Of a stretch of DNA of 64,000 nt, positions 1 to 64,000 are shown in pieces; within the stretch, counting starts at the first letter, position 1; each line of letters starts with the position of its first letter. This stretch comes from Comamonas sp. lk (GTDB taxonomy: Bacteria; Pseudomonadota; Gammaproteobacteria; Burkholderiales; Burkholderiaceae_C): the NCBI GenBank assembly GCA_945925985.1, contig CAMELV010000006.1:62001-126000 (forward strand), read 5' to 3'. Below the pieces are notes generated by a model, which was given only the letters and a program-made list of their open reading frames with translations, was not told where the DNA came from and did no database searches. The translations under genes and the position numbers were made by a program.

Positions 1-156
1 GGTAAAGGCACCCCAGGTCAGCCACTCATTGATGGGAAACTGCACCGCTATGTTGGATACCACGATCACCAGGATCATGGCGACCAGCGGGCGCCACAGC
101 TGGCTGAGGGCGGGGGATTCGAATGGGGACGTGTCGGGAGGGAGGGACGGGGTCAT
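1..156 (-). CDS. VUT-family / queuosine precursor transporter-like protein, N-terminal part only (gene runs off the left edge)
   Basis: Minus-strand translation from CAT at 154-156 gives MTPSLPPDTSPFESPALSQLWRPLVAMILVIVVSNIAVQFPINEWLTWGAFT; the NxxVQFPxNxWLTWGAFT motif is typical of YhhQ/VUT proteins. Confidence 0.6.
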   Translation of the reverse strand, partial: MTPSLPPDTSPFESPALSQLWRPLVAMILVIVVSNIAVQFPINEWLTWGAFT

Positions 157-243
157 GGATGGAATCTGCCGAAGTCGGTCAGTAGTCGGGCGTTAGAGGC
201 TTGATTATCTCAGCGTCCGCACAGAATCCGGTAGCATCCGCTT

Positions 244-544
244 ATGAAGATCTACTACTCCCCTGGCGCCTGTTCCCTATCCCCCCCATATTACCCTGCA
301 CGAAGCTGGCCTGGCATTCGAGGCAATTGCCGCGCCGACCAAGACCCACAAGCTGGCCGAAAGGCCTTATCTGATGGGGCAACAATTCACGGTGGCCGAC
401 GCTTACCTGTTCACCGTGGTCGGCTGGAGCCGGCTGGTGCGCTTGGACATCTCTGCCCTGCCCCGCCTGGGGGAATTCATGGCGAGGATGCGGGCGCGCC
501 CGGCGGTACAGGCGGCACTGCGCGCTGAAGGGCTGCTGAACTGA
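244..544 (+). pseudogene. Glutathione S-transferase remnant: C7 frameshift plus loss of the central region
   Basis: Starts MKIYYSPGACSLSP; after removing one C from the C7 tract at 281-287 it reads HITLHEAGLAFEAIAAPTKTHKLAERPYLMGQQFTVADAYLFTVVGWSRLVRLD...AALRAEGLLN*, i.e. GST N-terminus joined directly to GST C-terminus. Confidence 0.8.
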
Positions 545-1775
545 CCAGGGGACGCTGGCGCCAGGCCAAAATGGCGCCCAACCACAGCGCCAGAGCGGAG
601 AACACCATCCCGCGTGGGAGCCCACCCGGCCCATCGGCGATCCAGCCCACCACGGTCGGTCCGACGATCTGGCCAAACGCAAACACGATGGTGAAGGCGC
701 TGATGCCATTGCCCCATGCAGCCGGCAGCAAGTTGTGCCGAACCAACGTAGTGGTGGACGCAACCAAAGACAAAAACACAGCGCCAAACAGCAGTCCAGA
801 CGCCAAAATCACGGCCCAATGGGCGCTCAAGGTTGGCAACAGTGTGGCCAAACCCAGCAAGGCATTGAGCAGTGCCAGCACCTGACCACCCTTGTAACGG
901 TCCAACAGACTGGCCCAAATGCGCGACGAGGCTACCACCGCCAGCCCCAACAGCGCGTAAAACACCGTGATGGACGTCGCCCCGGCACCCTGCTCCCGCA
1001 GCAAAGCAATCACAAAGGTCATATAGCCGATATAACCCACCCCAAACATGCCGTAACCAGCCAGGGCAAAAGCAAACCAACGCCACTGAAATAGGTTTGT
1101 GGGGTTAAAGTCCGCCGTCACCGGGGGCGCCAGGCATTGCAGCACACGGGCCGGCCACAGCAGCAGCAGTGTGGCCACCATGCAAACCAGGGCCAGCACC
1201 CACCAGGCCCAGGCCCAGCTGTGTGCTTGTTGGCCAGCCCAGCCCAGCACCTGTGGCACCAGCAGAGCAGACACCACGATACCAAACCCGGTACCCCCGT
1301 AATACAAACCGATAACCAGCCCGCTGTGCTGTGGCTGTACAGTACCCAGACGCGCCGCCAGCAAGCCTCCCGCTATGAAGACCAGGGCACTGGCCGCACC
1401 TGCCAGCAAGCGTTGCAATAACAAGGCCCATGCGTCGGTGAAAAAACCACTAAAACCCATGAAGCTGCTGGCTAACACCGCCCCCAGCCACAGCAGGCGG
1501 GAGGGGCCGTATATCTGCATCAGGCGCGGCATCAGGAGGGCACCTAACAGGTAGCCCAGCGCATTCACGGTATTCATGGCGCCTGCCAAGGTGTAGGACC
1601 AACCCAGATCAGCCCGCATGGTGGGCAGCAACAGGCCATAGGCAAACCGGGTTATGCCCAAAGACAAGGCAGCGCCGGCAGACAATGCCAACGCCAAGCG
1701 CAGCACCTGCTGCTCAGACCATGGCGGTTGAAAGGGGGGCGATGTCATAAGCGCCCCATTTTGTGTCGTGTCCAC
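477..1775 (-). CDS. YbfB/YjiJ-like MFS transporter
   Basis: 432-aa ORF with 12-TM-like hydrophobic pattern; GITRFAYGLLLPTMRADLGWSYTLAGAMNTVNALGYLLGAL motif; C-terminus overlaps the GST remnant. Confidence 0.8.
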   Translation of the reverse strand: MDTTQNGALMTSPPFQPPWSEQQVLRLALALSAGAALSLGITRFAYGLLLPTMRADLGWSYTLAGAMNTVNALGYLLGALLMPRLMQIYGPSRLLWLGAVLASSFMGFSGFFTDAWALLLQRLLAGAASALVFIAGGLLAARLGTVQPQHSGLVIGLYYGGTGFGIVVSALLVPQVLGWAGQQAHSWAWAWWVLALVCMVATLLLLWPARVLQCLAPPVTADFNPTNLFQWRWFAFALAGYGMFGVGYIGYMTFVIALLREQGAGATSITVFYALLGLAVVASSRIWASLLDRYKGGQVLALLNALLGLATLLPTLSAHWAVILASGLLFGAVFLSLVASTTTLVRHNLLPAAWGNGISAFTIVFAFGQIVGPTVVGWIADGPGGLPRGMVFSALALWLGAILAWRQRPLVSSAALQRAVPPVPPGAPASSP

Positions 1776-1853
1776 GCTCTGTCTAACTTCCCAATCAAAA
1801 CAATTTCAAAACTTGGGCGTGATCACAGCAACTTCACCATCAAGGATTCACCA

Positions 1854-2438
1854 TCAAGCATCCGCCAGGCCGATAGGCGAGGGCGCCTGCATCACAATCC
1901 GGCTAAACAGCAAGTCAAAACTTGGATCTCGCATGCTCTTCTGAACCAGAGGATCAGCATTCAACGTAAAGGCTTCATCCAAAGCGTGCCAATCGGCATC
2001 GGTTAACCATTTTTTTGCCGCAGGCAAGATCACTGTTTCTTCCAATCGCATGTGTTCCAGGTAAAACGAACAATAGGTTCGCACAGCGTGATCGAACGCA
2101 AAACGTCGCGATTCACCCAATAATTCCCAAGCCAGCAGCAGGTGTTGCAACTCCCGAACAGATGCTTCCCCTTTGACGTGATCGTGGTCAAGTTGCCGTA
2201 TGGTCTCATGGGTATAAGGTGCCAACAAGGCCACTCTAGGGAACAACAGCGCTGATTCTTTGGGATGGTGCAGGCGTTCTGGAAATTCATCCACATAGAA
2301 CAACATAGCGCGCAACACATCAAAAAATTGATCTCTATCGTCCATGGGCCCTCTGTCTATCATCATGATCAAAGATCGCAACATCGCGCCTAAGGCACTG
2401 TGCTCGTCAACAATTACTCGCATACTTTCATGCAACAT
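1854..2438 (-). CDS. Hemerythrin domain-containing protein
   Basis: MLHESMRVIVDEHSALGAMLRSL...YVDEFPERLHHPKE...LDHDHVKGE...HMRLEETVILPAA: His/Glu metal ligand pattern. Start at 2438 favoured by spacing to an upstream FNR-like box. Confidence 0.8.
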   Translation of the reverse strand: MLHESMRVIVDEHSALGAMLRSLIMMIDRGPMDDRDQFFDVLRAMLFYVDEFPERLHHPKESALLFPRVALLAPYTHETIRQLDHDHVKGEASVRELQHLLLAWELLGESRRFAFDHAVRTYCSFYLEHMRLEETVILPAAKKWLTDADWHALDEAFTLNADPLVQKSMRDPSFDLLFSRIVMQAPSPIGLADA

Positions 2439-2488
2439 GATGGGTCTCCGGTTGACCCAAAGCATGCGCGTCGCTGGCCATCATCACC

Positions 2489-2502
2489 TTGACTGAAATC
2501 AA
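2489..2502. promoter_or_regulatory. FNR/ANR-like box TTGAC-TGAA-ATCAA upstream of hemerythrin
   Basis: One mismatch to TTGAT-N4-ATCAA, about 50 bp from the hemerythrin start at 2438. Confidence 0.45.
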
Positions 2503-2549
2503 CCATACCCCGCGCCGATGCTTAAGAAAGAATTCTGTCAAGGCATAAA

Positions 2550-2590
2550 GCTGTGGACAAATAGCGGACAAATGGGCACTTATCCACAGC
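2550..2590. promoter_or_regulatory. Inverted pair of DnaA-box-like sequences
   Basis: TTATCCACA at 2580-2588 (+) is a perfect DnaA box; TGTGGACAA at 2552-2560 is TTGTCCACA on the minus strand; arms GCTGTGGA/TCCACAGC are perfect inverted repeats. Confidence 0.35.
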
Positions 2591-2940
2591 ACATGCCAAC
2601 GCCGCCAAGTTGTTCATGGTCAGGATGACGCAATGCAGGGTCGAATGCACATGGTTTTGTCTTCTTTAACTGATTGATTGGTAAGGGTTTGGCAGACTTG
2701 TCAACCGTCTGTCAAGGTCCTTATCTACTACTACTACCTCTTATAAAGATATAGAAAGATTGAATACAGTATGAGCACATCAGTGCTAAAAACATAAAAA
2801 AATTCGGCAGCTTAGCAAAGAAAAAAACTTGAACCGTCAACAGACAGCACGCATCAAGTAAACTTGCTTTAAGTGTTCATCAGTGTTGGTACCGGCCTCC
2901 GCCGCCCCTTGTTGCAGTTACCGACCCTTCATTCAGACGC

Positions 2941-3726
2941 ATGCCTATTTCTTCCTCCAGCGCCGCGGCTGTCGCACCAACCCCAAGCTTTGACATCAAA
3001 AGCACTCGCCTGGCCACGCTGGCTCTGATAGTCAAAACCAGCAGTCTTGAAGATGTGTGTCAAGATTTGCTGCAGCTGTATGGCAAGGCAGGTGACAACC
3101 CTGATTTTTTTGATCAAGACCCAGTGGTCATAGATGTATCGCAATGGCAGCCAGAGGTGCCGATTGGCGACCTGTCTATGCTGTTGGCAGTCATGAAAGA
3201 ATGCCGATTGGCACCTATTGCTCTGCGTGCCACGCATCAAGCTTGGCTTGGCGTAGCGCAAGCCCTGGGGCTGGGATGGGCTGAACCAGAACCTGGTCGC
3301 TCGTCTCTGGAGAAGGCTGTAGAAGTTGTGGTCCCAGTGCAAGCAGAGCCTAACCCGCCGCCGCGCCCAGCGGTCATACCCACGATGGTTGTCGACAAGC
3401 CTTTGCGTTCCGGACAGAAAGTCTATGCCCGGGGTTGTGATCTGGTGGTGTTGGCCATGGTGAACCAAGGTGCCGAGGTAGTGGCCGATGGCAATATTCA
3501 TGTTTACGCACCGCTGCGTGGCAAGGCTATGGCCGGTGCCAGTGGCAACGTGAATGCGCGTATTTTTTCCCTGTCTTTAGAGCCAGAACTGATATCAATC
3601 GCTGGTGTGTACCGAACCAGTGAAAATCCCTTGCCAGCCAATATTCATGGCAAACCGGCGCAAGTCCAATTGAGCAATGACGGGCAGGACAAGTTGTTGA
3701 TCAACGCCCTGACTGTTTCTTATTGA
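2941..3726 (+). CDS. minC: Septum site-determining protein MinC
   Basis: C-terminal [48 protein letters not shown] motif; directly precedes minD and minE. Confidence 0.97.
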
Positions 3727-3740
3727 AAGATAACAAATCC

Positions 3741-4556
3741 ATGGCAAAAATTATTGTGATCACTTCCGGTAAGGGTGGCGTCGGAAAAACCACAACCAGT
3801 GCCAGTTTCGCAACCGGCCTGGCCATGCGCGGTCACAAGACAGTGGTGATCGATTTTGACGTTGGCCTGCGTAATCTCGACCTGATCATGGGCTGCGAGC
3901 GCCGGGTGGTTTATGACCTGATCAATGTCATTAACAACGAAGCCAATCTTCACCAGGCGTTGATCAAAGACAAGCAGTGTGAGGGCCTGTATGTGCTGGC
4001 AGCGTCGCAAACCCGTGACAAGGACGCCTTGACACAGGAGGGCGTAGAGAGGGTACTCAACGACCTGGCGGCCATGGACTTTGAGTTCATCGTTTGTGAT
4101 TCACCTGCGGGCATTGAAACCGGTGCTTTGATGGCCATGCATTTTGCTGACGAGGCGCTGGTCGTGACCAACCCGGAAGTCTCATCGGTTCGGGATTCAG
4201 ACCGCATATTGGGCATGTTGGCGAGCAAAACAAAAAGGGCGATTGAAGGCTTGGCGCCCGTCAAAGAGCATTTGCTAATTACCCGATATAACCCGGCGCG
4301 TGTTGACCAGGGGCAGATGCTGTCGCTGGACGACATCAAGGATATCTTGAGAATCAAGCTAATTGGTGTCATTCCTGAAAGTGAATCGGTATTGCAAGCC
4401 TCAAACCAGGGCGTTCCGGCCGTTCATATGCAGGGCAGCGACGTGTCAGAGGCCTACAAAGACGTCGTCGATCGTTTTCTAGGAACAGACAAACCGATGC
4501 GCTTCACCGAAGCACCCAAACAGAGCCTGTTGAAGCGGCTTTTTGGGGGAAAATAA
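3741..4556 (+). CDS. minD: Septum site-determining protein MinD
   Basis: [59 protein letters not shown]; deviant Walker A motif. Confidence 0.99.
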
Positions 4557-4560
4557 AAAC

Positions 4561-4821
4561 ATGTCATTTCTCTCTTTTTTACTGGGTGAAAAAAAGAAAA
4601 CTGCCAGCGTTGCCAAAGAGCGGCTGCAGATCATTCTGGCTCACGAGCGCAGTGGCCGCAATGCGGCTGAGCCGGATTACCTGCAAGATTTGCAGCGAGA
4701 TTTGATCGCGGTTATCAGTAAATACATCAAGATCAATCCGGCAGACATCAAGGTCAACCTAGAGCGGCAGGACAATCTTGAAGTGCTGGAAGTAAAAATC
4801 GAGCTGCCAGATGCTCGTTAA
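4561..4821 (+). CDS. minE: Cell division topological specificity factor MinE
   Basis: [33 protein letters not shown]...; position after minD. Confidence 0.98.
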
Positions 4822-4826
4822 ATCAA

Positions 4827-4849
4827 CCTGAAACCGCTATGGTTTCAGG
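4827..4849. terminator. Hairpin between convergent minE and copA genes, probable bidirectional terminator
   Basis: CCTGAAACC-GCTAT-GGTTTCAGG, perfect 9-bp stem and 5-nt loop, overlapping the copA stop; only a weak T-rich tail. Confidence 0.55.
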
Positions 4850-7118
4850 GTTTCCAGCGTTTAAGCAAGAGGGCATTGCCCATCACGCTGATAGAACTCA
4901 TGGCCATGGCAGCACCAGCCAACACCGGGTTAAGAAAACCGAGTGCAGCCAAAGGGATGCCAGCCACGTTGTAAACAAAGGCCCAAAACAGGTTTTGACG
5001 TATCTTCCTGACGGTACGGTCTGAAATTGCCAACGCGGCAGCCACCAAGGCAGGGTCACCGCGCATCAGCGTAATGCCAGCAGCATGCATGGCAACATCG
5101 GTACCGTTGCCCATGGCCATACCTACATCAGCTGCTGCCAGGGCTGGCGCATCATTGATACCGTCGCCGACCATGGCCACGGTATGGCCGCCCGCCTTCA
5201 GCGCCTGAACCCGATCGGCTTTTTCACCCGGCAGGACATTGGCCATGACCTCGCCCTCTTCAGGCCGAAGGCCAAGGCGCCGGGCCATCACATCGGCCGC
5301 CCCCTGGTTATCACCAGAAATCATGACGGTGCGTATGCCGCGCTGGCGCAGTGCGGCCAAAGCCTCTTTGGCACCTGGCTTTGGCTCGTCGCCAAAAGCC
5401 AACAGGGCGCGCAGTTGCAAGCCAAAGGGGCTTTCGGTAACCAGTGCTGATACCGTAGCACCCTGCTCTTGCAAGCGGTTTGACAGCTTGGACCAGGGTC
5501 CCAGATCGACACCAAGCGCATCCATCCAGCGCAAGCTGCCAATCTTGTAAGCCTGCCCCTCCACAGTGCCCAGCGTACCGAGCCCAGGCACTGCGCTTAC
5601 TTGGCTGGCGGTGGTGATGCTCAAATCAGCTGCTCGCGCAGCGACCATCACTGCTGCCGCGAGCGGGTGTTCAGACCCACTCTGCAGTGCAGCAGCAATT
5701 TGCAAAAGCTCGCAGTCGGGTGGTGAAGTGGTCTCGAGCAGCGCGTCGGGCTTGATGTAGAGGGCCAGCAGCCGAGGTTGTCCCACTGTCAAGGTACCGG
5801 TTTTGTCAAAAGCGATGATGTCGACTCGATGGGCGATTTCAAGGGACTGGGCATCCTTAATTAAAATGCCATGTTTGGCGGCCACGCCCGTGCCAGCCAT
5901 GATCGCCGCTGGCGTTGCGAGGCCTAGTGCACAGGGGCAGGCAATCACCAGCACCGCCACGGCATGGATCAAAGCCTGCTCAAAGGGATGACCCGTCAGC
6001 CACCAAGCGCACAGCGTTAGCGCTGCCATCAGAATAACCACCGGGACGAACACACTGCTGACCCGATCGACCAGGCGCTGAATAGGTGCCTTGGCGGCTT
6101 GCGCATCCTCCACCAGTCTGATGATGCGCGACAGTACCGTTTCCTGACCCACAGCGGTGACCCGCATCACGACCCGACCATCGCCGTTGATGGAGCCCCC
6201 GGTCAAGTTGGTATCCGGCGTCTTATGGACTGGCAGGGGCTCGCCAGTGAGCATGGATTCATCAACCTCGGTTTCTCCCTCCAACACGAGGCCGTCTGCC
6301 GGAACCCGTTCGCCAGGTTTGATCGCGAGTCGGTCGCCGACCAGTACTTCTCCAATCGGCACATCGACCTCGCCATCGCGACCCAGCAAATGGGCCACGG
6401 CGGGCCGCAGCCCATGGAGGGCGCGGATCGCCGCCGTGGTGTGTTGCTTGGCCCGTGTTTCCAACCACTTGCCCAGCAGCACCAACGTGATGACGACGGC
6501 AGAACTCTCAAAATAGAGATGGACCATGGCACCCGAAGGCGCGCTCAGCCATAACCACATCGACAAAGCCCAACCGGCACTGGTCCCAATGGCCACCAAC
6601 AAATCCATGTTGCCGCTTCCGGCCCGCAGGGCATGCCACCCAGCCCGGTAAAAACGGGCGCCAAGAACGAACTGAACCGGCGTCGCCAGCAGGCATTGCA
6701 ACCAGGCCGGCAACATCAGGTGCATGCCCACTTGGTTCGATAACGCCTCGGGGAGGGCGTCCAGCAGCATCGGCAGCACCAGCGGCAGGGACAGGGCGAT
6801 GCCAACCCCCACCGGTGCAAAACCAGCCCATGCAGAAGTATCGGTGGCTTGCATCACCGTGTCGGCCGCGCGGGGTTCGTAGCCGGCATCCCTAACGGCA
6901 CGGTGCAAGCGTGCCTCAGTGGGCCCGTCGGCAGAGACCAGCACCCGCGCTGACTCAGTGGCCAGGTTGACGCTGGCGGATTTAACGCCAGGCACTTTCA
7001 GCAGGGCTTTTTCTACCCTGGCCACACAGGAGGCACAGGTCATCCCGCCGATGCCAATATCCAGACCGGCAAGGGAAACTGCGGGCTTGTCGGGCACCAA
7101 AGAAGAGAGAAGGGTCAT
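4845..7118 (-). CDS. copA: Heavy-metal (copper) translocating P-type ATPase with N-terminal HMA domain
   Basis: [37 protein letters not shown] motifs. Confidence 0.95.
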
Positions 7119-7236
7119 GGGACCCTAGCCTAAACCCTTTTCCGCAAGGGACGCCACTTCTGCTACAAACGGGCTTGATTCTGCGCAGGGAAGTCGAGGA
7201 CTTCTTGGGCGCTAAACCGATAGCGAGGAGCTTATT

Positions 7237-7449
7237 TTGTTACACCAATTCTCTGTCAGCGGGATGACCTGTGGCCATTGTGAAAAAGCCGTCAAGAGCG
7301 CCGTGCTTGCGCTTGATGACAGCGCTACCGTCAGCATTGATCGCCCCTCGGGTCGGGTTGAAGTCAACTCAGAACAGTCCTGGACGGCCTTGGCGGAGGT
7401 CATTGGAGAAGAGGGTTACCCAGTCACTCGGCCACCCGCCAGCCAATAG
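7237..7449 (+). CDS. Heavy-metal-associated (HMA) domain copper chaperone
   Basis: LLHQFSVSGMTCGHCEKAVKSAVLALD, GMTCxxC motif; TTG start; divergent from copA. Confidence 0.85.
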   Translation: MLHQFSVSGMTCGHCEKAVKSAVLALDDSATVSIDRPSGRVEVNSEQSWTALAEVIGEEGYPVTRPPASQ

Positions 7450-7487
7450 CGGCCGGGCCTCGCCCCTCTAACGCCTGGCTTTACGTT

Positions 7488-8234
7488 ATGCGTCACCTCC
7501 TGATCATCAACCCCAACACCTCTGGCTCTGTCAGTGCGCTGCTGCAGACCCATGCGCAGCGCGCCGCCGGGCCCGATGTCCGGGTGCGGACGGTGACCGC
7601 TCGTTTTGGCGCGCCTTACATCGCCTGCGAAGCCAGCTATGCGGTGGCCGGCCATGCGGTATTGGACACCTGGGCTGCGACACTGGCTGATGATGACCAA
7701 GCAGCGCCCGGTGCGGTGCTGATTGGCTGTTTTGGCGATCCGGGTCTGCTGGCCTTGCGCGACAGCAGCGCTGTCGCGGTCACCGGCTTGGCCGAGGCCG
7801 CCTTTGTCGAAGCGGCCGCTTATGGCCGGTTTGCCATCGTCACCGGGGGTGCGCGGTGGCGGCCGATGTTGGCGCGGCTGGCCCAGATGCTGGGTTACGG
7901 CGACCAACTTGCTGGTATTCACACGGTTGCGCCAACGGGCGCCCAGCTCGCTGCTGACCCGGTCGCGGCACAGGCGCTGCTGGCGGCGGCTTGTCAGGCC
8001 GCCGTTCGTGATTTCAGGGCTCAGGCTGTCATTCTCGGTGGCGCCGGCCTGGCCGGTCTGGCGCAGATGATTCAGGCCGACGTCAGCGTGCCGGTGATTG
8101 ACAGCGTGCTGGCGGGCACCCGTCAGGCCCTGTTGGCCGCTGATGCTGGCCCTGGCAACGGTAGTGGCCACTTTGACGTGCGCTGGCAACAGGTGTCGGC
8201 CGAGATGACCGGCCTGGGGTTGCCAGCGGTCTGA
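7488..8234 (+). CDS. Aspartate/glutamate (hydantoin) racemase family protein
   Basis: LLIINPNTSGSVSALLQ N-terminus, GCFGDPGL and VILGGAGLAGL motifs. Confidence 0.85.
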   Translation: MRHLLIINPNTSGSVSALLQTHAQRAAGPDVRVRTVTARFGAPYIACEASYAVAGHAVLDTWAATLADDDQAAPGAVLIGCFGDPGLLALRDSSAVAVTGLAEAAFVEAAAYGRFAIVTGGARWRPMLARLAQMLGYGDQLAGIHTVAPTGAQLAADPVAAQALLAAACQAAVRDFRAQAVILGGAGLAGLAQMIQADVSVPVIDSVLAGTRQALLAADAGPGNGSGHFDVRWQQVSAEMTGLGLPAV

Positions 8235-8242
8235 GGCGGGCC

Positions 8243-9145
8243 TTAGCCGACGACCACCTCGCCCCCCAGCGCTTCCAGCAAATCCGGCAGCAGCTTGCGC
8301 AATTCGCCGGTGGCGATGGCGGTATCGGCGTCAAAGCCGTCGGCCCGCTCGGCGCCAGAGGTTTCAAAAACGCCTTCCAAAAAGGTCAGTTTTTTCAGTT
8401 GCAGGCTCTCCGTCAGAACAAACGACACCCGGCCCTCCCAAGTCAGTGCCAGCCGGGTGGGCAGCTTGCCAGTGGCCACATGCTGACGGACCTCTTCGGT
8501 GTCAAGCGCATGGCGGGCATAGCGCACCACGGCGCGGGACTCATCGGCGGCCTTCAACTCGCACTCGCGGTCGACGCTGAAGCCAGCCGGCGGCTCTTGG
8601 GTGTCCAGCCACTGGGCCATGGCGGCGGTGGGTGAGATTTGGGTGTTGAGCAGGGTGACAGCAAAGCCATCTAACGACGCCACCAGCGCCGCCACGACTT
8701 CTTCGGCCCGACCCTGGCTGGCCGCATCGATCACCAGCCAACGGGCCTCGCGGTCGATCCAGACGGTGATACTGGCCAACTTGGTAAAGGCCATGGGCAG
8801 CAGCGTCAGACGGATGTCGTCCTTGAGGTCGCGCATTTCTTTTTTACCTGGTTTGCGGCCGGTGCTGGCCTCGATCTGCGCCACCCTCTCTTCGGCTTTG
8901 CGGTTCACGACCGAGGCCGGCAGGGCTCGGGTTTCAATCATCATCTTGAGCACCAGTTGCCCAGCCACCGACTCCACCAGCGGCCCCTGTGCCACACCGC
9001 GCGGCTCGACCCAACCCAGCGACTTTTCCTGGCTGGGGCCGCAGGGCACAAAGCGCGTGGCAGCCAGCCGCTCTTCCATGTCCCCCAGCGTGGCGGACCA
9101 GCCGGCCCCGATCCGGTAAGCGATCACATTTTTGAACACAAGCAT
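8243..9145 (-). CDS. rdgC: Recombination-associated protein RdgC
   Basis: MLVFKNVIAYRIG...RFVPCGPSQEKSLGWVEPRG...GRKPGKKEMRDLKDDIRLTLLPMAFTK. Confidence 0.95.
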   Translation of the reverse strand: MLVFKNVIAYRIGAGWSATLGDMEERLAATRFVPCGPSQEKSLGWVEPRGVAQGPLVESVAGQLVLKMMIETRALPASVVNRKAEERVAQIEASTGRKPGKKEMRDLKDDIRLTLLPMAFTKLASITVWIDREARWLVIDAASQGRAEEVVAALVASLDGFAVTLLNTQISPTAAMAQWLDTQEPPAGFSVDRECELKAADESRAVVRYARHALDTEEVRQHVATGKLPTRLALTWEGRVSFVLTESLQLKKLTFLEGVFETSGAERADGFDADTAIATGELRKLLPDLLEALGGEVVVG

Positions 9146-9326
9146 CCTTCTTGACAATTGATTTGAGCGAGCCCGCGCCGATCATCCCACCAATTTGCGC
9201 TGGCTTTTTCATGAAACTTTACACAGCCTTAGCGCTGGCGCATGGCGCGCTTACACAGACCGGCCACACTGCCTATCAGCCTGATGCCAATCCCTGAGCA
9301 CAAGGCCCAATCCAAAGGACATCACC

Positions 9327-9812
9327 ATGACTTCACGATTCAAACCCACCTTGTTGGCCGGTCTGCTGGCCCTGTCAAGCTTTGCCGCGCTGGCTCAGAT
9401 GCCCACACCAGGCGGTCACGCTGGCATGATGGCTGCCCCTACCGAGGGCATGCACCACGGCATGCGCCACATGGACCCGGCCCGGATGCAGGCCCGCATG
9501 GACAAACACGCCGCGGAACTCAAGGCCAGGCTCAAGCTCACCCCGGCGCAGGAAGGCGCCTGGACCACGTTTGTTGCCGCACACAAGATGCCGGCTGACT
9601 TGATGGTCAAGAGCGCGGACCGCGCCACCCTGGACAAACTGTCAACACCGGAGCGGCTTGAGCGGATGAAGGCACTGCGTAGCCAACACAGTGCGGCTAT
9701 GGACCAGCGTGACGAGGCGACCAAGGTCTTTTACGCTGCGTTGATGCCTGAGCAACAAAAAGTTTTTGACGACAGCATGACGTCGCGCCATGCCCGAAAA
9801 GCCAAAGCTTAA
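9327..9812 (+). CDS. Spy/CpxP-like LTXXQ-motif periplasmic protein
   Basis: Signal peptide, LKLTPAQEGAWTTFVAAH and FYAALMPEQQKVFDD (LTxxQ-type repeats), Met/His-rich N-terminal region. Confidence 0.75.
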   Translation: MTSRFKPTLLAGLLALSSFAALAQMPTPGGHAGMMAAPTEGMHHGMRHMDPARMQARMDKHAAELKARLKLTPAQEGAWTTFVAAHKMPADLMVKSADRATLDKLSTPERLERMKALRSQHSAAMDQRDEATKVFYAALMPEQQKVFDDSMTSRHARKAKA

Positions 9813-9888
9813 GCGCCTCATCCCCAAGGCTGTGCTATATAAACAATAGCTAACAACCCAATACCGACGGGGCTTAGAGCCACTTTTC

Positions 9889-10257
9889 TTATGAGGCCAG
9901 CAGTTTTTTCAACTCGCCGCTGGCGATCAGTTTGACCAGGTCATTGGCGCCACCAACCAGGGCGCCTTTGACGAACACCATGGGAAAGGTGGGCCAGCCG
10001 GTCCAGAGCTTGAGCGCATTGCGTTGACGCCACATGCTGAAATAGCTGCCGTAGTCGAGGTCATGGTGGGCGACCCCGGCGGCGTCGAGCGCCTTGCGTG
10101 CTTTTTTGGGGTACGGGTTGGAGGCCATGCCGATCACCACCACGGCATGCTGCGATACGGCGGCCTGGACTTCTTTGACGATGGCGTGTTCGTGGCGAGC
10201 GATTTGTTCCCGTATGGCGGGGTGAATCTGGGCTTCGGCAAGAATCGGGCGGGGCAT
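9889..10257 (-). CDS. Glutaredoxin-fold protein lacking all cysteines
   Basis: VVIGMASNPYPKKARKALDAAG...TGWPTFPMVFVKGALVGGANDL: Grx-like WPTFP/GG-D motifs, active-site CPYC replaced by SNPYP; no Cys in 122 aa. Confidence 0.75.
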   Translation of the reverse strand: MPRPILAEAQIHPAIREQIARHEHAIVKEVQAAVSQHAVVVIGMASNPYPKKARKALDAAGVAHHDLDYGSYFSMWRQRNALKLWTGWPTFPMVFVKGALVGGANDLVKLIASGELKKLLAS

Positions 10258-10318
10258 GGTGGGTCCTGACAGCAGTAAAGCGGCTGATTATGCAGCGCGC
10301 CCTCCCGCACTTGCCAGC

Positions 10319-10332
10319 TTGACGTAGATCAA
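10319..10332. promoter_or_regulatory. FNR/ANR-like box TTGAC-GTAG-ATCAA
   Basis: Embedded in perfect inverted repeat CTTGA-CGTAGA-TCAAG in the divergent intergenic region upstream of DUF2189. Confidence 0.5.
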
Positions 10333-10370
10333 GCTCGGTCGGTCGGTCGAACTCTACACTTGACCCGGCC

Positions 10371-11186
10371 ATGACCATTTCCCCACCGCGTTTACCGGCG
10401 GTCCGTAGCCTGGACCTGCTTCGCCCCCTGCATTGGCTGGCGCTAGCTTGGCGTGACATGGCGCTTTGCGGCTGGGTCAGCTTTGCCCACGGTCTGGTGC
10501 TCGCCCTGTCCGGCATGGGCATTTTGGCGGTGGCACACGACCGGTTTTGGTTGATGGCGGGTGCGCTGTCGGGGTTTTTGGTGGTTGCGCCGGTGTTGGC
10601 CACCAGTTTGTACGCCATGAGCCGGGCACTGGAGCGCGGTGAGCCAGCCAACGCTGCCTTGGTGCTCAAGACCTGGTTAAATTGGCAGAACAGCCACTTC
10701 AACAAGTGGGGCAACGACTACTGGTGCCTGGTGCAGTTTGGTGCCCTGCTGGCGCTGGCGGGGACCGGCTGGGTGGTCACCTCGGCCGCCTTGATCACCT
10801 TGCTGGCACCACTGCCTATCCATACCCCGATCGACTTTATTCGACACGTGGTGTTGGCGCGCCAGGGCTTTTTGTTTGAGTTGTGGCTGGCGGTCGGCGG
10901 TGTGCTGGCGGCGCCGATCTTTGCCTCAACCGTCATTGCCATGCCCTTGCTGCTGGACCGGCGCGTGACGCTGCTCACGGCGGTGCTGACCAGTTGGCGG
11001 GCGGTACTGGTGAACCCGTTGCCCTTGGCACTCTGGGCCGCCTTGATCATGGGCTTTACCCTCTTGGGCCTGGGCGCCATATTGCTGGGGCTGGTTGCCG
11101 TGGTGCCCATGCTGGGACACGCCAGCTGGCATGCTTACCGTGATCTGGTCGATGTCTCTAGCCTGCCACCGAGAGAGCCCGGTTGA
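10371..11186 (+). CDS. DUF2189-like integral membrane protein
   Basis: RSLDLLRPLHWLALAWRDM...GWVSFAHGLVLALSGMGIL pattern; multi-TM. Confidence 0.75.
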   Translation: MTISPPRLPAVRSLDLLRPLHWLALAWRDMALCGWVSFAHGLVLALSGMGILAVAHDRFWLMAGALSGFLVVAPVLATSLYAMSRALERGEPANAALVLKTWLNWQNSHFNKWGNDYWCLVQFGALLALAGTGWVVTSAALITLLAPLPIHTPIDFIRHVVLARQGFLFELWLAVGGVLAAPIFASTVIAMPLLLDRRVTLLTAVLTSWRAVLVNPLPLALWAALIMGFTLLGLGAILLGLVAVVPMLGHASWHAYRDLVDVSSLPPREPG

Positions 11187-11398
11187 TGTGGGGCTATACC
11201 GAGGAGCAGATCACCGGTTTTGGATTGACCTTCGGCGTCGGGGCGTTCATGCTTTATATGCTGTTCATCATTGGTCAGCTGGCATGGGAATCCAAGGCGG
11301 GTAAGTTTGGCACCTTTGTCATTTTTTTAGGCCTGGCCTTTGGCATGACCGGCTTTGTTGCCAAGATGCTGATTCAGTGGGCCATTGGGATCAATTGA
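11183..11398 (+). CDS. DUF2788-like small membrane protein
   Basis: 71-aa, WGYTEEQITGFGLTFGVGAFMLYMLFIIGQLAWESKAGKFGTFVIFLGLAFGMTGFVAKMLIQ; overlaps the upstream stop codon. Confidence 0.7.
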   Translation: MMWGYTEEQITGFGLTFGVGAFMLYMLFIIGQLAWESKAGKFGTFVIFLGLAFGMTGFVAKMLIQWAIGIN

Positions 11399-14063
11399 GT
11401 TTGAGCAGAATGCCGCGTACGCCGTCGCCCGTGGTGCCGATGGCCCCTTCCTCAAAGCCCAGTTCACGGGCCAGCTTGAGCATCCGGTCGTTGTAATCAA
11501 GCACGGTGGCCACCAAGCGCTGTGTGCCCTGGCTGCGCAGGTAGGCGATCATTTTTTGCATCAGCAACAGGCCGAGCCCGCTGCCTTTGAGGTCAGAGCG
11601 GACGATCACGCCAAATTCGGCCTCGATGTTGTCGGGGTCGGTCATGGCGCGCACCACGCCCAGGGTTTGCGCCTGTCCATCCGTGCTGTCGGCCAGAGCC
11701 ACAAAAGCCATTTCGCGCGCGTAGTCAATCTGCACCAAACGCGCCAGCTCGCTGCGCGCCATGCTGCGGCGGCTATAAAACACCCTCATCCGCACGTCTT
11801 CTGGATCAAGCGCTTGCAGAAAGGCCATGTGCTGGGCCTCGTCTTCCGGGCGGATCGGGCGCAGGCAGAGGGAGCGTCCCTGCCAAAGGAGCTGCTCTTC
11901 AAGCTGTGCCGGGTAAGGTCGAATGGCGAAATGATCGGCGCCTGCCGGCCCGGCCGCGCTGACCCGGATGCGTGCATCCAGAGCAATCGCGCCTTCGAAA
12001 TTGACGATCAGCGGGTTGATGTCAAGCTCAGCAATTTCCGGGATCTCGGCCAGCAGCTGCGACACCGCCATCAACACGCCGTGCAAGGCGTCAGCGTCAA
12101 TGGCCGGGGTATCCCGCCAACCCGCCAACAGGCGGGCCACCCGGGTGCGCGCCACCAGCGCCCGGGCCAGCGGCACGTTCAGCGGCGGCAGGGCTACAGC
12201 CCGGTCGGCCATGAGCTCGACCGCGGTGCCGCCCTGTCCGAACAGGATGACCGGCCCAAACACCGGGTCAATGGCGCTGCCCACGATCAGCTCTTGGGCA
12301 TGGCGGCGGCGCACCATGCTCTGCACTGTGAACCCCTGAACCCGTGCCAGTGGCAGTTGCTGTTGCACCCGCGCCAGCATGGCCTGCGCAGCGTGGCGCA
12401 GGGCGGGCTCATCCGCCAGGTTCAGGGCGACACCACCGACGTCGGACTTGTGCGAAATGTCATCGGACAAAATCTTTAGCACCACCGGAAAGCCCAAGGC
12501 CGTGGCGGCCAGCGCGGCGGCGTCAGCGGTGGGCGCCACCCGCTGTGTGGCCACCACCGGGATGCCACAGGCTTGCAACACTGCTTTCGCTTCGGGCTCG
12601 CTCAAAAGGGTGCGACCGGCCGCTAGCGCGGCTTGCACAATGTGCCGGATGCTGGCGCTGTCCGGGCGCTGCTTGGCCAGCATGGCGGGCGGCGCTTGCG
12701 ACAACTCGCTCTGGTTGTGGCGGTAGCGCAGCAGCATAGAGAAGGCGCGCACCGCCTGCTCGGGGGTGTCGTAGCCGGCAACGCCGGCGTCCTGAAAGAC
12801 TTTGCGCGCTTGGGCCACCGCAGCATCACCCAGCCAGCAGCTCATCAGCCGCGGTGCCACGTGGGGGTCGTGCTGCGCCAGTGGCAGCAGGGCCTGTGCA
12901 ATCTCGGCGCTTGGCACGATCGCGGTGGGGGCGTGGATGAACAGCAGCGCACCGGTGTCGGGGTCGTTATTGAGGACGGCCAGGGCCTGCTGGTAGCGGG
13001 CTACCGGGGCGTCACCAATGATGTCCACCGGGTTGCTGTGCGACCAGTTGGCGGGCAGCACGGCATCGAGCTTGAGCCGCGTCGCCTCGCTCAAGATGGC
13101 TAGCGGCACGCCGGCAAAGGCTGCAGCGTCGGCCGCCATGACGCCGGCGCCACCGCCATTGGTCAGGATGGTCAGGCTGTCACTGGTGTTGGTCCGAAAG
13201 CGCGATAGGGTGGTTGCCGCCAGAAACAGCTCTTGCAGTGTGTTGACGCGCAGCATGCCAGCCCGCGCAATGGCTGCATCAAACACCAGGTCTGAACCCG
13301 CCATCGCCCCGGTGTGCGAGGCCGCCGCCAGCTGCCCCAGTGGCGAGCGGCCCGCCTTGACGACGATGACCGGCTTGTTGCGTGCGGCGGCGCGGGCCGC
13401 CGACATGAATTTGCGTGGCGACTCGATGGACTCGGCATAAAGCAGGATGGCGCGGGTTTTTGGGTCGGTGGCCAGGAAGTCCAGCATGTCGCCAAAATCG
13501 ACGTCGGCATGCTCACCCAGCGACACAAAATGCGAGAAGCCGATGGCCTGGCCCCGTGCCCAGTCCAGCATGGCCGTGACCAGCGCGCCCGACTGCGACA
13601 CAAAGGCCAGCTCCCCCGGTTGTGCATTGACGTGGGCAAAGCTGGCGTTCAGGCCCTTGTGCGGCGCCAGCAAACCGATGCAGTTTGGCCCGATGATGCG
13701 CAGCAGGTGCGGCCGTGCTGCATCGAGCATCGCCTGTTTTTGCTGCTCATCCATGCCGGCGGTCATGACCACGGCAGCGCGGGTGCCCAGCCGGGCCAGG
13801 TCATCGATCAGCCCTGCTACTGTGGCTGGCGGGGTGCAGATCACAGCCAGCTCTGGCACCGTGGGCAAATCGGCCGCCCGTGTGTAGGCCACTTGCTCCC
13901 CCAGTGCGCCAGGACGCGAGTTGACGGCGTACAGCGTGCCGGCGTAAGCACCCCCACTCAGGTTGCGCCAGACCGTGGCGCCGACGCTGCCGGGGCGCTT
14001 CGAAGCACCAAACACCGCGATAGAGCTGGGCTCAAACAGCGCGTCAAGGTTGCGAATGCTCAT
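11391..14063 (-). CDS. Bifunctional acyl-CoA synthetase (ADP-forming)-like / GNAT protein N-acetyltransferase (Pat-type)
   Basis: N-terminal CoA-binding MSIRNLDALFEPSSIAVFGASKRPGSVG, ATP-grasp region and C-terminal GNAT EAEFGVIVRSDLKGSGLGLLLMQKMI. Confidence 0.9.
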   Translation of the reverse strand: MSIRNLDALFEPSSIAVFGASKRPGSVGATVWRNLSGGAYAGTLYAVNSRPGALGEQVAYTRAADLPTVPELAVICTPPATVAGLIDDLARLGTRAAVVMTAGMDEQQKQAMLDAARPHLLRIIGPNCIGLLAPHKGLNASFAHVNAQPGELAFVSQSGALVTAMLDWARGQAIGFSHFVSLGEHADVDFGDMLDFLATDPKTRAILLYAESIESPRKFMSAARAAARNKPVIVVKAGRSPLGQLAAASHTGAMAGSDLVFDAAIARAGMLRVNTLQELFLAATTLSRFRTNTSDSLTILTNGGGAGVMAADAAAFAGVPLAILSEATRLKLDAVLPANWSHSNPVDIIGDAPVARYQQALAVLNNDPDTGALLFIHAPTAIVPSAEIAQALLPLAQHDPHVAPRLMSCWLGDAAVAQARKVFQDAGVAGYDTPEQAVRAFSMLLRYRHNQSELSQAPPAMLAKQRPDSASIRHIVQAALAAGRTLLSEPEAKAVLQACGIPVVATQRVAPTADAAALAATALGFPVVLKILSDDISHKSDVGGVALNLADEPALRHAAQAMLARVQQQLPLARVQGFTVQSMVRRRHAQELIVGSAIDPVFGPVILFGQGGTAVELMADRAVALPPLNVPLARALVARTRVARLLAGWRDTPAIDADALHGVLMAVSQLLAEIPEIAELDINPLIVNFEGAIALDARIRVSAAGPAGADHFAIRPYPAQLEEQLLWQGRSLCLRPIRPEDEAQHMAFLQALDPEDVRMRVFYSRRSMARSELARLVQIDYAREMAFVALADSTDGQAQTLGVVRAMTDPDNIEAEFGVIVRSDLKGSGLGLLLMQKMIAYLRSQGTQRLVATVLDYNDRMLKLARELGFEEGAIGTTGDGVRGILLKLN

Positions 14064-14065
14064 GG

Positions 14066-14644
14066 CTAAACCAGCGGGCGGACACCGATCAGCAGACCAT
14101 GCAACCACAGGGTAAAGCCAATCCAGGCCGCCACGCCAATCGCCACCGTGACACCTGTCGCGCCCGTGGTGCCCTCAGGATAGCGAATGTGCTGCTGGCG
14201 GTCGCGTTGCCGGGCGGCCCGGAAAGCCAGTGCGGCCCAGACCAGGGAGGCGCCGAACAGCAGCACATGTGCTGCCGTGCCGTTGGCCAGCAGGTGTGCC
14301 AGCGCCCAGAACTTCGCCCCCAGCACCATGGGATGGCGCAGACGGGCCTTGATTCGGTTGCCTGGGACGTAAGCGGCGGCCAGCAGCACGAAGGACGCGA
14401 GCATCAGCACAGACGCCAGGTGCCGCATGCCAGTAGGTGGGTTCCAAAGCTGCACCGGTTGTTGCCGCGCCTGCCCAAAACCCCAGATCAGCAAGGCCAA
14501 CCCGGCCAGAGAAACCAGGCTGTAAAGCCCTTTCCAGGCCGCTGTGCCAAGCCGCTCCCGGGTTCGGTTGCGCCAGTCCTCGGCAAAAATGCGCACGGAA
14601 TGCACACCCAGAAACACCACAAGGCCAAGCAGTAAATAATACAT
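14066..14644 (-). CDS. NnrU family membrane protein
   Basis: LLLGLVVFLGVHSVRIFAEDWRNRTRERLG...PTGMRHLASVLMLASFVLLAAAYVPGNRIKARLRHPMVLGAKFWALAHLLANG. Confidence 0.85.
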   Translation of the reverse strand: MYYLLLGLVVFLGVHSVRIFAEDWRNRTRERLGTAAWKGLYSLVSLAGLALLIWGFGQARQQPVQLWNPPTGMRHLASVLMLASFVLLAAAYVPGNRIKARLRHPMVLGAKFWALAHLLANGTAAHVLLFGASLVWAALAFRAARQRDRQQHIRYPEGTTGATGVTVAIGVAAWIGFTLWLHGLLIGVRPLV

Positions 14645-14671
14645 ACAGACAACCCCTTTTTAGTTTGGCGT

Positions 14672-16237
14672 TCAGGCGCCCAAAACACGGTTCTTCCCCG
14701 CCCGTTTGGCCAGGTACATGGCCTGGTCGGCACGCCGGATCGCCTCGCTGCCGCTTTCTTCCTCGCCCAGCTGAGCCACGCCGGCGCTGAAGGTGATCAA
14801 GATCTTTTCACTGCCGGCCATGAAGAACCGCTTGGTCAGTTCGCGTTGCAGCCGGGTCATGGCCTCGATGCCATCGTCAAGCGTGGTGTCGGGCAGCAGC
14901 AGCACGAATTCCTCGCCGCCGTAGCGCGCCAGAGCGTCCTGCGGGCGCATAACCTCGCGGGCCACATTGGCCAAGTGGGTCAGCGCCGAGTCCCCCGAAG
15001 CATGTCCCGGCCGGTCGTTCAGCGATTTAAAGTTGTCAATGTCGAGCATGCCCATGCACAGCGGCAGTCCTTTTCGGCGCACATTCGACACCTCCCGCTC
15101 CAAGGCCTCATCCAGCCCCTTGCGGTTCAGGGCGCCGGTGAGCGGGTCGTGCCGGGCTTGGGCACTGATGCGGTCGAGTTGTTGGTGCAGTTTGGAAAGC
15201 TCGATCTCAGAGGCCGCCACCCGCTCTTGCATGTTGCGCAGTTGATCGCGTGCCGACAGGCTGTCGCTGGCTATGGTTCGGGTGGTGCCAACAATCTCCT
15301 TCAAGACTGGCGTGATTTCGGCGAAGGATTTAGCCTGCTCAATCAGGCGTGCAGTTTCTTCCAGCTTGCCGTGATAGGCGCTGGTGGACTCGGTCATGTG
15401 CGACAAGCGCTCGATAAACATGGCCAGCATGTGTCGCATTTCAGTCTGCGCACCCAGCAGCCGTTCCTTGGCTTCAGACTGCTTGAGGATCACATCTTTG
15501 AGCCGGCGCTCCACATCATCCAGCCGGCGCAGCGTCAGCGGCGGCATGGCCGCCGTCATCAGGGCGTCAGTCTGACCTTTGAGCCAACGGTCATCCACGC
15601 ACAGCGCACCGATGTTCTGGATGATCAGTTGCAACAGCTTGAGCAGGGTGGACTTGACCTCAAGCTGCTCCTCCGCAGCAAATGAGACCCGGTGGCTGAA
15701 GTTGGCCAGCATCAGTTTCACGGCGCCGACGTCGGCCTCAGCAGCCGGGCGACGCATGGCCGCCAGCAGGGTCTGGGTCTGCTCACCAAAGCGCTCGTCC
15801 TCGTCGCCCAGGGCAGGCAGCATGAACTCGATCATGCGGGCGATCTGGCCAAGAAACTCTGCAGTGAGCGCGGGTGCACTCTGCGCTGGGACCAGGGTAA
15901 CTGAGCCGGGGACTAGCGTGGCGCCAGCGCCATGGGGTGGCGCTGCTGGGGTGAAGCCACCATAAGCCACCAGGGCGTTTTTGACCCCTGACCAGCTGAG
16001 TTGCCCGATGGCGGATTCGAACAGCGCACGCTGCTTCAGCTGGCCGGGGGTTTTGGCCGGCAGGGCCCGTGCGATGTCGCGCAGACGCTCCATCGGGAAA
16101 GGGGGGTCATTGGGGGCGCCGGCAATCTCGTTGTAAATCGCCTGGTAATTGGCCGGGGTGGGCAGCATTTTGCGCGCCGAGATCTGTTTTAAGGCATCGC
16201 GCGCAATTTCAAAAGGCTTACGGTCACTCGTGGTCAT
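14672..16237 (-). CDS. GGDEF-domain diguanylate cyclase
   Basis: RYGGEEFVLLLPD active site; RPQD five residues upstream fits an inhibitory I-site; coiled-coil N-terminal region. Confidence 0.9.
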   Translation of the reverse strand: MTTSDRKPFEIARDALKQISARKMLPTPANYQAIYNEIAGAPNDPPFPMERLRDIARALPAKTPGQLKQRALFESAIGQLSWSGVKNALVAYGGFTPAAPPHGAGATLVPGSVTLVPAQSAPALTAEFLGQIARMIEFMLPALGDEDERFGEQTQTLLAAMRRPAAEADVGAVKLMLANFSHRVSFAAEEQLEVKSTLLKLLQLIIQNIGALCVDDRWLKGQTDALMTAAMPPLTLRRLDDVERRLKDVILKQSEAKERLLGAQTEMRHMLAMFIERLSHMTESTSAYHGKLEETARLIEQAKSFAEITPVLKEIVGTTRTIASDSLSARDQLRNMQERVAASEIELSKLHQQLDRISAQARHDPLTGALNRKGLDEALEREVSNVRRKGLPLCMGMLDIDNFKSLNDRPGHASGDSALTHLANVAREVMRPQDALARYGGEEFVLLLPDTTLDDGIEAMTRLQRELTKRFFMAGSEKILITFSAGVAQLGEEESGSEAIRRADQAMYLAKRAGKNRVLGA

Positions 16238-16243
16238 TAGTAG

Positions 16244-16260
16244 GCTATCAAATTTGTAGC
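16244..16260. repeat. Short near-palindrome GCTATCAAATTTGTAGC
   Basis: Imperfect palindrome immediately upstream of the GGDEF gene start; a related GCTAT-N7-ATAGC occurs at 9834-9850. Confidence 0.35.
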
Positions 16261-16421
16261 ACAAAAGGTCCGCTGGTAAAGGGCTGGCGACCAAAACCTT
16301 GCCCAACTACAGCGCTGTTAAAGCTTCAGTAAAGGGTTGCACGGCGGGAGCGGCTTCAGGCGCATCCGCAGCCGACGCTGTGCCATGATACCAAGCGAGG
16401 TCGGACGCGAAGCGGCTTGAC

Positions 16422-16844
16422 CTAAGCACCGGGGCTTTGTGACAGCGCTTGTGCCCAAAGGGCCTTAGCCTGTGGATAGATCAGGCGCTCTTCCAGCGCG
16501 ATATGGTCGCGCATCAATGCCGTAAACACGTCGACATAGCTTTGAACCGAGATCCAGTTTTCTTCGATCCAGCCGTGGTCCTGTTGCAAGGTCCGCACGG
16601 CGGTGGCCAGCTCGACGTTGCCACTGGCCAACAAGGCGGGGAATACGTCGCGCTCTTCTTGCGCGTGATGTTGGCGCGAGGTGCTGGAGAAGAAAGCTTC
16701 GATGGCGTGTGCTTCGCGCCGGGCATGGTCGTCAATGCCGTGGTCTTCAATGTGTTTGACCAGGGTGCCCAGCGCGTCAATGTGCTGCGCGATGTCAAGG
16801 TGGCACGCGTCCAGCGCTTCAAAATGCCCAGCGTCGTTGGCCAT
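16422..16844 (-). CDS. Hemerythrin domain-containing protein
   Basis: HIDALGTLVKHIEDHGIDDHARREAHAIEAFFSSTSRQHHAQEERDVFP...LQQDHGWIEENW...DHIALEERLIYP. Confidence 0.8.
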   Translation of the reverse strand: MANDAGHFEALDACHLDIAQHIDALGTLVKHIEDHGIDDHARREAHAIEAFFSSTSRQHHAQEERDVFPALLASGNVELATAVRTLQQDHGWIEENWISVQSYVDVFTALMRDHIALEERLIYPQAKALWAQALSQSPGA

Positions 16845-16898
16845 GGTCAGATCCTTGAAAAATTCAAGTTCATTATGAACAGCACCCTTCGGTGTCGC

Positions 16899-16912
16899 TT
16901 GATTTATATCAA
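16899..16912. promoter_or_regulatory. Perfect FNR/ANR box TTGAT-TTAT-ATCAA
   Basis: Exact consensus match about 55 bp upstream of the hemerythrin start (16844). Confidence 0.75.
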
Positions 16913-16964
16913 TGGTATGTGCCGGGATGTGCTTGCCGCAGGCGCCCTCTGGCCGCAGCAGCGC

Positions 16965-18689
16965 CTAGCGCAGGCCAGGGTCGACGCGCAAAATGCGGAT
17001 GTCTTCGGGCGGCTCCGTGCCCCGGGCCAACTGCAGCATGCGCGGCAGCAGGCCGGTCTTGTCGACCACCCAGCGGCCTTGCGCCACGGGCTCCACCTGT
17101 CCCGGCAAAAGGTCCACTTGCGCCAGTTGTGTCGCGCGGATGACCAGGTAGTAGGGCTGCCCCGCCGCAGGCAAGCCCTGCCGGTCACGCACGGAGACGG
17201 TGGGCGCCGGGTTGTAAAGCCCCAGCTCCCGGGCCACCAGGTCCATCTGCCAAACATAAATGTCACCGGGGGGCTGCGTGACCAGCACCCGGTTGGCGTT
17301 GTGGGCAAGCCCGACCGACAGGTAGGTCAGGGTCATCACGACCGTGATAAAGCTGTACAGCAAAGTGACGCTGAATACCGGCAGCAGCAGCAAAGCCCGG
17401 GCCCGCCAGGGCGCACGCAACAGCCTGCCCAGCGCCAGCCCGGTCAGCAGCAGCAGCAGCACCATGCCGGTCACCATCGGTTGGCCCACGTAAAGGGCCA
17501 GGGCCAAGGCCAGTACCGCTGTCAGTGCCGCCGTGCCAAGCTGGGCCAATTCCAGCCCGCGCCGGCCGTCGGGCTGGGCCAGCACCGTGGCCAGATACTG
17601 GCCGCACAGGATGGCCGCAAACGGGAACACGATCACGGTGTAGTAATCCAGCTGGAAGCTGGTCAAGCTGAACAAGCCAAAGGTCACGACAAAGGAAGCG
17701 CCCAGGGTCACCTGCTGGCCCCGCGCGCGCGCACCACTGCTGCGCCAGCCGCGCCAGGCCTGCCCCACGGCGGCAACAGCGACCGCTACCCAGGGCAGAA
17801 ATGCCCACAGGAACACATGCAGAAAGAAGGCCGGGTTGCCGTCTGTGTTGCGGATCGGCCCGGTGTTGAAAAACCGGCCGAATTGGCTGTCCCACACAAA
17901 AAAACGGACTCCCGAGACGCCGGTGCGGCCAAACACCAGTTTGTCGGGCTGGGCATCAAACTGCAGGTACAGGGTCAGTAGCTCGGGCGCGGTGAACAGC
18001 AGGGTCAGCGCCAGCGCCAACCACCAGCGCCTCTGCCACAGCACGCACCAGCGGCCCCGGTACAGCCACAGCGCCACTAGGCCGCTGCTGATGGTGATCA
18101 GGGTGAAGATGCCCTTGGTCATCACCGCCGTGGCACTGAACAAGGCACCCAACAGCAGATACTTAAGCTTGGGGTTGGTGTCGAGGCGCAACCAGTAGTA
18201 GCAGGCGCCCATGATGCTGCCCGTGAGGTAGGTCTCGGCACGCACGTCGGTCGAGGTCAGCATCACCTGGAACGCCGACACAAACACCAGCACCGCCAGC
18301 CACGCGGCCTCACGCCCGTAAAACAAGCGGGCGATGCGGTAGGTGTAGTAGGCCCCGAGCAGGTGGAACAGGAAGCCCGGCAGGTTGTAGCTGATGGCGT
18401 TGACCCCGCCCAGCTTGAAAAACAGTGCCGTGACCCAGAACGGAAAATGCGGTTTGTCCAGCCAGTCCTGCCCGTCCAGCACCAGATTGACCCAGTCGCC
18501 GTGGCGAACCATGTGCTGCGACAGCGCGGCGTAGGTGACGGAGTCCCCGGCGTTGATGATGGGTGTGACCAGGCCGATGGCGTTGACCAATAGCGACAGG
18601 AGGACCAGCCAGCGTATGAGGGGGAGGGTATTCAAGGTGTGAAGGGCACGGGCCTCAGCGGCTGCCGTACCCGCAAGGATAATCGGCAA
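16965..18689 (-). CDS. ArnT/PMT-like membrane glycosyltransferase
   Basis: GDSVTYAALSQHMVRHGDWVNLVLDGQDWLDKPHFPFWVTALFFKLGG motif of GT83/ArnT-type enzymes; multi-TM. Confidence 0.85.
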   Translation of the reverse strand: MPIILAGTAAAEARALHTLNTLPLIRWLVLLSLLVNAIGLVTPIINAGDSVTYAALSQHMVRHGDWVNLVLDGQDWLDKPHFPFWVTALFFKLGGVNAISYNLPGFLFHLLGAYYTYRIARLFYGREAAWLAVLVFVSAFQVMLTSTDVRAETYLTGSIMGACYYWLRLDTNPKLKYLLLGALFSATAVMTKGIFTLITISSGLVALWLYRGRWCVLWQRRWWLALALTLLFTAPELLTLYLQFDAQPDKLVFGRTGVSGVRFFVWDSQFGRFFNTGPIRNTDGNPAFFLHVFLWAFLPWVAVAVAAVGQAWRGWRSSGARARGQQVTLGASFVVTFGLFSLTSFQLDYYTVIVFPFAAILCGQYLATVLAQPDGRRGLELAQLGTAALTAVLALALALYVGQPMVTGMVLLLLLTGLALGRLLRAPWRARALLLLPVFSVTLLYSFITVVMTLTYLSVGLAHNANRVLVTQPPGDIYVWQMDLVARELGLYNPAPTVSVRDRQGLPAAGQPYYLVIRATQLAQVDLLPGQVEPVAQGRWVVDKTGLLPRMLQLARGTEPPEDIRILRVDPGLR

Positions 18690-18710
18690 TCTTAGCCGTG
18701 CTTGCCCAGC

Positions 18711-19079
18711 CTATCGCGACAGCGCCTTTGCCTGCAACACGAACATTTTTTGTAAGGGAACGCGCTTGGGTAGGCCGTTGTCCTGGATCAGGATATCGGC
18801 CATGTATTTTTGCCAGCGCTGCCAGGCCGGGTGTTGCGGCAGATGGTCCATGGTGTGGTCTTTGCGGCGAACCATGATCGCCAACAGCAGCAGTGACTGA
18901 GGCTCGAGATGAATCTCGTAGTGCAGGACGCCGGCATCCAGCAGGGCCTGGCGCATGTCTGGCCAGAGTGCTTCATGCCGACGGTGGTATTCGGACGCGT
19001 ACCCTTCACGCAGTTGCAGGCAGAAAGTCACCGACTCACTGTCTGGCAATGGCCCTGGGGTTGGTACGTTACCGCTCAC
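18711..19079 (-). CDS. L-rhamnose mutarotase family protein
   Basis: VTFCLQLREGYASEYHRRHEALWPDMRQALLDAGVLHYEIHL...HPAWQRWQKYMADIL. Confidence 0.85.
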   Translation of the reverse strand: MSGNVPTPGPLPDSESVTFCLQLREGYASEYHRRHEALWPDMRQALLDAGVLHYEIHLEPQSLLLLAIMVRRKDHTMDHLPQHPAWQRWQKYMADILIQDNGLPKRVPLQKMFVLQAKALSR

Positions 19080-20158
19080 GGCGAAGCACCAGGCGTGGTG
19101 GTGGGTTGAATTACCGCCACGGCATTGCCGCCGTTTTTGGAAGATGCCGCCAGAGCAGCAATGACCGAAACAGTGGCCGCGCCGACGGCGCCTGGGGCCA
19201 GATTGCTGCCGTGGCCCTGAGCCAAATCGACCACGGCATGAATTGGCCCCTCACAGTGGTAATTCCATTGCCCCGGTGAAATGTTCAGAGGCAGCCTATT
19301 TTCGCCGTCATGACGGCTCAAAGATACACGGTCGCGGTCAAGCTCTACTTCCATCACACCCTCGTTGCCGGTGATGAACAGCCTGAGCAGGGCGCGCTGG
19401 CCTTCGGGCAAGGCAGCCGCACCGCTGAGCGACAACACCGAGCCATTGGCACACAGCACGCTGGCAGCATTGCATAAGTCGTTGCCATCCACGTTGAAGT
19501 TGTGCGCGCTGACCGACAGCGCATTCAGGCCCGTCAACCACAAGGTCAAAGCCACAGAGTGCGACAGCTGACCGTACGCGAAGCCGCCCCCATTCGCAGG
19601 GTCTTGCCAGGTGTCGCGGGCCGGGCGGAAAAACATGCTGCTCCATCGGGCCAACCCGACGCTGCCCTCAAACACGGCCCGAGTTGCAGACACAAAACTG
19701 CAGCTGACATGCTCAATACGCCCTACAGCGCCATCTATCAGTGCTTGGCGGACCTGAGCTAGGCCGGGAAGGTAGTGGTAACCGTTTGCCAATACCAGTG
19801 AGAGCCCAGCGCGTTGGGCTTGCGCTACCAGAGCCCAGGCTTGCGCGGGGTCCAGGGTCATGGGCTTTTCGCACAGCACATGAGCACCGCCAGCCAGTGC
19901 CGCCTGGCAATGTTCGAAATGCTTGTTGTGGGGGGACGCCACCACCACAACGTCTGGCTTTCGTGCAAGAACGTCATGGTAATTTTCCGAGCCAAATTCA
20001 AAGCCAAAATGGTCGCGAACCCGTTGCAGTTCGGCGGCACCCAGCCGACACACGCCGTCAAGTACCACGTCAGAGCGCGAAGCCAGTGTTGGGATGTGCG
20101 ATTGGGCGGCATACCATCCGGCGCCAATCACTGTGGCCTTAATACGGGGCGTCGTCAT
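19076..20158 (-). CDS. Gfo/Idh/MocA family oxidoreductase
   Basis: IKATVIGAGWYAAQSHIPTLASR, VVVASPHNKHFEHCQAALAGGAHVLCEKPMTLD. Confidence 0.92.
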   Translation of the reverse strand: MTTPRIKATVIGAGWYAAQSHIPTLASRSDVVLDGVCRLGAAELQRVRDHFGFEFGSENYHDVLARKPDVVVVASPHNKHFEHCQAALAGGAHVLCEKPMTLDPAQAWALVAQAQRAGLSLVLANGYHYLPGLAQVRQALIDGAVGRIEHVSCSFVSATRAVFEGSVGLARWSSMFFRPARDTWQDPANGGGFAYGQLSHSVALTLWLTGLNALSVSAHNFNVDGNDLCNAASVLCANGSVLSLSGAAALPEGQRALLRLFITGNEGVMEVELDRDRVSLSRHDGENRLPLNISPGQWNYHCEGPIHAVVDLAQGHGSNLAPGAVGAATVSVIAALAASSKNGGNAVAVIQPTTTPGASP

Positions 20159-21024
20159 CAGAGGGTGCTTTCTTGGGGTTGCCGGGATGTGATCAAGGCC
20201 TGCATGTTGCCACCCAGCACCTGTTGCATTTCGTTGTGTGGAATAAAGGCGCAGTGGGTGCGCACAATTTCAAGGGTTTGGCGGTAGGTCATGTAGCGCT
20301 GGGAGACCGGGTAGTCTGAGCCCCATAGCAGGCGCGACGCGCCAAAATGTTCGTACAAGGCCCGAACCAAGGGTTGCGTATCGGCGCAAGGAAAATCCCA
20401 GCCCGCGTCTACGGCATAGCCGAAACCGGACAGTTTGATATGAATGTTGGGCGAAGCTGCAGCAGCGAGCAGCAGGCGAAGCCCATCGTCGTCTAAAGGG
20501 TCGACTTTCACACGCCCAAGGTGATGGATCAGGAACGGAATATCTGGAAACTGGTCTGCCAATCTGGCCACCGTCGGCATTTGTCGCGCGCCGCATGCCA
20601 GACTGACGACAAGGCGCAGTGCGTCAGCAGCTGCAAAAAAAGCCAGGCCATCGTTCGACAACAGCCAAGAGGGGTCGCGGTCTTCAAACAGGTAGTGCGT
20701 AAAGCCGATCGGATTGAGTCGCTGCACAACAGCTTGCAAACGCTGCGCAGCCCCCGCGCTGTGGTAGGCAGGGTGCCAACGGCAATCGACATCTGGAAAT
20801 GCAAGCAACCTGCCCCCGGAAGCCCGAGCACAACTGGCGCTGTCATCGGCATTGTCTGGGTTGTGATCAATAGAAGCTGAAATCAGAATGGCTGACGCGA
20901 CACCGCACTGGTCCATTTCCCAAAGCAAGCGGTCTGCATTGGCGCGGCTCAGCGGGTCTGGAACCGTAGGCTGGTAAGGCCAATGGCGCCAGGCATGGCA
21001 GTGGGCATCGATGATGGGCGTCAT
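20158..21024 (-). CDS. Amidohydrolase-family protein (sugar lactonase type, L-fucono/rhamnonolactonase-like)
   Basis: IIDAHCHAWRHW N-terminal motif, HHLGRVK, RLLWGSDYPV motifs. Confidence 0.8.
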   Translation of the reverse strand: MTPIIDAHCHAWRHWPYQPTVPDPLSRANADRLLWEMDQCGVASAILISASIDHNPDNADDSASCARASGGRLLAFPDVDCRWHPAYHSAGAAQRLQAVVQRLNPIGFTHYLFEDRDPSWLLSNDGLAFFAAADALRLVVSLACGARQMPTVARLADQFPDIPFLIHHLGRVKVDPLDDDGLRLLLAAAASPNIHIKLSGFGYAVDAGWDFPCADTQPLVRALYEHFGASRLLWGSDYPVSQRYMTYRQTLEIVRTHCAFIPHNEMQQVLGGNMQALITSRQPQESTL

Positions 21025-21848
21025 CTCGGCAGGGCTTTCGCCTCTAGGCCCCAGTCTATGTTTGGGTCGGGTGGCGGTACGGCCGCGACCAGCGCGCGGG
21101 TGTAGGCGTGTTTCGGTGCATGGATGACGCTTTCAGGCTCGCCCTCCTCTACGATCTGACCGTTGTACATCACCACAATGCGGTCGGCAATCTGGTAAGC
21201 GGTCGTCAGATCATGGGTGACGTAGAGCAGTGAGACCTGCTGTTCGGTTTTGAGCCTATATAAGCTCTCCAGAATGGTTGCGCGCAATGACGCATCGACC
21301 ATCGAAACCGGTTCATCTGCAACAATCACACGCGCCTTAAGCGACAGTGCCCGTGCAATCATGACTCGTTGCCGTTGCCCGCCGCTGAGCTGGTGGGGAT
21401 ACCGCCCTAGCGTATCAGCCGGCCGAAGGCCGACGGCTTGTAGGCACTGGTGGATTTGTTCGTAGGCTTCTTCGCGCGTCTTGACCAGTCCGAACCGTTG
21501 TAGCGGCAGAAGCAGGCTGCGGTCAACTTTGTAAAACGGGTTGTAAACACTGTAGGGGTCTTGGAACACGGCCTGAACCTCACGCCGGTACTGCGCAAAG
21601 GCCGCTCGGTCCATCTGTTGCAGATCATGGCCTTGGTACAACACGGCCCCTTGCGTCGGTTTGAGCAAGCCTAACATCAGGCGGGTCATCGTGGTCTTTC
21701 CGCTACCGCTCTCGCCCACAATGGCCGTGATGGAAGGTGTCTGCGGCAACGCCAGCGAAACCGCATTCAAGGCTAACTTGACCGTCTTGTCGCGGTGAGC
21801 GCCGAAAGCCACGGTGGCTGCGCGAATTTCAATCAATGGCGGCTCCAT
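21021..21848 (-). CDS. Opp/Dpp-type ABC transporter ATP-binding protein (DppF/OppF type)
   Basis: GESGSGKTT, LSGGQRQRVMIARAL, IVADEPVSMVD motifs; ORF trimmed to MEPPLIEIRA at 21848. Confidence 0.9.
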   Translation of the reverse strand: MEPPLIEIRAATVAFGAHRDKTVKLALNAVSLALPQTPSITAIVGESGSGKTTMTRLMLGLLKPTQGAVLYQGHDLQQMDRAAFAQYRREVQAVFQDPYSVYNPFYKVDRSLLLPLQRFGLVKTREEAYEQIHQCLQAVGLRPADTLGRYPHQLSGGQRQRVMIARALSLKARVIVADEPVSMVDASLRATILESLYRLKTEQQVSLLYVTHDLTTAYQIADRIVVMYNGQIVEEGEPESVIHAPKHAYTRALVAAVPPPDPNIDWGLEAKALPR

Positions 21849-22860
21849 TGGCAGATGTAGGCGCCACTTCTCGCGCAAGGTGGCAGCGCACTTGGTGGCG
21901 GTGTGCCACCAACTCTTCTGCTGGCACGTCAACAGCGCAGCGATCCACTGCGCTTGGGCAGCGTGGGCGGAACGCGCAGCCGGGGGTTGGGTTAACAATC
22001 GACGGCGCGACGCCCGGGATACCGCGAAACACTTTGCGGGTGGTGAAGGTCGGCAGACTAGAAATCAACATCCGCGTGTAGGGATGTCGTGGATTGGAGA
22101 AAATTTCATGAACCGGCGCTATTTCTACCAGTCGGCCAGCGTACATGACACCCACGACATGGGCAAACTGAGCCATCAGCCCCATGTCGTGCCCAACAAG
22201 GATAATGCCTGCGCCCACCTCTTCTTGCGCATGAATGAGCGTCTGCATGACCTGCTTTTGCACAATCACGTCTAGTGCGCTGGTCGGCTCGTCAGCAATG
22301 ATGACCTGTGGTGATAAGGCAATAGCCATCGCAATGCACACACGTTGCTTCATCCCGCCGCTGAGTTGGTGCGGGTATTGGTCAGCCACAGACTCGGGCA
22401 GGCCAACGCGGTGCAGCAAGCTCCCCACGTGTTGTCGGCGCTTTTCGGGGTCGGCCTTCTCCCAGTGAGCCATCAGCAGATCATCGATTTGTGCGCGTAC
22501 CGAGAGCACGGGGTTGAGGGAGTTCATCGCGCCTTGTGGAATCAAGGCGATACGCGAGAAACGAGTCTGTCGCATCTGCTCGGCAGTCATAGTGAGCAGA
22601 TCGTCCCCAGTCAACAAGGCCCGTCCGCCACTGATTCGGCCTGGTGCTTTGATGAGTTGCATGAGCGCCAGCACGGCGGTGGACTTGCCGGAGCCTGACT
22701 CGCCGACCAAGCCCAGCCGCATGCCCTGCTGCAGCGTGAAGGATATGCCGTTAACGGCTCGCGCAGCGCCCGAGGATGTTGCAAACTCGACGTTTAGATC
22801 GTGCACTTCGAGAAGAGCACCGCCAAAGCTATCCTTGTCCTGAGCGCTCGCCGGCCTCAT
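21829..22860 (-). CDS. Opp/Dpp-type ABC transporter ATP-binding protein (DppD/OppD type)
   Basis: GESGSGKST, LSGGMKQRVCIAMAIAL, IIADEPTSALD; C-terminal CxxC oligopeptide-type extension (GCAFRPRCPSAVDRC). Confidence 0.92.
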   Translation of the reverse strand: MRPASAQDKDSFGGALLEVHDLNVEFATSSGAARAVNGISFTLQQGMRLGLVGESGSGKSTAVLALMQLIKAPGRISGGRALLTGDDLLTMTAEQMRQTRFSRIALIPQGAMNSLNPVLSVRAQIDDLLMAHWEKADPEKRRQHVGSLLHRVGLPESVADQYPHQLSGGMKQRVCIAMAIALSPQVIIADEPTSALDVIVQKQVMQTLIHAQEEVGAGIILVGHDMGLMAQFAHVVGVMYAGRLVEIAPVHEIFSNPRHPYTRMLISSLPTFTTRKVFRGIPGVAPSIVNPTPGCAFRPRCPSAVDRCAVDVPAEELVAHRHQVRCHLAREVAPTSANGAAID

Positions 22861-23723
22861 GACTCCACCCGCAATCGCCGGTTCACAAGGCGGTCCATAC
22901 CGGTCGACGTCATCAGCAATCCGATGAAGATAAGGGCCATCATGGCCACTGGCGGAACCCACCACCACCAAAGATTACGCAAGATAGCACCGTAGTACTG
23001 AGCCCAAAAAATCATCATGCCCAGTGTGAGTTCATTTTGCGGACCCAATCCCAGTGCCTCCAGTCCAATCGTGGCGAGCATCGCACTGGAGACCGCGGTG
23101 ACAAAACTGGCTGCGATATAGGGCAGTAGATTCGGGAAAATTTCAGTAAACACCAGCCGTACACCACCCACACCGTTCAGCCGCGCGATGTCCACGTAAG
23201 GCCGCTCACGCATCGAAAGAGTTTGAGCACGTATTGTTCGCGTGGGATACATCCAGGCCAGACCAGCCACGATGACGGCCATCAGCGCCACGGTCATGCT
23301 TCGCACATTGGTGGCTACCAGAACCAGAACTGCGATGCCAGGAATGGTCATCATCACGTCCGCAATGGTTCGGATAACTGTGTCTGTCCAGCCACGGAAA
23401 TACCCTGCCAACAGCCCAAGAGTCGTGCCCAGTCCCAGACCCATGACACCTGCGAAAAAGCCGATCTTGAGCGTTTGTGGCGTAGCCAATACGAGCGCGG
23501 CCAAAATGTCGCGCCCCTGTACATCGGTACCCAGCAAGTATTGCGCACTAGGTCGCTGACGTGGCATTGCCGCGCCGATCTGGGCCAAATCGACATTGAC
23601 GACCAAGGGGCCAAGCATCGCGAATAGCGCGATCAATACCAGCAGCCCAACACCGGCCGTCAGCAGGGGCTCCTTGCCCACAAGGCGCAGGATGCGCGGC
23701 AATCGTGCTGGCGCGTGACTCAT
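22857..23723 (-). CDS. ABC transporter permease (DppC/OppC type)
   Basis: YLLGTDVQGRDILAALV motif; multi-TM. Confidence 0.9.
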   Translation of the reverse strand: MSHAPARLPRILRLVGKEPLLTAGVGLLVLIALFAMLGPLVVNVDLAQIGAAMPRQRPSAQYLLGTDVQGRDILAALVLATPQTLKIGFFAGVMGLGLGTTLGLLAGYFRGWTDTVIRTIADVMMTIPGIAVLVLVATNVRSMTVALMAVIVAGLAWMYPTRTIRAQTLSMRERPYVDIARLNGVGGVRLVFTEIFPNLLPYIAASFVTAVSSAMLATIGLEALGLGPQNELTLGMMIFWAQYYGAILRNLWWWWVPPVAMMALIFIGLLMTSTGMDRLVNRRLRVES

Positions 23724-24724
23724 GGTGGTTTGGTCGACTTGATGCGGGGGTCAATCATCGGGTAGATCAAGTCCAGTACCAGCATGGTGAAGGCGATGGA
23801 CACTGACAGCAGCAGCACAATGCCTTGAATCACGAAATAGTCTTTGGCATGAATGGCCTGGTACAACCGGTAACCTATGCCCGGATAGGCAAAAATCACC
23901 TCCACCAGGATCGCCCCGGAAATAATGTGGCTCAAAGTCAGCGCCAGGTGAGTGAGCTGCGGCAGCATGGCGTTGCGTAAGCCGTAGGTGAAGAAAATGC
24001 GCCGCGCCGACAATCCTTTGGCCTCAGCCAACATGATGTAGTCCTCGCCTCGAATGCTGATCACCATGCCGCGCATGGCAATGGCCCAACTGCCGATGGA
24101 CGCCAGAATGATCGACAGCGCCGGCAGCACTGCGTGGTGCGCCACCTGCACAGCGGTCGCCCAGTTCCATGCCGGCATGAAGCCGAAAGAATAACCACCG
24201 GCGACCGGTAGCAATGGATAGGTCAGGGCAAAGACGAACATCAGCACGATGCCTAATATGAAGTAAGGCACGGCTGACAGCAGGATGACCGGAACGCCCA
24301 CGACTTTTACCCAAGGCTTGCAGCCAGGCCACGCCAATACGCCGCCTAATAGGGTGCCTATGGCGAAACTGATGAGCGTGGACATTCCCAGCAAAGCGAG
24401 CGTCCATGGCAGGCCCGCAAGAATGATGTCGGACACCCGTTCAGGGTAGTTGACCAGCGAGAAGCCAAAGTCCCCTCTCATCACGTCGGTCAGGTAGTTC
24501 AGGTATTGACGCCACAATGGTTTGTCCAAGCCGAATCGTTCGCGGTACGACTGCACCATGGCGCTAATGTCGCCAATATTCCCGCCAGAACTTGCCGAGA
24601 GTTGGCTCAGTTGCTGTTCGATCGGGTCACCGGGCATGGCCCGGGGTATCAGAAAATTGATGGTGATCGCGAGCAATGCGACCAGCAATGTCATCCCCAG
24701 GCGTTTAGAAAAATGCGCCAACAC
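23720..24724 (-). CDS. ABC transporter permease (DppB/OppB type)
   Basis: LPWTLALLGMSTLISFAIGTLLGG...; AILVEVIFAYPGIGYRLYQAI. Confidence 0.9.
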   Translation of the reverse strand: MLAHFSKRLGMTLLVALLAITINFLIPRAMPGDPIEQQLSQLSASSGGNIGDISAMVQSYRERFGLDKPLWRQYLNYLTDVMRGDFGFSLVNYPERVSDIILAGLPWTLALLGMSTLISFAIGTLLGGVLAWPGCKPWVKVVGVPVILLSAVPYFILGIVLMFVFALTYPLLPVAGGYSFGFMPAWNWATAVQVAHHAVLPALSIILASIGSWAIAMRGMVISIRGEDYIMLAEAKGLSARRIFFTYGLRNAMLPQLTHLALTLSHIISGAILVEVIFAYPGIGYRLYQAIHAKDYFVIQGIVLLLSVSIAFTMLVLDLIYPMIDPRIKSTKPP

Positions 24725-24736
24725 CGCGTTATCCCA

Positions 24737-25903
24737 TCAAACACACATGGCAGTGATGTCTTCGAGCGTCAGTCCCATCCCGAATCCTGGGGAGTCATCT
24801 GGTCGAACGATGCCATTTTTTGGGGTTTGCATATTGGGCGTTAGCCGGACTTCATTGAGCGGCACGCCTGGGGCTGACGCGACAAAGTATTCGCCATAGG
24901 GGCTGTTTGGGATCGCCATGCCGAAATGCTGGCCATAGGGTGTATTCACACCAGCATGTGGGATCACCGTGATCCCTGCCCCTTCAGCTATGTGCGCGAT
25001 CTTGAGACATCCGGTCAGGCCGCCAGCCCAGCCGATGTCTGGCTGGAAGACGTCAGCGCTGTGCCGTGCCGCTGCATTTGCAAACGGCCCGAGCGTGTAC
25101 CAGTGTTCGCCGGTTGCCAAACCTTCCATGGGCAGGCGACGCCGCAGCTCCGCCTGACCGTCGAGGTCGTCGGGCATCAGGCAATCCTCAATCCAGCGTA
25201 GTTTGTAGGCGCGAAGACGCTCGGCAAGGCGAACCGTGTAGTCGACGTCAAATGCCATCCAGCAGTCGAGCATCAGTTCAACAGAGTCTCCAATGAGCTT
25301 GCGCCTGCCTGCCACGAACTCCTCGTTCATAGCGAGGCCGCGCACGCCATCTGCCGGACCATAGGGGCAGGCGAGCTTGGTAGCGTTAAAGCCTTGCTCC
25401 ATATGCCAGTCGGTGTCATTGCCAGTGGCATAGCACTCGATGTGCTCGCGCGCCGGACCGCCGATGAGTTCATAGACTGGCCGTTTGAGCAACTTGCCTT
25501 TCAGGTCCCAGAGGGCCAGATCTACCGCACTCATCGCATAGGACGCCAGCCCGCCCCCATAGGGGGAGGTGATACGCAGCATCATGTCCCACATTTTCTC
25601 TGTCGCCATGCAGGGCTCGTCAAGCAACAGCGGACCCATGTGCTCGTTGATGATGTCGATCACAGGGGATCCGTAGCGGGTCATGCCGAAGCCCCAGCTA
25701 CCGTCGGTTGCGGTGACCAAGCACCCGACAGACGGCCACTGCGGACGCCAAGTCGATCGCAGTCGCTTGTACCGGGGATACCGCGACATGGGGTTCGCAA
25801 CCTCGGCGTCGTTGGTCCATGATGGCCGCGTTTGCGGCGTAGTCGCCCCGCTACCAACCAAATCGCTCCGGATCGCGAACGCTCGAACTGACTTGACTCT
25901 CAT
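24737..25903 (-). CDS. Enolase-superfamily acid-sugar dehydratase, L-rhamnonate dehydratase-like
   Basis: PMSRYPRYKRLRS, LASYAMSAVDLALWDLKGKLLKRPVYELIGG, IECYATGNDTDW, LMLDCWMAFDVDY, WIEDCLMPDD, TGEHWYTLG, PHAGVNTPYGQHF. Confidence 0.8.
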   Translation of the reverse strand: MRVKSVRAFAIRSDLVGSGATTPQTRPSWTNDAEVANPMSRYPRYKRLRSTWRPQWPSVGCLVTATDGSWGFGMTRYGSPVIDIINEHMGPLLLDEPCMATEKMWDMMLRITSPYGGGLASYAMSAVDLALWDLKGKLLKRPVYELIGGPAREHIECYATGNDTDWHMEQGFNATKLACPYGPADGVRGLAMNEEFVAGRRKLIGDSVELMLDCWMAFDVDYTVRLAERLRAYKLRWIEDCLMPDDLDGQAELRRRLPMEGLATGEHWYTLGPFANAAARHSADVFQPDIGWAGGLTGCLKIAHIAEGAGITVIPHAGVNTPYGQHFGMAIPNSPYGEYFVASAPGVPLNEVRLTPNMQTPKNGIVRPDDSPGFGMGLTLEDITAMCV

Positions 25904-25923
25904 GCAGGCCTCTTCGTCGCTGG

Positions 25924-27678
25924 CTACTTGCGTTGCTTGAGCCGGTTGACGACCTGGTTAAAGCCTTCCCAGGGCAGGGGTGCGGCGATGTACGGGTCTT
26001 GCGCGTTCGGGTAGCCAGTCCAGTAGTTGCTATTGAAGACCACTACTTGCACCTCTTCGGCCAACGTGACCTGTGGCATGTCCGTCAAAATAATGCGCGT
26101 AGCCTCTTTGACGAGCTTCATGTACTCCGCATCTTGCGGCGATGGGCGGCTGGCCTCCATCTTGTCCAACAAGGTGTTAAAAGCGGGATTGTTGTAACGT
26201 GTCAGCGCTCTGATGTTCGATTGTTTCTGGCCAGACGCAGCAACGTATTTACCGTGCATGTGTTCCAGCGTCTGCCAAGGGTCGTACAGGCTACCGCAAT
26301 GAAAGCTGATGGCCGCCTCGAAGTTGCCCGTGCTGACGGCGTCCCAATAGGCCGCATCCTGCATATTGCGGAATATCGTGTCGATGCCAGCGGCCTGCAG
26401 TTGTCTCGCCAGCACGGGGCCGAGCGCGTCGCCAGGAGGGGTCAATATCGTCAAGGACCAAGGCTGACCACCTGGCTGTGCCCACTTGCCATCAGCCCCT
26501 TTCTTGTAGCCTTTTCCTGTTAGCAAGGCTTCAGTCTTGCGAATATCAAGCTTGTCCACGGCTGCGGCGATCATCACGTCCTGCATTTGTGCCGTGTAGG
26601 CTTTGAGCGTACCGTAGGATGAAAATGGCGCGCTGGCTTTGGGCATTGAGCCTTCGAAGGCCAGGCTCACCAGTTGGTCGCGATTGATGGCGCTGTTAAC
26701 GGCCTGGCGCACCTCGGTCACGTTGAAAGGCGCCTTTTGGTTGTTGAACACCAATCGGAATGTGCAGCCATTTGGACTACCCCATACCGGGCCCGAAGCG
26801 TTCCAGGATTGCAGGCGCGGATTGCGCGCCTTGGCAGCTTCAAAGTTGCCCACTGAGAGATTGCGGCCTACGTCGATCTCATTGTTGGTGAACAACTGCG
26901 CAAGCGCCTCGACACTGGAGGGGCGATAGATGATCCGTTCAGGCACCGGCATGGCAGGTGCTACCTTTGCCCCGACAGCCCACCAAGCGGCACGGCGGTC
27001 GAAAACTAGGCTACCAGAATCAGCCTTGACGAGTTTGTAAGGCCCTGTGCCGACCGGCCACCCTTTGGCCAGGTCCAAGAACCCAAAGGTGCGGGGGTTC
27101 TGGTCTTTCCAGATGTGTTTGGGTACCACCACGAAACGACCGGCCTGGCCAGTGGCAAGGAAATCAGAGACCCAGCGCGGTCCGGGCTTGTTGAGCTTGA
27201 TTTTGACGGTCAGCTTGTCAGGAGCCGATTCCGACGCGACCCACTCCTTGATGGCACCTGACATGATGATGTCCGGTGCTGCAGCACGGAGCATAGCCAG
27301 CGTAAAAACAACGTCTTCCGACGTAAAGGGCTGGCCATCACTCCACATCACGTTGTCATGGAGCTTGATCGTGATTTCAGTAAAGTCTTTGTTGTATTCG
27401 AAGCTGTTCGCTTGCCACGGGATGATCTTGTTGTCATTGTGGTTGGTGTAGAACAACATCTCATTCACGGTGTAGTGCAAGTTATTGCGCTGGTGCAGCA
27501 GCACACCTGAATACGGACTGAAATTGGTTGGCGACGGAACCTGGTTGTAGAAATCCCAGCCCTGGCTGATGAGGGTCCTATCGCGTGGTACTTCTGGCAG
27601 GCTTTGCGCTAGCGCGCTGCCCAGCGCCAGATGAGCAAATACTCCAATGATTGAGTAGGTCAAATTACGCAGTTTCAT
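25924..27678 (-). CDS. ABC transporter substrate-binding protein, family 5
   Basis: Sec-type signal (MKLRNLTYSIIGVFAHLALGSALAQS); SBP_bac_5 features such as ITIKLHDNVMWSDGQPFTSEDVVFTL. Confidence 0.9.
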   Translation of the reverse strand: MKLRNLTYSIIGVFAHLALGSALAQSLPEVPRDRTLISQGWDFYNQVPSPTNFSPYSGVLLHQRNNLHYTVNEMLFYTNHNDNKIIPWQANSFEYNKDFTEITIKLHDNVMWSDGQPFTSEDVVFTLAMLRAAAPDIIMSGAIKEWVASESAPDKLTVKIKLNKPGPRWVSDFLATGQAGRFVVVPKHIWKDQNPRTFGFLDLAKGWPVGTGPYKLVKADSGSLVFDRRAAWWAVGAKVAPAMPVPERIIYRPSSVEALAQLFTNNEIDVGRNLSVGNFEAAKARNPRLQSWNASGPVWGSPNGCTFRLVFNNQKAPFNVTEVRQAVNSAINRDQLVSLAFEGSMPKASAPFSSYGTLKAYTAQMQDVMIAAAVDKLDIRKTEALLTGKGYKKGADGKWAQPGGQPWSLTILTPPGDALGPVLARQLQAAGIDTIFRNMQDAAYWDAVSTGNFEAAISFHCGSLYDPWQTLEHMHGKYVAASGQKQSNIRALTRYNNPAFNTLLDKMEASRPSPQDAEYMKLVKEATRIILTDMPQVTLAEEVQVVVFNSNYWTGYPNAQDPYIAAPLPWEGFNQVVNRLKQRK

Positions 27679-27736
27679 GACGGTCTCCGTTCCAGAGGTT
27701 TGTGCCGCCGATGGCGGCTGAAAGGGTTCATAGCGG

Positions 27737-27775
27737 CGTTAACTTTGAACTTGATTTCAATGTTAACGATCACAT
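27737..27775. promoter_or_regulatory. Probable LacI-family operator region
   Basis: Inverted repeat CGTTAACTTTGAA-CTTGAT-TTCAATGTTAACG (one mismatch) at 27737-27768 overlapping ATGTTAACGATCACAT (27760-27775) with LacI-type central CG; lies between SBP and lacI-type gene. Confidence 0.5.
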
Positions 27776-27867
27776 TTCATCACGTTCTGCGAGTTCGGCT
27801 TCTACGTGTTTTCCCTAGGCTTTCGGCGCAGCGGGTACGATAGTTCCCTTCATAAAGGTCCAGCTTG

Positions 27868-28878
27868 ATGGCAAGAAGCTCAATAAGAATGAGTGATGTG
27901 GCGCGACAAGTCGGTGTCTCCACCATGACTGTGTCACGCGCGCTGAGCCAGCCGCAAAATGTGGCGCCGGAAACGCGAGAGCGCATTCTGCAGGCCATTG
28001 GCACGCAGGGATACGTGCCCAACGGCGTGGCTGGCAGCCTGCGCGCACGGCGGGGCCGCGGTGTGGTGTGCATCGTGCCGCATATTGCCAACTCGGTTTT
28101 CAGCGATACCTTGCAAGGCCTCAATGATGCCCTGCGCCCGGCCAGCATGCACGTCATGCTCGGCACCTCGGGGTACTCTTCGATGGAGGAGGCGCAGGTA
28201 CTAGAGGAGTTTGTTCGCATGAGGCCGGAGGCGGTCGTCTTGTGGGGAACCCGCCGACACCCCAAGAGTCGCGCACTTTTAAGGCGCCTCGGCGTTTGCG
28301 TGATAGAGCTTTTCGACCTTGTGCCCGATCCGTTTGACCAGGTGATCGGGTTTTCCAATGAATTGGCGATGCGTGCGTTGGTGGACCATCTGCTGTCCCA
28401 AGGGCGCAGGCGTATCGCATTCGTTGGCAGCACCAATGAACGGGATATGAGCAATACGCAGCGCGCTGACGGTTGGCGCACGGCCTTGCGTCATGCTGGA
28501 TTGGCGTCGGATGGCCTGATGGTTGAGGCAGACGGCACCACGGCGGGCGGCGAGCAGGCCTTTCGGCAGCTGGTAGCCACTGGCGTGGCATTTGACGCAG
28601 TTTGTTGTGTGAGCGACTTGATGGCGGTTGGTGTCTTGATTGAATGCCGCCGCATGGGCATCAACGTGCCGCAGCAATTGTCTGTGTGCGGCTTTGGCGA
28701 TAACCCGCTGGCCCAGGCCTTTGACCCGCCCTTGAGTACGGTGCGCCTGCCCCGCTATGCCATTGGCAAGGTGGCGGGCGAACAAGTGCTCCAGCGCATG
28801 GCCGGCGAGCCGGTGCTTCAACGGACGATTGATTTGGGCTTTGAACTGATTGTTCGTGCCACTAGTGCCGTGCTATGA
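27868..28878 (+). CDS. LacI family transcriptional regulator (GntR/IdnR-like)
   Basis: RMSDVARQVGVSTMTVSRALSQPQNVAPETRERIL HTH and periplasmic-binding-like effector domain. Confidence 0.93.
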   Translation: MARSSIRMSDVARQVGVSTMTVSRALSQPQNVAPETRERILQAIGTQGYVPNGVAGSLRARRGRGVVCIVPHIANSVFSDTLQGLNDALRPASMHVMLGTSGYSSMEEAQVLEEFVRMRPEAVVLWGTRRHPKSRALLRRLGVCVIELFDLVPDPFDQVIGFSNELAMRALVDHLLSQGRRRIAFVGSTNERDMSNTQRADGWRTALRHAGLASDGLMVEADGTTAGGEQAFRQLVATGVAFDAVCCVSDLMAVGVLIECRRMGINVPQQLSVCGFGDNPLAQAFDPPLSTVRLPRYAIGKVAGEQVLQRMAGEPVLQRTIDLGFELIVRATSAVL

Positions 28879-29662
28879 ACGCGCTAGCCGCGCTGATCAG
28901 CGCTTGCGGCTGGTCCCGCTGCGGCGAGTGGCCGCAGTCGGGTAGCGCCAGCAGCTCGGTGCCGGGCAGGGCGGCTGCAATGCCCTCGATCTGGGCCAGT
29001 GTGCCGTATTCGTCGTCCAGTCCCTGCACCGCCAGCACCGGGCAGCGAATGGCGCTCAGTTCGGTATCAATGCGCCAGTTTCTAAAGGCGGTGATGAGCC
29101 AGACGTCGTTCCAGCCCCAAAAGGCCGAGTCGGGGTGGTCGTGGTAGCGCGCCAGCCGCTGACGCAGGTCGGCGTGCAGGTAGGCCTCGCGGGCCTGGGC
29201 GATGCTGCGGACGGACAGGTCTTCTACAAAAATGTGAGGCGCCAGCACGATGGCGCCGGCCACCCGCTCAGGAAAGGCGGCGGCGTGCAACAGGGCAATT
29301 GAGCCGCCGTCACTGTGGCCGAACAGCCAGGGCGGGGTCGCCAGCGTGTCTATGCCCAGTGCCAACAGCAGCGTCGGCAGCACCTCATGGGCTTGCCTGT
29401 GCAAAAAATCGGGGCCCCAGTGTTCGTCGGGCGCGCGTGGGGTGGAGCGACCGTAGCCGGGGCGCGAATAGATGAGGCCACGGCAGCCCGTGGCAGCGCA
29501 AAGCGCCGCTGGAAAGTCGCGCCACATCGCCACAGAGCCCAGGCCTTCATGCAAAAGCACCACCAGTGGTGCGTCGGGCCCGTCTGCGCCCACCCACAGG
29601 TACTCTATTTGAACCGGCTGGCCGCGCCAGACGATATTGGCCCAGGCGGGCGCCGGGCTCAT
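28862..29662 (-). CDS. Alpha/beta hydrolase
   Basis: LVVLLHEGLGSVAMWRDFP, LFGHSDGGSIALLHAA nucleophile elbow, GHSPQRDQP catalytic His. Confidence 0.88.
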   Translation of the reverse strand: MSPAPAWANIVWRGQPVQIEYLWVGADGPDAPLVVLLHEGLGSVAMWRDFPAALCAATGCRGLIYSRPGYGRSTPRAPDEHWGPDFLHRQAHEVLPTLLLALGIDTLATPPWLFGHSDGGSIALLHAAAFPERVAGAIVLAPHIFVEDLSVRSIAQAREAYLHADLRQRLARYHDHPDSAFWGWNDVWLITAFRNWRIDTELSAIRCPVLAVQGLDDEYGTLAQIEGIAAALPGTELLALPDCGHSPQRDQPQALISAASAFIARH

Positions 29663-31242
29663 GGCTGGCCGCGCTCCAGGTCGCGCAGCTTGAAGCGCTG
29701 AATCTTGCCGGTGGCGGTCTTGGGCAGCTCGGCCAGAAAAGCGATGCTGCGCGGGTATTTGTAGGGGGCCAGCCGTGTTTTCACAAAGGCCTGCAAGGCC
29801 TCTTCGCTCACCTGTTGCCCGGGTTTGAGCACCACAAACGCCTTGGTTTTGGTCAGGCCCTGTGCGTCGGGCATACCGATGACGGCGGCCTCCAGCACGG
29901 CCTCGTGCTGAACCAGGGTGGATTCGACCTCGAACGGCGACACATAAATGCCGCTGACCTTGAGCATGTCGTCGCTGCGGCCGGCGTAGGTGTAGCTGCC
30001 ATCGCTGTTGCGCACGTACTTGTCGCCGCTTTGGGTCCAGGCGCCCTGAAAGGTCTCGCGCGATTTGGCCCGGTTGCCCCAGTACATCAGCGCAGCGCTG
30101 GGGCCCTGGATGCAGAGGTCGCCAGTCTCCCCGTCGGCCACCGGGGCGCCGTTGTCACCGCGCAGCTCAATCAGGTATCCCAGCACCGGCCAGCCGGTGC
30201 TGCCGTAGCGCACCCGCCCGGGCTGGTTGGAGAGGTAGATGTGGAGCATTTCGGTCGAGCCGATGCCGTCAATCACGTCAACGCCCATCCTTGCCTTGAA
30301 GCGCTCACCCAGCTCGGCAGGCAGTGCCTCGCCGGCGGACGAGGCCAGCCGCAAGGCCACGGCCGAGCGCTCGGGCAGAGCGGGCGACGCCAGCATGCCG
30401 GCAAAGCCGGTCGGCGCGCCGAAAAACACCGTGGGCTTGATGCCACCGACCTCACCGCGCCAGCGCCGGAACGTGGCCTCGGGCGTGGGCCGCTCGGCCA
30501 TCAGCAGGGTGGTGGCGCCGACGCTTAAAGGAAAGCTAAGCGAGTTGCCCAGTCCGTAGGCAAAAAACAGCTTGGCGGCAGAAAAGCAAACGTCCTGTTC
30601 GGTTAGGCCGAGCACGGCTGTGCCGTAAAGCTCGGCCGTCCAGTAGGGGTTAGCCTGGCTGTGCAGCGTGCCCTTGGGCCTGCCCGTGGAGCCCGAGGAA
30701 TACAGCCAGAAGCCCGGGTCATCGGGGCCGGTGCCGGCCGGCGATGCCATTGGCGCGTGCAGCAGCAGCAGCGGTCCAAGGGCCTGCTCGCCGGCTTGAA
30801 GCGGCTGCGTCGGGCGCGACACCAGCACCTGCTTGACCTCGTGCGGTGCCAGCGCCAAGGCCTGGCGCAGCAGGGGCAGCAGCGCGGCGGAGACCAGCAC
30901 CGCCTGCGCCCGGCTGTGGCCCAGCATGTAGGCGTAGTCATCGGCGGTCAGCAGGGTGTTGACGGCCACCGGCACGATGCCAGCGTACAGCGCGCCCAGA
31001 AAACTCACCGGCCAGTCGCAGCAGTCGTGCATCAGCAGCAGCACCCGCTCTTCGCGGCGCAAGCCCAGCGCCAGCAGGGCGGCGGCCAGCTGGCGCTGCT
31101 GCTTGATCAGTTCACCGTAGCTCAAGGGCCCCTGGTCGTCGATGAAGGCGGCCTTGTCCGGCCGCGCGGCATTGCGCGCGATCAGGTGCTGGGCAAAGTT
31201 GAAGGGCGTACCTGGCTCGGCTGCTTTGGGTGATGTTTTCAT
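29659..31242 (-). CDS. bclA: Benzoate-CoA ligase family protein
   Basis: WLYSSGSTGRPKGTLHSQANPYWTAELYGTAVLGL, FSAAKLFFAYGLGNSLSFPLSVGATTLL, YAGRSDDMLKVSGIYVSPFEVE; adjacent to boxR/boxCBA. Confidence 0.92.
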   Translation of the reverse strand: MKTSPKAAEPGTPFNFAQHLIARNAARPDKAAFIDDQGPLSYGELIKQQRQLAAALLALGLRREERVLLLMHDCCDWPVSFLGALYAGIVPVAVNTLLTADDYAYMLGHSRAQAVLVSAALLPLLRQALALAPHEVKQVLVSRPTQPLQAGEQALGPLLLLHAPMASPAGTGPDDPGFWLYSSGSTGRPKGTLHSQANPYWTAELYGTAVLGLTEQDVCFSAAKLFFAYGLGNSLSFPLSVGATTLLMAERPTPEATFRRWRGEVGGIKPTVFFGAPTGFAGMLASPALPERSAVALRLASSAGEALPAELGERFKARMGVDVIDGIGSTEMLHIYLSNQPGRVRYGSTGWPVLGYLIELRGDNGAPVADGETGDLCIQGPSAALMYWGNRAKSRETFQGAWTQSGDKYVRNSDGSYTYAGRSDDMLKVSGIYVSPFEVESTLVQHEAVLEAAVIGMPDAQGLTKTKAFVVLKPGQQVSEEALQAFVKTRLAPYKYPRSIAFLAELPKTATGKIQRFKLRDLERGQP

Positions 31243-31321
31243 ACGCTAGCCCTTGTCGTCATTGAGGGACGGCTCGAGTCTGGGGTTGATTTGATGAACC
31301 GGCTTGTTGTTCTGACGAATA

Positions 31322-31335
31322 TGCATTATTGTGCG
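31322..31335. promoter_or_regulatory. BoxR-type operator TGCA-TTATTG-TGCG
   Basis: TGCA-N6-TGC motif in the bclA/boxR divergent region. Confidence 0.5.
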
Positions 31336-31369
31336 CGTGAAAGCTTAATCGTCGCCCCAAGCGCTGTCA

Positions 31370-31383
31370 AGCACTATATTGCA
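31370..31383. promoter_or_regulatory. BoxR-type operator TGCA-ATATAG-TGCT (minus strand)
   Basis: TGCA-N6-TGC motif just upstream of the boxR ATG at 31397. Confidence 0.5.
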
Positions 31384-31396
31384 TAAAATAGAGCCT

Positions 31397-32302
31397 ATGA
31401 ACCCAACTGCCATCGACGCGTCCAAGCCAGAAGGGGTGCCTAAAAACCCTTTCCTCGTCGCGCTCGGCGAGCGAACCCGTGCCCTGCGGGCCCGCCGCGG
31501 CATGACGCGCAAGGCGGTCGCGGTGGCGGCCGGTGTGTCGGAGCGGCACCTGGCCAACCTGGAATATGGTGAAGGCAATGCGTCTATTTTGGTGCTGCTG
31601 CAGGTGGCCGGCGCTTTGCAGTGCGCCCTGGCCGAGTTGATTGGTGATGTCACCACGCTGTCCCCCGAATGGCTGCTGATTCGCGACCTGCTGGGTCAGC
31701 AAGAGGAGGCGGCCTTGCGCCGGGTGCGCGTTGGCCTCGCCGCTATGTTGGGTGTTGGCCATGGCGCTGGTACCCAGGCCAGTGCGCGGGTGGCGCTGAT
31801 CGGCTTGCGTGGCGCCGGCAAGTCCACCCTGGGTCAGATGCTGGCGGCTGACCTCGGATTTCCCTTTGTCGAGCTCAGCCGCGAGATCGAAAAGCTCGCC
31901 GGTTGCAGCGTGGCTGAAATCCAGGCCCTGTACGGCGCCAACGCCTACCGCCGCTATGAGCGGCGCGCCTTGGAGGAGGCGATCCAGATTTACCCGGAGG
32001 CGGTGATCGCCACGCCGGGCGGGCTGGTGTCTGACCCCACCAATTTCAATGCACTGCTAGCCCATTGCAGCACGGTCTGGTTGCAGGCAGCGCCAGAGGA
32101 CCATATGAATCGCGTGGTGGCGCAGGGTGACACCCGGCCCATGGCAGCCAGCCGTGAAGCCATGGAAGACCTGAAGGGCATTCTTGCCGGGCGAGCGCCC
32201 TTTTATTCGAAAGCACAGCTGCTGATCGACACCAGCGCCCAACCGCTGGACGCTACCTTCTTGCTGTTGCGCGACAGGGTGCGGCAACTGCTGATGCCGT
32301 AA
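31397..32302 (+). CDS. boxR: BoxR-type regulator: XRE HTH fused to shikimate-kinase-like domain
   Basis: LGERTRALRARRGMTRKAVAVAAGVSERHLANLEYGEGNASILVLLQVA plus VALIGLRGAGKSTLGQMLAADLGFPFVELSREIEKLAG. Confidence 0.93.
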   Translation: MNPTAIDASKPEGVPKNPFLVALGERTRALRARRGMTRKAVAVAAGVSERHLANLEYGEGNASILVLLQVAGALQCALAELIGDVTTLSPEWLLIRDLLGQQEEAALRRVRVGLAAMLGVGHGAGTQASARVALIGLRGAGKSTLGQMLAADLGFPFVELSREIEKLAGCSVAEIQALYGANAYRRYERRALEEAIQIYPEAVIATPGGLVSDPTNFNALLAHCSTVWLQAAPEDHMNRVVAQGDTRPMAASREAMEDLKGILAGRAPFYSKAQLLIDTSAQPLDATFLLLRDRVRQLLMP

Positions 32303-32305
32303 AAA

Positions 32306-32319
32306 TGCATTAAAGTGCC
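32306..32319. promoter_or_regulatory. BoxR-type operator TGCA-TTAAAG-TGCC
   Basis: Third TGCA-N6-TGC motif, between boxR and boxC. Confidence 0.5.
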
Positions 32320-32414
32320 GGGCGACGAGATGATAAGCAATATAATTCAAATTCGCCCACCCTCCCCACCGACCTTGCATGCGATTGGCTATGCCCCATT
32401 AAAGTGACCAGACC

Positions 32415-34073
32415 ATGACCCATCCCAGCCGTGTCGAGTACCAGACCAACCCTTCCCAGTACAAGCACTGGCAGCTGAGCTTTGCCGGCCCAGTTGCCAC
32501 CCTGAAAGCTGACTTCGACGAAAACGCCGGCTTGCGTCCGGGGTACAAGCTCAAGCTCAACAGCTATGACCTGGGCGTGGACATTGAACTTAACGACGCC
32601 ATTCAGCGCATCCGCTTTGAGCACCCCGAGGTTCGCACTGTGGTGGTGGCCAGCGCCAAAGACAAAGTGTTCTGCTCAGGCGCCAACATCTTCATGCTGG
32701 GCGTCAGCAGCCATGCCTGGAAAGTGAACTTTTGCAAGTTCACCAATGAAACCCGCAACGGCCTGGAAGACTCCTCCCTACACAGTGGCCTCAAATTTCT
32801 GGCTGCCGTGAACGGCGCCTGCGCCGGAGGTGGCTACGAGCTGGCGCTGGCCTGCGACGAAATCATTCTGGTGGACGACCGCGCCAGTGCTGTCAGCCTG
32901 CCCGAGGTACCGCTGCTGGGCGTGCTGCCGGGTACCGGCGGCCTGACCCGGGTGACCGACAAAAAGCACGTGCGCCATGACCTGGCCGACATGTTCTGCA
33001 CCAGCGTTGAGGGGGTGCGTGGCCAGAAGGCCAAGGACTGGCGCCTGGTCGATCACATCGCCAAACCCCAGGTGTTTGCACAGACCGTGCAGCAGCGCGC
33101 CCTTGAACTGGCCGCGCAGAGCGACCGCCCCACTGACGGCCTTGGCGTGGCGCTGACCCCGCTCCAGCGCGTGACCGAGGCCGACGCCTTGCACTACACC
33201 CATGTGTCGGTGCAGATCGACCGCGCCAAGCGCACCGCCACCTGGACTGTGAAGGCGCCTGCAGCGCCTCAGCCCAGTGACATTGCCGGCATTGAGGCCG
33301 CTGGCGCTGCCTGGTACCCGCTGGCCATGGCGCGTGAACTCGAAGACGCTATTTTGCAGATGCGCACCAATGAGCTTGATATTGGCGTTTGGCTGATCAA
33401 GACCAAAGGCGATGCCGCCGCCGTGCTGGCGATGGACGGCACTCTGGTGGCGCACCAGAAGCACTGGCTGGTGCGCGAAACCATTGGCCTGCTGCGCCGC
33501 ACCTTCTCGCGGCTGGATGTGTCCTCGCGCAGCCTGTTCGCGCTGATCGAATCCGGCTCTTGTTTTGCCGGCACCCTGCTGGAGCTGTCGCTGGCCTGTG
33601 ACCGCAGCTACCACCTGGCGCTGCCGGACGATGCCGCGGCCGCCCCCAAGATCGCTGTGGGCGAGACCAATTTCGGCCTGTACCCGATGATCACCGGCCA
33701 AAGCCGCTTGCAACGTCGCTTTTACGACGAGCAGCCCGCGCTGGAGGCGGTGCGTGCCCAAGCCGGCCAGCCGCTGGACGCCGATGCCGCCTGGGCACTG
33801 GGCTTAGTCACCGCCAACCCGGACGATATCGACTGGGCTGACGAAATTCGTATCGCCGTTGAGGAGCGGGTGGCGATGTCGCCCGACGCCCTGACGGGGC
33901 TGGAAGCCAACCTGCGCTTCAATGGCCCCGAGAACATGTTCACCCGCATCTTTGGCCGCCTGAGCGCCTGGCAAAACTGGATCTTCCAGCGGCCCAACGC
34001 CGTGGGCGAGAAGGGTGCACTCAAGGTCTACGGCAAGGGCGACAAGGCCCAGTTCGACTGGCACCGCGTCTAA
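32415..34073 (+). CDS. boxC: 2,3-epoxybenzoyl-CoA dihydrolase / benzoyl-CoA-dihydrodiol lyase
   Basis: YQTNPSQYKHWQLSFAGPVATLKADFDENAGLRPGYKLKLNSYDLGVDIELNDAIQRIRFEHPEVRTVV; crotonase fold; order boxC-boxB-boxA. Confidence 0.95.
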   Translation: MTHPSRVEYQTNPSQYKHWQLSFAGPVATLKADFDENAGLRPGYKLKLNSYDLGVDIELNDAIQRIRFEHPEVRTVVVASAKDKVFCSGANIFMLGVSSHAWKVNFCKFTNETRNGLEDSSLHSGLKFLAAVNGACAGGGYELALACDEIILVDDRASAVSLPEVPLLGVLPGTGGLTRVTDKKHVRHDLADMFCTSVEGVRGQKAKDWRLVDHIAKPQVFAQTVQQRALELAAQSDRPTDGLGVALTPLQRVTEADALHYTHVSVQIDRAKRTATWTVKAPAAPQPSDIAGIEAAGAAWYPLAMARELEDAILQMRTNELDIGVWLIKTKGDAAAVLAMDGTLVAHQKHWLVRETIGLLRRTFSRLDVSSRSLFALIESGSCFAGTLLELSLACDRSYHLALPDDAAAAPKIAVGETNFGLYPMITGQSRLQRRFYDEQPALEAVRAQAGQPLDADAAWALGLVTANPDDIDWADEIRIAVEERVAMSPDALTGLEANLRFNGPENMFTRIFGRLSAWQNWIFQRPNAVGEKGALKVYGKGDKAQFDWHRV

Positions 34074-34118
34074 GCCCCTGCACCACAGCAGTCCGTTTGT
34101 TTTTAATTGGAGTTCCCC

Positions 34119-35546
34119 ATGTCCGGCATCAACTACAGCGAAAAAATCCCCAACAACGTCAACCTCAGCGACGACCGCACCCTGCAGCGGGCGCTGGAGC
34201 AGTGGCAGCCCAACTTCATCAACTGGTGGGACGACGTCGGCCCTGAAGGCTCGACCGACATGGATGTTTACCTGCGCACAGCGGTCAGCGTGGACCCGCA
34301 GGGATGGGCGCAATTCGGCCACGTCAAGATGCGCGACTACCGCTGGGGCATCTTCCTCAACCCCGGCGACGCCGAGCGCACCATCCACTTTGGCGACCAC
34401 AAGGGCGAAAAGGCCTGGCAGGACGTGCCCGGCGAGCACCGCGCCAACCTGCGCCGCATCATCGTCACACAAGGCGACACCGAGCCAGCCTCGGTGGAGC
34501 AGCAGCGTCACCTGGGCCTGACCGCGCCCAGCATGTACGACCTGCGCAACCTGTTTCAGATCAATGTGGAAGAAGGCCGCCACCTATGGGCCATGGTTTA
34601 CCTGTTGCACAAGCATTTTGGGCGTGATGGCCGCGAAGAGGCCGATGCCCTGCTCGAGCGGCGCAGCGGCGACCAGAACAACCCGCGCATTCTGGGCGCC
34701 TTCAACGAGGCCACACCCGACTGGCTGAGCTTCTTTATGTTCACCTACTTCACCGACCGTGACGGCAAGTACCAGCTGTGCGCGCTGGCCGAGAGCGCCT
34801 TTGACCCTTTGGCCCGCACCACCAAGTTCATGTTGACCGAGGAGGCCCACCACATGTTTGTGGGCGAATCCGGCATTTCCCGCATCATCTCCCGCACGGC
34901 GCAGAAGATGAACGAGCTCAAAACCGACGATGTCGGTAAGTTGCGTGCGGCTGGTGTGATCGATCTGCCCACCATCCAGCGTTACATCAACTTCCACTTC
35001 AGCGTCACCATTGACCTGTTTGGCTCCGACGAGTCCAGCAACGCCGCCATCTTTTACAGCTCTGGCCTCAAGGGCCGGTACGAGGAAGGCAAGCGCCTAG
35101 ACGACCACGTGCTCAAGGGCCAAACCTACAAGGTGCTGGAGTCGCGCGGCGGCCAGCTGGTGGACAAAGAAGTCCCCATGCTCAACGCCCTGAACGAGGT
35201 GCTGCGCGACGACTACATCAAGGATTCGGTGGCCGGCGTGGAGCGCTGGAACCGTGTGCTCGACAAGGCCGGCATCCCGGTCAAGCTCAAGGTGCCGCAC
35301 AAGGCCTTCCACCGCAATATTGGCGCCTTGTCGGGCATCAAGGTGTCGCCCGACGGGCGTGTGTTGTCCGAGGCCGAGTGGCAGGCCCGCGTCAACGAGT
35401 GGCTGCCCACCGGTGATGACCGCGCCTACGTGGCCAGCTTGATGGGTCGGGTGGTCGAACCCGGCAAGTTTGCCAACTGGATCGCGCCGCCGGTGATGGG
35501 CATCAACCGCCAGCCGGCGGACTTTGACTACGTCCGCTTCAACTGA
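34119..35546 (+). CDS. boxB: Benzoyl-CoA 2,3-epoxidase, oxygenase subunit BoxB
   Basis: [44 protein letters not shown]...; diiron carboxylate pattern [11 protein letters not shown]. Confidence 0.97.
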
Positions 35547-35547
35547 C

Positions 35548-36759
35548 ATGAGCGCTGCGGCCGTGATCAGGCAGCACCTGATCGACCCCGAAATCTGCAT
35601 CCGCTGCAACACCTGCGAAGCCACCTGCCCGGTGGGTGCCGTCACGCATGACGACCGCAACTACGTGGTCGATGCCGACAAATGCAACTTCTGCATGGCC
35701 TGCATCCCGCCCTGTCCTACGGGGTCGATCGACAACTGGCGCGTCATGCCGCGGGTGCAGGCCTACAGCACCGCAGAGCAGCTGACCTGGGACGAGTTGC
35801 CGGTCGAGTTAAGCACCGACAACCTGGCTTCCACCCCTCAGGGCGGAGCCATCAGCAGCGCCCAGCACGGCGCCAGCCTGCCGCCCTGGTCGGCGGCGCA
35901 CGCCTACACCAACCTGTATGGCCCCAAAGCGGCGCAAACCAGCATCACCGGCACGGTGACCGGCAATGTGCGGGTGACCGATGCCGGCCACCAGTACGAC
36001 ACCCACCACATCGTGCTGGACTTTGGCCAGATGCCGATCCCGGTGCTGGAGGGCCAGTCGGTGGGCATCATCCCGCCTGGCACCGACGCCAGCGGGCGCA
36101 CCCACCATGCGCGCCAGTACTCGATCGCCAGCCCGCGCAACGGCGAGCGGCCTGGCTACAACAACCTGTCACTGACCATCAAGCGCGTGTTGGAAGACCA
36201 CCAGGGCCAGCCAGTGCGCGGTGTCGGCTCCAACTACATGTGCGACCTGAAGGTGGGTGACCAGGTGCAGGTGATCGGCCCGTTTGGCGCCAGCTTCCTG
36301 ATGCCGAACCACCCGCGCAGCCACATCGTGATGATCTGCACCGGCACCGGCAGTGCGCCGATGCGTGCCATGACAGAGTGGCGCCGGCGCCAGCGTGGCT
36401 CGGGCAAGTTCGAGGGCGGCCGGCTCATGCTTTTTTTTGGCGCTCGCACCCAACAGGAGCTGCCCTACTTTGGCCCCTTGCAGAACCTTCCCAAGGACTT
36501 TATCGACATCAACCTGGCTTTTTCGCGCACGCCGGGCGCGCCCAAACGCTATGTGCAGGACCTGATGCGCGAGCGCGCTGCTGACCTGGCCGCCCTGTTG
36601 GCTGACGGCAACGGCTACTTTTACGTGTGCGGCCTCAAAAGCATGGAAGAAGGCGTGATGATGGCCCTGCGCGATGTGGCCCAGGTGGCGGGGCTGAACT
36701 GGGACGCGCTGTCCGACGCCCTGCGCACCGAAGGTCGCCTGCACCTGGAAACCTATTGA
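35548..36759 (+). CDS. boxA: Benzoyl-CoA 2,3-epoxidase, reductase subunit BoxA
   Basis: Two 4Fe-4S motifs [12 protein letters not shown] and [12 protein letters not shown], ferredoxin-NADP reductase-like C-terminus. Confidence 0.97.
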
Positions 36760-36799
36760 CCCTGCCCGGTCCCCACCTCAACTGCGCAAGCCCTCCGCC

Positions 36800-38002
36800 A
36801 TGAACCACGCTTACATCTGCGACGCGATACGTACCCCCATCGGCCGCTACGGTGGCGCCCTCAGCAGCGTGCGCACCGACGACCTGGGGGCCATCCCCAT
36901 CAAGGCCTTGATGGCGCGCAACCCGCAGGTGGACTGGGCCGCCGTCAGTGATGTGCTGTTCGGCTGCGCCAACCAGGCCGGGGAAGACAACCGCAACGTG
37001 GCCCACATGAGCAGCCTGCTGGCTGGCCTGCCGGTCGGTGTGCCGGGCGCCACCATCAACCGCCTTTGCGGTTCTGGTTTGGACGCAGTGGGCACAGCGG
37101 CGCGCGCCATCCGCTCGGGAGAGGCCAGTCTGATGATCGCCGGCGGCGTGGAGAGCATGAGCCGTGCCCCTTTTGTCATGCCCAAGATGGACAGCGCCTT
37201 TGGCCGTACCAACGCCGTCTACGACACCACCATTGGCTGGCGCTTTATCAACAAACTGATGAAAGACAAGTATGGCGTGGATGCCATGCCTGAGACTGCC
37301 GAGAACGTCGCCACGGATTTCGGAATTGGGCGTGAGGCACAAGACCTCATGGCGCTACGCTCGCAACTCAACGCCATCAAGGCCCAGCAAAGCGGCTGTT
37401 TTGAGACCGAGATCACGCCGGTCAGCATCCCCCAGAAAAAGGGCGATGCCATCCTGGTCAGCCGCGACGAACACCCGCGCGAGACCAGCCTGGAGGCGCT
37501 GGCCCGGCTCAAGGGCATCGTCCGGCCCGATGGCACAGTGACGGCGGGTAATGCCAGCGGCGTGAATGACGGCGCCTGCGCGCTGCTGCTGGCCGGGAAG
37601 GCCAGCGCCGCCCGGCATGGCTTGACCCCTCGGGCCCGGGTGGTCGGCATGGCCACAGCCGGCGTTCCGCCCCGCATCATGGGCATCGGCCCTGCGCCGG
37701 CCACGCAAAAGGTGCTGGCCCTGACCGGCCTTGGCTTGGCCCAGCTCGATGTGATTGAGCTCAACGAAGCCTTCGCCGCGCAGGGGCTGGCTGTGCTGCG
37801 TGAGCTTGGCCTGCCGGACGACGACCCGCGCGTCAACCCCTGGGGCGGCGCCATTGCGCTGGGTCACCCGCTGGGCGCCAGCGGCGCCCGTTTGGTGACG
37901 ACAGCGGTGAACCAGCTGCAGCGCAGCGGCGGCCGCTACGCGCTGTGCACCATGTGCATTGGTGTGGGCCAGGGCATTGCGCTGATCATTGAGCGGGTGT
38001 GA
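36800..38002 (+). CDS. pcaF: 3-oxoadipyl-CoA thiolase
   Basis: AYICDAIRTPIGRYGGALSSVRTDDLGAIPIKAL, NRLCGSGLDAVGTAARAI, GGVESMSRAPFVMPK. Confidence 0.93.
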   Translation: MNHAYICDAIRTPIGRYGGALSSVRTDDLGAIPIKALMARNPQVDWAAVSDVLFGCANQAGEDNRNVAHMSSLLAGLPVGVPGATINRLCGSGLDAVGTAARAIRSGEASLMIAGGVESMSRAPFVMPKMDSAFGRTNAVYDTTIGWRFINKLMKDKYGVDAMPETAENVATDFGIGREAQDLMALRSQLNAIKAQQSGCFETEITPVSIPQKKGDAILVSRDEHPRETSLEALARLKGIVRPDGTVTAGNASGVNDGACALLLAGKASAARHGLTPRARVVGMATAGVPPRIMGIGPAPATQKVLALTGLGLAQLDVIELNEAFAAQGLAVLRELGLPDDDPRVNPWGGAIALGHPLGASGARLVTTAVNQLQRSGGRYALCTMCIGVGQGIALIIERV

Positions 38003-38100
38003 CAACAATCGCCCTCTAGGCCACGTCCCTATTGGGTTTCTAGCTCCCGTTTTTGTAGCACTGTGTCATATGGCCTCCCGGTGCTTGGCAGCTGGGTGAC

Positions 38101-38140
38101 CTGACATGGAAACTTCATCGGGTTTTCATATCTCCGTCAT
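38101..38140 (+). promoter_or_regulatory. Putative PHO box array, four heptamers at 11-bp spacing
   Basis: CTGACAT-GGAA-ACTTCAT-CGGG-TTTTCAT-ATCT-CCGTCAT, ends 44 bp before the plcP-like start. Confidence 0.65.
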
Positions 38141-38183
38141 GGACCGTGTCTAGCATCTCCGGAATTCTACGGAGAGGCGAACC

Positions 38184-39047
38184 GTGACATTTGATAACCT
38201 GACCACTGACCGAAATCTGCGCACCGTCTGGATCTCCGACATCCACCTGGGTACACCGGGTTGCCAAGCCGAAGCGCTGCTGGCGTTTCTGAAGAGCACC
38301 GAATGCGAAACGCTTTACCTGGTGGGTGACATCATTGACGGCTGGCAGCTGCGACGCACTTGGTACTGGCCGCAGGAGCACAACGATATAGTTCAAAAAA
38401 TTCTGCGCAAGGCCCGCAAGGGAACGCGGGTGGTGTTTGTTCCAGGCAACCACGACGAGTTTGCCCGCAAATACCTGCAGCACAATTTCGGTGGCGTGGA
38501 TGTGGTGGAGGACTGCGTCCACACTCTGGCAGACGGCCGGCGCCTATGGGTAACCCACGGTGATTTGTACGATGGCGTGATCCAGTGCGCCAAGTGGCTG
38601 GCCTACGCCGGTGATATTGCCTATGAGTTCATCCTCAAGTTGAATCGCCGCTTTAACGCGCTGCGGGCGCACCTGGGCTTGCCCTACTGGAGTCTGTCCA
38701 AATACCTTAAGCTCAAGGTCAAGCGAGCGGTCAGCTACGTTAGCGACTTTGAAACCGCCGTGGCGCACGAAGCCCGACGGCGCGGTTTGGACGGCGTGGT
38801 CTGCGGACACATCCACCATGCAGAGATGCGCCAGATCGAGGGCGTGCTTTACTGTAACGACGGCGACTGGGTTGAAAGCCTGACGGCCTTGGTGGAGCAC
38901 CACGACGGTCGCCTAGAAATCCTGGACTTTGGGACGCAGGTCGCCTCGGCGAAGCAGCCGGTGCCGTTGCCGGTCCCGGTGACGGGCCTTGCCAGTGCGG
39001 CGCTGGAACAAGCCACGCATGGTACGCCCAGTGCGTCAAAAAGTTAG
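38184..39047 (+). CDS. PlcP-type calcineurin-like metallophosphoesterase (phospholipase C candidate; usually annotated UDP-2,3-diacylglucosamine diphosphatase)
   Basis: VWISDIHLGTPGCQAEALLAFL, YLVGDIIDGWQLRRTWYWPQEHNDIVQKILRKARKGTRVVFVPGNHDEFARKY, VCGHIHHAEMR. Confidence 0.8.
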   Translation: MTFDNLTTDRNLRTVWISDIHLGTPGCQAEALLAFLKSTECETLYLVGDIIDGWQLRRTWYWPQEHNDIVQKILRKARKGTRVVFVPGNHDEFARKYLQHNFGGVDVVEDCVHTLADGRRLWVTHGDLYDGVIQCAKWLAYAGDIAYEFILKLNRRFNALRAHLGLPYWSLSKYLKLKVKRAVSYVSDFETAVAHEARRRGLDGVVCGHIHHAEMRQIEGVLYCNDGDWVESLTALVEHHDGRLEILDFGTQVASAKQPVPLPVPVTGLASAALEQATHGTPSASKS

Positions 39048-39070
39048 CGACTGGTCGGACGTGACGCTGG

Positions 39071-40279
39071 TTGGGCATGTCGAGTCAACCGCTCATCTTG
39101 CAAATCGACTGCTCCCCGACAGGCGCTGACACCGGGTTTTCGGTTGCCGGCCTGCAACGCATCCGGGATGACCTAGACGCTGAAGTCGCGGCAGCGAACC
39201 TCCCCGGGGCCGTGGTGATGTTGGTGCGCAATGACCGGCCAGCCTTTGCCTACGCGACGGGCTACCTGGACCCAGTGGCTCGCTCACCGATGTGTCTTGA
39301 CGCGCTCTTTCGCATCTATTCGATGACCAAACCGTTAACCTCGGTTGCGGCAATGATGCTGGTCGAACAAGGGGTGCTGGCTTTGGGCGACCGCATTGCA
39401 GACCATCTGCCCCAGATGCGCGGTGCCAGAGGCGAGACCACCGTTTTGCATCTGCTGTTGCACGCCAGTGGTCTGACGTATGGCACTCGCAGCAAAGACG
39501 CCACCCTCCGTCAAGCCTACGAAGACCTTGGCCTCGTCGTCAACCCGCGGGGCTTGGATGCCCAGCGCCTGTTGTATGGGCTGGCCCGTGTCCCCTTGCT
39601 GCAGATGCCGGGCACAAGCTGGGAGTACGGACTGTCGACAGATTTACTGGGACTGATGGTTGAATCCGTCACCGGTCAGCGGCTAGGCGCTTGGCTCCAA
39701 CAGCATGTATTCGGACCGCTGGGCATGGTCGATACCGCCTTCCAAGTCATGCCCGATCAGCTCGCTCGGCTCGCGCAGCCCTTTGCCCGCGACCCGGTCG
39801 ATGGAATGCCCATTGCGGCGCCCGACCATACTTTCGACGCCGCCTCCCAACCGCTGCTGGACAGTGGTGGCGCTGGCGCTATTTCAACTGCCGGCGACTA
39901 TCTGCAGTTTGCTCTCATGTTGCGCGGCGGTGGCCTGCACGGTGGCGCTCAAATGCTGCAGGCCGATACGGTTCAGTGCATGACCCGCGACCACATCGCC
40001 GGTCGGTTGGCGGCACGCGTCGCGCCAGGAATCGCTGCAATGTTGTCACCTGGCTACGGATTTGGACTTGGTTTTGGCGTTCGGCTGAAAGACGGAGCGG
40101 CTGATCTGCCAGGCAGTCCTGGGTTTTATTTCTGGTCGGGTACCTGCGGCACCATGTTCTGGGTCGATCCTGTACTTCAGGTGGCCGCCGTCTTCATGAC
40201 CCAAGCTCCAGGACTCAGCCGCCAATCTTATCGGCGCTGGTTCGTGCGCCGGGTCTACGAGGCCCTAGAGAGCCCATGA
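39071..40279 (+). CDS. Serine hydrolase / class C beta-lactamase-like esterase
   Basis: LFRIYSMTKPLTSVAAMMLVEQG (SxxK), LLLHASGLTYG, SWEYGLSTDLLG. Confidence 0.88.
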   Translation: MGMSSQPLILQIDCSPTGADTGFSVAGLQRIRDDLDAEVAAANLPGAVVMLVRNDRPAFAYATGYLDPVARSPMCLDALFRIYSMTKPLTSVAAMMLVEQGVLALGDRIADHLPQMRGARGETTVLHLLLHASGLTYGTRSKDATLRQAYEDLGLVVNPRGLDAQRLLYGLARVPLLQMPGTSWEYGLSTDLLGLMVESVTGQRLGAWLQQHVFGPLGMVDTAFQVMPDQLARLAQPFARDPVDGMPIAAPDHTFDAASQPLLDSGGAGAISTAGDYLQFALMLRGGGLHGGAQMLQADTVQCMTRDHIAGRLAARVAPGIAAMLSPGYGFGLGFGVRLKDGAADLPGSPGFYFWSGTCGTMFWVDPVLQVAAVFMTQAPGLSRQSYRRWFVRRVYEALESP

Positions 40280-40341
40280 CGATGGCGGGCCGCGCACCTG
40301 CAGTGCGTGTCCAACCTGCTCACCTAAAACCAAGGTGCCAA

Positions 40342-40399
40342 AGGCAGCGAAGAATCTCTTGATCGCTGCCTGCGGTGAGGCGTTTACTGGGGCGCCTCA
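40342..40399. terminator. Two adjacent hairpins between convergent genes
   Basis: AGGCAGCGA-N12-TCGCTGCCT (40342-40371) and TGAGGCG-N10-CGCCTCA (40376-40399); no clear T-tract. Confidence 0.4.
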
Positions 40400-40429
40400 T
40401 GTCAGTATTGAGGTAGAACCAGAGCAGTT

Positions 40430-42061
40430 TCACGCGGCAAAAGTGTGTGCTTCTGTGGCCGCGCCAACCAGCGCCGCGGTGTAAGCGTTGCGAGGACGGG
40501 CGAACACCTCAGCAGTCTCACCAGACTCGACCACCTGACCATCTTTAAGGACCACCACGCGTGGCGCCATCTTCCAGATCACCGACAGGTCATGGGTAAT
40601 CATCAGCATCGCGGTGGCGCGACGTTGCTGCATGGTTTGCAATTGCTCAAGCACCTGAGACTGGATTGACGCATCCAGCGCAGATGTGATTTCGTCGCAG
40701 ACCAGCAGGTCTGGCTCGGCAGCAAAGGCCCGCGCGATGGCGACCCGTTGTTGTTGGCCACCCGACAGGCTGCGCGGGTAGCGGTCCATGTAGCCCGACT
40801 CCATGCCCAGTTCCTGCAGCAGCGCAATCGCCCGCACCCGCGCTGCGGTCAGTGTCATGCCATGAAAAACCTGTAGCGGTCTGATGACCGCGTCACCCAC
40901 GGTCTTGCGCGGGTTAAGCGACGACAGCGGGTCCTGAAAGATCATTTGGATCCGTCGCAGCAGATCGGCCGGCCGCTGCGCGAGGGCCGCTGGCATCGGT
41001 TCTCCTTCCCAGCGCAGGTGGCGTCCGGTGTCGGGCAGTATCCCTGCTACCACCATGCCAAGGGTGCTTTTGCCCGAGCCTGACTCGCCAATCACGCCCA
41101 GAACCTCACCGCGAGTCAACTGCAAGCTGACGTCGCGCAGCGCGGCAGAGCGCGCGTTTCGCCGGAAAAGCCAGCCACCGCTGGGGTAGCTGAAGTGCAG
41201 GTGATCCACTCGAAGCAGGTCCGATCCAACGGGCTGTGCGGCAGGTGCGTGAGCCGGGTCAATTCGCAATGTGGCGGCCATCAGCAACTGCGCATAGGCG
41301 GTCTTGGGTGCTCTGAACACCTCACGGACCGCGCCGTGCTCTTCGATGCGGCCGTCCTTCATCACCAGCACACGGTCGCAAACCCGGGCCACGACGTTCA
41401 AGTCATGGGTAACCAGGACCAATGCTGCCTTGCTGTCCCGTCTCACGTCTCGCACAAGCTCCAGCACCTGCGATTCAGTTGCCTTGTCCAGTGCGGTGGT
41501 CGGTTCGTCGAGCACCAGGAGAGCGGGCTGGCAAGCCAGTGCCGCCGCAATCACGACACGTTGGCGCTGACCGCCGGAGAGCTGGTGTGGAAAACGTGAT
41601 GCGATAGCGGGGGGGTCCTGGAGGCCGGTTCGTGCCAATAACTCAAGCATCCGCACTCGCGCAGCGGTCCGGTCAAGTCGGGCGCGGGTCTGAAGAACCT
41701 CCATGATCTGCGCCCCGACACGCTGGTGGAAGGTCAGTGAGGAGAGTGGGTTCTGGGGCACCATGGCTACGGCGCGTCCGCGCAGCGCCTGCAGCGCTTG
41801 TGGCGCTGCGGTGGTGAGCTCCTGCCCCTGGAACCGCAAACTACCCCCCATGAACATGCCGCCGGCGGGCCGGTATCCCAGCAAGGCACGGGCCAGGGTG
41901 GACTTGCCTGACCCGGACTCCCCGACAAATCCGACAGACTCACCCGGCGAGATGTGAAAGGACGCGTCGCTGACAACCTGGCTCAGCGACCCGTCCACCG
42001 CCTGGTAGCCCATACCAAGCCGGTCGGCCACGACAAGCGGATCAGTGACCGGCGACACCAC
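40430..42061 (-). CDS. Opp/Dpp-type ABC transporter, fused double ATPase (DppD-DppF)
   Basis: Two Walker A motifs (GESGSGKST twice), two signature motifs (LSGGQRQRVVIAAAL, LSGGQQQRVAIARAF). Confidence 0.93.
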   Translation of the reverse strand: MVSPVTDPLVVADRLGMGYQAVDGSLSQVVSDASFHISPGESVGFVGESGSGKSTLARALLGYRPAGGMFMGGSLRFQGQELTTAAPQALQALRGRAVAMVPQNPLSSLTFHQRVGAQIMEVLQTRARLDRTAARVRMLELLARTGLQDPPAIASRFPHQLSGGQRQRVVIAAALACQPALLVLDEPTTALDKATESQVLELVRDVRRDSKAALVLVTHDLNVVARVCDRVLVMKDGRIEEHGAVREVFRAPKTAYAQLLMAATLRIDPAHAPAAQPVGSDLLRVDHLHFSYPSGGWLFRRNARSAALRDVSLQLTRGEVLGVIGESGSGKSTLGMVVAGILPDTGRHLRWEGEPMPAALAQRPADLLRRIQMIFQDPLSSLNPRKTVGDAVIRPLQVFHGMTLTAARVRAIALLQELGMESGYMDRYPRSLSGGQQQRVAIARAFAAEPDLLVCDEITSALDASIQSQVLEQLQTMQQRRATAMLMITHDLSVIWKMAPRVVVLKDGQVVESGETAEVFARPRNAYTAALVGAATEAHTFAA

Positions 42062-42884
42062 GGGCGTGCTCCATGCCGAAAGCGTCGACGACGCCCTCGG
42101 TTGCGAAATTGATGCCTACCACGAGGCTGGAGATGCATCCAGCGGGCACCAGAATGAGCCAGGGTTGGGACCGAATTGACTGCAGTCCGTCATGGACCAT
42201 CAAACCCCAGTCGGGCGTGGGTGGCGATAGACCCAAGCCAAGAAAGGACAGGGTAGAGACCAGCAGCAGCGCGCTGGAGGTGCGCAGCGCAAATTCAACC
42301 CCCAGCAGGTCCAGAATATTGGGCAACATCTCGCGCACGATGATCCGGCTCGCGGATTCGCCCCGCAGCTTGGCGGCGATGATGAAACCTTGCGACATCA
42401 GCACCAGGCCCTGTGCCCTGGCAGTGCGGATCACCCCCATCATCTTGATCAGCATGATCACCACCACAAGCACCACCACCGACTGTCCAAACCCGGTCAC
42501 GAAAAGAGACACAAAGAGGATGGAGGGTATGGCAATCTTCATCTCAACAACACGGGAAATCACCTCGTCCCACAGGCCGCCACGGTAGGCCGCAAACAGA
42601 CCAAGCAGGCCGCCTCCAAGCGCGGCAAGGGCACCCGAGACCAGGGCCACTAAGAGGCAGGAACGGCCTCCCATCAACACTCTTGAAAGGAAATCCCGTC
42701 CGATTTCGTCGGTGCCAAGAAGGTACGTGGCGTCGGGTGGCGCAAAAGGCATGTCCTTCAACTGGTAAGGGTCGTGAGGGATTAACCATGGCGCAGCCAG
42801 CGCAACCACCAGGTGGAGCCCGACAAGCGCTATCCCGACGCCAGACATCGGATTGCGGAGCAGGTGGCGATAAAACGTACTCAT
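42042..42884 (-). CDS. ABC transporter permease (DppC type)
   Basis: MSTFYRHLLRNPMSGVGIALVGLHLVVALAAPWLIPHDPYQ...TYLLGTDEIGRDFLSRV. Confidence 0.9.
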   Translation of the reverse strand: MSTFYRHLLRNPMSGVGIALVGLHLVVALAAPWLIPHDPYQLKDMPFAPPDATYLLGTDEIGRDFLSRVLMGGRSCLLVALVSGALAALGGGLLGLFAAYRGGLWDEVISRVVEMKIAIPSILFVSLFVTGFGQSVVVLVVVIMLIKMMGVIRTARAQGLVLMSQGFIIAAKLRGESASRIIVREMLPNILDLLGVEFALRTSSALLLVSTLSFLGLGLSPPTPDWGLMVHDGLQSIRSQPWLILVPAGCISSLVVGINFATEGVVDAFGMEHARGVAGH

Positions 42885-43837
42885 GATTGTCTCGTGCGCG
42901 GATCCAGCGCAAGGATGGCTATGTCTGCCAAGAAGTTCATAGCCACCACGATGGCGGCCGAGGTAATGGCTATCGCCTGGATCACATGAACCTCGCGCTT
43001 GGAAATGGCGCGTACCAGTTCCTGGCCGACGCCTGGGTATGAAAACACCAGTTCTACGACGACGATGCCTGACACCAGGGCAGCCGCATAAAGCGCCATG
43101 GCGCTTAAAGTCGGGATCGCGGCTGCCGGCAATGCATGTCGCCAGACGATACGCCACTCGGGTATGCCAGTGAGTCGTAATCGTTCTACAAAGTCACTTG
43201 ACAGCGCGTCGACCATGCCGACGCGCAGCAGCCGGGTCAGGTAAGCGATGGAGCCGATCAGCAAGGTCAACACCACCAGCGGCGACGCCTGGAGAAGTGT
43301 CATGGCCGTGCCGCGTGTATCGGCTGTGATGGTGGCCGGGAACCAGGCCCAAGACACCGCCAACCACATCACCAGAAAGGTGCCCGTCACAAATTCGGGA
43401 ATCGAGTAGCCAATCAGGCTTAAGGTGGACACCCATTTGTCAGTGGAGCGCCGATGCGCATAAGCGGCGCATACACCAAGCAACACCGCCATTGGCAATG
43501 CAAACAACAGTGTGGTTGCCGCGAGCAACAAGGAATTGCGCATCGGGTAAGCGATGATTTGGCTGACTGCCACCTTAGAAATCAAGGTTCTGCCCAGATC
43601 GAAATGAGCCAGTCCCCACAAGAACTCCCCGAGCCGGACGGCCACCGGCCGGTCCAGCCCGAGTTCGGTCTTCATTGCTGCAAGCCTTTGCGGCGGCATC
43701 GCGGACATCTCGTCTGCCGACAAGGTCACGTCCAGCGCGTCGCCTGGCAATACCTCGGTGGCCAGAAATACGAAAGTCGCCAGCATGACCAAGGTCAGCA
43801 GCGACAACACTACCCGACGAAGAAGTGCTTTTAGCAT
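42881..43837 (-). CDS. ABC transporter permease (DppB type)
   Basis: MLKALLRRVVLSLLTLVMLATFVFLATEVLPGD...VELVFSYPGVGQELVRAI. Confidence 0.92.
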   Translation of the reverse strand: MLKALLRRVVLSLLTLVMLATFVFLATEVLPGDALDVTLSADEMSAMPPQRLAAMKTELGLDRPVAVRLGEFLWGLAHFDLGRTLISKVAVSQIIAYPMRNSLLLAATTLLFALPMAVLLGVCAAYAHRRSTDKWVSTLSLIGYSIPEFVTGTFLVMWLAVSWAWFPATITADTRGTAMTLLQASPLVVLTLLIGSIAYLTRLLRVGMVDALSSDFVERLRLTGIPEWRIVWRHALPAAAIPTLSAMALYAAALVSGIVVVELVFSYPGVGQELVRAISKREVHVIQAIAITSAAIVVAMNFLADIAILALDPRTRQS

Positions 43838-43869
43838 GTTGGACTTGGCATGCTAAAAGCATGCCAAGT
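43826..43869. promoter_or_regulatory. Overlapping, mutually exclusive hairpins at the SBP-permease junction
   Basis: Perfect 13-bp inverted repeat TGCTTTTAGCATG/CATGCTAAAAGCA (43826-43861, 10-nt loop) and perfect 11-bp inverted repeat ACTTGGCATGC/GCATGCCAAGT (43843-43869, 5-nt loop) sharing sequence. Confidence 0.8.
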
Positions 43870-43886
43870 TGTCCCGTCAATACCCC

Positions 43887-45452
43887 TCAAGCTTTCCACA
43901 CTTTGTCGAATTGAATGGACCAGATTTGCGGGTGGAAGGTCAGATTGCGTATGTTTTTCTTGCGGATCATGAAGTTGTCGCCACCTGCTGGCAACACGGC
44001 TGGCACTTCCTCGTGCAGGATGGCTTGCATCTGGGTGTACAGGGCCTTGCGCTTGTCCGCCTCACGCGTCACCATCGCCTGTGCATACAAAGCCATGTAG
44101 CGATCATGTTCCGGGCCCGTCCAGTGGCCGCTTTCCACGAATTCGTGGCGCATGCGATACAGAGATATGCCGGCGTTTCTGGAGCCCACTGCTGTCATCG
44201 CAAATTTGTGGTACTTGCCCTTGGCAATGTCGTTATCGCCCGTCCGGAACTGGATGTAGCCATCATTGGGCCGCTCTTCGATCGCCATCGTGAAGCCGGC
44301 TTCCTTGACGGATTGCTGCAGCACCTGAAAGTAGCGCGGCACTTCCGGCAGTTGCGGGCTGTAGTACAGCGTCGGCAGGGTAATGCCGTTGGGGTATCCT
44401 GCTTCAGACAGCAGGCGCTTGGCCTTGGCCAAGTCTCGCCCCCCAGGACGCGGTACAAAGTTGGGGTCTGTAACAACCAGATGGCTGTCGTTACCGACCC
44501 AACCAAATTTGCCCCCGTAGGCGATCCGCACAATTGCCTCGCGGTCGATGGCCGCCGCGAAGGCCTGCCGGATGCGTTTGTCGAGGAATGGCGAACCTGG
44601 GTGCTTGGGCAACTGGACGACAAAACTGTAACCGCCCTTGGCTGACTCAATGTCGTAAGCCGAGTCGGACTGGAATTGCGCCAATGCCCGTGGGTCGATG
44701 CTCATGACGGCATCGAACTGACCCGCACGTAAACCGTTGAGCGCTGCTTCCTGTTGACCTTCTCGGTTGTACAGCTCTACCCGGTCCAGATAAGGGAAGC
44801 CCTTGCGCCAATAGCCCTCATGACGCTCCATGATGAGAGAGCGATTGGGATCCGTGGAGACGATCTTGAACGGCCCGCTACCAATACCACTGAATCCGAT
44901 AGTCTCCAGTGGACTAGCCGGCATGATCACGCTGTTGTACTCGGCCAGAATGTATGGAAATTCGGCGTTGCCGCTGTCCAGCGTGAAGCGGGTGACGTAT
45001 TTGCCAATGGTTTCGAGCTTTATGATCTGACGCGCGAACGGGGCATTTCTCCGGTGGTACTCAAACGAGGACGCTACGTCCTTGGCGGTCATCTCGGTGC
45101 CGTTGTGAAACATCACCCCTTCGCGCAGCGTGACGTCCCACACATTGAGCTTGTTGTCTGTGGGCTCGACCTTGCTTGCCAACTCAAGTTCCCACCCAAG
45201 CTGCTCGTTGACCCAAGTCAGGCAGTTCCACTGCAGTCGTGTATTCGAGTCGACCACAAAGTAAGGATGCCGCGCATTGCTGGCATCTGCAGCGCGGCGG
45301 TTGGCCGACAGTTGGGCGTAGATCAGGGTTCCACCGCGCTTGGGTGTTTCCTGGGCGAAGGCTTTTCCCAACAAGCTTGAATCAAGCGACGCAATCAGCA
45401 TGCCGGCACCGGCACCACCGCGCAAAATATCTCTGCGAAGAATCTTTGACAT
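43887..45452 (-). CDS. ABC transporter substrate-binding protein, family 5, Tat-type signal
   Basis: MSKILRRDILRGGAGAGMLIASLDSSLLGKAFAQ; DVTLREGVMFHNGTEMTAKDVASSFEYHR. Confidence 0.9.
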   Translation of the reverse strand: MSKILRRDILRGGAGAGMLIASLDSSLLGKAFAQETPKRGGTLIYAQLSANRRAADASNARHPYFVVDSNTRLQWNCLTWVNEQLGWELELASKVEPTDNKLNVWDVTLREGVMFHNGTEMTAKDVASSFEYHRRNAPFARQIIKLETIGKYVTRFTLDSGNAEFPYILAEYNSVIMPASPLETIGFSGIGSGPFKIVSTDPNRSLIMERHEGYWRKGFPYLDRVELYNREGQQEAALNGLRAGQFDAVMSIDPRALAQFQSDSAYDIESAKGGYSFVVQLPKHPGSPFLDKRIRQAFAAAIDREAIVRIAYGGKFGWVGNDSHLVVTDPNFVPRPGGRDLAKAKRLLSEAGYPNGITLPTLYYSPQLPEVPRYFQVLQQSVKEAGFTMAIEERPNDGYIQFRTGDNDIAKGKYHKFAMTAVGSRNAGISLYRMRHEFVESGHWTGPEHDRYMALYAQAMVTREADKRKALYTQMQAILHEEVPAVLPAGGDNFMIRKKNIRNLTFHPQIWSIQFDKVWKA

Positions 45453-45484
45453 GGGCTACTCCATAAAAAAATATAATTTGATAG

Positions 45485-46441
45485 ATGAACGCATCAACAA
45501 ATGTAATTTCGACGCATGTCAAAAATGTGACCGCAACGCCACTTGACGTTGAAGTCGTGAGGCGCGACGGCGGCATCACGCTCGCCTCGTTGCGAGCGTT
45601 CGTTGCGGTTGTAGAAGAGAAGAGTTTTTCGCTCGCAGCGCAGCGCCTCGAGGTGACCCAACCCGGCATCTCATTGCAATTGGCAGCGCTTGAACGCGCC
45701 TGTGGATTCCTGGTTTGTCACCGAAAGCCGCAGGTTGCCCTGACAGAACAAGGGCGCGCGTTATTCCTCAAGGCGCGCCTGATCATCAGCCAGATGAGCG
45801 AGTTCGAAGCAAGCGTGCGCGACCTGCAGGACACCGCCGGCGGACGCATCAGAGTTGGCATGTCCGCGCCCTATGTCGCGATGCCCCTGGTTGCACGCTA
45901 CAGGGCGCAATTTCCCCATGTGCTGCTGCACACACAAATGGGCAATACGTCGTCACTACTGGAAGACGTCCAGCAATTGCGTATCGACGTCGGCGTGATG
46001 TCGTTGCTGGAGCCGCTCTCGTCATTGGCGTGCACCTTGATTGCGGCACCGCGGTTGATGCTCTGTGTGCGAGCGGATGACCCGATGGCCAAATTACAAC
46101 AGGTACGGGTGAATGACCTGGCAGGGCGTGACATCATTCTGCGTGAAAAAGGCTCATTGACACGGCAGGTGCTGGAAGCGGCGTTTGCGGCGGAGGGACT
46201 GCCGCTGCGCAGTAACTTTGAGTTGGCCTCGCGTGAAGCGATCAAAGAGGCTGTAGCCGCAGGGCTGGGTGCCACCGCGCTCTTCGAAGGCGAGTTGGGA
46301 GGCGATCGTCGCCTGGTTATGGTCCCTTTCGTGGGACTGCCCCGCTCCTCGGGGGTTTATGCAGTAGCGCTGCGGGAGTCCCTCGACCTGCCCCATGTTG
46401 GCGCGTTCATGGCCTGTGCCGTCCAAGGCCTCGTGTCATGA
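45485..46441 (+). CDS. LysR family transcriptional regulator
   Basis: LASLRAFVAVVEEKSFSLAAQRLEVTQPGISLQLAALE HTH. Confidence 0.93.
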   Translation: MNASTNVISTHVKNVTATPLDVEVVRRDGGITLASLRAFVAVVEEKSFSLAAQRLEVTQPGISLQLAALERACGFLVCHRKPQVALTEQGRALFLKARLIISQMSEFEASVRDLQDTAGGRIRVGMSAPYVAMPLVARYRAQFPHVLLHTQMGNTSSLLEDVQQLRIDVGVMSLLEPLSSLACTLIAAPRLMLCVRADDPMAKLQQVRVNDLAGRDIILREKGSLTRQVLEAAFAAEGLPLRSNFELASREAIKEAVAAGLGATALFEGELGGDRRLVMVPFVGLPRSSGVYAVALRESLDLPHVGAFMACAVQGLVS

Positions 46442-46498
46442 ACGCGTCACATGGCTTGCCTAACCTGAAAATTTATTATCGGTTTTCAAAGGATCAAA

Positions 46499-47401
46499 AT
46501 GACAGCTTGTTCCGCATTCAATCAGCCCGGGCGCTTTTTCAAGGGCAACCTCCATACCCACTCGACGATGTCGGATGGGCGCTATGCCCCTGAGGAGGTC
46601 TGCCGGCGCTACCGCGAAGCAGGGTATGACTTCCTGACCTTGAGCGACCACTTTCTGCCGGTCTATGATTTTCCGGTGACCGACACCACGGCCTATCGCA
46701 GTGAGGGGTTCACCACCTTGCTCGGCGCCGAAGTGCATGTTCGGGCAACGTCCATGGGAGAGGCTTGGCACCTGCTCGCAGTGGGGTTGCCACGCGATTT
46801 TCTAGCAACTCAGCCCGGTGAGTCCGGGCCACAGTTGGCGCAGCGTTGCCGCGACGCTGGCGCATTTGTCGGCATCGTCCATCCGGCCTGGTATGGGCTG
46901 TCATTGGAAGACGCCCGCAGCATTGAAAGCGCACACGCGGTAGAGATTTATAACCACACCAGCGCCGTGAAAACCGACCGTGGCGACAGCTCCGCGCTGT
47001 ATGACCAATTGTTGGCAGAAGGTCTGCGGTTGAGCGCGTTTGCATCGGATGATGCACACTTTCACTTCGACGATGCTTTCGGTGCCTGGGTAATGGTGAA
47101 GGCAGATAGCAACCAGCCAGAATTGCTTTTGGAGTCCCTCAAGCAGGGTCACTACTACTCTACGCAGGGGCCGTTGATCCACGATATCAGCATTGATGCC
47201 GGGCAGTTACATGTGAAATGCAGTGCTGCACGCGCTGTGATGTTGTTGGGCCGTGCTTCCAAAGCGGTTAGCGAGCTAGGTGTCAGCATAGAGTCTGCGA
47301 CATTGGCAACCGAGGGTGTTGCCAAGGGAGGCTACGGCCGCGTCGTTGTGATTTCTGACGACGGCCGCCGGGCCTGGAGCAACCCGATCTGGTTTGCCTG
47401 A
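46499..47401 (+). CDS. PHP-domain metal-dependent phosphoesterase-like protein
   Basis: GNLHTHSTMSDGRYAPEEVCRRYREAGYDFLTLSDH. Confidence 0.85.
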   Translation: MTACSAFNQPGRFFKGNLHTHSTMSDGRYAPEEVCRRYREAGYDFLTLSDHFLPVYDFPVTDTTAYRSEGFTTLLGAEVHVRATSMGEAWHLLAVGLPRDFLATQPGESGPQLAQRCRDAGAFVGIVHPAWYGLSLEDARSIESAHAVEIYNHTSAVKTDRGDSSALYDQLLAEGLRLSAFASDDAHFHFDDAFGAWVMVKADSNQPELLLESLKQGHYYSTQGPLIHDISIDAGQLHVKCSAARAVMLLGRASKAVSELGVSIESATLATEGVAKGGYGRVVVISDDGRRAWSNPIWFA

Positions 47402-47421
47402 CGCTGGGCGGCTTCAGACCG

Positions 47422-48783
47422 CTAATAAGGCGGTAGAGAAACCGCCTCAGCCCCTTTGGGTTTGGCCCGACCAATGCCGGTGTAGTCAAACCCCAGCTCG
47501 GCCATCTGTTCCGGGTCGTACAGGTTGCGCCCGTCGATGATGACCGGCTGGCGCAGGCGCTGGCGCAGTTCGGCGTAGTCGGGGCTGCGGAACTCACGCC
47601 ACTCGGTGACCACAATCAGGGCGTCTGCGCCGTTAGTTGCCGCGAGCGGGTCTTTGCAGGCCACAAAGCCAGGCTGAGCTTGCCAACGAACGCTTGCACC
47701 GACCATTGCCGCGGGGTCAAAGGCTTGGACGCGGGCGCCGCGCTGCAGCAGCTCTTCAATCAGGTTCACACTCGGCGCTTCGCGCATGTCGTCAGTGCCC
47801 GGCTTGAAGGCCAGCCCCCACACCGCAAACTGCAGGCCACTCAGGTCTTCGCCAAAGCGTGCCACCACGCGCCGCCCCAACAGGCCGCGTTGCCGGTCGT
47901 TGATGGCTTGGGTGGCATGCAGCATGCTCAGCTCAGTGCCGGCCTCGGTGGCCATGTGCGCCAGGGCCCGCACGTCCTTAGGAAAACAGGAACCGCCCCA
48001 GCCACAGCCGGCATAGAGAAAATGGCTGCCGATGCGGGAGTCGCTGCCAATGCCAAGCCGCACTTGCTCGATATCAGCGCCTACCTTCTCCGACAACAGC
48101 GCCATCTCATTCATAAAGCTGATGCGTGTTGCCAGCATGGCATTAGCCACGTACTTGGTGAGCTCGGCGCTGCGCACGTCCATCATCATCAGGCGGTCGC
48201 GGTTGCGGAGAAACGGGGCATAGAGCGCACGCATCAACAATGCCGCCTGGTCGTCGTCGCAGCCCACGATCACCCGGTCCGGCCGCATGAAGTCGTCAAT
48301 CGCCACGCCTTCCTTGAGGAACTCCGGGTTGGACACCACGGCGTAGGGCAGCACCGCAGCGCGTTGGCGCAGGGCGGCTTCCATGGTGCTGCGGACCCGG
48401 TCGGCCGTGCCCACCGGCACCGTGCTCTTATTGACCACCAGCTTGTAGTCGGTCATGTGATCGCCGATGGTATGCGCCACTGCCAGCACATGTTGCAAGT
48501 CGGCAGAGCCATCCTCAGCAGCAGGCGTGCCCACGGCGATGAACACAATGGTCCCATGGTTCACGGCCACGGCCACATCGTTGGTAAAGGTCAGTCGGCC
48601 GGCCGCAGCATTGCGCTGCAATAGCGGCTCCAGGCCTTGCTCATGGATGGGGGAGATACCGCGCTGCAAATCAGCCACCCGCTTTGCATCGACGTCCACG
48701 CAGACCACGCTGTTGCCCATTTCTGCCAGGCAGGCCGCTGTCACCAGGCCGACGTAACCGGCGCCAAACACACTGACTTTCAT
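47422..48783 (-). CDS. ugd: UDP-glucose 6-dehydrogenase
   Basis: MKVSVFGAGYVGLVTAACLAEMGNSVVCVDVD, GSHFLYAGCGWGGSCFPKDVRAL, AFKPGTDDMREAPS. Confidence 0.96.
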   Translation of the reverse strand: MKVSVFGAGYVGLVTAACLAEMGNSVVCVDVDAKRVADLQRGISPIHEQGLEPLLQRNAAAGRLTFTNDVAVAVNHGTIVFIAVGTPAAEDGSADLQHVLAVAHTIGDHMTDYKLVVNKSTVPVGTADRVRSTMEAALRQRAAVLPYAVVSNPEFLKEGVAIDDFMRPDRVIVGCDDDQAALLMRALYAPFLRNRDRLMMMDVRSAELTKYVANAMLATRISFMNEMALLSEKVGADIEQVRLGIGSDSRIGSHFLYAGCGWGGSCFPKDVRALAHMATEAGTELSMLHATQAINDRQRGLLGRRVVARFGEDLSGLQFAVWGLAFKPGTDDMREAPSVNLIEELLQRGARVQAFDPAAMVGASVRWQAQPGFVACKDPLAATNGADALIVVTEWREFRSPDYAELRQRLRQPVIIDGRNLYDPEQMAELGFDYTGIGRAKPKGAEAVSLPPY

Positions 48784-48830
48784 GTACTTCTCCAGAGGGT
48801 TGTTCTGGAGCAAGATCGTCGCGAACCGAC

Positions 48831-48870
48831 GTGACCATGGCATGACGTTAGCGCGTCAAATCTGTGACAA
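48831..48870 (-). promoter_or_regulatory. Putative PHO-box-like array upstream of ugd
   Basis: Minus strand TTGTCAC-AGAT-TTGACGC-GCTA-ACGTCAT-GCCA-TGGTCAC, exact 11-bp period; ends about 48 bp before the ugd ATG. Confidence 0.45.
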
Positions 48871-48929
48871 GCGCAACCTTTTCAACTCAAACACCTCAAA
48901 AGTAAAACCATGATTGTGCGGTAGATCAC

Positions 48930-50078
48930 TCACCACCACCTCCCTGCCAAAACCAGGCCTTGGGCCTCAAAGCGGAGATTGCCGACCAGCGACTCTCCGG
49001 CAGCATCTTTGTAGAGGGTGGACCGATTGACCACTTTGAAAATACTGGCGTCAACACCAACGCCGGGCTTGAGGGTGCCCAGGGCGGGGCGGCGGATTGC
49101 CCGGGCTGCGTTGACCGTGGCGCAGGCGACCACGTCATTGAGCGACATGCCCAACACATGAAATTTTGCCAAGGTATGAAGCAGATCAATCGCTGGGCCA
49201 TTGGCAGACAGCAGGTGTACATCTGAAGAAATGACATCAGGTTGAATGCCCGCCTTGAGCATGGCGCGTGACGTTGCGAAGCTGCAGGACCCGCCCCCGT
49301 GACCAATGTCAAAAATGACGCCGCGGTTCAACGCATCCAGAACCTCTGCTCGGACGGCACCTTCGGGCGTGGTGGGCGCATTAGGTGGTGGTTTGAAGCA
49401 GTGCGTGAGGATGTCACCCTTGCGAAGGCGCGACAGCACTTCGACTCGGGTGGGTGGGATGTAGTCGATGTGCGCCATCACAGGTAAGCCCAAGGTCTCA
49501 GCGACCTCAATGGCGATATCCAGTGGCGCGAAGCCACGCGTGCCGCTGGAGCCACGGCCCACGCGAACCTTGATGCCAACCACCAGGTCGGCATGTTCGC
49601 GGGCCACGCTGATGCACGAATTCATGTCGAGCAGGCGCAGATCCTCGCACTCGCCCATGCGCACGGTGCGAGAGAAGGCGAAGATGCCAGGAAACGAGAT
49701 ATTCAGCAAGGGCAGGATGCGCAAGGGCGCAGAGGGCTCAATCACATGCTTACGAAAACCCAATAAATTCCCCGCGCCAGAGGTGCCTGCATCGACCAGG
49801 GTGGCTGTTGAGCTCTGGCGAGCCAAAGCAACCGGATCAACGCCGATTGAGGTACCGCCCCAGTACACATGCGTGTGCAAGTCGATAAGCCCCGGTGTAA
49901 CGATCATTCCCGTGACATCGCGTACATCGGCAGTAACCCCGGCGCGCAGATTTAGACCGATTTCAGCAACGACCCCATTCAAAAATCGCACATCGCAAAT
50001 CTGATCAAGTCCCTGTGAGGGATCGATTACCCGGCCTTGGCGCAACAGGACTTCGTGCGGTGCATTATGAAGAGACAC
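48930..50078 (-). CDS. Amidohydrolase/deacetylase-family metallohydrolase (dihydroorotase-like, COG3964 type)
   Basis: LLRQGRVIDPSQGLDQICDVRFLNGVVAEIG, TPGLIDLHTHVYWGGTSIGVDP, VGIKVR, MAHIDYIPP, FDIGHGGGSCSF. Confidence 0.85.
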   Translation of the reverse strand: MSLHNAPHEVLLRQGRVIDPSQGLDQICDVRFLNGVVAEIGLNLRAGVTADVRDVTGMIVTPGLIDLHTHVYWGGTSIGVDPVALARQSSTATLVDAGTSGAGNLLGFRKHVIEPSAPLRILPLLNISFPGIFAFSRTVRMGECEDLRLLDMNSCISVAREHADLVVGIKVRVGRGSSGTRGFAPLDIAIEVAETLGLPVMAHIDYIPPTRVEVLSRLRKGDILTHCFKPPPNAPTTPEGAVRAEVLDALNRGVIFDIGHGGGSCSFATSRAMLKAGIQPDVISSDVHLLSANGPAIDLLHTLAKFHVLGMSLNDVVACATVNAARAIRRPALGTLKPGVGVDASIFKVVNRSTLYKDAAGESLVGNLRFEAQGLVLAGRWW

Positions 50079-50094
50079 GGACAGTTACTTTCTT

Positions 50095-51057
50095 TCAGGC
50101 AACCCTGCGGCCCCAAGCAAACGCCTGTTGACCTTTGGCGGGCGAGGGTCGGGGTGCGATCACAATAGCTTCATCAAAGGGCGCCAGAACCGGTTTTTGA
50201 CCGTCCATGGCAGCGCATGCCCCCAATGGGTACGCGTCAAAGCCCGCATAGCTGCCCACAATTTCTAGGTGATCGCTTTCAGCGATGACGGGCTGCACAA
50301 TCTCAAAACGTTCTATGGCTGAGTCGGCAGGGACAACCGCGGCGGCAAGCAAGTTGACTGCAACGGCCGTTTCGATCATGCCGCAAACCTGCAGCATGCG
50401 AACCGCTGTCTGCCAGGCGTTGTCCACGCTAGAGCGTGCAAAGTGTTGACCGCACTCGACAATCAGGGCTACCGCGCCCGCGTCGTCCTGGCCAAAGGCG
50501 TTGTAATCAATGAGGTGATAACCCTCGTGCCGGATCCCCGGCAAAAACAGCTGGCGTCTTGGATGTCCCAGTGCGTCGGCGAGAGCCCGTGTCTTGGCAA
50601 GTTTGGGTAAAACGAAAAAGGGTTTGAGTGCGTGCCAGGTCGAGTGCAGGTCCAGCAGGCGGTCCACTGTGCGAACAATGGGGAGCATCTCATGGGCGCG
50701 GCGCGCCTCAATGGTCTGCGCATCCTCTTGTAGCAGGTCGTCGTGCCACAGTCGATTGAAGTCTCTGTCTAAAAACCGTGCGTCGAGCCGTTTTGGGCCG
50801 AAGCACTGGTAGGCGGACACATTGGCAAAGGACAGGGTTAATGCCCCGCAAACCGGACGAATATTGAGGTCCAACAACCGCTTGACGACACGCATGCCAC
50901 ACAATTCGTTGCCGTGCGTTAGCGCATTGATCATGACGTGCGGGCCAGCACGTGGGCTACGAAACGAGTGGACGTAGTCCACACCCGACGTGCCCCGCCG
51001 GTAGGGCGACAGGTCTTCCGGCTCGAGCTCTAGGGGATAGTCAGGTGCCTGACTCAT
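50095..51057 (-). CDS. Succinylglutamate desuccinylase/aspartoacylase family deacylase (M14-like)
   Basis: VMINALTHGNELCGMRVVKRLLD (HGxE), LDARFLDRDFNRLW, VDRLLDLHSTWH. Confidence 0.82.
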   Translation of the reverse strand: MSQAPDYPLELEPEDLSPYRRGTSGVDYVHSFRSPRAGPHVMINALTHGNELCGMRVVKRLLDLNIRPVCGALTLSFANVSAYQCFGPKRLDARFLDRDFNRLWHDDLLQEDAQTIEARRAHEMLPIVRTVDRLLDLHSTWHALKPFFVLPKLAKTRALADALGHPRRQLFLPGIRHEGYHLIDYNAFGQDDAGAVALIVECGQHFARSSVDNAWQTAVRMLQVCGMIETAVAVNLLAAAVVPADSAIERFEIVQPVIAESDHLEIVGSYAGFDAYPLGACAAMDGQKPVLAPFDEAIVIAPRPSPAKGQQAFAWGRRVA

Positions 51058-51066
51058 CAGGGCGAC

Positions 51067-51414
51067 TTAGGCCTTCAGCGACAAAGTGGCAACCACCTTG
51101 AATTCACAGGAATTAGGCACGGCTACCGCCAATCTAAGCCAGCCACCAAAGTTCAAGACTCTGCCGAAGCTGACCGTATCTGGCACCGTAGGCAGCTCGA
51201 ACTCTGTACCTTCGTTCACCCAATGCAGGCCATCCGGCGAAATCTGAACACGCGCCACAGCTGTCCCCAAGTGTGGCGTCGACTCGGGCATGAGGTGAAT
51301 GAAGAAAACAGCTTCGCTGGCCCAAGCGGCTTCATAGGGTTCGGTGTAGACCTGCCCGGTCCAGCGCTCGCCTCTGGCAATGACCGCAGTATAGGTGTTG
51401 CGTAAAGTGGTCAC
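51067..51414 (-). CDS. Hypothetical protein, small beta-rich, within sugar ABC operon
   Basis: GTG start at 51414 (VTTLRNTYTAVIARGERWTGQVYTEPYEAAWASEAVFFIHLM...); operon context. Confidence 0.5.
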   Translation of the reverse strand: MTTLRNTYTAVIARGERWTGQVYTEPYEAAWASEAVFFIHLMPESTPHLGTAVARVQISPDGLHWVNEGTEFELPTVPDTVSFGRVLNFGGWLRLAVAVPNSCEFKVVATLSLKA

Positions 51415-51415
51415 G

Positions 51416-52270
51416 TTAAAAATCTCCTGACAAAAGCACGCTGTCCAGATAAAAGAAAGTCCGTTTAGCGGTATCACTTTCGCAAAAAAAGGCCAAGTTC
51501 AGCATGCAATCTAGATTGGCCATAGCGGGCATTTTGATCGACTCCAAACCTGAGGGGTCCATAACAAGGTCATTGCACTGGAACCCGAGCCAACACATGT
51601 TGACCAAGTCGAAATCAAAGCGCAGGTAGTGCCAGTTGATCTTGGTGGGGATCTCGTTATAGCAAAGGTTTTGGTGCCCCCCGGGGACATCTTCCCAGTC
51701 TTCTGGACTCAGGTGATCGTGGGTGACGATCTCGCTGCCGCCAATCGCCCGAAAAGGTGTGGTGCGTTGCTTGAACTGCCATTGGTGTCGACGCTCGCCG
51801 TTCAGGGTGTTGAGGTAACGCAGATGGGGCATCACGCGTTGCTCTCGGTCTTGCAGGTCAAACAAGACACCGAACGCGCGGACGTCTTTGTCTGACAACT
51901 TCAACTCATTGGCCTCTGGCTTGCAAGCGAAATAAGTCTCGACCCGAATACGAGAGGCTTTTCGAAACGTCACTCGTTTGATGGCTGTGTTCCTCTCGCC
52001 AGCGACGGGGCGCGTGGCGATCTTTAAGGCATAGGTGCCATCGAATGAGCCGTGGGTGCCGCTGTCCCAGTGGGTGATCTGACTCAACATCGGCTGGGTG
52101 TGACGGGCATAGGATGTCGTCATGGTGTCGAGGGAATCCTGGTAGTTGCCGACAAGGCAGGTCCAGCCGTTCATGCCCTGATCGAAGTCGTCAAAGTAGA
52201 TGACCCGCTCCATCGGGTCAAAACGCGATAAACGCGGATCGCCATGAACAGGGTGACTATCAGAATGCAT
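51416..52270 (-). CDS. Conserved hypothetical protein, possibly DUF6772-like concanavalin/jelly-roll type
   Basis: VIYFDDFDQGMNGWTCLVGNYQDSLDTM...SHWDSGTHGSFDGTYALKIATRP...RVETYFACKPE; tentative family assignment from memory. Confidence 0.55.
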   Translation of the reverse strand: MHSDSHPVHGDPRLSRFDPMERVIYFDDFDQGMNGWTCLVGNYQDSLDTMTTSYARHTQPMLSQITHWDSGTHGSFDGTYALKIATRPVAGERNTAIKRVTFRKASRIRVETYFACKPEANELKLSDKDVRAFGVLFDLQDREQRVMPHLRYLNTLNGERRHQWQFKQRTTPFRAIGGSEIVTHDHLSPEDWEDVPGGHQNLCYNEIPTKINWHYLRFDFDLVNMCWLGFQCNDLVMDPSGLESIKMPAMANLDCMLNLAFFCESDTAKRTFFYLDSVLLSGDF

Positions 52271-52274
52271 GAGA

Positions 52275-53138
52275 TCATCCTTTCACTGAGCCAGCGGTCA
52301 GACCGGCAATTAGGTACTTCTGCACTATCCAAACGAAGGCCAAGATGGGCAGCAGCTGCAGGGTAGCGGCAGCAAACAAAATGCCCCAGTCCACCCCATC
52401 AATCGCTCCCACCATTTCGGAAATCACTAGTGGTGCTGTCTTTGCATCCACCGTGGTGAATATAAAGGCGAACAGGAAGTCATTCCAAGCGAAGACCATG
52501 ACGAATACGGCGGTGGAGATCAAGCCTGCATACGACAGCGGCAAGATGATTCGCCTCAGGGTTTGCCAAAGACCGGCGCCGTCCATTGACGCGGACTCTT
52601 CCAGCTCCCGTGGCAACTGATCAATAAATGCCTTCATGATCCATACGCCCAGGCTAACAAAAAATGAGCAGTACAAGACCACGAGCAGAAACTTGGTGTC
52701 ATTCAGGTGTAGCCAGTTAACAGCAGGAAACAAGGGCAAAGTGAGCACAATGGGCGGCAACAGGCGCACCATGATCATGAAGAACGCGCTTGCCGTTAAG
52801 GCTTTGCTGGAGCGACGCGAGTAAGCGTAGCCCGCCAGGAAAGAAACGACCAGAGTCAAGGCTGTCGCCAACAAGGCAACCCACAGACTGTTGGTCAGGT
52901 TGGTGAAAAAATCAGGCCAACGCTTCCATAGATTTTGGTAGTTTTGGAAAGTAAAGGAGAAGCCCCACAAAGAACCGTGAGAGAGAATATCGCGCGGTGC
53001 GCGCAATGACATTGAGACGATCAACGCGATCGGAAAGATCGACCACAGCAATACCGCAGCCAATGCCAGCATTCGAAGCATGCCGATGCCCCACTTCTTT
53101 AGCCGGCGCGGGTTCAGCAAAGGCTTAGGAGGCGTCAT
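52275..53138 (-). CDS. Carbohydrate ABC transporter permease (MalG/UgpE type, CUT1)
   Basis: PRELEESASMDGAGLWQTLRRIILPLSYAGLISTAVFVMVFAWNDFLFA (EAA motif). Confidence 0.92.
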   Translation of the reverse strand: MTPPKPLLNPRRLKKWGIGMLRMLALAAVLLWSIFPIALIVSMSLRAPRDILSHGSLWGFSFTFQNYQNLWKRWPDFFTNLTNSLWVALLATALTLVVSFLAGYAYSRRSSKALTASAFFMIMVRLLPPIVLTLPLFPAVNWLHLNDTKFLLVVLYCSFFVSLGVWIMKAFIDQLPRELEESASMDGAGLWQTLRRIILPLSYAGLISTAVFVMVFAWNDFLFAFIFTTVDAKTAPLVISEMVGAIDGVDWGILFAAATLQLLPILAFVWIVQKYLIAGLTAGSVKG

Positions 53139-53997
53139 GGCGAAACATCTTCTTGTACATGAGGTGGATGTACCAGGCGCCCATCAGCAATGAGGCCAGC
53201 AGCATCAGCCAGCCTGTGGCGGCGGCAGCGCCAAAGTCCGCGTAACGAAATGCATGACGGTACAAATAAACAGCCAGAACCTCGGTGGTTCGTGCCGGGC
53301 CACCACCCGTCAATAGCCACACCTCGGAGAAGATTCGGAAAGCAAAAATGTACCTAAAAACCAGGGCTACCAGCATCGCAGGTACCAACAAGGGGATTGT
53401 TATGCGAATGAATTGCTTCCAAGCGCTGGCGCCGTCGACTTGGGCCGCTTCATACAGATCACGCGGAATACCCAAAAGAGCGGTGTATAGCAGGATGAAC
53501 GTGAAGGGAAGGTGATGCCAAACCGACAGCACGATCACAAGGGCCAGACCATGGCTTGGCTCCACCGACCAATCCAGCGGTGGCAAGCCCAGGGTAGCCA
53601 ATGCGTTGGTGATGGGGCCACCATAGGGATCCATCATGAACTTCCAAATCACAACCGACACCACCTCGGTGATCGCATAGGGTGCAAGTACCATGGCGAT
53701 CATCCATTTGCGCCATGGAATCCAACCAGCGAATAGGACCGCCACGCCTAGGGCCAGAGCAAACTCCATGAACACGATGGTGTTCACCACGATGGCGGTG
53801 TTCCATAACGCTCGCCAGAAATAGGGGTCGCCCAGCACGGTGGCGTAATTGGCAAGCCCAGCCCACTCTGGTGACTTGCCATAGGTGGATCGCGTCAGGC
53901 TTAACCAGAAAACGTAGAGCGCCGGCACAAACAAAACCAGCACCAGCAGTGCCTGGGCAGGGCTGACCATGAGCCAATGGCGACGGTCCGGTTTCAT
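53125..53997 (-). CDS. Sugar ABC transporter permease (MalF/UgpA type, CUT1)
   Basis: IPRDLYEAAQVDGASAWKQFIRITIPLLVPAMLVALVFRYIFAFR. Confidence 0.92.
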   Translation of the reverse strand: MKPDRRHWLMVSPAQALLVLVLFVPALYVFWLSLTRSTYGKSPEWAGLANYATVLGDPYFWRALWNTAIVVNTIVFMEFALALGVAVLFAGWIPWRKWMIAMVLAPYAITEVVSVVIWKFMMDPYGGPITNALATLGLPPLDWSVEPSHGLALVIVLSVWHHLPFTFILLYTALLGIPRDLYEAAQVDGASAWKQFIRITIPLLVPAMLVALVFRYIFAFRIFSEVWLLTGGGPARTTEVLAVYLYRHAFRYADFGAAAATGWLMLLASLLMGAWYIHLMYKKMFRHDAS

Positions 53998-55133
53998 CGG
54001 TCTACACGGTAACGTTCAACCGCATCCCAGTTGATCTCCACCCCTAAGCCCGGCAGCTTGGGCACGGGCATTTGGCCGTTCACCAACTGTGATGGCGAAC
54101 CGGTCGGCGTTAGCGTCAATTCATCCCGCAGCGGGTTGTCAATGCACATGCATTCAAAGGTGACAAATGCCGGCATGGCGGCCGCCAGTTGCAGACTGGC
54201 CGCGACACAAATTGCACCCGACCAACCGACATGCGGGGCGTAACCCACATGAAAAGCATGCGCCAGCGTGGCAATGTCGCGTGTCTCACTGATGCCGCCC
54301 GATCGAGCGACATCAGGCTGGATCAAGCCGACGGCACGCTGCTCGATCAGTTCGCGCGCATGCGCGACCGTGAAATCACTTTCACCACCGGCCAGCATGA
54401 TGGGGAGTTTTTGACGCAACAGGCCATAACCGGCCACGTCTTCGGGGACGATGGGCTCCTCGAAGAACCAGTAATTCAGGCGATCCAGAGCCGCCCCAAC
54501 TTTCACCGCATCGTCCAGGCTGTAGGCCCAATTCGCGTCCACGCCCAGAACCATGTGCGGTCCCACGGCCTGACGAACCGCCGCGGCTGCTTCGATGGCG
54601 CGCCCGACGGGTTGCCCCAGCTTGACCTTGATGGTCTTGAAGCCCATGGCTGTGACGGCATGGGCCTGTTTGATCATGGCGTCTATCGGAGCCCAATTGA
54701 GTGAGGAGGCATAGCAGTCCACCACATCACGACCCATGCCACCCAGCAAGCGGTGAACAGGCTGGCCGGTGCCTTTGCCTACGACGTCCCACAAAGCTAT
54801 GTCGATGCCCGCCATGCATTCGAGCATCATGCCGCCTGCCCGACCCGACAATGAGGCACGCATTAGCTTCCAGAGCCGGCGAATGTCAAATGCTGACTGC
54901 CCAATGAGTTTGGGCGCCAGCACGTCCTGAATGAATCGGGCGTAAGCGGCGGGGCCAAAACGCCCCAGGCATTCTCCATAGCCGACCACACCATCGGCAG
55001 TCTCGACCTGGACCAAGACCATGGACACGGCCCCAAAATCGCCTTGCGACGTACGGGTGCCGTCTGGCATGCGAGCGGTCAGGGGGATGGCCGTGACGCG
55101 TTGAATAATTAAATTTTTCATGTCGTCAACCAA
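53994..55133 (-). CDS. Mandelate racemase/muconate lactonizing enzyme family protein, MR subgroup
   Basis: TIKVKLG (KxK), VLGVDANWAY, WFFEEP, AGGES, APHVGWSGAICVAASLQLA (catalytic His). Confidence 0.87.
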   Translation of the reverse strand: MVDDMKNLIIQRVTAIPLTARMPDGTRTSQGDFGAVSMVLVQVETADGVVGYGECLGRFGPAAYARFIQDVLAPKLIGQSAFDIRRLWKLMRASLSGRAGGMMLECMAGIDIALWDVVGKGTGQPVHRLLGGMGRDVVDCYASSLNWAPIDAMIKQAHAVTAMGFKTIKVKLGQPVGRAIEAAAAVRQAVGPHMVLGVDANWAYSLDDAVKVGAALDRLNYWFFEEPIVPEDVAGYGLLRQKLPIMLAGGESDFTVAHARELIEQRAVGLIQPDVARSGGISETRDIATLAHAFHVGYAPHVGWSGAICVAASLQLAAAMPAFVTFECMCIDNPLRDELTLTPTGSPSQLVNGQMPVPKLPGLGVEINWDAVERYRVDR

Positions 55134-56137
55134 GGTGCGATGAGCGAAGCGTTGGCAAATATTCCTGGCGTGCCGCCGGTATGTACAAACACGATGGGCT
55201 TGCCCGATGGCTCGCCAAGGTGGCGCTCACGGTGGAGCAGACCCGCTAACGCCTTGCCTGAGTACACCGGGTCAAGCAGCAAGCCCTCGGTGCGCCCCGC
55301 CAATTGCATAGCCTCTACGCCCGCTTGGGAGGGCACGCCATATTCCGGACCTCTGAAATCATCGATGAAATCAAAATCATCTGGCCTCAAAGTGGTCTGC
55401 AAGCCCAGCATTTCGGCCGCCTGACGAGCGCGCTCCACAATCAGCGGAACCATCTTTTCGCCAGTTTGCTGGACCGAAATGCCGACCACGCGAGTTGCGA
55501 GGCCCAAGGTCTTAAATGCCAATGTCAGACCAGCGACAGTGAGCCCTGAGCCGGCCGCGGTGTAAACAGCCCGGGGCGCAAGTCCCTGTTCCTTGAACTG
55601 CCCGGCCATTTCTTCACCCAAGTCCACCATGGCAGCTGCGCCCAATGCACCGGTTTTGCCTGGCATGTGCAGGGTCTCTGTCTTCAGCCCCTGCGATTCG
55701 AAGTCTTGGTGAAAAGCCTGAAGCCAGCCAGGAATCCTGGCGTCATAAGGGTCTTTGGTGTCAATGAAGCGAATGTCGGCCCCGAACAACGCGTCTAAGA
55801 GGTAGTTCCCTTGAAGCGGCTCGTCTGCCTGACCACGAAGCAGCAAGCCTAAACGGATACCTAATTGTGCACAAGCTGCCGCACAGGCCCGACAAAAATT
55901 AGATTGAGCCGCCGCCGTGGTGACGATGGCTTGCGCTCCACGCGCCAGCGCATCTCCAAGCAAAAACTCGAGCTGCCTCGGTTTATTTCCTCCCAGGGCG
56001 AGTCCACTGAGATCCTCTCTCTTGACCCAGAGCGCAGGGGAGCCAGCGGCCTGGCTCAGCCTGGCCTTGTGCTCCAGCGGTGTCGGCCCGTAGGCCAGCG
56101 CTATGCGTTGAAGCGAGGCCGTCAGACGACGCGTCAC
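55118..56137 (-). CDS. PLP-dependent D-cysteine desulfhydrase / ACC deaminase family protein
   Basis: GPTPLEHKARLSQAAGSPALWVKREDLSGLALGGNKPRQLEFLLGDALARGAQAIVTTAAAQSN. Confidence 0.9.
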   Translation of the reverse strand: MTRRLTASLQRIALAYGPTPLEHKARLSQAAGSPALWVKREDLSGLALGGNKPRQLEFLLGDALARGAQAIVTTAAAQSNFCRACAAACAQLGIRLGLLLRGQADEPLQGNYLLDALFGADIRFIDTKDPYDARIPGWLQAFHQDFESQGLKTETLHMPGKTGALGAAAMVDLGEEMAGQFKEQGLAPRAVYTAAGSGLTVAGLTLAFKTLGLATRVVGISVQQTGEKMVPLIVERARQAAEMLGLQTTLRPDDFDFIDDFRGPEYGVPSQAGVEAMQLAGRTEGLLLDPVYSGKALAGLLHRERHLGEPSGKPIVFVHTGGTPGIFANASLIAPWLTT

Positions 56138-56139
56138 GG

Positions 56140-57429
56140 TCAGGGCAACAAGGGCTTGACCCTACGTTCAGCATCTTGCATGGCGATTTGCACGGGTTTT
56201 CTTCCCAGGACTGCTGATTGCAACTCTTCTACAAAAATGTCCCCAGCTTTGGCGGCGTTGTCAAATGCCGGTAGTGGCACACGAGCGACTTTGAGCGTGG
56301 CTGCTTCAGCAGCAGCGTATGGCAGCGTTGAGGTGTAACGGGCATCGGAATAAGAACTGGACCGCACCGGTCCGTTGCCATTGAGACCCGCCCTGATGGT
56401 GTTCTCTTTGCTGGACAACTCCTTGATGAGGCTCCATGCGTAGGCTTTGTTGACCGCATTTTTGGGTATGCACATCGACCAGAACTCTGTTTTAGCAGGT
56501 GCTGACTCAGGGTATTTGCCTTGCAACTCCTTGGAGGCGGGTATGGCCATGACCTTGACATCGCCGGGGTGTTTTGCCTTGTCTTTGTCGTTATAGAACT
56601 GGGTGCGCCCGAACGACGTGATGGTCATGGCAGCTCGGCCAGACTGCATCCACGTATTGACCTCTTCACCCTTGATCGCGGTCCAATTGCGCGGGATCAC
56701 TCCTGCCGCATAGAAGTCGCGCATGGTCTGCACCGCGCGCAGCATCGGCGGCTGGTTGACGCCGAGCTTAAAGTCGCTGGTGATGAAGTCGCCGTCGTAG
56801 GCTCGCGCCATATCGATCATATTAGGGTAGTTGTCCCCCTCGATCAGGAAGCCAAACACCTGGGACCCATCGGGCCGGGTGAAAGTCAGCTTTTTTGCCG
56901 CTTCAATCACGTCCTCGAAGGTCTTCGGGATGGCTACCCCGCGCTCTTTGAAGATCGCCTCGTTGTAGTGGAAGCCCGTCGTGGCATGACGGTGCGGAAC
57001 GGCATAGTGCTTGCCACCAAACCGCATGGCATTGACCAAACCAGGGAAGAGGTCAGCAGGATCTTCCAATGGGCTCGATTGCATCCAACTGTCCAGCGGC
57101 TCGAACAAATTGGCGACGACCGGTGTGGCGCGCGTATTGACGATGAACGCAAGATCAATAGAGGTTGAACCCAGGCTCGCTTCACGGAACAAGCGCTCGT
57201 GCAGCGGTCCTGTATCTAAGGTCACCCACTCAACGGCGATACCGTTTTTCTTTGACCACTCGGCAGTCAGGTCGCCAGTCTTGCCTTGACTGATCACTGA
57301 CATGTGGACTCGGTGCGACAGTATGGTTAACTTTGCTGGCTTACTCTGCGCGCTTGCATCGATGCCGGTCAAGGTTATTGGCAGCAGCGCTCCAGATTTT
57401 AACAAGTGACGACGACTAAACATAACCAT
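56140..57429 (-). CDS. Extracellular solute-binding protein family 1, Tat-type signal
   Basis: MFSRRHLLKSGALLPITLTGIDASAQ (SRRxLLK), GKHYAVPHRHATTGFHYNEAIFKERGV, GRAAMTITSFG. Confidence 0.88.
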   Translation of the reverse strand: MVMFSRRHLLKSGALLPITLTGIDASAQSKPAKLTILSHRVHMSVISQGKTGDLTAEWSKKNGIAVEWVTLDTGPLHERLFREASLGSTSIDLAFIVNTRATPVVANLFEPLDSWMQSSPLEDPADLFPGLVNAMRFGGKHYAVPHRHATTGFHYNEAIFKERGVAIPKTFEDVIEAAKKLTFTRPDGSQVFGFLIEGDNYPNMIDMARAYDGDFITSDFKLGVNQPPMLRAVQTMRDFYAAGVIPRNWTAIKGEEVNTWMQSGRAAMTITSFGRTQFYNDKDKAKHPGDVKVMAIPASKELQGKYPESAPAKTEFWSMCIPKNAVNKAYAWSLIKELSSKENTIRAGLNGNGPVRSSSYSDARYTSTLPYAAAEAATLKVARVPLPAFDNAAKAGDIFVEELQSAVLGRKPVQIAMQDAERRVKPLLP

Positions 57430-57473
57430 CTCCAAAGGGGCGCTCGCCAGGCGAAGTACGACAAAGCGCATGT

Positions 57474-57533
57474 CAACATATTATGTTGTTGGATTTCCTG
57501 GATATTCAGTATGAATGTTTCGTACGGCGAAAC
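57474..57533. promoter_or_regulatory. Two palindromes in the divergent SBP / ATPase promoter region
   Basis: CAACAT-ATT-ATGTTG (57474-57488) and GTTTCG-TACGG-CGAAAC (57517-57533), both perfect. Confidence 0.45.
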
Positions 57534-57649
57534 TTTGAGAAATCCATTCGTATTTGAGTGCCTTCAGTCAGTTACCATGAAAAGCTGGCTTTTGCTTTTG
57601 GTCGAAGCGCGAAAGGGTCATCTGTAAATTTCTACGAGGGGGACAGGCC

Positions 57650-58720
57650 ATGGCTTCAGTGACCGTTGATAACGTGAAGAAGTCGTTTGATCGTCAAGCT
57701 GTCATCAAAGGGGTGTCTCTAAAGGTTGAAGAAGGTGAGTTCTGCGTCTTGGTAGGCCCCTCCGGCTGCGGCAAATCAACGCTGCTTCGCATGATCGCGG
57801 GGCTGGAAGAAGTGTCTGATGGCACGATTGCCATTGGTGACAAGGTCGTCAATGACACGCCATCCAAAGAGCGTGATATCGCCATGGTGTTTCAAAGCTA
57901 CGCGCTTTACCCCCACATGAATGTACGGGACAACATGTCCTTTTCGCTGCAGATGGCCAATATGGCAAAGCCGCAAATCCGGGCCAAGGTGGAAGCAGCA
58001 GCCAGCACTCTTGGGCTCGAGGACCTGTTGGACCGCTTCCCACGGCAATTGTCCGGCGGCCAGCGGCAGCGGGTCGCGATGGGTCGCTGCATGGTGCGAG
58101 ATCCGTCAGTATTCTTGTTCGACGAGCCACTGTCTAATCTGGACGCCAAATTGCGAGTAGCCATGCGAACCGAAATTCGCGGCTTGCACCAGCGTTTGGG
58201 GGCCACCTCAATTTATGTCACCCATGACCAAATCGAGGCCATGACAATGGCTGACAAAATTGTGGTGATGCGTGACGGCTTGGTGGAGCAAGTTGGATCG
58301 CCCCTGACTTTGTACGACTGCCCAGCGAACCAATTTGTCGCAGGCTTCATCGGCTCCCCCGCCATGAATTTTCTCTCGGGGCGAGTTTTAGACGGGCGCC
58401 TGGTACTTGCGGATGGACAGACCGTAATACGACCAGCCCATATTAATTGTCAGGAAGGCCAATCCGTCACCATTGGCATACGGCCCGAACATGTGTCTCT
58501 GTCCGCAGGGGATTGCAAAATGACCACGACCATAAAATCCATTGAGCCCACTGGCGCCGATACATTGGTTCATGCCGAGGTCGCTGGTGAGCCGATGACA
58601 GGCATGTTTCGTGAACGGGTTCAGTTGATGACTGGGCAGGCCCTTGAACTTTTCACAGAGGCCCGGGCCCTCCATGTTTTTGACGCCGGCACAGGCCAGA
58701 GCCTACGCAAGGCGACTTGA
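57650..58720 (+). CDS. ABC transporter ATP-binding protein, UgpC/MsmK type
   Basis: GPSGCGKSTLLRMIAGLE, MVFQSYALYPHMNVRDNMSFSL, LSGGQRQRVAMGRCMVRDP, C-terminal TOBE-like region. Confidence 0.94.
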   Translation: MASVTVDNVKKSFDRQAVIKGVSLKVEEGEFCVLVGPSGCGKSTLLRMIAGLEEVSDGTIAIGDKVVNDTPSKERDIAMVFQSYALYPHMNVRDNMSFSLQMANMAKPQIRAKVEAAASTLGLEDLLDRFPRQLSGGQRQRVAMGRCMVRDPSVFLFDEPLSNLDAKLRVAMRTEIRGLHQRLGATSIYVTHDQIEAMTMADKIVVMRDGLVEQVGSPLTLYDCPANQFVAGFIGSPAMNFLSGRVLDGRLVLADGQTVIRPAHINCQEGQSVTIGIRPEHVSLSAGDCKMTTTIKSIEPTGADTLVHAEVAGEPMTGMFRERVQLMTGQALELFTEARALHVFDAGTGQSLRKAT

Positions 58721-59587
58721 CACACCAATCACACGCAACAAAGCCTGCCCCATCCGGACCTGCCGACCCGTCTCGATACCTTCACACAGCTCAAAACCAG
58801 GCGGGGTAAACACGATGATGGTGGAGCCATGCTCAAACCAGCCGAGCTCCTCGCCCTTGACACAGCGGGCAGTGCAGGGCATCTCGTTGGCGCCGCGGTA
58901 GCGCAGGTGCAGCAGCACATCAAGGAAGTGCAGTCGGATGCTGGCGACCAAAATAGCAGCCACCGGCACCAGTGCGATGGGCTGGCCGCCCTCGGTCAGG
59001 CGGGCGCGAAGCACGGCCCGCTCGTTGCGGCAGAACAGACGCTCAACCCGCGCCAGAGCGATCGGGTTTACATTCCAGGTATCGCCGCTGAGGTAGGTCA
59101 CATGCTCAACCGTCATGTTCTGCGGCGCATGAAACCGGTGGTACATGCTTGATGTCAGACGCAGGGTGATGTAGCTGCCATTCATAAATACGCTGGGATC
59201 CTGGCTGGGGCCAAACAGCTCGCCGATCGAGTACGGAAAGCCCTTGGCCTGCAGCACCATGCCATCCACCACGCGACCGCAAGCCCCCACGATGCCGTCG
59301 CTGGGGCTGCACAGCACCGCCGGGTCTGTGTCAATGACACGCGCGCCTGGCCGCAGCTCACGGGTGAAGCAGTCATGCAGGCTGTCAAAGTGCTGTTGTC
59401 GGGCATCGCTTAAGTCAACGTCTGTGAACAGTCGCCAAACGCGAATGGACAGCCGCGCTAGAAGTGGGCTGCGCAGGTGGCTGAACCAGCCCATCCAGCG
59501 TGTCAGTAGCAGCCGGGGCACCCGGTTGGTGAGCAGGAAATTCAGATCTTCCTGGAGGAAAAAGCGTCGCAGTAGATTGGTTTTCAT
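58703..59587 (-). CDS. Phosphatidylserine decarboxylase homologue
   Basis: CSPSDGIVGACGRV, MYHRFHAPQNMTVEHVTYLSGDTWNVNPIAL, GWFEHGSTIIVF (GST processing site); start MKTNLLRRFF at 59587 (alternative 59620). Confidence 0.9.
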   Translation of the reverse strand: MKTNLLRRFFLQEDLNFLLTNRVPRLLLTRWMGWFSHLRSPLLARLSIRVWRLFTDVDLSDARQQHFDSLHDCFTRELRPGARVIDTDPAVLCSPSDGIVGACGRVVDGMVLQAKGFPYSIGELFGPSQDPSVFMNGSYITLRLTSSMYHRFHAPQNMTVEHVTYLSGDTWNVNPIALARVERLFCRNERAVLRARLTEGGQPIALVPVAAILVASIRLHFLDVLLHLRYRGANEMPCTARCVKGEELGWFEHGSTIIVFTPPGFELCEGIETGRQVRMGQALLRVIGVSSRLA

Positions 59588-59620
59588 ATGGCTGTCAAAT
59601 AAGTTGGATAAGTTTGTCAT
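59581..59620 (+). promoter_or_regulatory. Putative PHO box array in the psd/aminotransferase divergent region
   Basis: TTTTCAT-ATGG-CTGTCAA-ATAA-GTTGGAT-AAGT-TTGTCAT, exact 11-bp period; first unit overlaps the psd start codon. Confidence 0.6.
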
Positions 59621-59640
59621 ATTTCTAACTGGAGCAATTG

Positions 59641-61287
59641 ATGGACAACAGCATGGCCCTTCCCTTATTGGCCCTGGGCGTCCTGGCATGGGCCCTACCC
59701 AAAGCCAAACGCCGGCTTGAGCTCTCGCGGGCCAAGCACCGTTCGCTGGCAGGTCATTCGCGCATCGCCAAACGCATCGCTGGGCTGCTGCCCGGCTATG
59801 CCTATGACGAAGCCACCTTCTTCAACTCTGACCATGCCGACGGCCCGGTGGTGCAGCGGCGGCGTGATGGCTTTACCCGCTTGGCAGCCTTGTATGACAC
59901 CCGTTATGCCAAGAGTGCCGCGATGACGGCCAGCGCCCGAGCCATCATCTCGGACATGCAGTTCACCGGGCGCTACCGCGTGCCCTACCAATTCACCGAC
60001 TACCTGGGCCGTCATATCAAAAGCGGTAGTTTTCTGCAGTCGTCGCAAGGGGTCACAGTGACCGACCTTGACGGTAATGTGTTTTACGACCTGACGGGCT
60101 CTTACGGCGTGAACCTGCTTGGCTATGACTTTTACAAGCAAAGCATCGAGGCCGGCCAGCGGACGGTGCAAGCGTTGGGTCCGGTGCTTGGGGCCTATCA
60201 CCCCTGTGTGCTCGACAACGTGACCCGGCTCAAACGAATCTCTGGGCTGGACGAGGTGTCGTTTCACATGTCGGGCACCGAGGCCGTGATGCAGGCCGTG
60301 CGCTTGGCCCGCTACCACACCGGGCGCAGTCATTTGGTGCGGTTTTGCGGCGCGTACCACGGCTGGTGGGAAGACGTACAACCCGGCCCCGGCAACCCCC
60401 TGCCGCCGCGGGAAACGCATACCTTGAAGGACATGGATGAACGCAGCCTCCACGTGCTGCGAACCCGCAAGGACATCGCCTGTGTGTTGATCAACCCTTT
60501 GCAGGCCCTGCACCCCAATGCGCCAGCGCCGGGCGACTCGTCCCTGGTGGACAGCAGCCGCAAGGTGGGCTACGACCGAGCCGCCTACACCGCATGGTTG
60601 CATCGCCTGCGCGAAGTTTGTACGCAGCGTGGCATTGTGCTGATCTTCGACGAGGTGTTTCTTGGGTTCAGGCTGGCACCGGGCGGTGCGCAGGCCTATT
60701 TTGGCGTGCAGGCAGACATGGTGACCTATGGCAAGACACTGGGCGGTGGCCTGCCGGTGGGTGTGGTTTGTGGCCGGGCCGCCCTGATGAAGCGCTACCG
60801 TGAGCGCCGGCCGGCCGACATCTGCTTTGCCCGAGGCACCTTCAATGCGCACCCCTATGTGATGGGCGCCATGCAGGCCTTCCTGGATGCCATCGAGACG
60901 CCGGAGATCCTCGCGCTCTACGACGGTCTCGACGAGCGCTGGGATGGCCGTGCCCGCCAACTGAACGACCGGCTTGAGCAGAATGGCTTGCCGGTGCGAG
61001 TGGCGAACATGTCGACGGTCTGGACAGTGTTGTATACCAAACCCTCCCGGTACAACTGGATGCTTCAGTTTTATCTGCGGGCACATGGCCTGGCCTTGAG
61101 CTGGGTGGGCAGTGCTCGACTGATCTTCAGCCTGAACTACACCGACCATGACTTCGAGGCCGTGGTTCAAGCCTTTGTCGGGGCCGCCCAGGCCATGCAG
61201 GATGATGGTTGGTGGGACGGCCCAGCGCAAAGCAACCAGGCCATCCGCAAAGGCATCTTCAGGGAGATGCTGCGCCAACCGCGCTGA
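59641..61287 (+). CDS. Class III PLP aminotransferase (glutamate-1-semialdehyde aminomutase-like) with N-terminal hydrophobic segment
   Basis: DLDGNVFYDLTGSYGVNLLGYDFYK, HMSGTEAVMQAVRLARYHTGR, CGAYHGWWEDV, LIFDEVFLGFR, TYGKTLGGGLPVGVVCGR (PLP Lys). Confidence 0.88.
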   Translation: MDNSMALPLLALGVLAWALPKAKRRLELSRAKHRSLAGHSRIAKRIAGLLPGYAYDEATFFNSDHADGPVVQRRRDGFTRLAALYDTRYAKSAAMTASARAIISDMQFTGRYRVPYQFTDYLGRHIKSGSFLQSSQGVTVTDLDGNVFYDLTGSYGVNLLGYDFYKQSIEAGQRTVQALGPVLGAYHPCVLDNVTRLKRISGLDEVSFHMSGTEAVMQAVRLARYHTGRSHLVRFCGAYHGWWEDVQPGPGNPLPPRETHTLKDMDERSLHVLRTRKDIACVLINPLQALHPNAPAPGDSSLVDSSRKVGYDRAAYTAWLHRLREVCTQRGIVLIFDEVFLGFRLAPGGAQAYFGVQADMVTYGKTLGGGLPVGVVCGRAALMKRYRERRPADICFARGTFNAHPYVMGAMQAFLDAIETPEILALYDGLDERWDGRARQLNDRLEQNGLPVRVANMSTVWTVLYTKPSRYNWMLQFYLRAHGLALSWVGSARLIFSLNYTDHDFEAVVQAFVGAAQAMQDDGWWDGPAQSNQAIRKGIFREMLRQPR

Positions 61288-61337
61288 GCGACGACCGATC
61301 AGCGCAACAGTCACCGATGACGCGCATGCGTCATCGG
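61281..61337. terminator. Hairpins between convergent genes
   Basis: GCGCTGA-N11-TCAGCGC (61281-61305) and CCGATGACGC-GCAT-GCGTCATCGG (61314-61337); no T-tract. Confidence 0.45.
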
Positions 61338-61919
61338 GTCGATCAACTCACCACGCAACAGAGCCAAAGGCGCCTTGTAGTACAGCATGATGTCATGGAA
61401 CGGATCGGTGATGATCTTGCTGGCCCAAACCAAGCCGGTCCACATGTCTTGCTGAATCCAGAGCTGGCCGACACGGAAAAGCAGTCCCGCCACGCCCAGG
61501 GCAAGCCAGGATATGCCTACATCGTGCAAAAACTCAAGCCAGTTTCCGGCAGCCGCAATTTGCCCAAAAAGCGTCGGCTCCAACCACAGCACCACCGGCG
61601 CGGCAGCCCAGACGCCCAAAAGAACAATTTTGCGCCGAATGTTGTAGCCGATCTTGATCGCTTCTTTGTGCTCATCGGTCGCCTGGTTGACTTCGTCGTA
61701 GCCCCGTGGCTCAAAGAAAAAGTGACCGGCTTGACGGCTGGTCATGGAAACTGACCATGCCAGCAATGCCGCCCAGGCTGGCTCAATAAACAACAAGCCG
61801 TAGGAGATCACAAAGAAGATCGCGCTCAGCAGGTGCAAACTCTGGTTGATGCGGCTGTGGTGGTAGTAACGATGGTCATCCCAACGTTGCGTCTTGAGCT
61901 CTTGCAAATAACGGTTCAT
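61311..61919 (-). CDS. Mpo1/DUF962-like membrane protein (tentative)
   Basis: DHRYYHHSRINQSLHLLSAIFFVISYGLLF and RQAGHFFFEPRGYDEVNQATDEHKEAIKIGYN: YHH...H and GHxxFE patterns resembling Mpo1-like proteins. Confidence 0.5.
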   Translation of the reverse strand: MNRYLQELKTQRWDDHRYYHHSRINQSLHLLSAIFFVISYGLLFIEPAWAALLAWSVSMTSRQAGHFFFEPRGYDEVNQATDEHKEAIKIGYNIRRKIVLLGVWAAAPVVLWLEPTLFGQIAAAGNWLEFLHDVGISWLALGVAGLLFRVGQLWIQQDMWTGLVWASKIITDPFHDIMLYYKAPLALLRGELIDPMTHARHR

Positions 61920-61989
61920 ATCGACCTCGAAAATAACGGGCTTGAAGCCCAGGGTAATGAGATAAGCGGTCTGACTCTAGCGAGCCAAT

Positions 61990-62050
61990 ATGAAAATGGC
62001 GTGACATAAGAGTTTCATATCCGAGAACAGCCTTGTCATCATTTTGTTAT
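61990..62050. promoter_or_regulatory. Putative PHO boxes in the divergent Mpo1-like / GT4 region
   Basis: Plus strand GTGACAT-AAGA-GTTTCAT (62001-62018) and TTGTCAT-CATT-TTGTTAT (62033-62050); minus strand ATGTCAC-GCCA-TTTTCAT (62007-61990). Confidence 0.6.
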
Positions 62051-62072
62051 CAAAAGCTGCAAAGATTGAAAA

Positions 62073-63317
62073 ATGGACACTGACACTAGCCACGAGTTCG
62101 AGGTTGATAATTTTCCTGCAAAGCAGCGGTCGTTGCGAGTTGCCGTGGTGTCGGAAACATATCCCCCTGAGGTGAATGGCGTGGCCTTGACGCTGGCCCG
62201 TCTGGTTGAGGGCCTGCGCGGCAACAACCATGACGTGCAACTGATCAGGCCGCGTCAAGGTGGAGCCGACCAGGGGACCCAAGAGGCCCTGATACCGGGG
62301 TTTCATGAGGTATTGATGCGGGGACTGCCGATCCCCCGCTACCCCGAGCTTAGGATGGGATTGCCCTCCAAGGCCGCTCTGGTTAAATTATGGCAACTCC
62401 GCCGCCCTGATGTGGTTCACATCGCGACGGAGGGCCCTCTTGGCTGGTCTGCGCTGCGGGCGGCTCTGTACCTAAAGCTACCCATCTCCACCGACTACCG
62501 GACTAATTTTCAGAGCTACAGTACTCACTACGGCGTTGGCTTTCTGAATAAGCCCATCATGGGGTACCTGCGAAAGTTCCATAATCGGGCCCACTGCACC
62601 ATGGTTCCCACCAAAGCATTGCAGACTGCGTTGGCTGCGGCAGGCTTCCACAAGCTCAAGGTGGTGAGCCGGGGCGTTGACACCAGTGCGTTTGACCCCG
62701 CGCACCGCCAACCGGCGCTTCGGACCCAGTGGGGACTTAGCGACGATGACTTGGCGGTTCTGTGTGTCGGTCGACTTGCCCCGGAAAAAAACCTGAAGTT
62801 GCTGGTCCAGGCCTATCAGGAGATCAAGCAACGGGTACCGCACGCCCGATTGGTGCTGGTGGGGCACGGCCCAATGCGCCAGGCGCTGCAGGAGCAGTGT
62901 CCCGACGCCATCTTTACTGGACAGCTGCGAGGTAGCGTGCTGGCTGAACACTACGCCAGCGCCGATCTGTTCCTGATGCCCAGTATGACCGAGACCTTCG
63001 GTAACGTTACCACCGAAGCCATGGCCAGTGGTTTGCCAGTGGTTGCCTTCAATGACGCTGCTGCCGCAGAATGGTTGGTCGATCAGGTCAACGGCAGCGT
63101 GGTGGCGCTGGCTGATTCCAAAGGGTTCGTGTCAGCCGCCTTGGCGTTAGCGGAGCAGCCCGCCCTCAGGGCCCAGTTGGGGCAGGCGGCCCGCCAAACG
63201 GCCTTGCTGTTGGACTGGTCCCGGATCGTGCAACAATTTGAAGATGTGCTTCAAACAGTGATGCACCAAGCCAGCATCAACGGGGCTGGTGCGGCAGGTT
63301 CTGATCGACCTCAGTAG
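62073..63317 (+). CDS. GT4 family glycosyltransferase (Agt/MgtA-like lipid glycosyltransferase candidate)
   Basis: VAVVSETYPPEVNGVALTLARLVEGL, STDYRTNFQSYSTHYG, VGRLAPEKNLKLLVQAYQ, PSMTETFGNVTTEAMASGLPVVAF. Confidence 0.9.
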   Translation: MDTDTSHEFEVDNFPAKQRSLRVAVVSETYPPEVNGVALTLARLVEGLRGNNHDVQLIRPRQGGADQGTQEALIPGFHEVLMRGLPIPRYPELRMGLPSKAALVKLWQLRRPDVVHIATEGPLGWSALRAALYLKLPISTDYRTNFQSYSTHYGVGFLNKPIMGYLRKFHNRAHCTMVPTKALQTALAAAGFHKLKVVSRGVDTSAFDPAHRQPALRTQWGLSDDDLAVLCVGRLAPEKNLKLLVQAYQEIKQRVPHARLVLVGHGPMRQALQEQCPDAIFTGQLRGSVLAEHYASADLFLMPSMTETFGNVTTEAMASGLPVVAFNDAAAAEWLVDQVNGSVVALADSKGFVSAALALAEQPALRAQLGQAARQTALLLDWSRIVQQFEDVLQTVMHQASINGAGAAGSDRPQ

Positions 63318-64000
63318 CTGACCGTAACGCCGCCCTGGTAAGCACCGCCATAGCCACAGCGATGCACCCGCCAAACAGGGTCATCAGAGGAACGATCGGC
63401 ACCTCGGCGGCGACCAGGGCCGCATACAGCCCCAGCATGCACAACACGCTCAAGTTTTCATTGAAACCTTGAACGGCCACAGACCGCCCGGCACTCAAGA
63501 GGGTGTAGCCGCGGTGCTGGAGCAGGGCATTGAGGGGAACCACCAGGAACCCACCCACCATCCCGACAAAGGCCAGTAGGGCTATCGCAACCCAGAGTAC
63601 CGAAACTTGGGCTACCACCGGCATCATCAGACCCAACAACACGCCGGCCGGTAAGACGCGTCTGGCTTGGTCCAACTCCACCCAGCGGCCTGCTGCCGCC
63701 GCCCCGAGGACCACCCCTACAGCGACCGCCGCTTGCAAGTAAGCGGATTGGTCCAGTGGCAGGAGCAGCACATCGCCTGCCCACTTCAACACAACAAATT
63801 GAAGCGTCGCGCCCAGACCCCAAAAAATGGTGGTGACCGCCAGGGACAGGCCACCCTCCCGGTCGCGCCAAAGCGTGCGGTTAGCCCGAATGAAATCATT
63901 AATCAGAACCGAAGGGTCAAGCGACGCAGCTGGGTAACGCGCGCCGCTGTGCGGTATCCCGATATTGAGTAACCCTGCCAAGGTGTAGACCAGCAACAAC
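63277..64000 (-). CDS. lplT: LplT-like lysophospholipid transporter (MFS), C-terminal part; gene continues past the right edge
   Basis: LQHRGYTLLSAGRSVAVQGFNENLSVLCMLGLYA, VLLGLMMPVV; MFS topology. Confidence 0.75.
   Translation of the reverse strand, partial: LLLVYTLAGLLNIGIPHSGARYPAASLDPSVLINDFIRANRTLWRDREGGLSLAVTTIFWGLGATLQFVVLKWAGDVLLLPLDQSAYLQAAVAVGVVLGAAAAGRWVELDQARRVLPAGVLLGLMMPVVAQVSVLWVAIALLAFVGMVGGFLVVPLNALLQHRGYTLLSAGRSVAVQGFNENLSVLCMLGLYAALVAAEVPIVPLMTLFGGCIAVAMAVLTRAALRSATEVDQNLPHQPR

Follow-up and report, generated by a model that had tools for sequence, protein, structure and literature searches.

We analysed a window of 64,000 nucleotides from Comamonas sp. lk. An initial annotation had proposed that five adjacent open reading frames at one end of it form a lipid-remodelling cassette, assisted by PlcP and Ugd encoded elsewhere in the same stretch. 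All five, encoding a psd homologue, an aminotransferase, an Mpo1-like protein, a GT4 glycosyltransferase and an LplT-like protein, were present, and the genes considered here are the following:

57650-58720: gene of an ugpC/malK-type ABC ATPase, whose 3' end shares 18 bp with the psdL open reading frame
58703..59587, minus strand: psdL, encoding PsdL (294 aa; PF02666, TIGR00163)
59641..61287, plus strand: AT, a class-III PLP aminotransferase (548 aa; PF00202)
61311..61919, minus strand: mpo1, encoding an Mpo1/DUF962-like integral membrane protein (202 aa; PF06127 as best match)
62073..63317, plus strand: GT4 glycosyltransferase, a probable DAG glycosyltransferase (PF13692, PF00534, PF13439)
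63277..64000, minus strand: 3' part of an lplT-like MFS transporter gene (NF008397), which extends beyond the window end
38184..39047, plus strand: candidate PlcP, a metallophosphoesterase (PF00149)
47422..48783, minus strand: ugd, encoding UDP-glucose 6-dehydrogenase, which makes UDP-GlcA (PF03721/PF00984/PF03720; TIGR03026, 436 bits)

The open reading frame listed for psdL spans 58703-59689, with position 59587 as the ATG start codon that is conserved. The full LplT-like protein (421 aa) scored 491 bits against the LplT equivalog NF008397 (cut-off, 297). A C-P lyase operon (phnCDE/phnGHIJ) adjoins the cassette just outside the window. The proposal of a membrane-lipid cassette stood as regards its Pho link and its ties to PlcP, Ugd and GT4, but the five genes are not equal members: the core is the triad of PsdL, AT and the Mpo1-like protein, GT4 almost always accompanies it, and LplT, PlcP and Ugd are optional neighbours.

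The three proteins of the triad occurred together in all 22 AT-positive genomes of an order-wide sample (21/21 besides Comamonas sp. lk), and the triad was intact in 70/72 and 71/74 further named loci. AT is encoded at 575 loci or more, and hundreds of bacteria from freshwater and soil keep the cassette together, including Limnohabitans and Polynucleobacter, which are described as abundant in freshwater (PMC7031163). The triad was also found across Alpha- and Gammaproteobacteria. In several rearranged loci (L062, L116 and L168-L173) its genes were turned into a single operon direction. Pairwise sequence distances of AT, PsdL and Mpo1 were correlated (r 0.59-0.75), with none of 500 permutations reaching such values. 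The co-occurrence suggested as a check on the cassette is far beyond chance. A literature search, with most subscription journals outside its scope, found no paper on the AT-PsdL-Mpo1-like triad, and the cassette seems to be undescribed so far.

PsdL belongs to the PSD family, with 185 bits against PF02666 (cut-off, 22) and 155 bits against TIGR00163 (cut-off, 111.75). It retains the catalytic residues D97, H150 and H153 and the HGST cleavage motif; the equivalents of E. coli D90, H144 and H147 were found in 113-114 of 114 PsdL sequences, together with the GST motif. The positions that contact phosphate are different. In the E. coli enzyme, phosphate is held by the side chains of Tyr137 and Ser166 (PMC7952604); R143 and N172 take these positions in PsdL. 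Arg and Asn (Y137R, S166N) were present in 114/114 PsdL, versus Tyr and Ser in 8/8 canonical PSDs, a reference made of long-type enzymes that leaves out the short PSD homologues of the same genomes; PsdL does not carry the canonical contact side chains. About 15% of PSDs have Arg at position 137 (PMC7952604), as did two further PSDs of our comparison, so Arg alone does not exclude phosphatidylserine as the substrate, and S166A alone had no significant effect on the E. coli enzyme (PMC7952604). PsdL was an extra copy beside a canonical PSD in 26/26 genomes; in Comamonas sp. lk, the latter lies on contig C7.

PsdL could be an ordinary second PSD used under stress, with AT and the Mpo1-like protein doing unrelated lipid chores under a common regulator. 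A score above the TIGR00163 equivalog cut-off, canonical catalytic motifs and the occurrence of Arg-137 in other PSDs agree with this. Yet both phosphate-contact side chains are changed in every PsdL, a canonical PSD is already present in all genomes inspected, and the members of the triad stay together throughout two classes of proteobacteria. Extra PE synthesis would also be implausible while PlcP breaks down phospholipids in phosphate starvation. We consider this explanation unlikely.

AT is predicted to be membrane anchored, with an N-terminal hydrophobic helix (residues 6-31) and an extension of ~125 residues. It scored 115.6 bits against PF00202, and its catalytic-type lysine is K365 in the motif GKTLGGG. 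Among solved structures, AT came nearest to 6kfm, the aminotransferase domain of MycA (222 bits, versus 158 for GSAM), which was also the top Foldseek match (TMt, 0.82). With 164 bits against the HemL equivalog TIGR00713 (cut-off, 527), AT fell far short of the score for HemL. It shares the fold and the PLP-lysine motif with the MycA domain and GSAM/HemL and differs from them as a stand-alone protein with an N-terminal anchor and the long extension.

The Mpo1-like protein matched PF06127 with 21.5 bits, under the gathering cut-off of 24. PF06127 was the top match of six independent members, over a common stretch and with 18-25 bits, and only one of them (24.7) reached the cut-off. A fold search with the AlphaFold model gave no significant match to any solved structure. 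Five residues (H16, H20, H29, H66 and E70) were conserved in at least 95% of 116 sequences, forming a His/Glu set of the metal-site type. These matches suggest a remote relative of Mpo1/DUF962, with homology at or below the Pfam cut-off.

In alphaproteobacterial cassettes, a gene for a PmtA-like N-methyltransferase lies directly upstream of mpo1 (16 loci). Its product matched the PmtA model NF045882 over the full length with 133.7 bits (cut-off, 390), which suggests a relative of PmtA that is not the same equivalog. Among other aminolipid genes, neither an OlsB/OlsF-type N-acyltransferase (PF13444) nor BtaA (PF11899) was found in the Comamonas sp. lk genome (94.8% complete). A route by BtaA plus PsdL, yielding decarboxylated DGHS, was thus rejected for this genome. 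OlsB-like genes adjoin some cassettes, and ornithine-lipid-type genes (PF13444) were present in 17/22 AT-positive genomes; the triad therefore does not simply replace these genes. Mutual exclusion was likewise rejected, PF13444 being missing in 5/22 AT-positive versus 36/177 AT-negative genomes (P = 0.78).

Both divergent promoter regions carry Pho-box-like sites, as the initial annotation had claimed, and similar sites precede plcP and, more weakly, ugd:

59581..59620: Pho-box-like repeats in the psdL-AT promoter, CTGTCAA at 59592 and TTGTCAT at 59614, 22 bp apart
61990..62007, minus strand: Pho-box-like site facing mpo1 (12.9 bits)
62033..62050, plus strand: Pho-box-like site facing GT4, TTGTCAT CATT TTGTTAT (22.9 bits)
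38101..38140, plus strand: three Pho-box-like repeats with 11-bp spacing upstream of plcP (14.9, 13.7 and 11.4 bits)
48831..48848, minus strand: weak Pho-box-like site upstream of ugd, whose likely start is 48783 (10.9 bits)

With a matrix trained on other species, the 22.9-bit site of the mpo1-GT4 promoter was the best in the 72+ kb scanned, and none of 500 shuffles scored as high; the best score of the plcP repeats was matched in 4/500. One half-site of the psdL-AT promoter overlaps the psdL start codon, and half-sites were recounted with start codons removed. TGTCA/TGACA was then observed 93 times versus 11 expected in the psdL-AT regions (97 loci), TGTCA 138 times versus 21 in the mpo1-GT4 regions, and 20 times versus 16 in the convergent control. 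This corresponds to a 6-8 fold enrichment in the two divergent promoters and to background in the control, and the spacing of half-site pairs peaks at 22 bp. The best 14-position score was at least 11 in 62% of the mpo1-GT4 regions and in 24% of the psdL-AT regions, where the score is inflated when the psdL start codon is included, compared with about 1% of shuffles and 0% of the convergent control. These sites suggest that the cassette is probably switched on by phosphate shortage.

GT4 was present in 61/64 loci. It scored 112 bits against PF13692, with further matches to PF00534 and PF13439, and is related to lipid glycosyltransferases (NF053787, 142 bits; NF049988, 112 bits; both under the equivalog cut-off). 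The PlcP candidate matched PF00149, and its LpxH-like score was under the cut-off. PlcP homologs adjoin the cassette in many relatives and were found in 20/22 AT-positive versus 74/177 AT-negative genomes (P = 8e−6, kinship ignored). Six genomes, all without PlcP, encode a PHP-like-GT4 fusion in the cassette, whereas PlcP was present in 11/11 relatives with separate genes. The N terminus of the fusion had no Pfam or PDB match, and in 3/4 cases it showed a weak match to the CehA/McbA PHP family. The PHP gene at 46499-47401 had no similarity to the PHP-like half and was discarded as its relative. PlcP was not detected in two AT-positive genomes (G135 and G147), and no fusion was seen nearby.

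The frequency of GT4, its fusion or operonic arrangement with the triad in several lineages, and the presence of ugd close to many cassettes could also mean that the triad works on the sugar moiety of the GT4 glycolipid. AT would aminate an oxidized sugar, giving an aminoglycolipid, and PsdL and the Mpo1-like protein would supply or trim that sugar. Some class-III transaminases are known to use sugar aldehydes, and the PDB matches of AT include such enzymes (C-6' aminotransferases, NeoN). We find this doubtful: AT is closest to the beta-amino-acyl aminotransferase structure of MycA and not to sugar enzymes, PsdL, which needs an alpha-amino acid, would have no obvious role, and certain cassettes lack an adjacent GT4.

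Genes for LplT, PlcP, Ugd, phn, ppk and phoR recur near cassettes, and elsewhere PhoR, PPK1, PPK2 and Ppx genes adjoin them. The scavenging functions in the neighborhood (ABC transporter, amidohydrolase and phosphonate genes) would fit a catabolic cassette that recovers the N or C of aminolipids or phosphoethanolamine lipids released in remodelling. Aminotransferases are reversible, and yeast Mpo1 is degradative. These scavenging genes are, however, not conserved with the triad, as GT4 is, a decarboxylase and an N-methyltransferase follow a biosynthetic order (PS to PE to PC), and AT is predicted to be anchored in the membrane. We regard a catabolic role as very improbable.

Gene order, conservation, co-occurrence, promoter boxes and residue changes are best explained by Pho-controlled lipid remodelling in which the triad yields a phosphorus-free substitute of PE (in betas) or PC (in alphas), a reading to which we give a probability of roughly 60%. 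We infer each catalytic step, the order of the steps, the induction at low phosphate and the identity of the product. PlcP would strip phospho-headgroups to give DAG, a step that the PHP-like domain fused to GT4 may take over in some lineages. Ugd and GT4 would convert DAG to a glycolipid, probably glucuronosyl- or glucosyl-DAG, and the triad would act on a membrane lipid, starting from DAG or this glycolipid. The Mpo1-like protein may be an iron-dependent oxygenase that prepares an oxidized group, AT would add an amino group to the oxidized (keto or aldehyde) lipid headgroup, and PsdL would turn the lipid-linked amino acid so formed into an amine by decarboxylation. In alphaproteobacteria, the PmtA-like enzyme would then methylate this amine. 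Against this proposal, no gene for attaching an amino-acid-head precursor is obvious.

DGCC has the skeleton of PC, with a carboxylated acetal replacing the phosphate. In a more specific version, which we judge improbable and whose chemistry is inferred throughout, the cassette would let bacteria make a betaine lipid of the DGCC type or the unmethylated form of such a lipid. PlcP, Ugd and GT4 would make GlcA- or pentosyl-DAG, and the Mpo1-like iron enzyme would open the sugar ring oxidatively at C2-C3, giving DAG-O-CH(COO-)-O-CH2-CO-COOH. AT would aminate this compound to a serine ether, PsdL would decarboxylate the latter to DAG-O-CH(COO-)-O-CH2CH2-NH2, and the PmtA-like enzyme of alphas would methylate the amine to DGCC. 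Beyond the steps given to these enzymes, an additional C4 oxidation would be required and, with GlcA as the sugar, removal of C6 as well. A carboxylate in place of the phosphate of PE would fit the Tyr-to-Arg change of PsdL.

If a phosphorus-free PE or PC analogue is made, this would explain how part of the proteobacteria starved of phosphate in freshwater and soil can economize on phosphorus with neither ornithine nor DGTS lipids, and the cassette would be a gene marker for such saving. It would also provide concrete candidate enzymes for a lipid class, possibly DGCC, with a biosynthetic pathway described in the literature as unknown (PMC10685587, PMC5835749). Enzymes of the PSD and PMT families may have been recruited to a backbone that lacks phosphate.

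The proposed product would resemble several known lipids. DGTS (BtaA/BtaB) and DGCC are phosphorus-free analogues of PE and PC under phosphate stress, but DGTS needs BtaA, absent in Comamonas sp. lk, and DGCC is known from algae. Ornithine and glutamine aminolipids (OlsB/OlsA, OlsF and GlnL) are also phosphorus-free amine lipids, made by different enzymes, and PF13444 is lacking in Comamonas sp. lk. The pathway from PS to PE and PC (Psd and PmtA) shares with the cassette a homologous decarboxylase and, in alphas, an N-methyltransferase side by side. Unlike that pathway, the cassette is Pho-linked, uses extra paralogues with changed phosphate-contact residues, combines them with an aminotransferase and an Mpo1-like protein, and has no Pss partner. 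Another close system is PlcP-Agt lipid remodelling, known in Phaeobacter, SAR11, Agrobacterium and Pseudomonas (PMC4796936, PMC8528852), with which the cassette shares proteobacterial hosts, a PlcP-type metallophosphoesterase, a glycosyltransferase, Ugd for UDP-GlcA and Pho-box control; the Comamonas sp. lk genome encodes both a PlcP-type candidate and a glycosyltransferase with Pho boxes. It differs from PlcP-Agt by an added invariant triad, which appeared in no PlcP paper found by the literature search, and, in some lineages, by the PHP-like-GT4 fusion where PlcP is missing.

The window covers positions 62001-126000 of contig C6 in a 4.29-Mb genome (94.8% complete). Its closest relatives among named loci belong to Rhodoferax, Polaromonas, and further members of the Comamonadaceae (order Burkholderiales). 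All five open reading frames (ORFs) that the initial annotation assigned to a lipid-remodelling cassette are present, with minor coordinate corrections; they are listed here together with PlcP and Ugd:

38184-39047, PlcP candidate (metallophosphoesterase), farther up in the window
47422-48783, Ugd (UDP-glucose 6-dehydrogenase), farther up in the window
58703-59587, minus strand, PsdL (phosphatidylserine decarboxylase [PSD] paralogue)
59641-61287, plus strand, AT (aminotransferase)
61311-61919, minus strand, Mpo1-like protein
62073-63317, plus strand, GT4 (glycosyltransferase)
from 63277 and beyond the window end, minus strand, LplT-like transporter

The window is followed directly by a YkgJ-like gene and then a C-P lyase operon (phnCDE, phnN, phnG, phnH, and more phn genes). 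Since the phn genes directly adjoin the cassette, the latter lies inside a phosphorus-acquisition island. This region (L003; contig C6, 125500-145000) carries in series the YkgJ-like gene, phnCDE, phnN, genes for a DUF1045-type phosphonate protein and a GntR-type regulator (PhnF-like), phnGHI, and a PhnJ-like ORF. The YkgJ-like family, found here between LplT and phnC, sits between AT and Mpo1-like at another locus (L127). Between ugd and ugpC (window 45485-57471) lies a catabolic operon with amidohydrolase, AspA/AstE-like, DUF6772, ABC permease, enolase-superfamily, and PLP-dependent deaminase-like ORFs.

AT was found in 22 of 199 genomes of the order (E ≤ 1e-60), many of the genomes compared being drafts. 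Co-occurrence across Burkholderiales had been proposed as a check, and the triad was intact: PsdL and Mpo1-like flank AT in unchanged orientation in 21/21 other AT-carrying genomes. When each species was represented by a single genome, a scan recovered at least 575 AT loci; among the best 80, PsdL was in place in 70/72 sufficiently long loci, Mpo1-like in 71/74, and GT4 in 61/64; LplT (25/47), PlcP (14/47), and Ugd (13/47) were found within about 6 kb. Exceptions to the triad order are mostly rearrangements with the genes still together (e.g., Mpo1-AT-PsdL, all in one direction, at L062 and L116). Among the genera with loci are Rhodoferax, Polaromonas, Limnohabitans, Polynucleobacter, Roseateles, Paucibacter, Curvibacter, Dechloromonas, and Variovorax, as well as Roseomonas and Pseudoroseomonas of the Alphaproteobacteria. 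In a phylum-wide sample (AT in 26 of 399 genomes) the triad was together too. Sequence distances of AT, PsdL, and Mpo1 were correlated (r = 0.59-0.75). At five loci (L037, L106, L109, L110, and L113; three Polynucleobacter, one Burkholderiaceae MAG, and genome G076), a conserved ORF of ~200 amino acids, START/SRPBCC-like by eye and with a signal-peptide-like start, precedes PsdL. A divergent DUF3419/BtaA-like ORF, followed by TenA-like and GNAT-like ORFs, lies near the cassette of genome G069 (L033, 12324-13424, plus strand).

The PHO-like boxes reported in both divergent promoters were enriched. Of the mpo1-GT4 intergenic regions, 62% scored at least 11 over the 14 informative positions of the Pho box, as did 24% of the psdL-AT regions; shuffles reached this score in about 1% of cases, and the convergent AT/mpo1 control in 0%. 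A half-site in the psdL-AT region extends into the start codon of psdL, so TGTCA/TGACA was recounted after start codons had been excluded (psdL-AT, 93 observed versus 11 expected; mpo1-GT4, 138 versus 21; control, 20 versus 16). The most frequent spacing between paired half-sites was 22 bp, equal to two turns of the PhoB repeat (11 bp). A matrix trained without close relatives of the window placed its top site, across the window and adjoining sequence, at 62033, with further sites at phn genes (65082, 65242, and 70010), psdL-AT (59581), and plcP (38101-38123). The similar boxes claimed for PlcP were recovered, and the one near ugd is weak (48831). PhoR, PPK1, PPK2, and Ppx genes, identified by eye from sequences, adjoin cassettes in other genomes. 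By raw counts that ignore kinship, PlcP is present in 20/22 genomes with AT versus 74/177 without it.

PsdL scores above the PSD equivalog cutoff; its catalytic residues (Asp and His) are intact, as is the Gly-Ser cleavage site. In the Escherichia coli PSD structure, Tyr137, Ser166, and the Val167 amide hold the phosphate, and replacing both side chains (Y137F/S166A) is reported to impair the enzyme strongly (PMC7952604). The Tyr137/Ser166 positions are Arg/Asn in 114/114 PsdL and Tyr/Ser in canonical PSDs from the same genomes (eight, all long-type). All 26 AT-carrying genomes examined encode an extra PSD besides PsdL. AT is a class III enzyme, nearest by sequence profile to the aminotransferase domain of the mycosubtilin synthase MycA (222 bits versus 158 for GSAM), which is also nearest by fold; its identity as HemL was ruled out. 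An N-terminal hydrophobic stretch occurs in 106/121 AT sequences, modeled as a helix (residues 6-31) with low confidence in that part. The Mpo1-like protein, a remote PF06127 member with weak homology, is a predicted integral membrane protein with a conserved His/Glu set and a putative iron oxygenase; a fold search with it returned no similar solved structure. GT4 resembles lipid glycosyltransferases by sequence match.

At 16 loci outside the window's class or from a further proteobacterium (Sphingomonas parapaucimobilis plasmid NZ_CP155753.1, where the two genes overlap, Roseomonas, Pseudoroseomonas, and genome groups f78, f85, and f88), mpo1 is immediately preceded by a PmtA-like N-methyltransferase gene in the same orientation. 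Betaproteobacterial cassettes contain no close PmtA-like homolog, and none was found genome-wide in 15 of 17 genomes checked in the window's order. Since phosphatidylethanolamine (PE) is common in Betaproteobacteria, and PE plus phosphatidylcholine (PC) in many Alphaproteobacteria, the composition of the cassette seems to parallel the zwitterionic phospholipids native to its host.

Six genomes (group f79, G546) show the order AT, PHP-like~GT4 fusion, PsdL, Mpo1, in two cases followed by a UDP-sugar dehydrogenase. PlcP is missing from these six but present in 11 relatives in which the genes are separate. The fusion (L168 to L173, in G376, G318, G412, G292, G211, and G546) is a ~900-amino-acid protein of the cassette operon, its PHP-like metallohydrolase part being assigned from motifs and a weak family match. 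It is possibly a one-protein PlcP plus Agt. Most simply, the PHP-like domain would take over the role of PlcP, and this would link the triad with the diacylglycerol (DAG)-glycolipid route.

The cassette enzymes are probably all membrane associated and Pho linked. A pathway would combine a transaminase, a PSD-type decarboxylase with an altered phosphate site, and the putative iron oxygenase, to which Alphaproteobacteria would add a lipid-type N-methyltransferase. Because all of these fit, we favor, with a probability of roughly 60%, synthesis of a phosphorus-free amine lipid standing in for PE or PC. A more specific proposal of ours, in which a glycosyl-DAG would be opened oxidatively to yield a lipid of the DGCC type (a phosphorus-free betaine lipid), uses every gene and needs a further oxidation step to which no enzyme is assigned; we consider it unlikely. 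The biosynthetic route to DGCC has been described as unknown (PMC10685587, PMC5835749).

The PlcP-GT4 core, already regarded as a known route in the initial annotation, would correspond to published PlcP-Agt remodelling (PMC4796936, PMC8528852). No paper describing the triad was found in the literature searched, whose coverage excluded most subscription journals. Relative to that known response, the proposed phosphorus-free amine lipid cassette would be an addition to phosphate-starvation lipid remodelling, possibly with a new product or chemistry.
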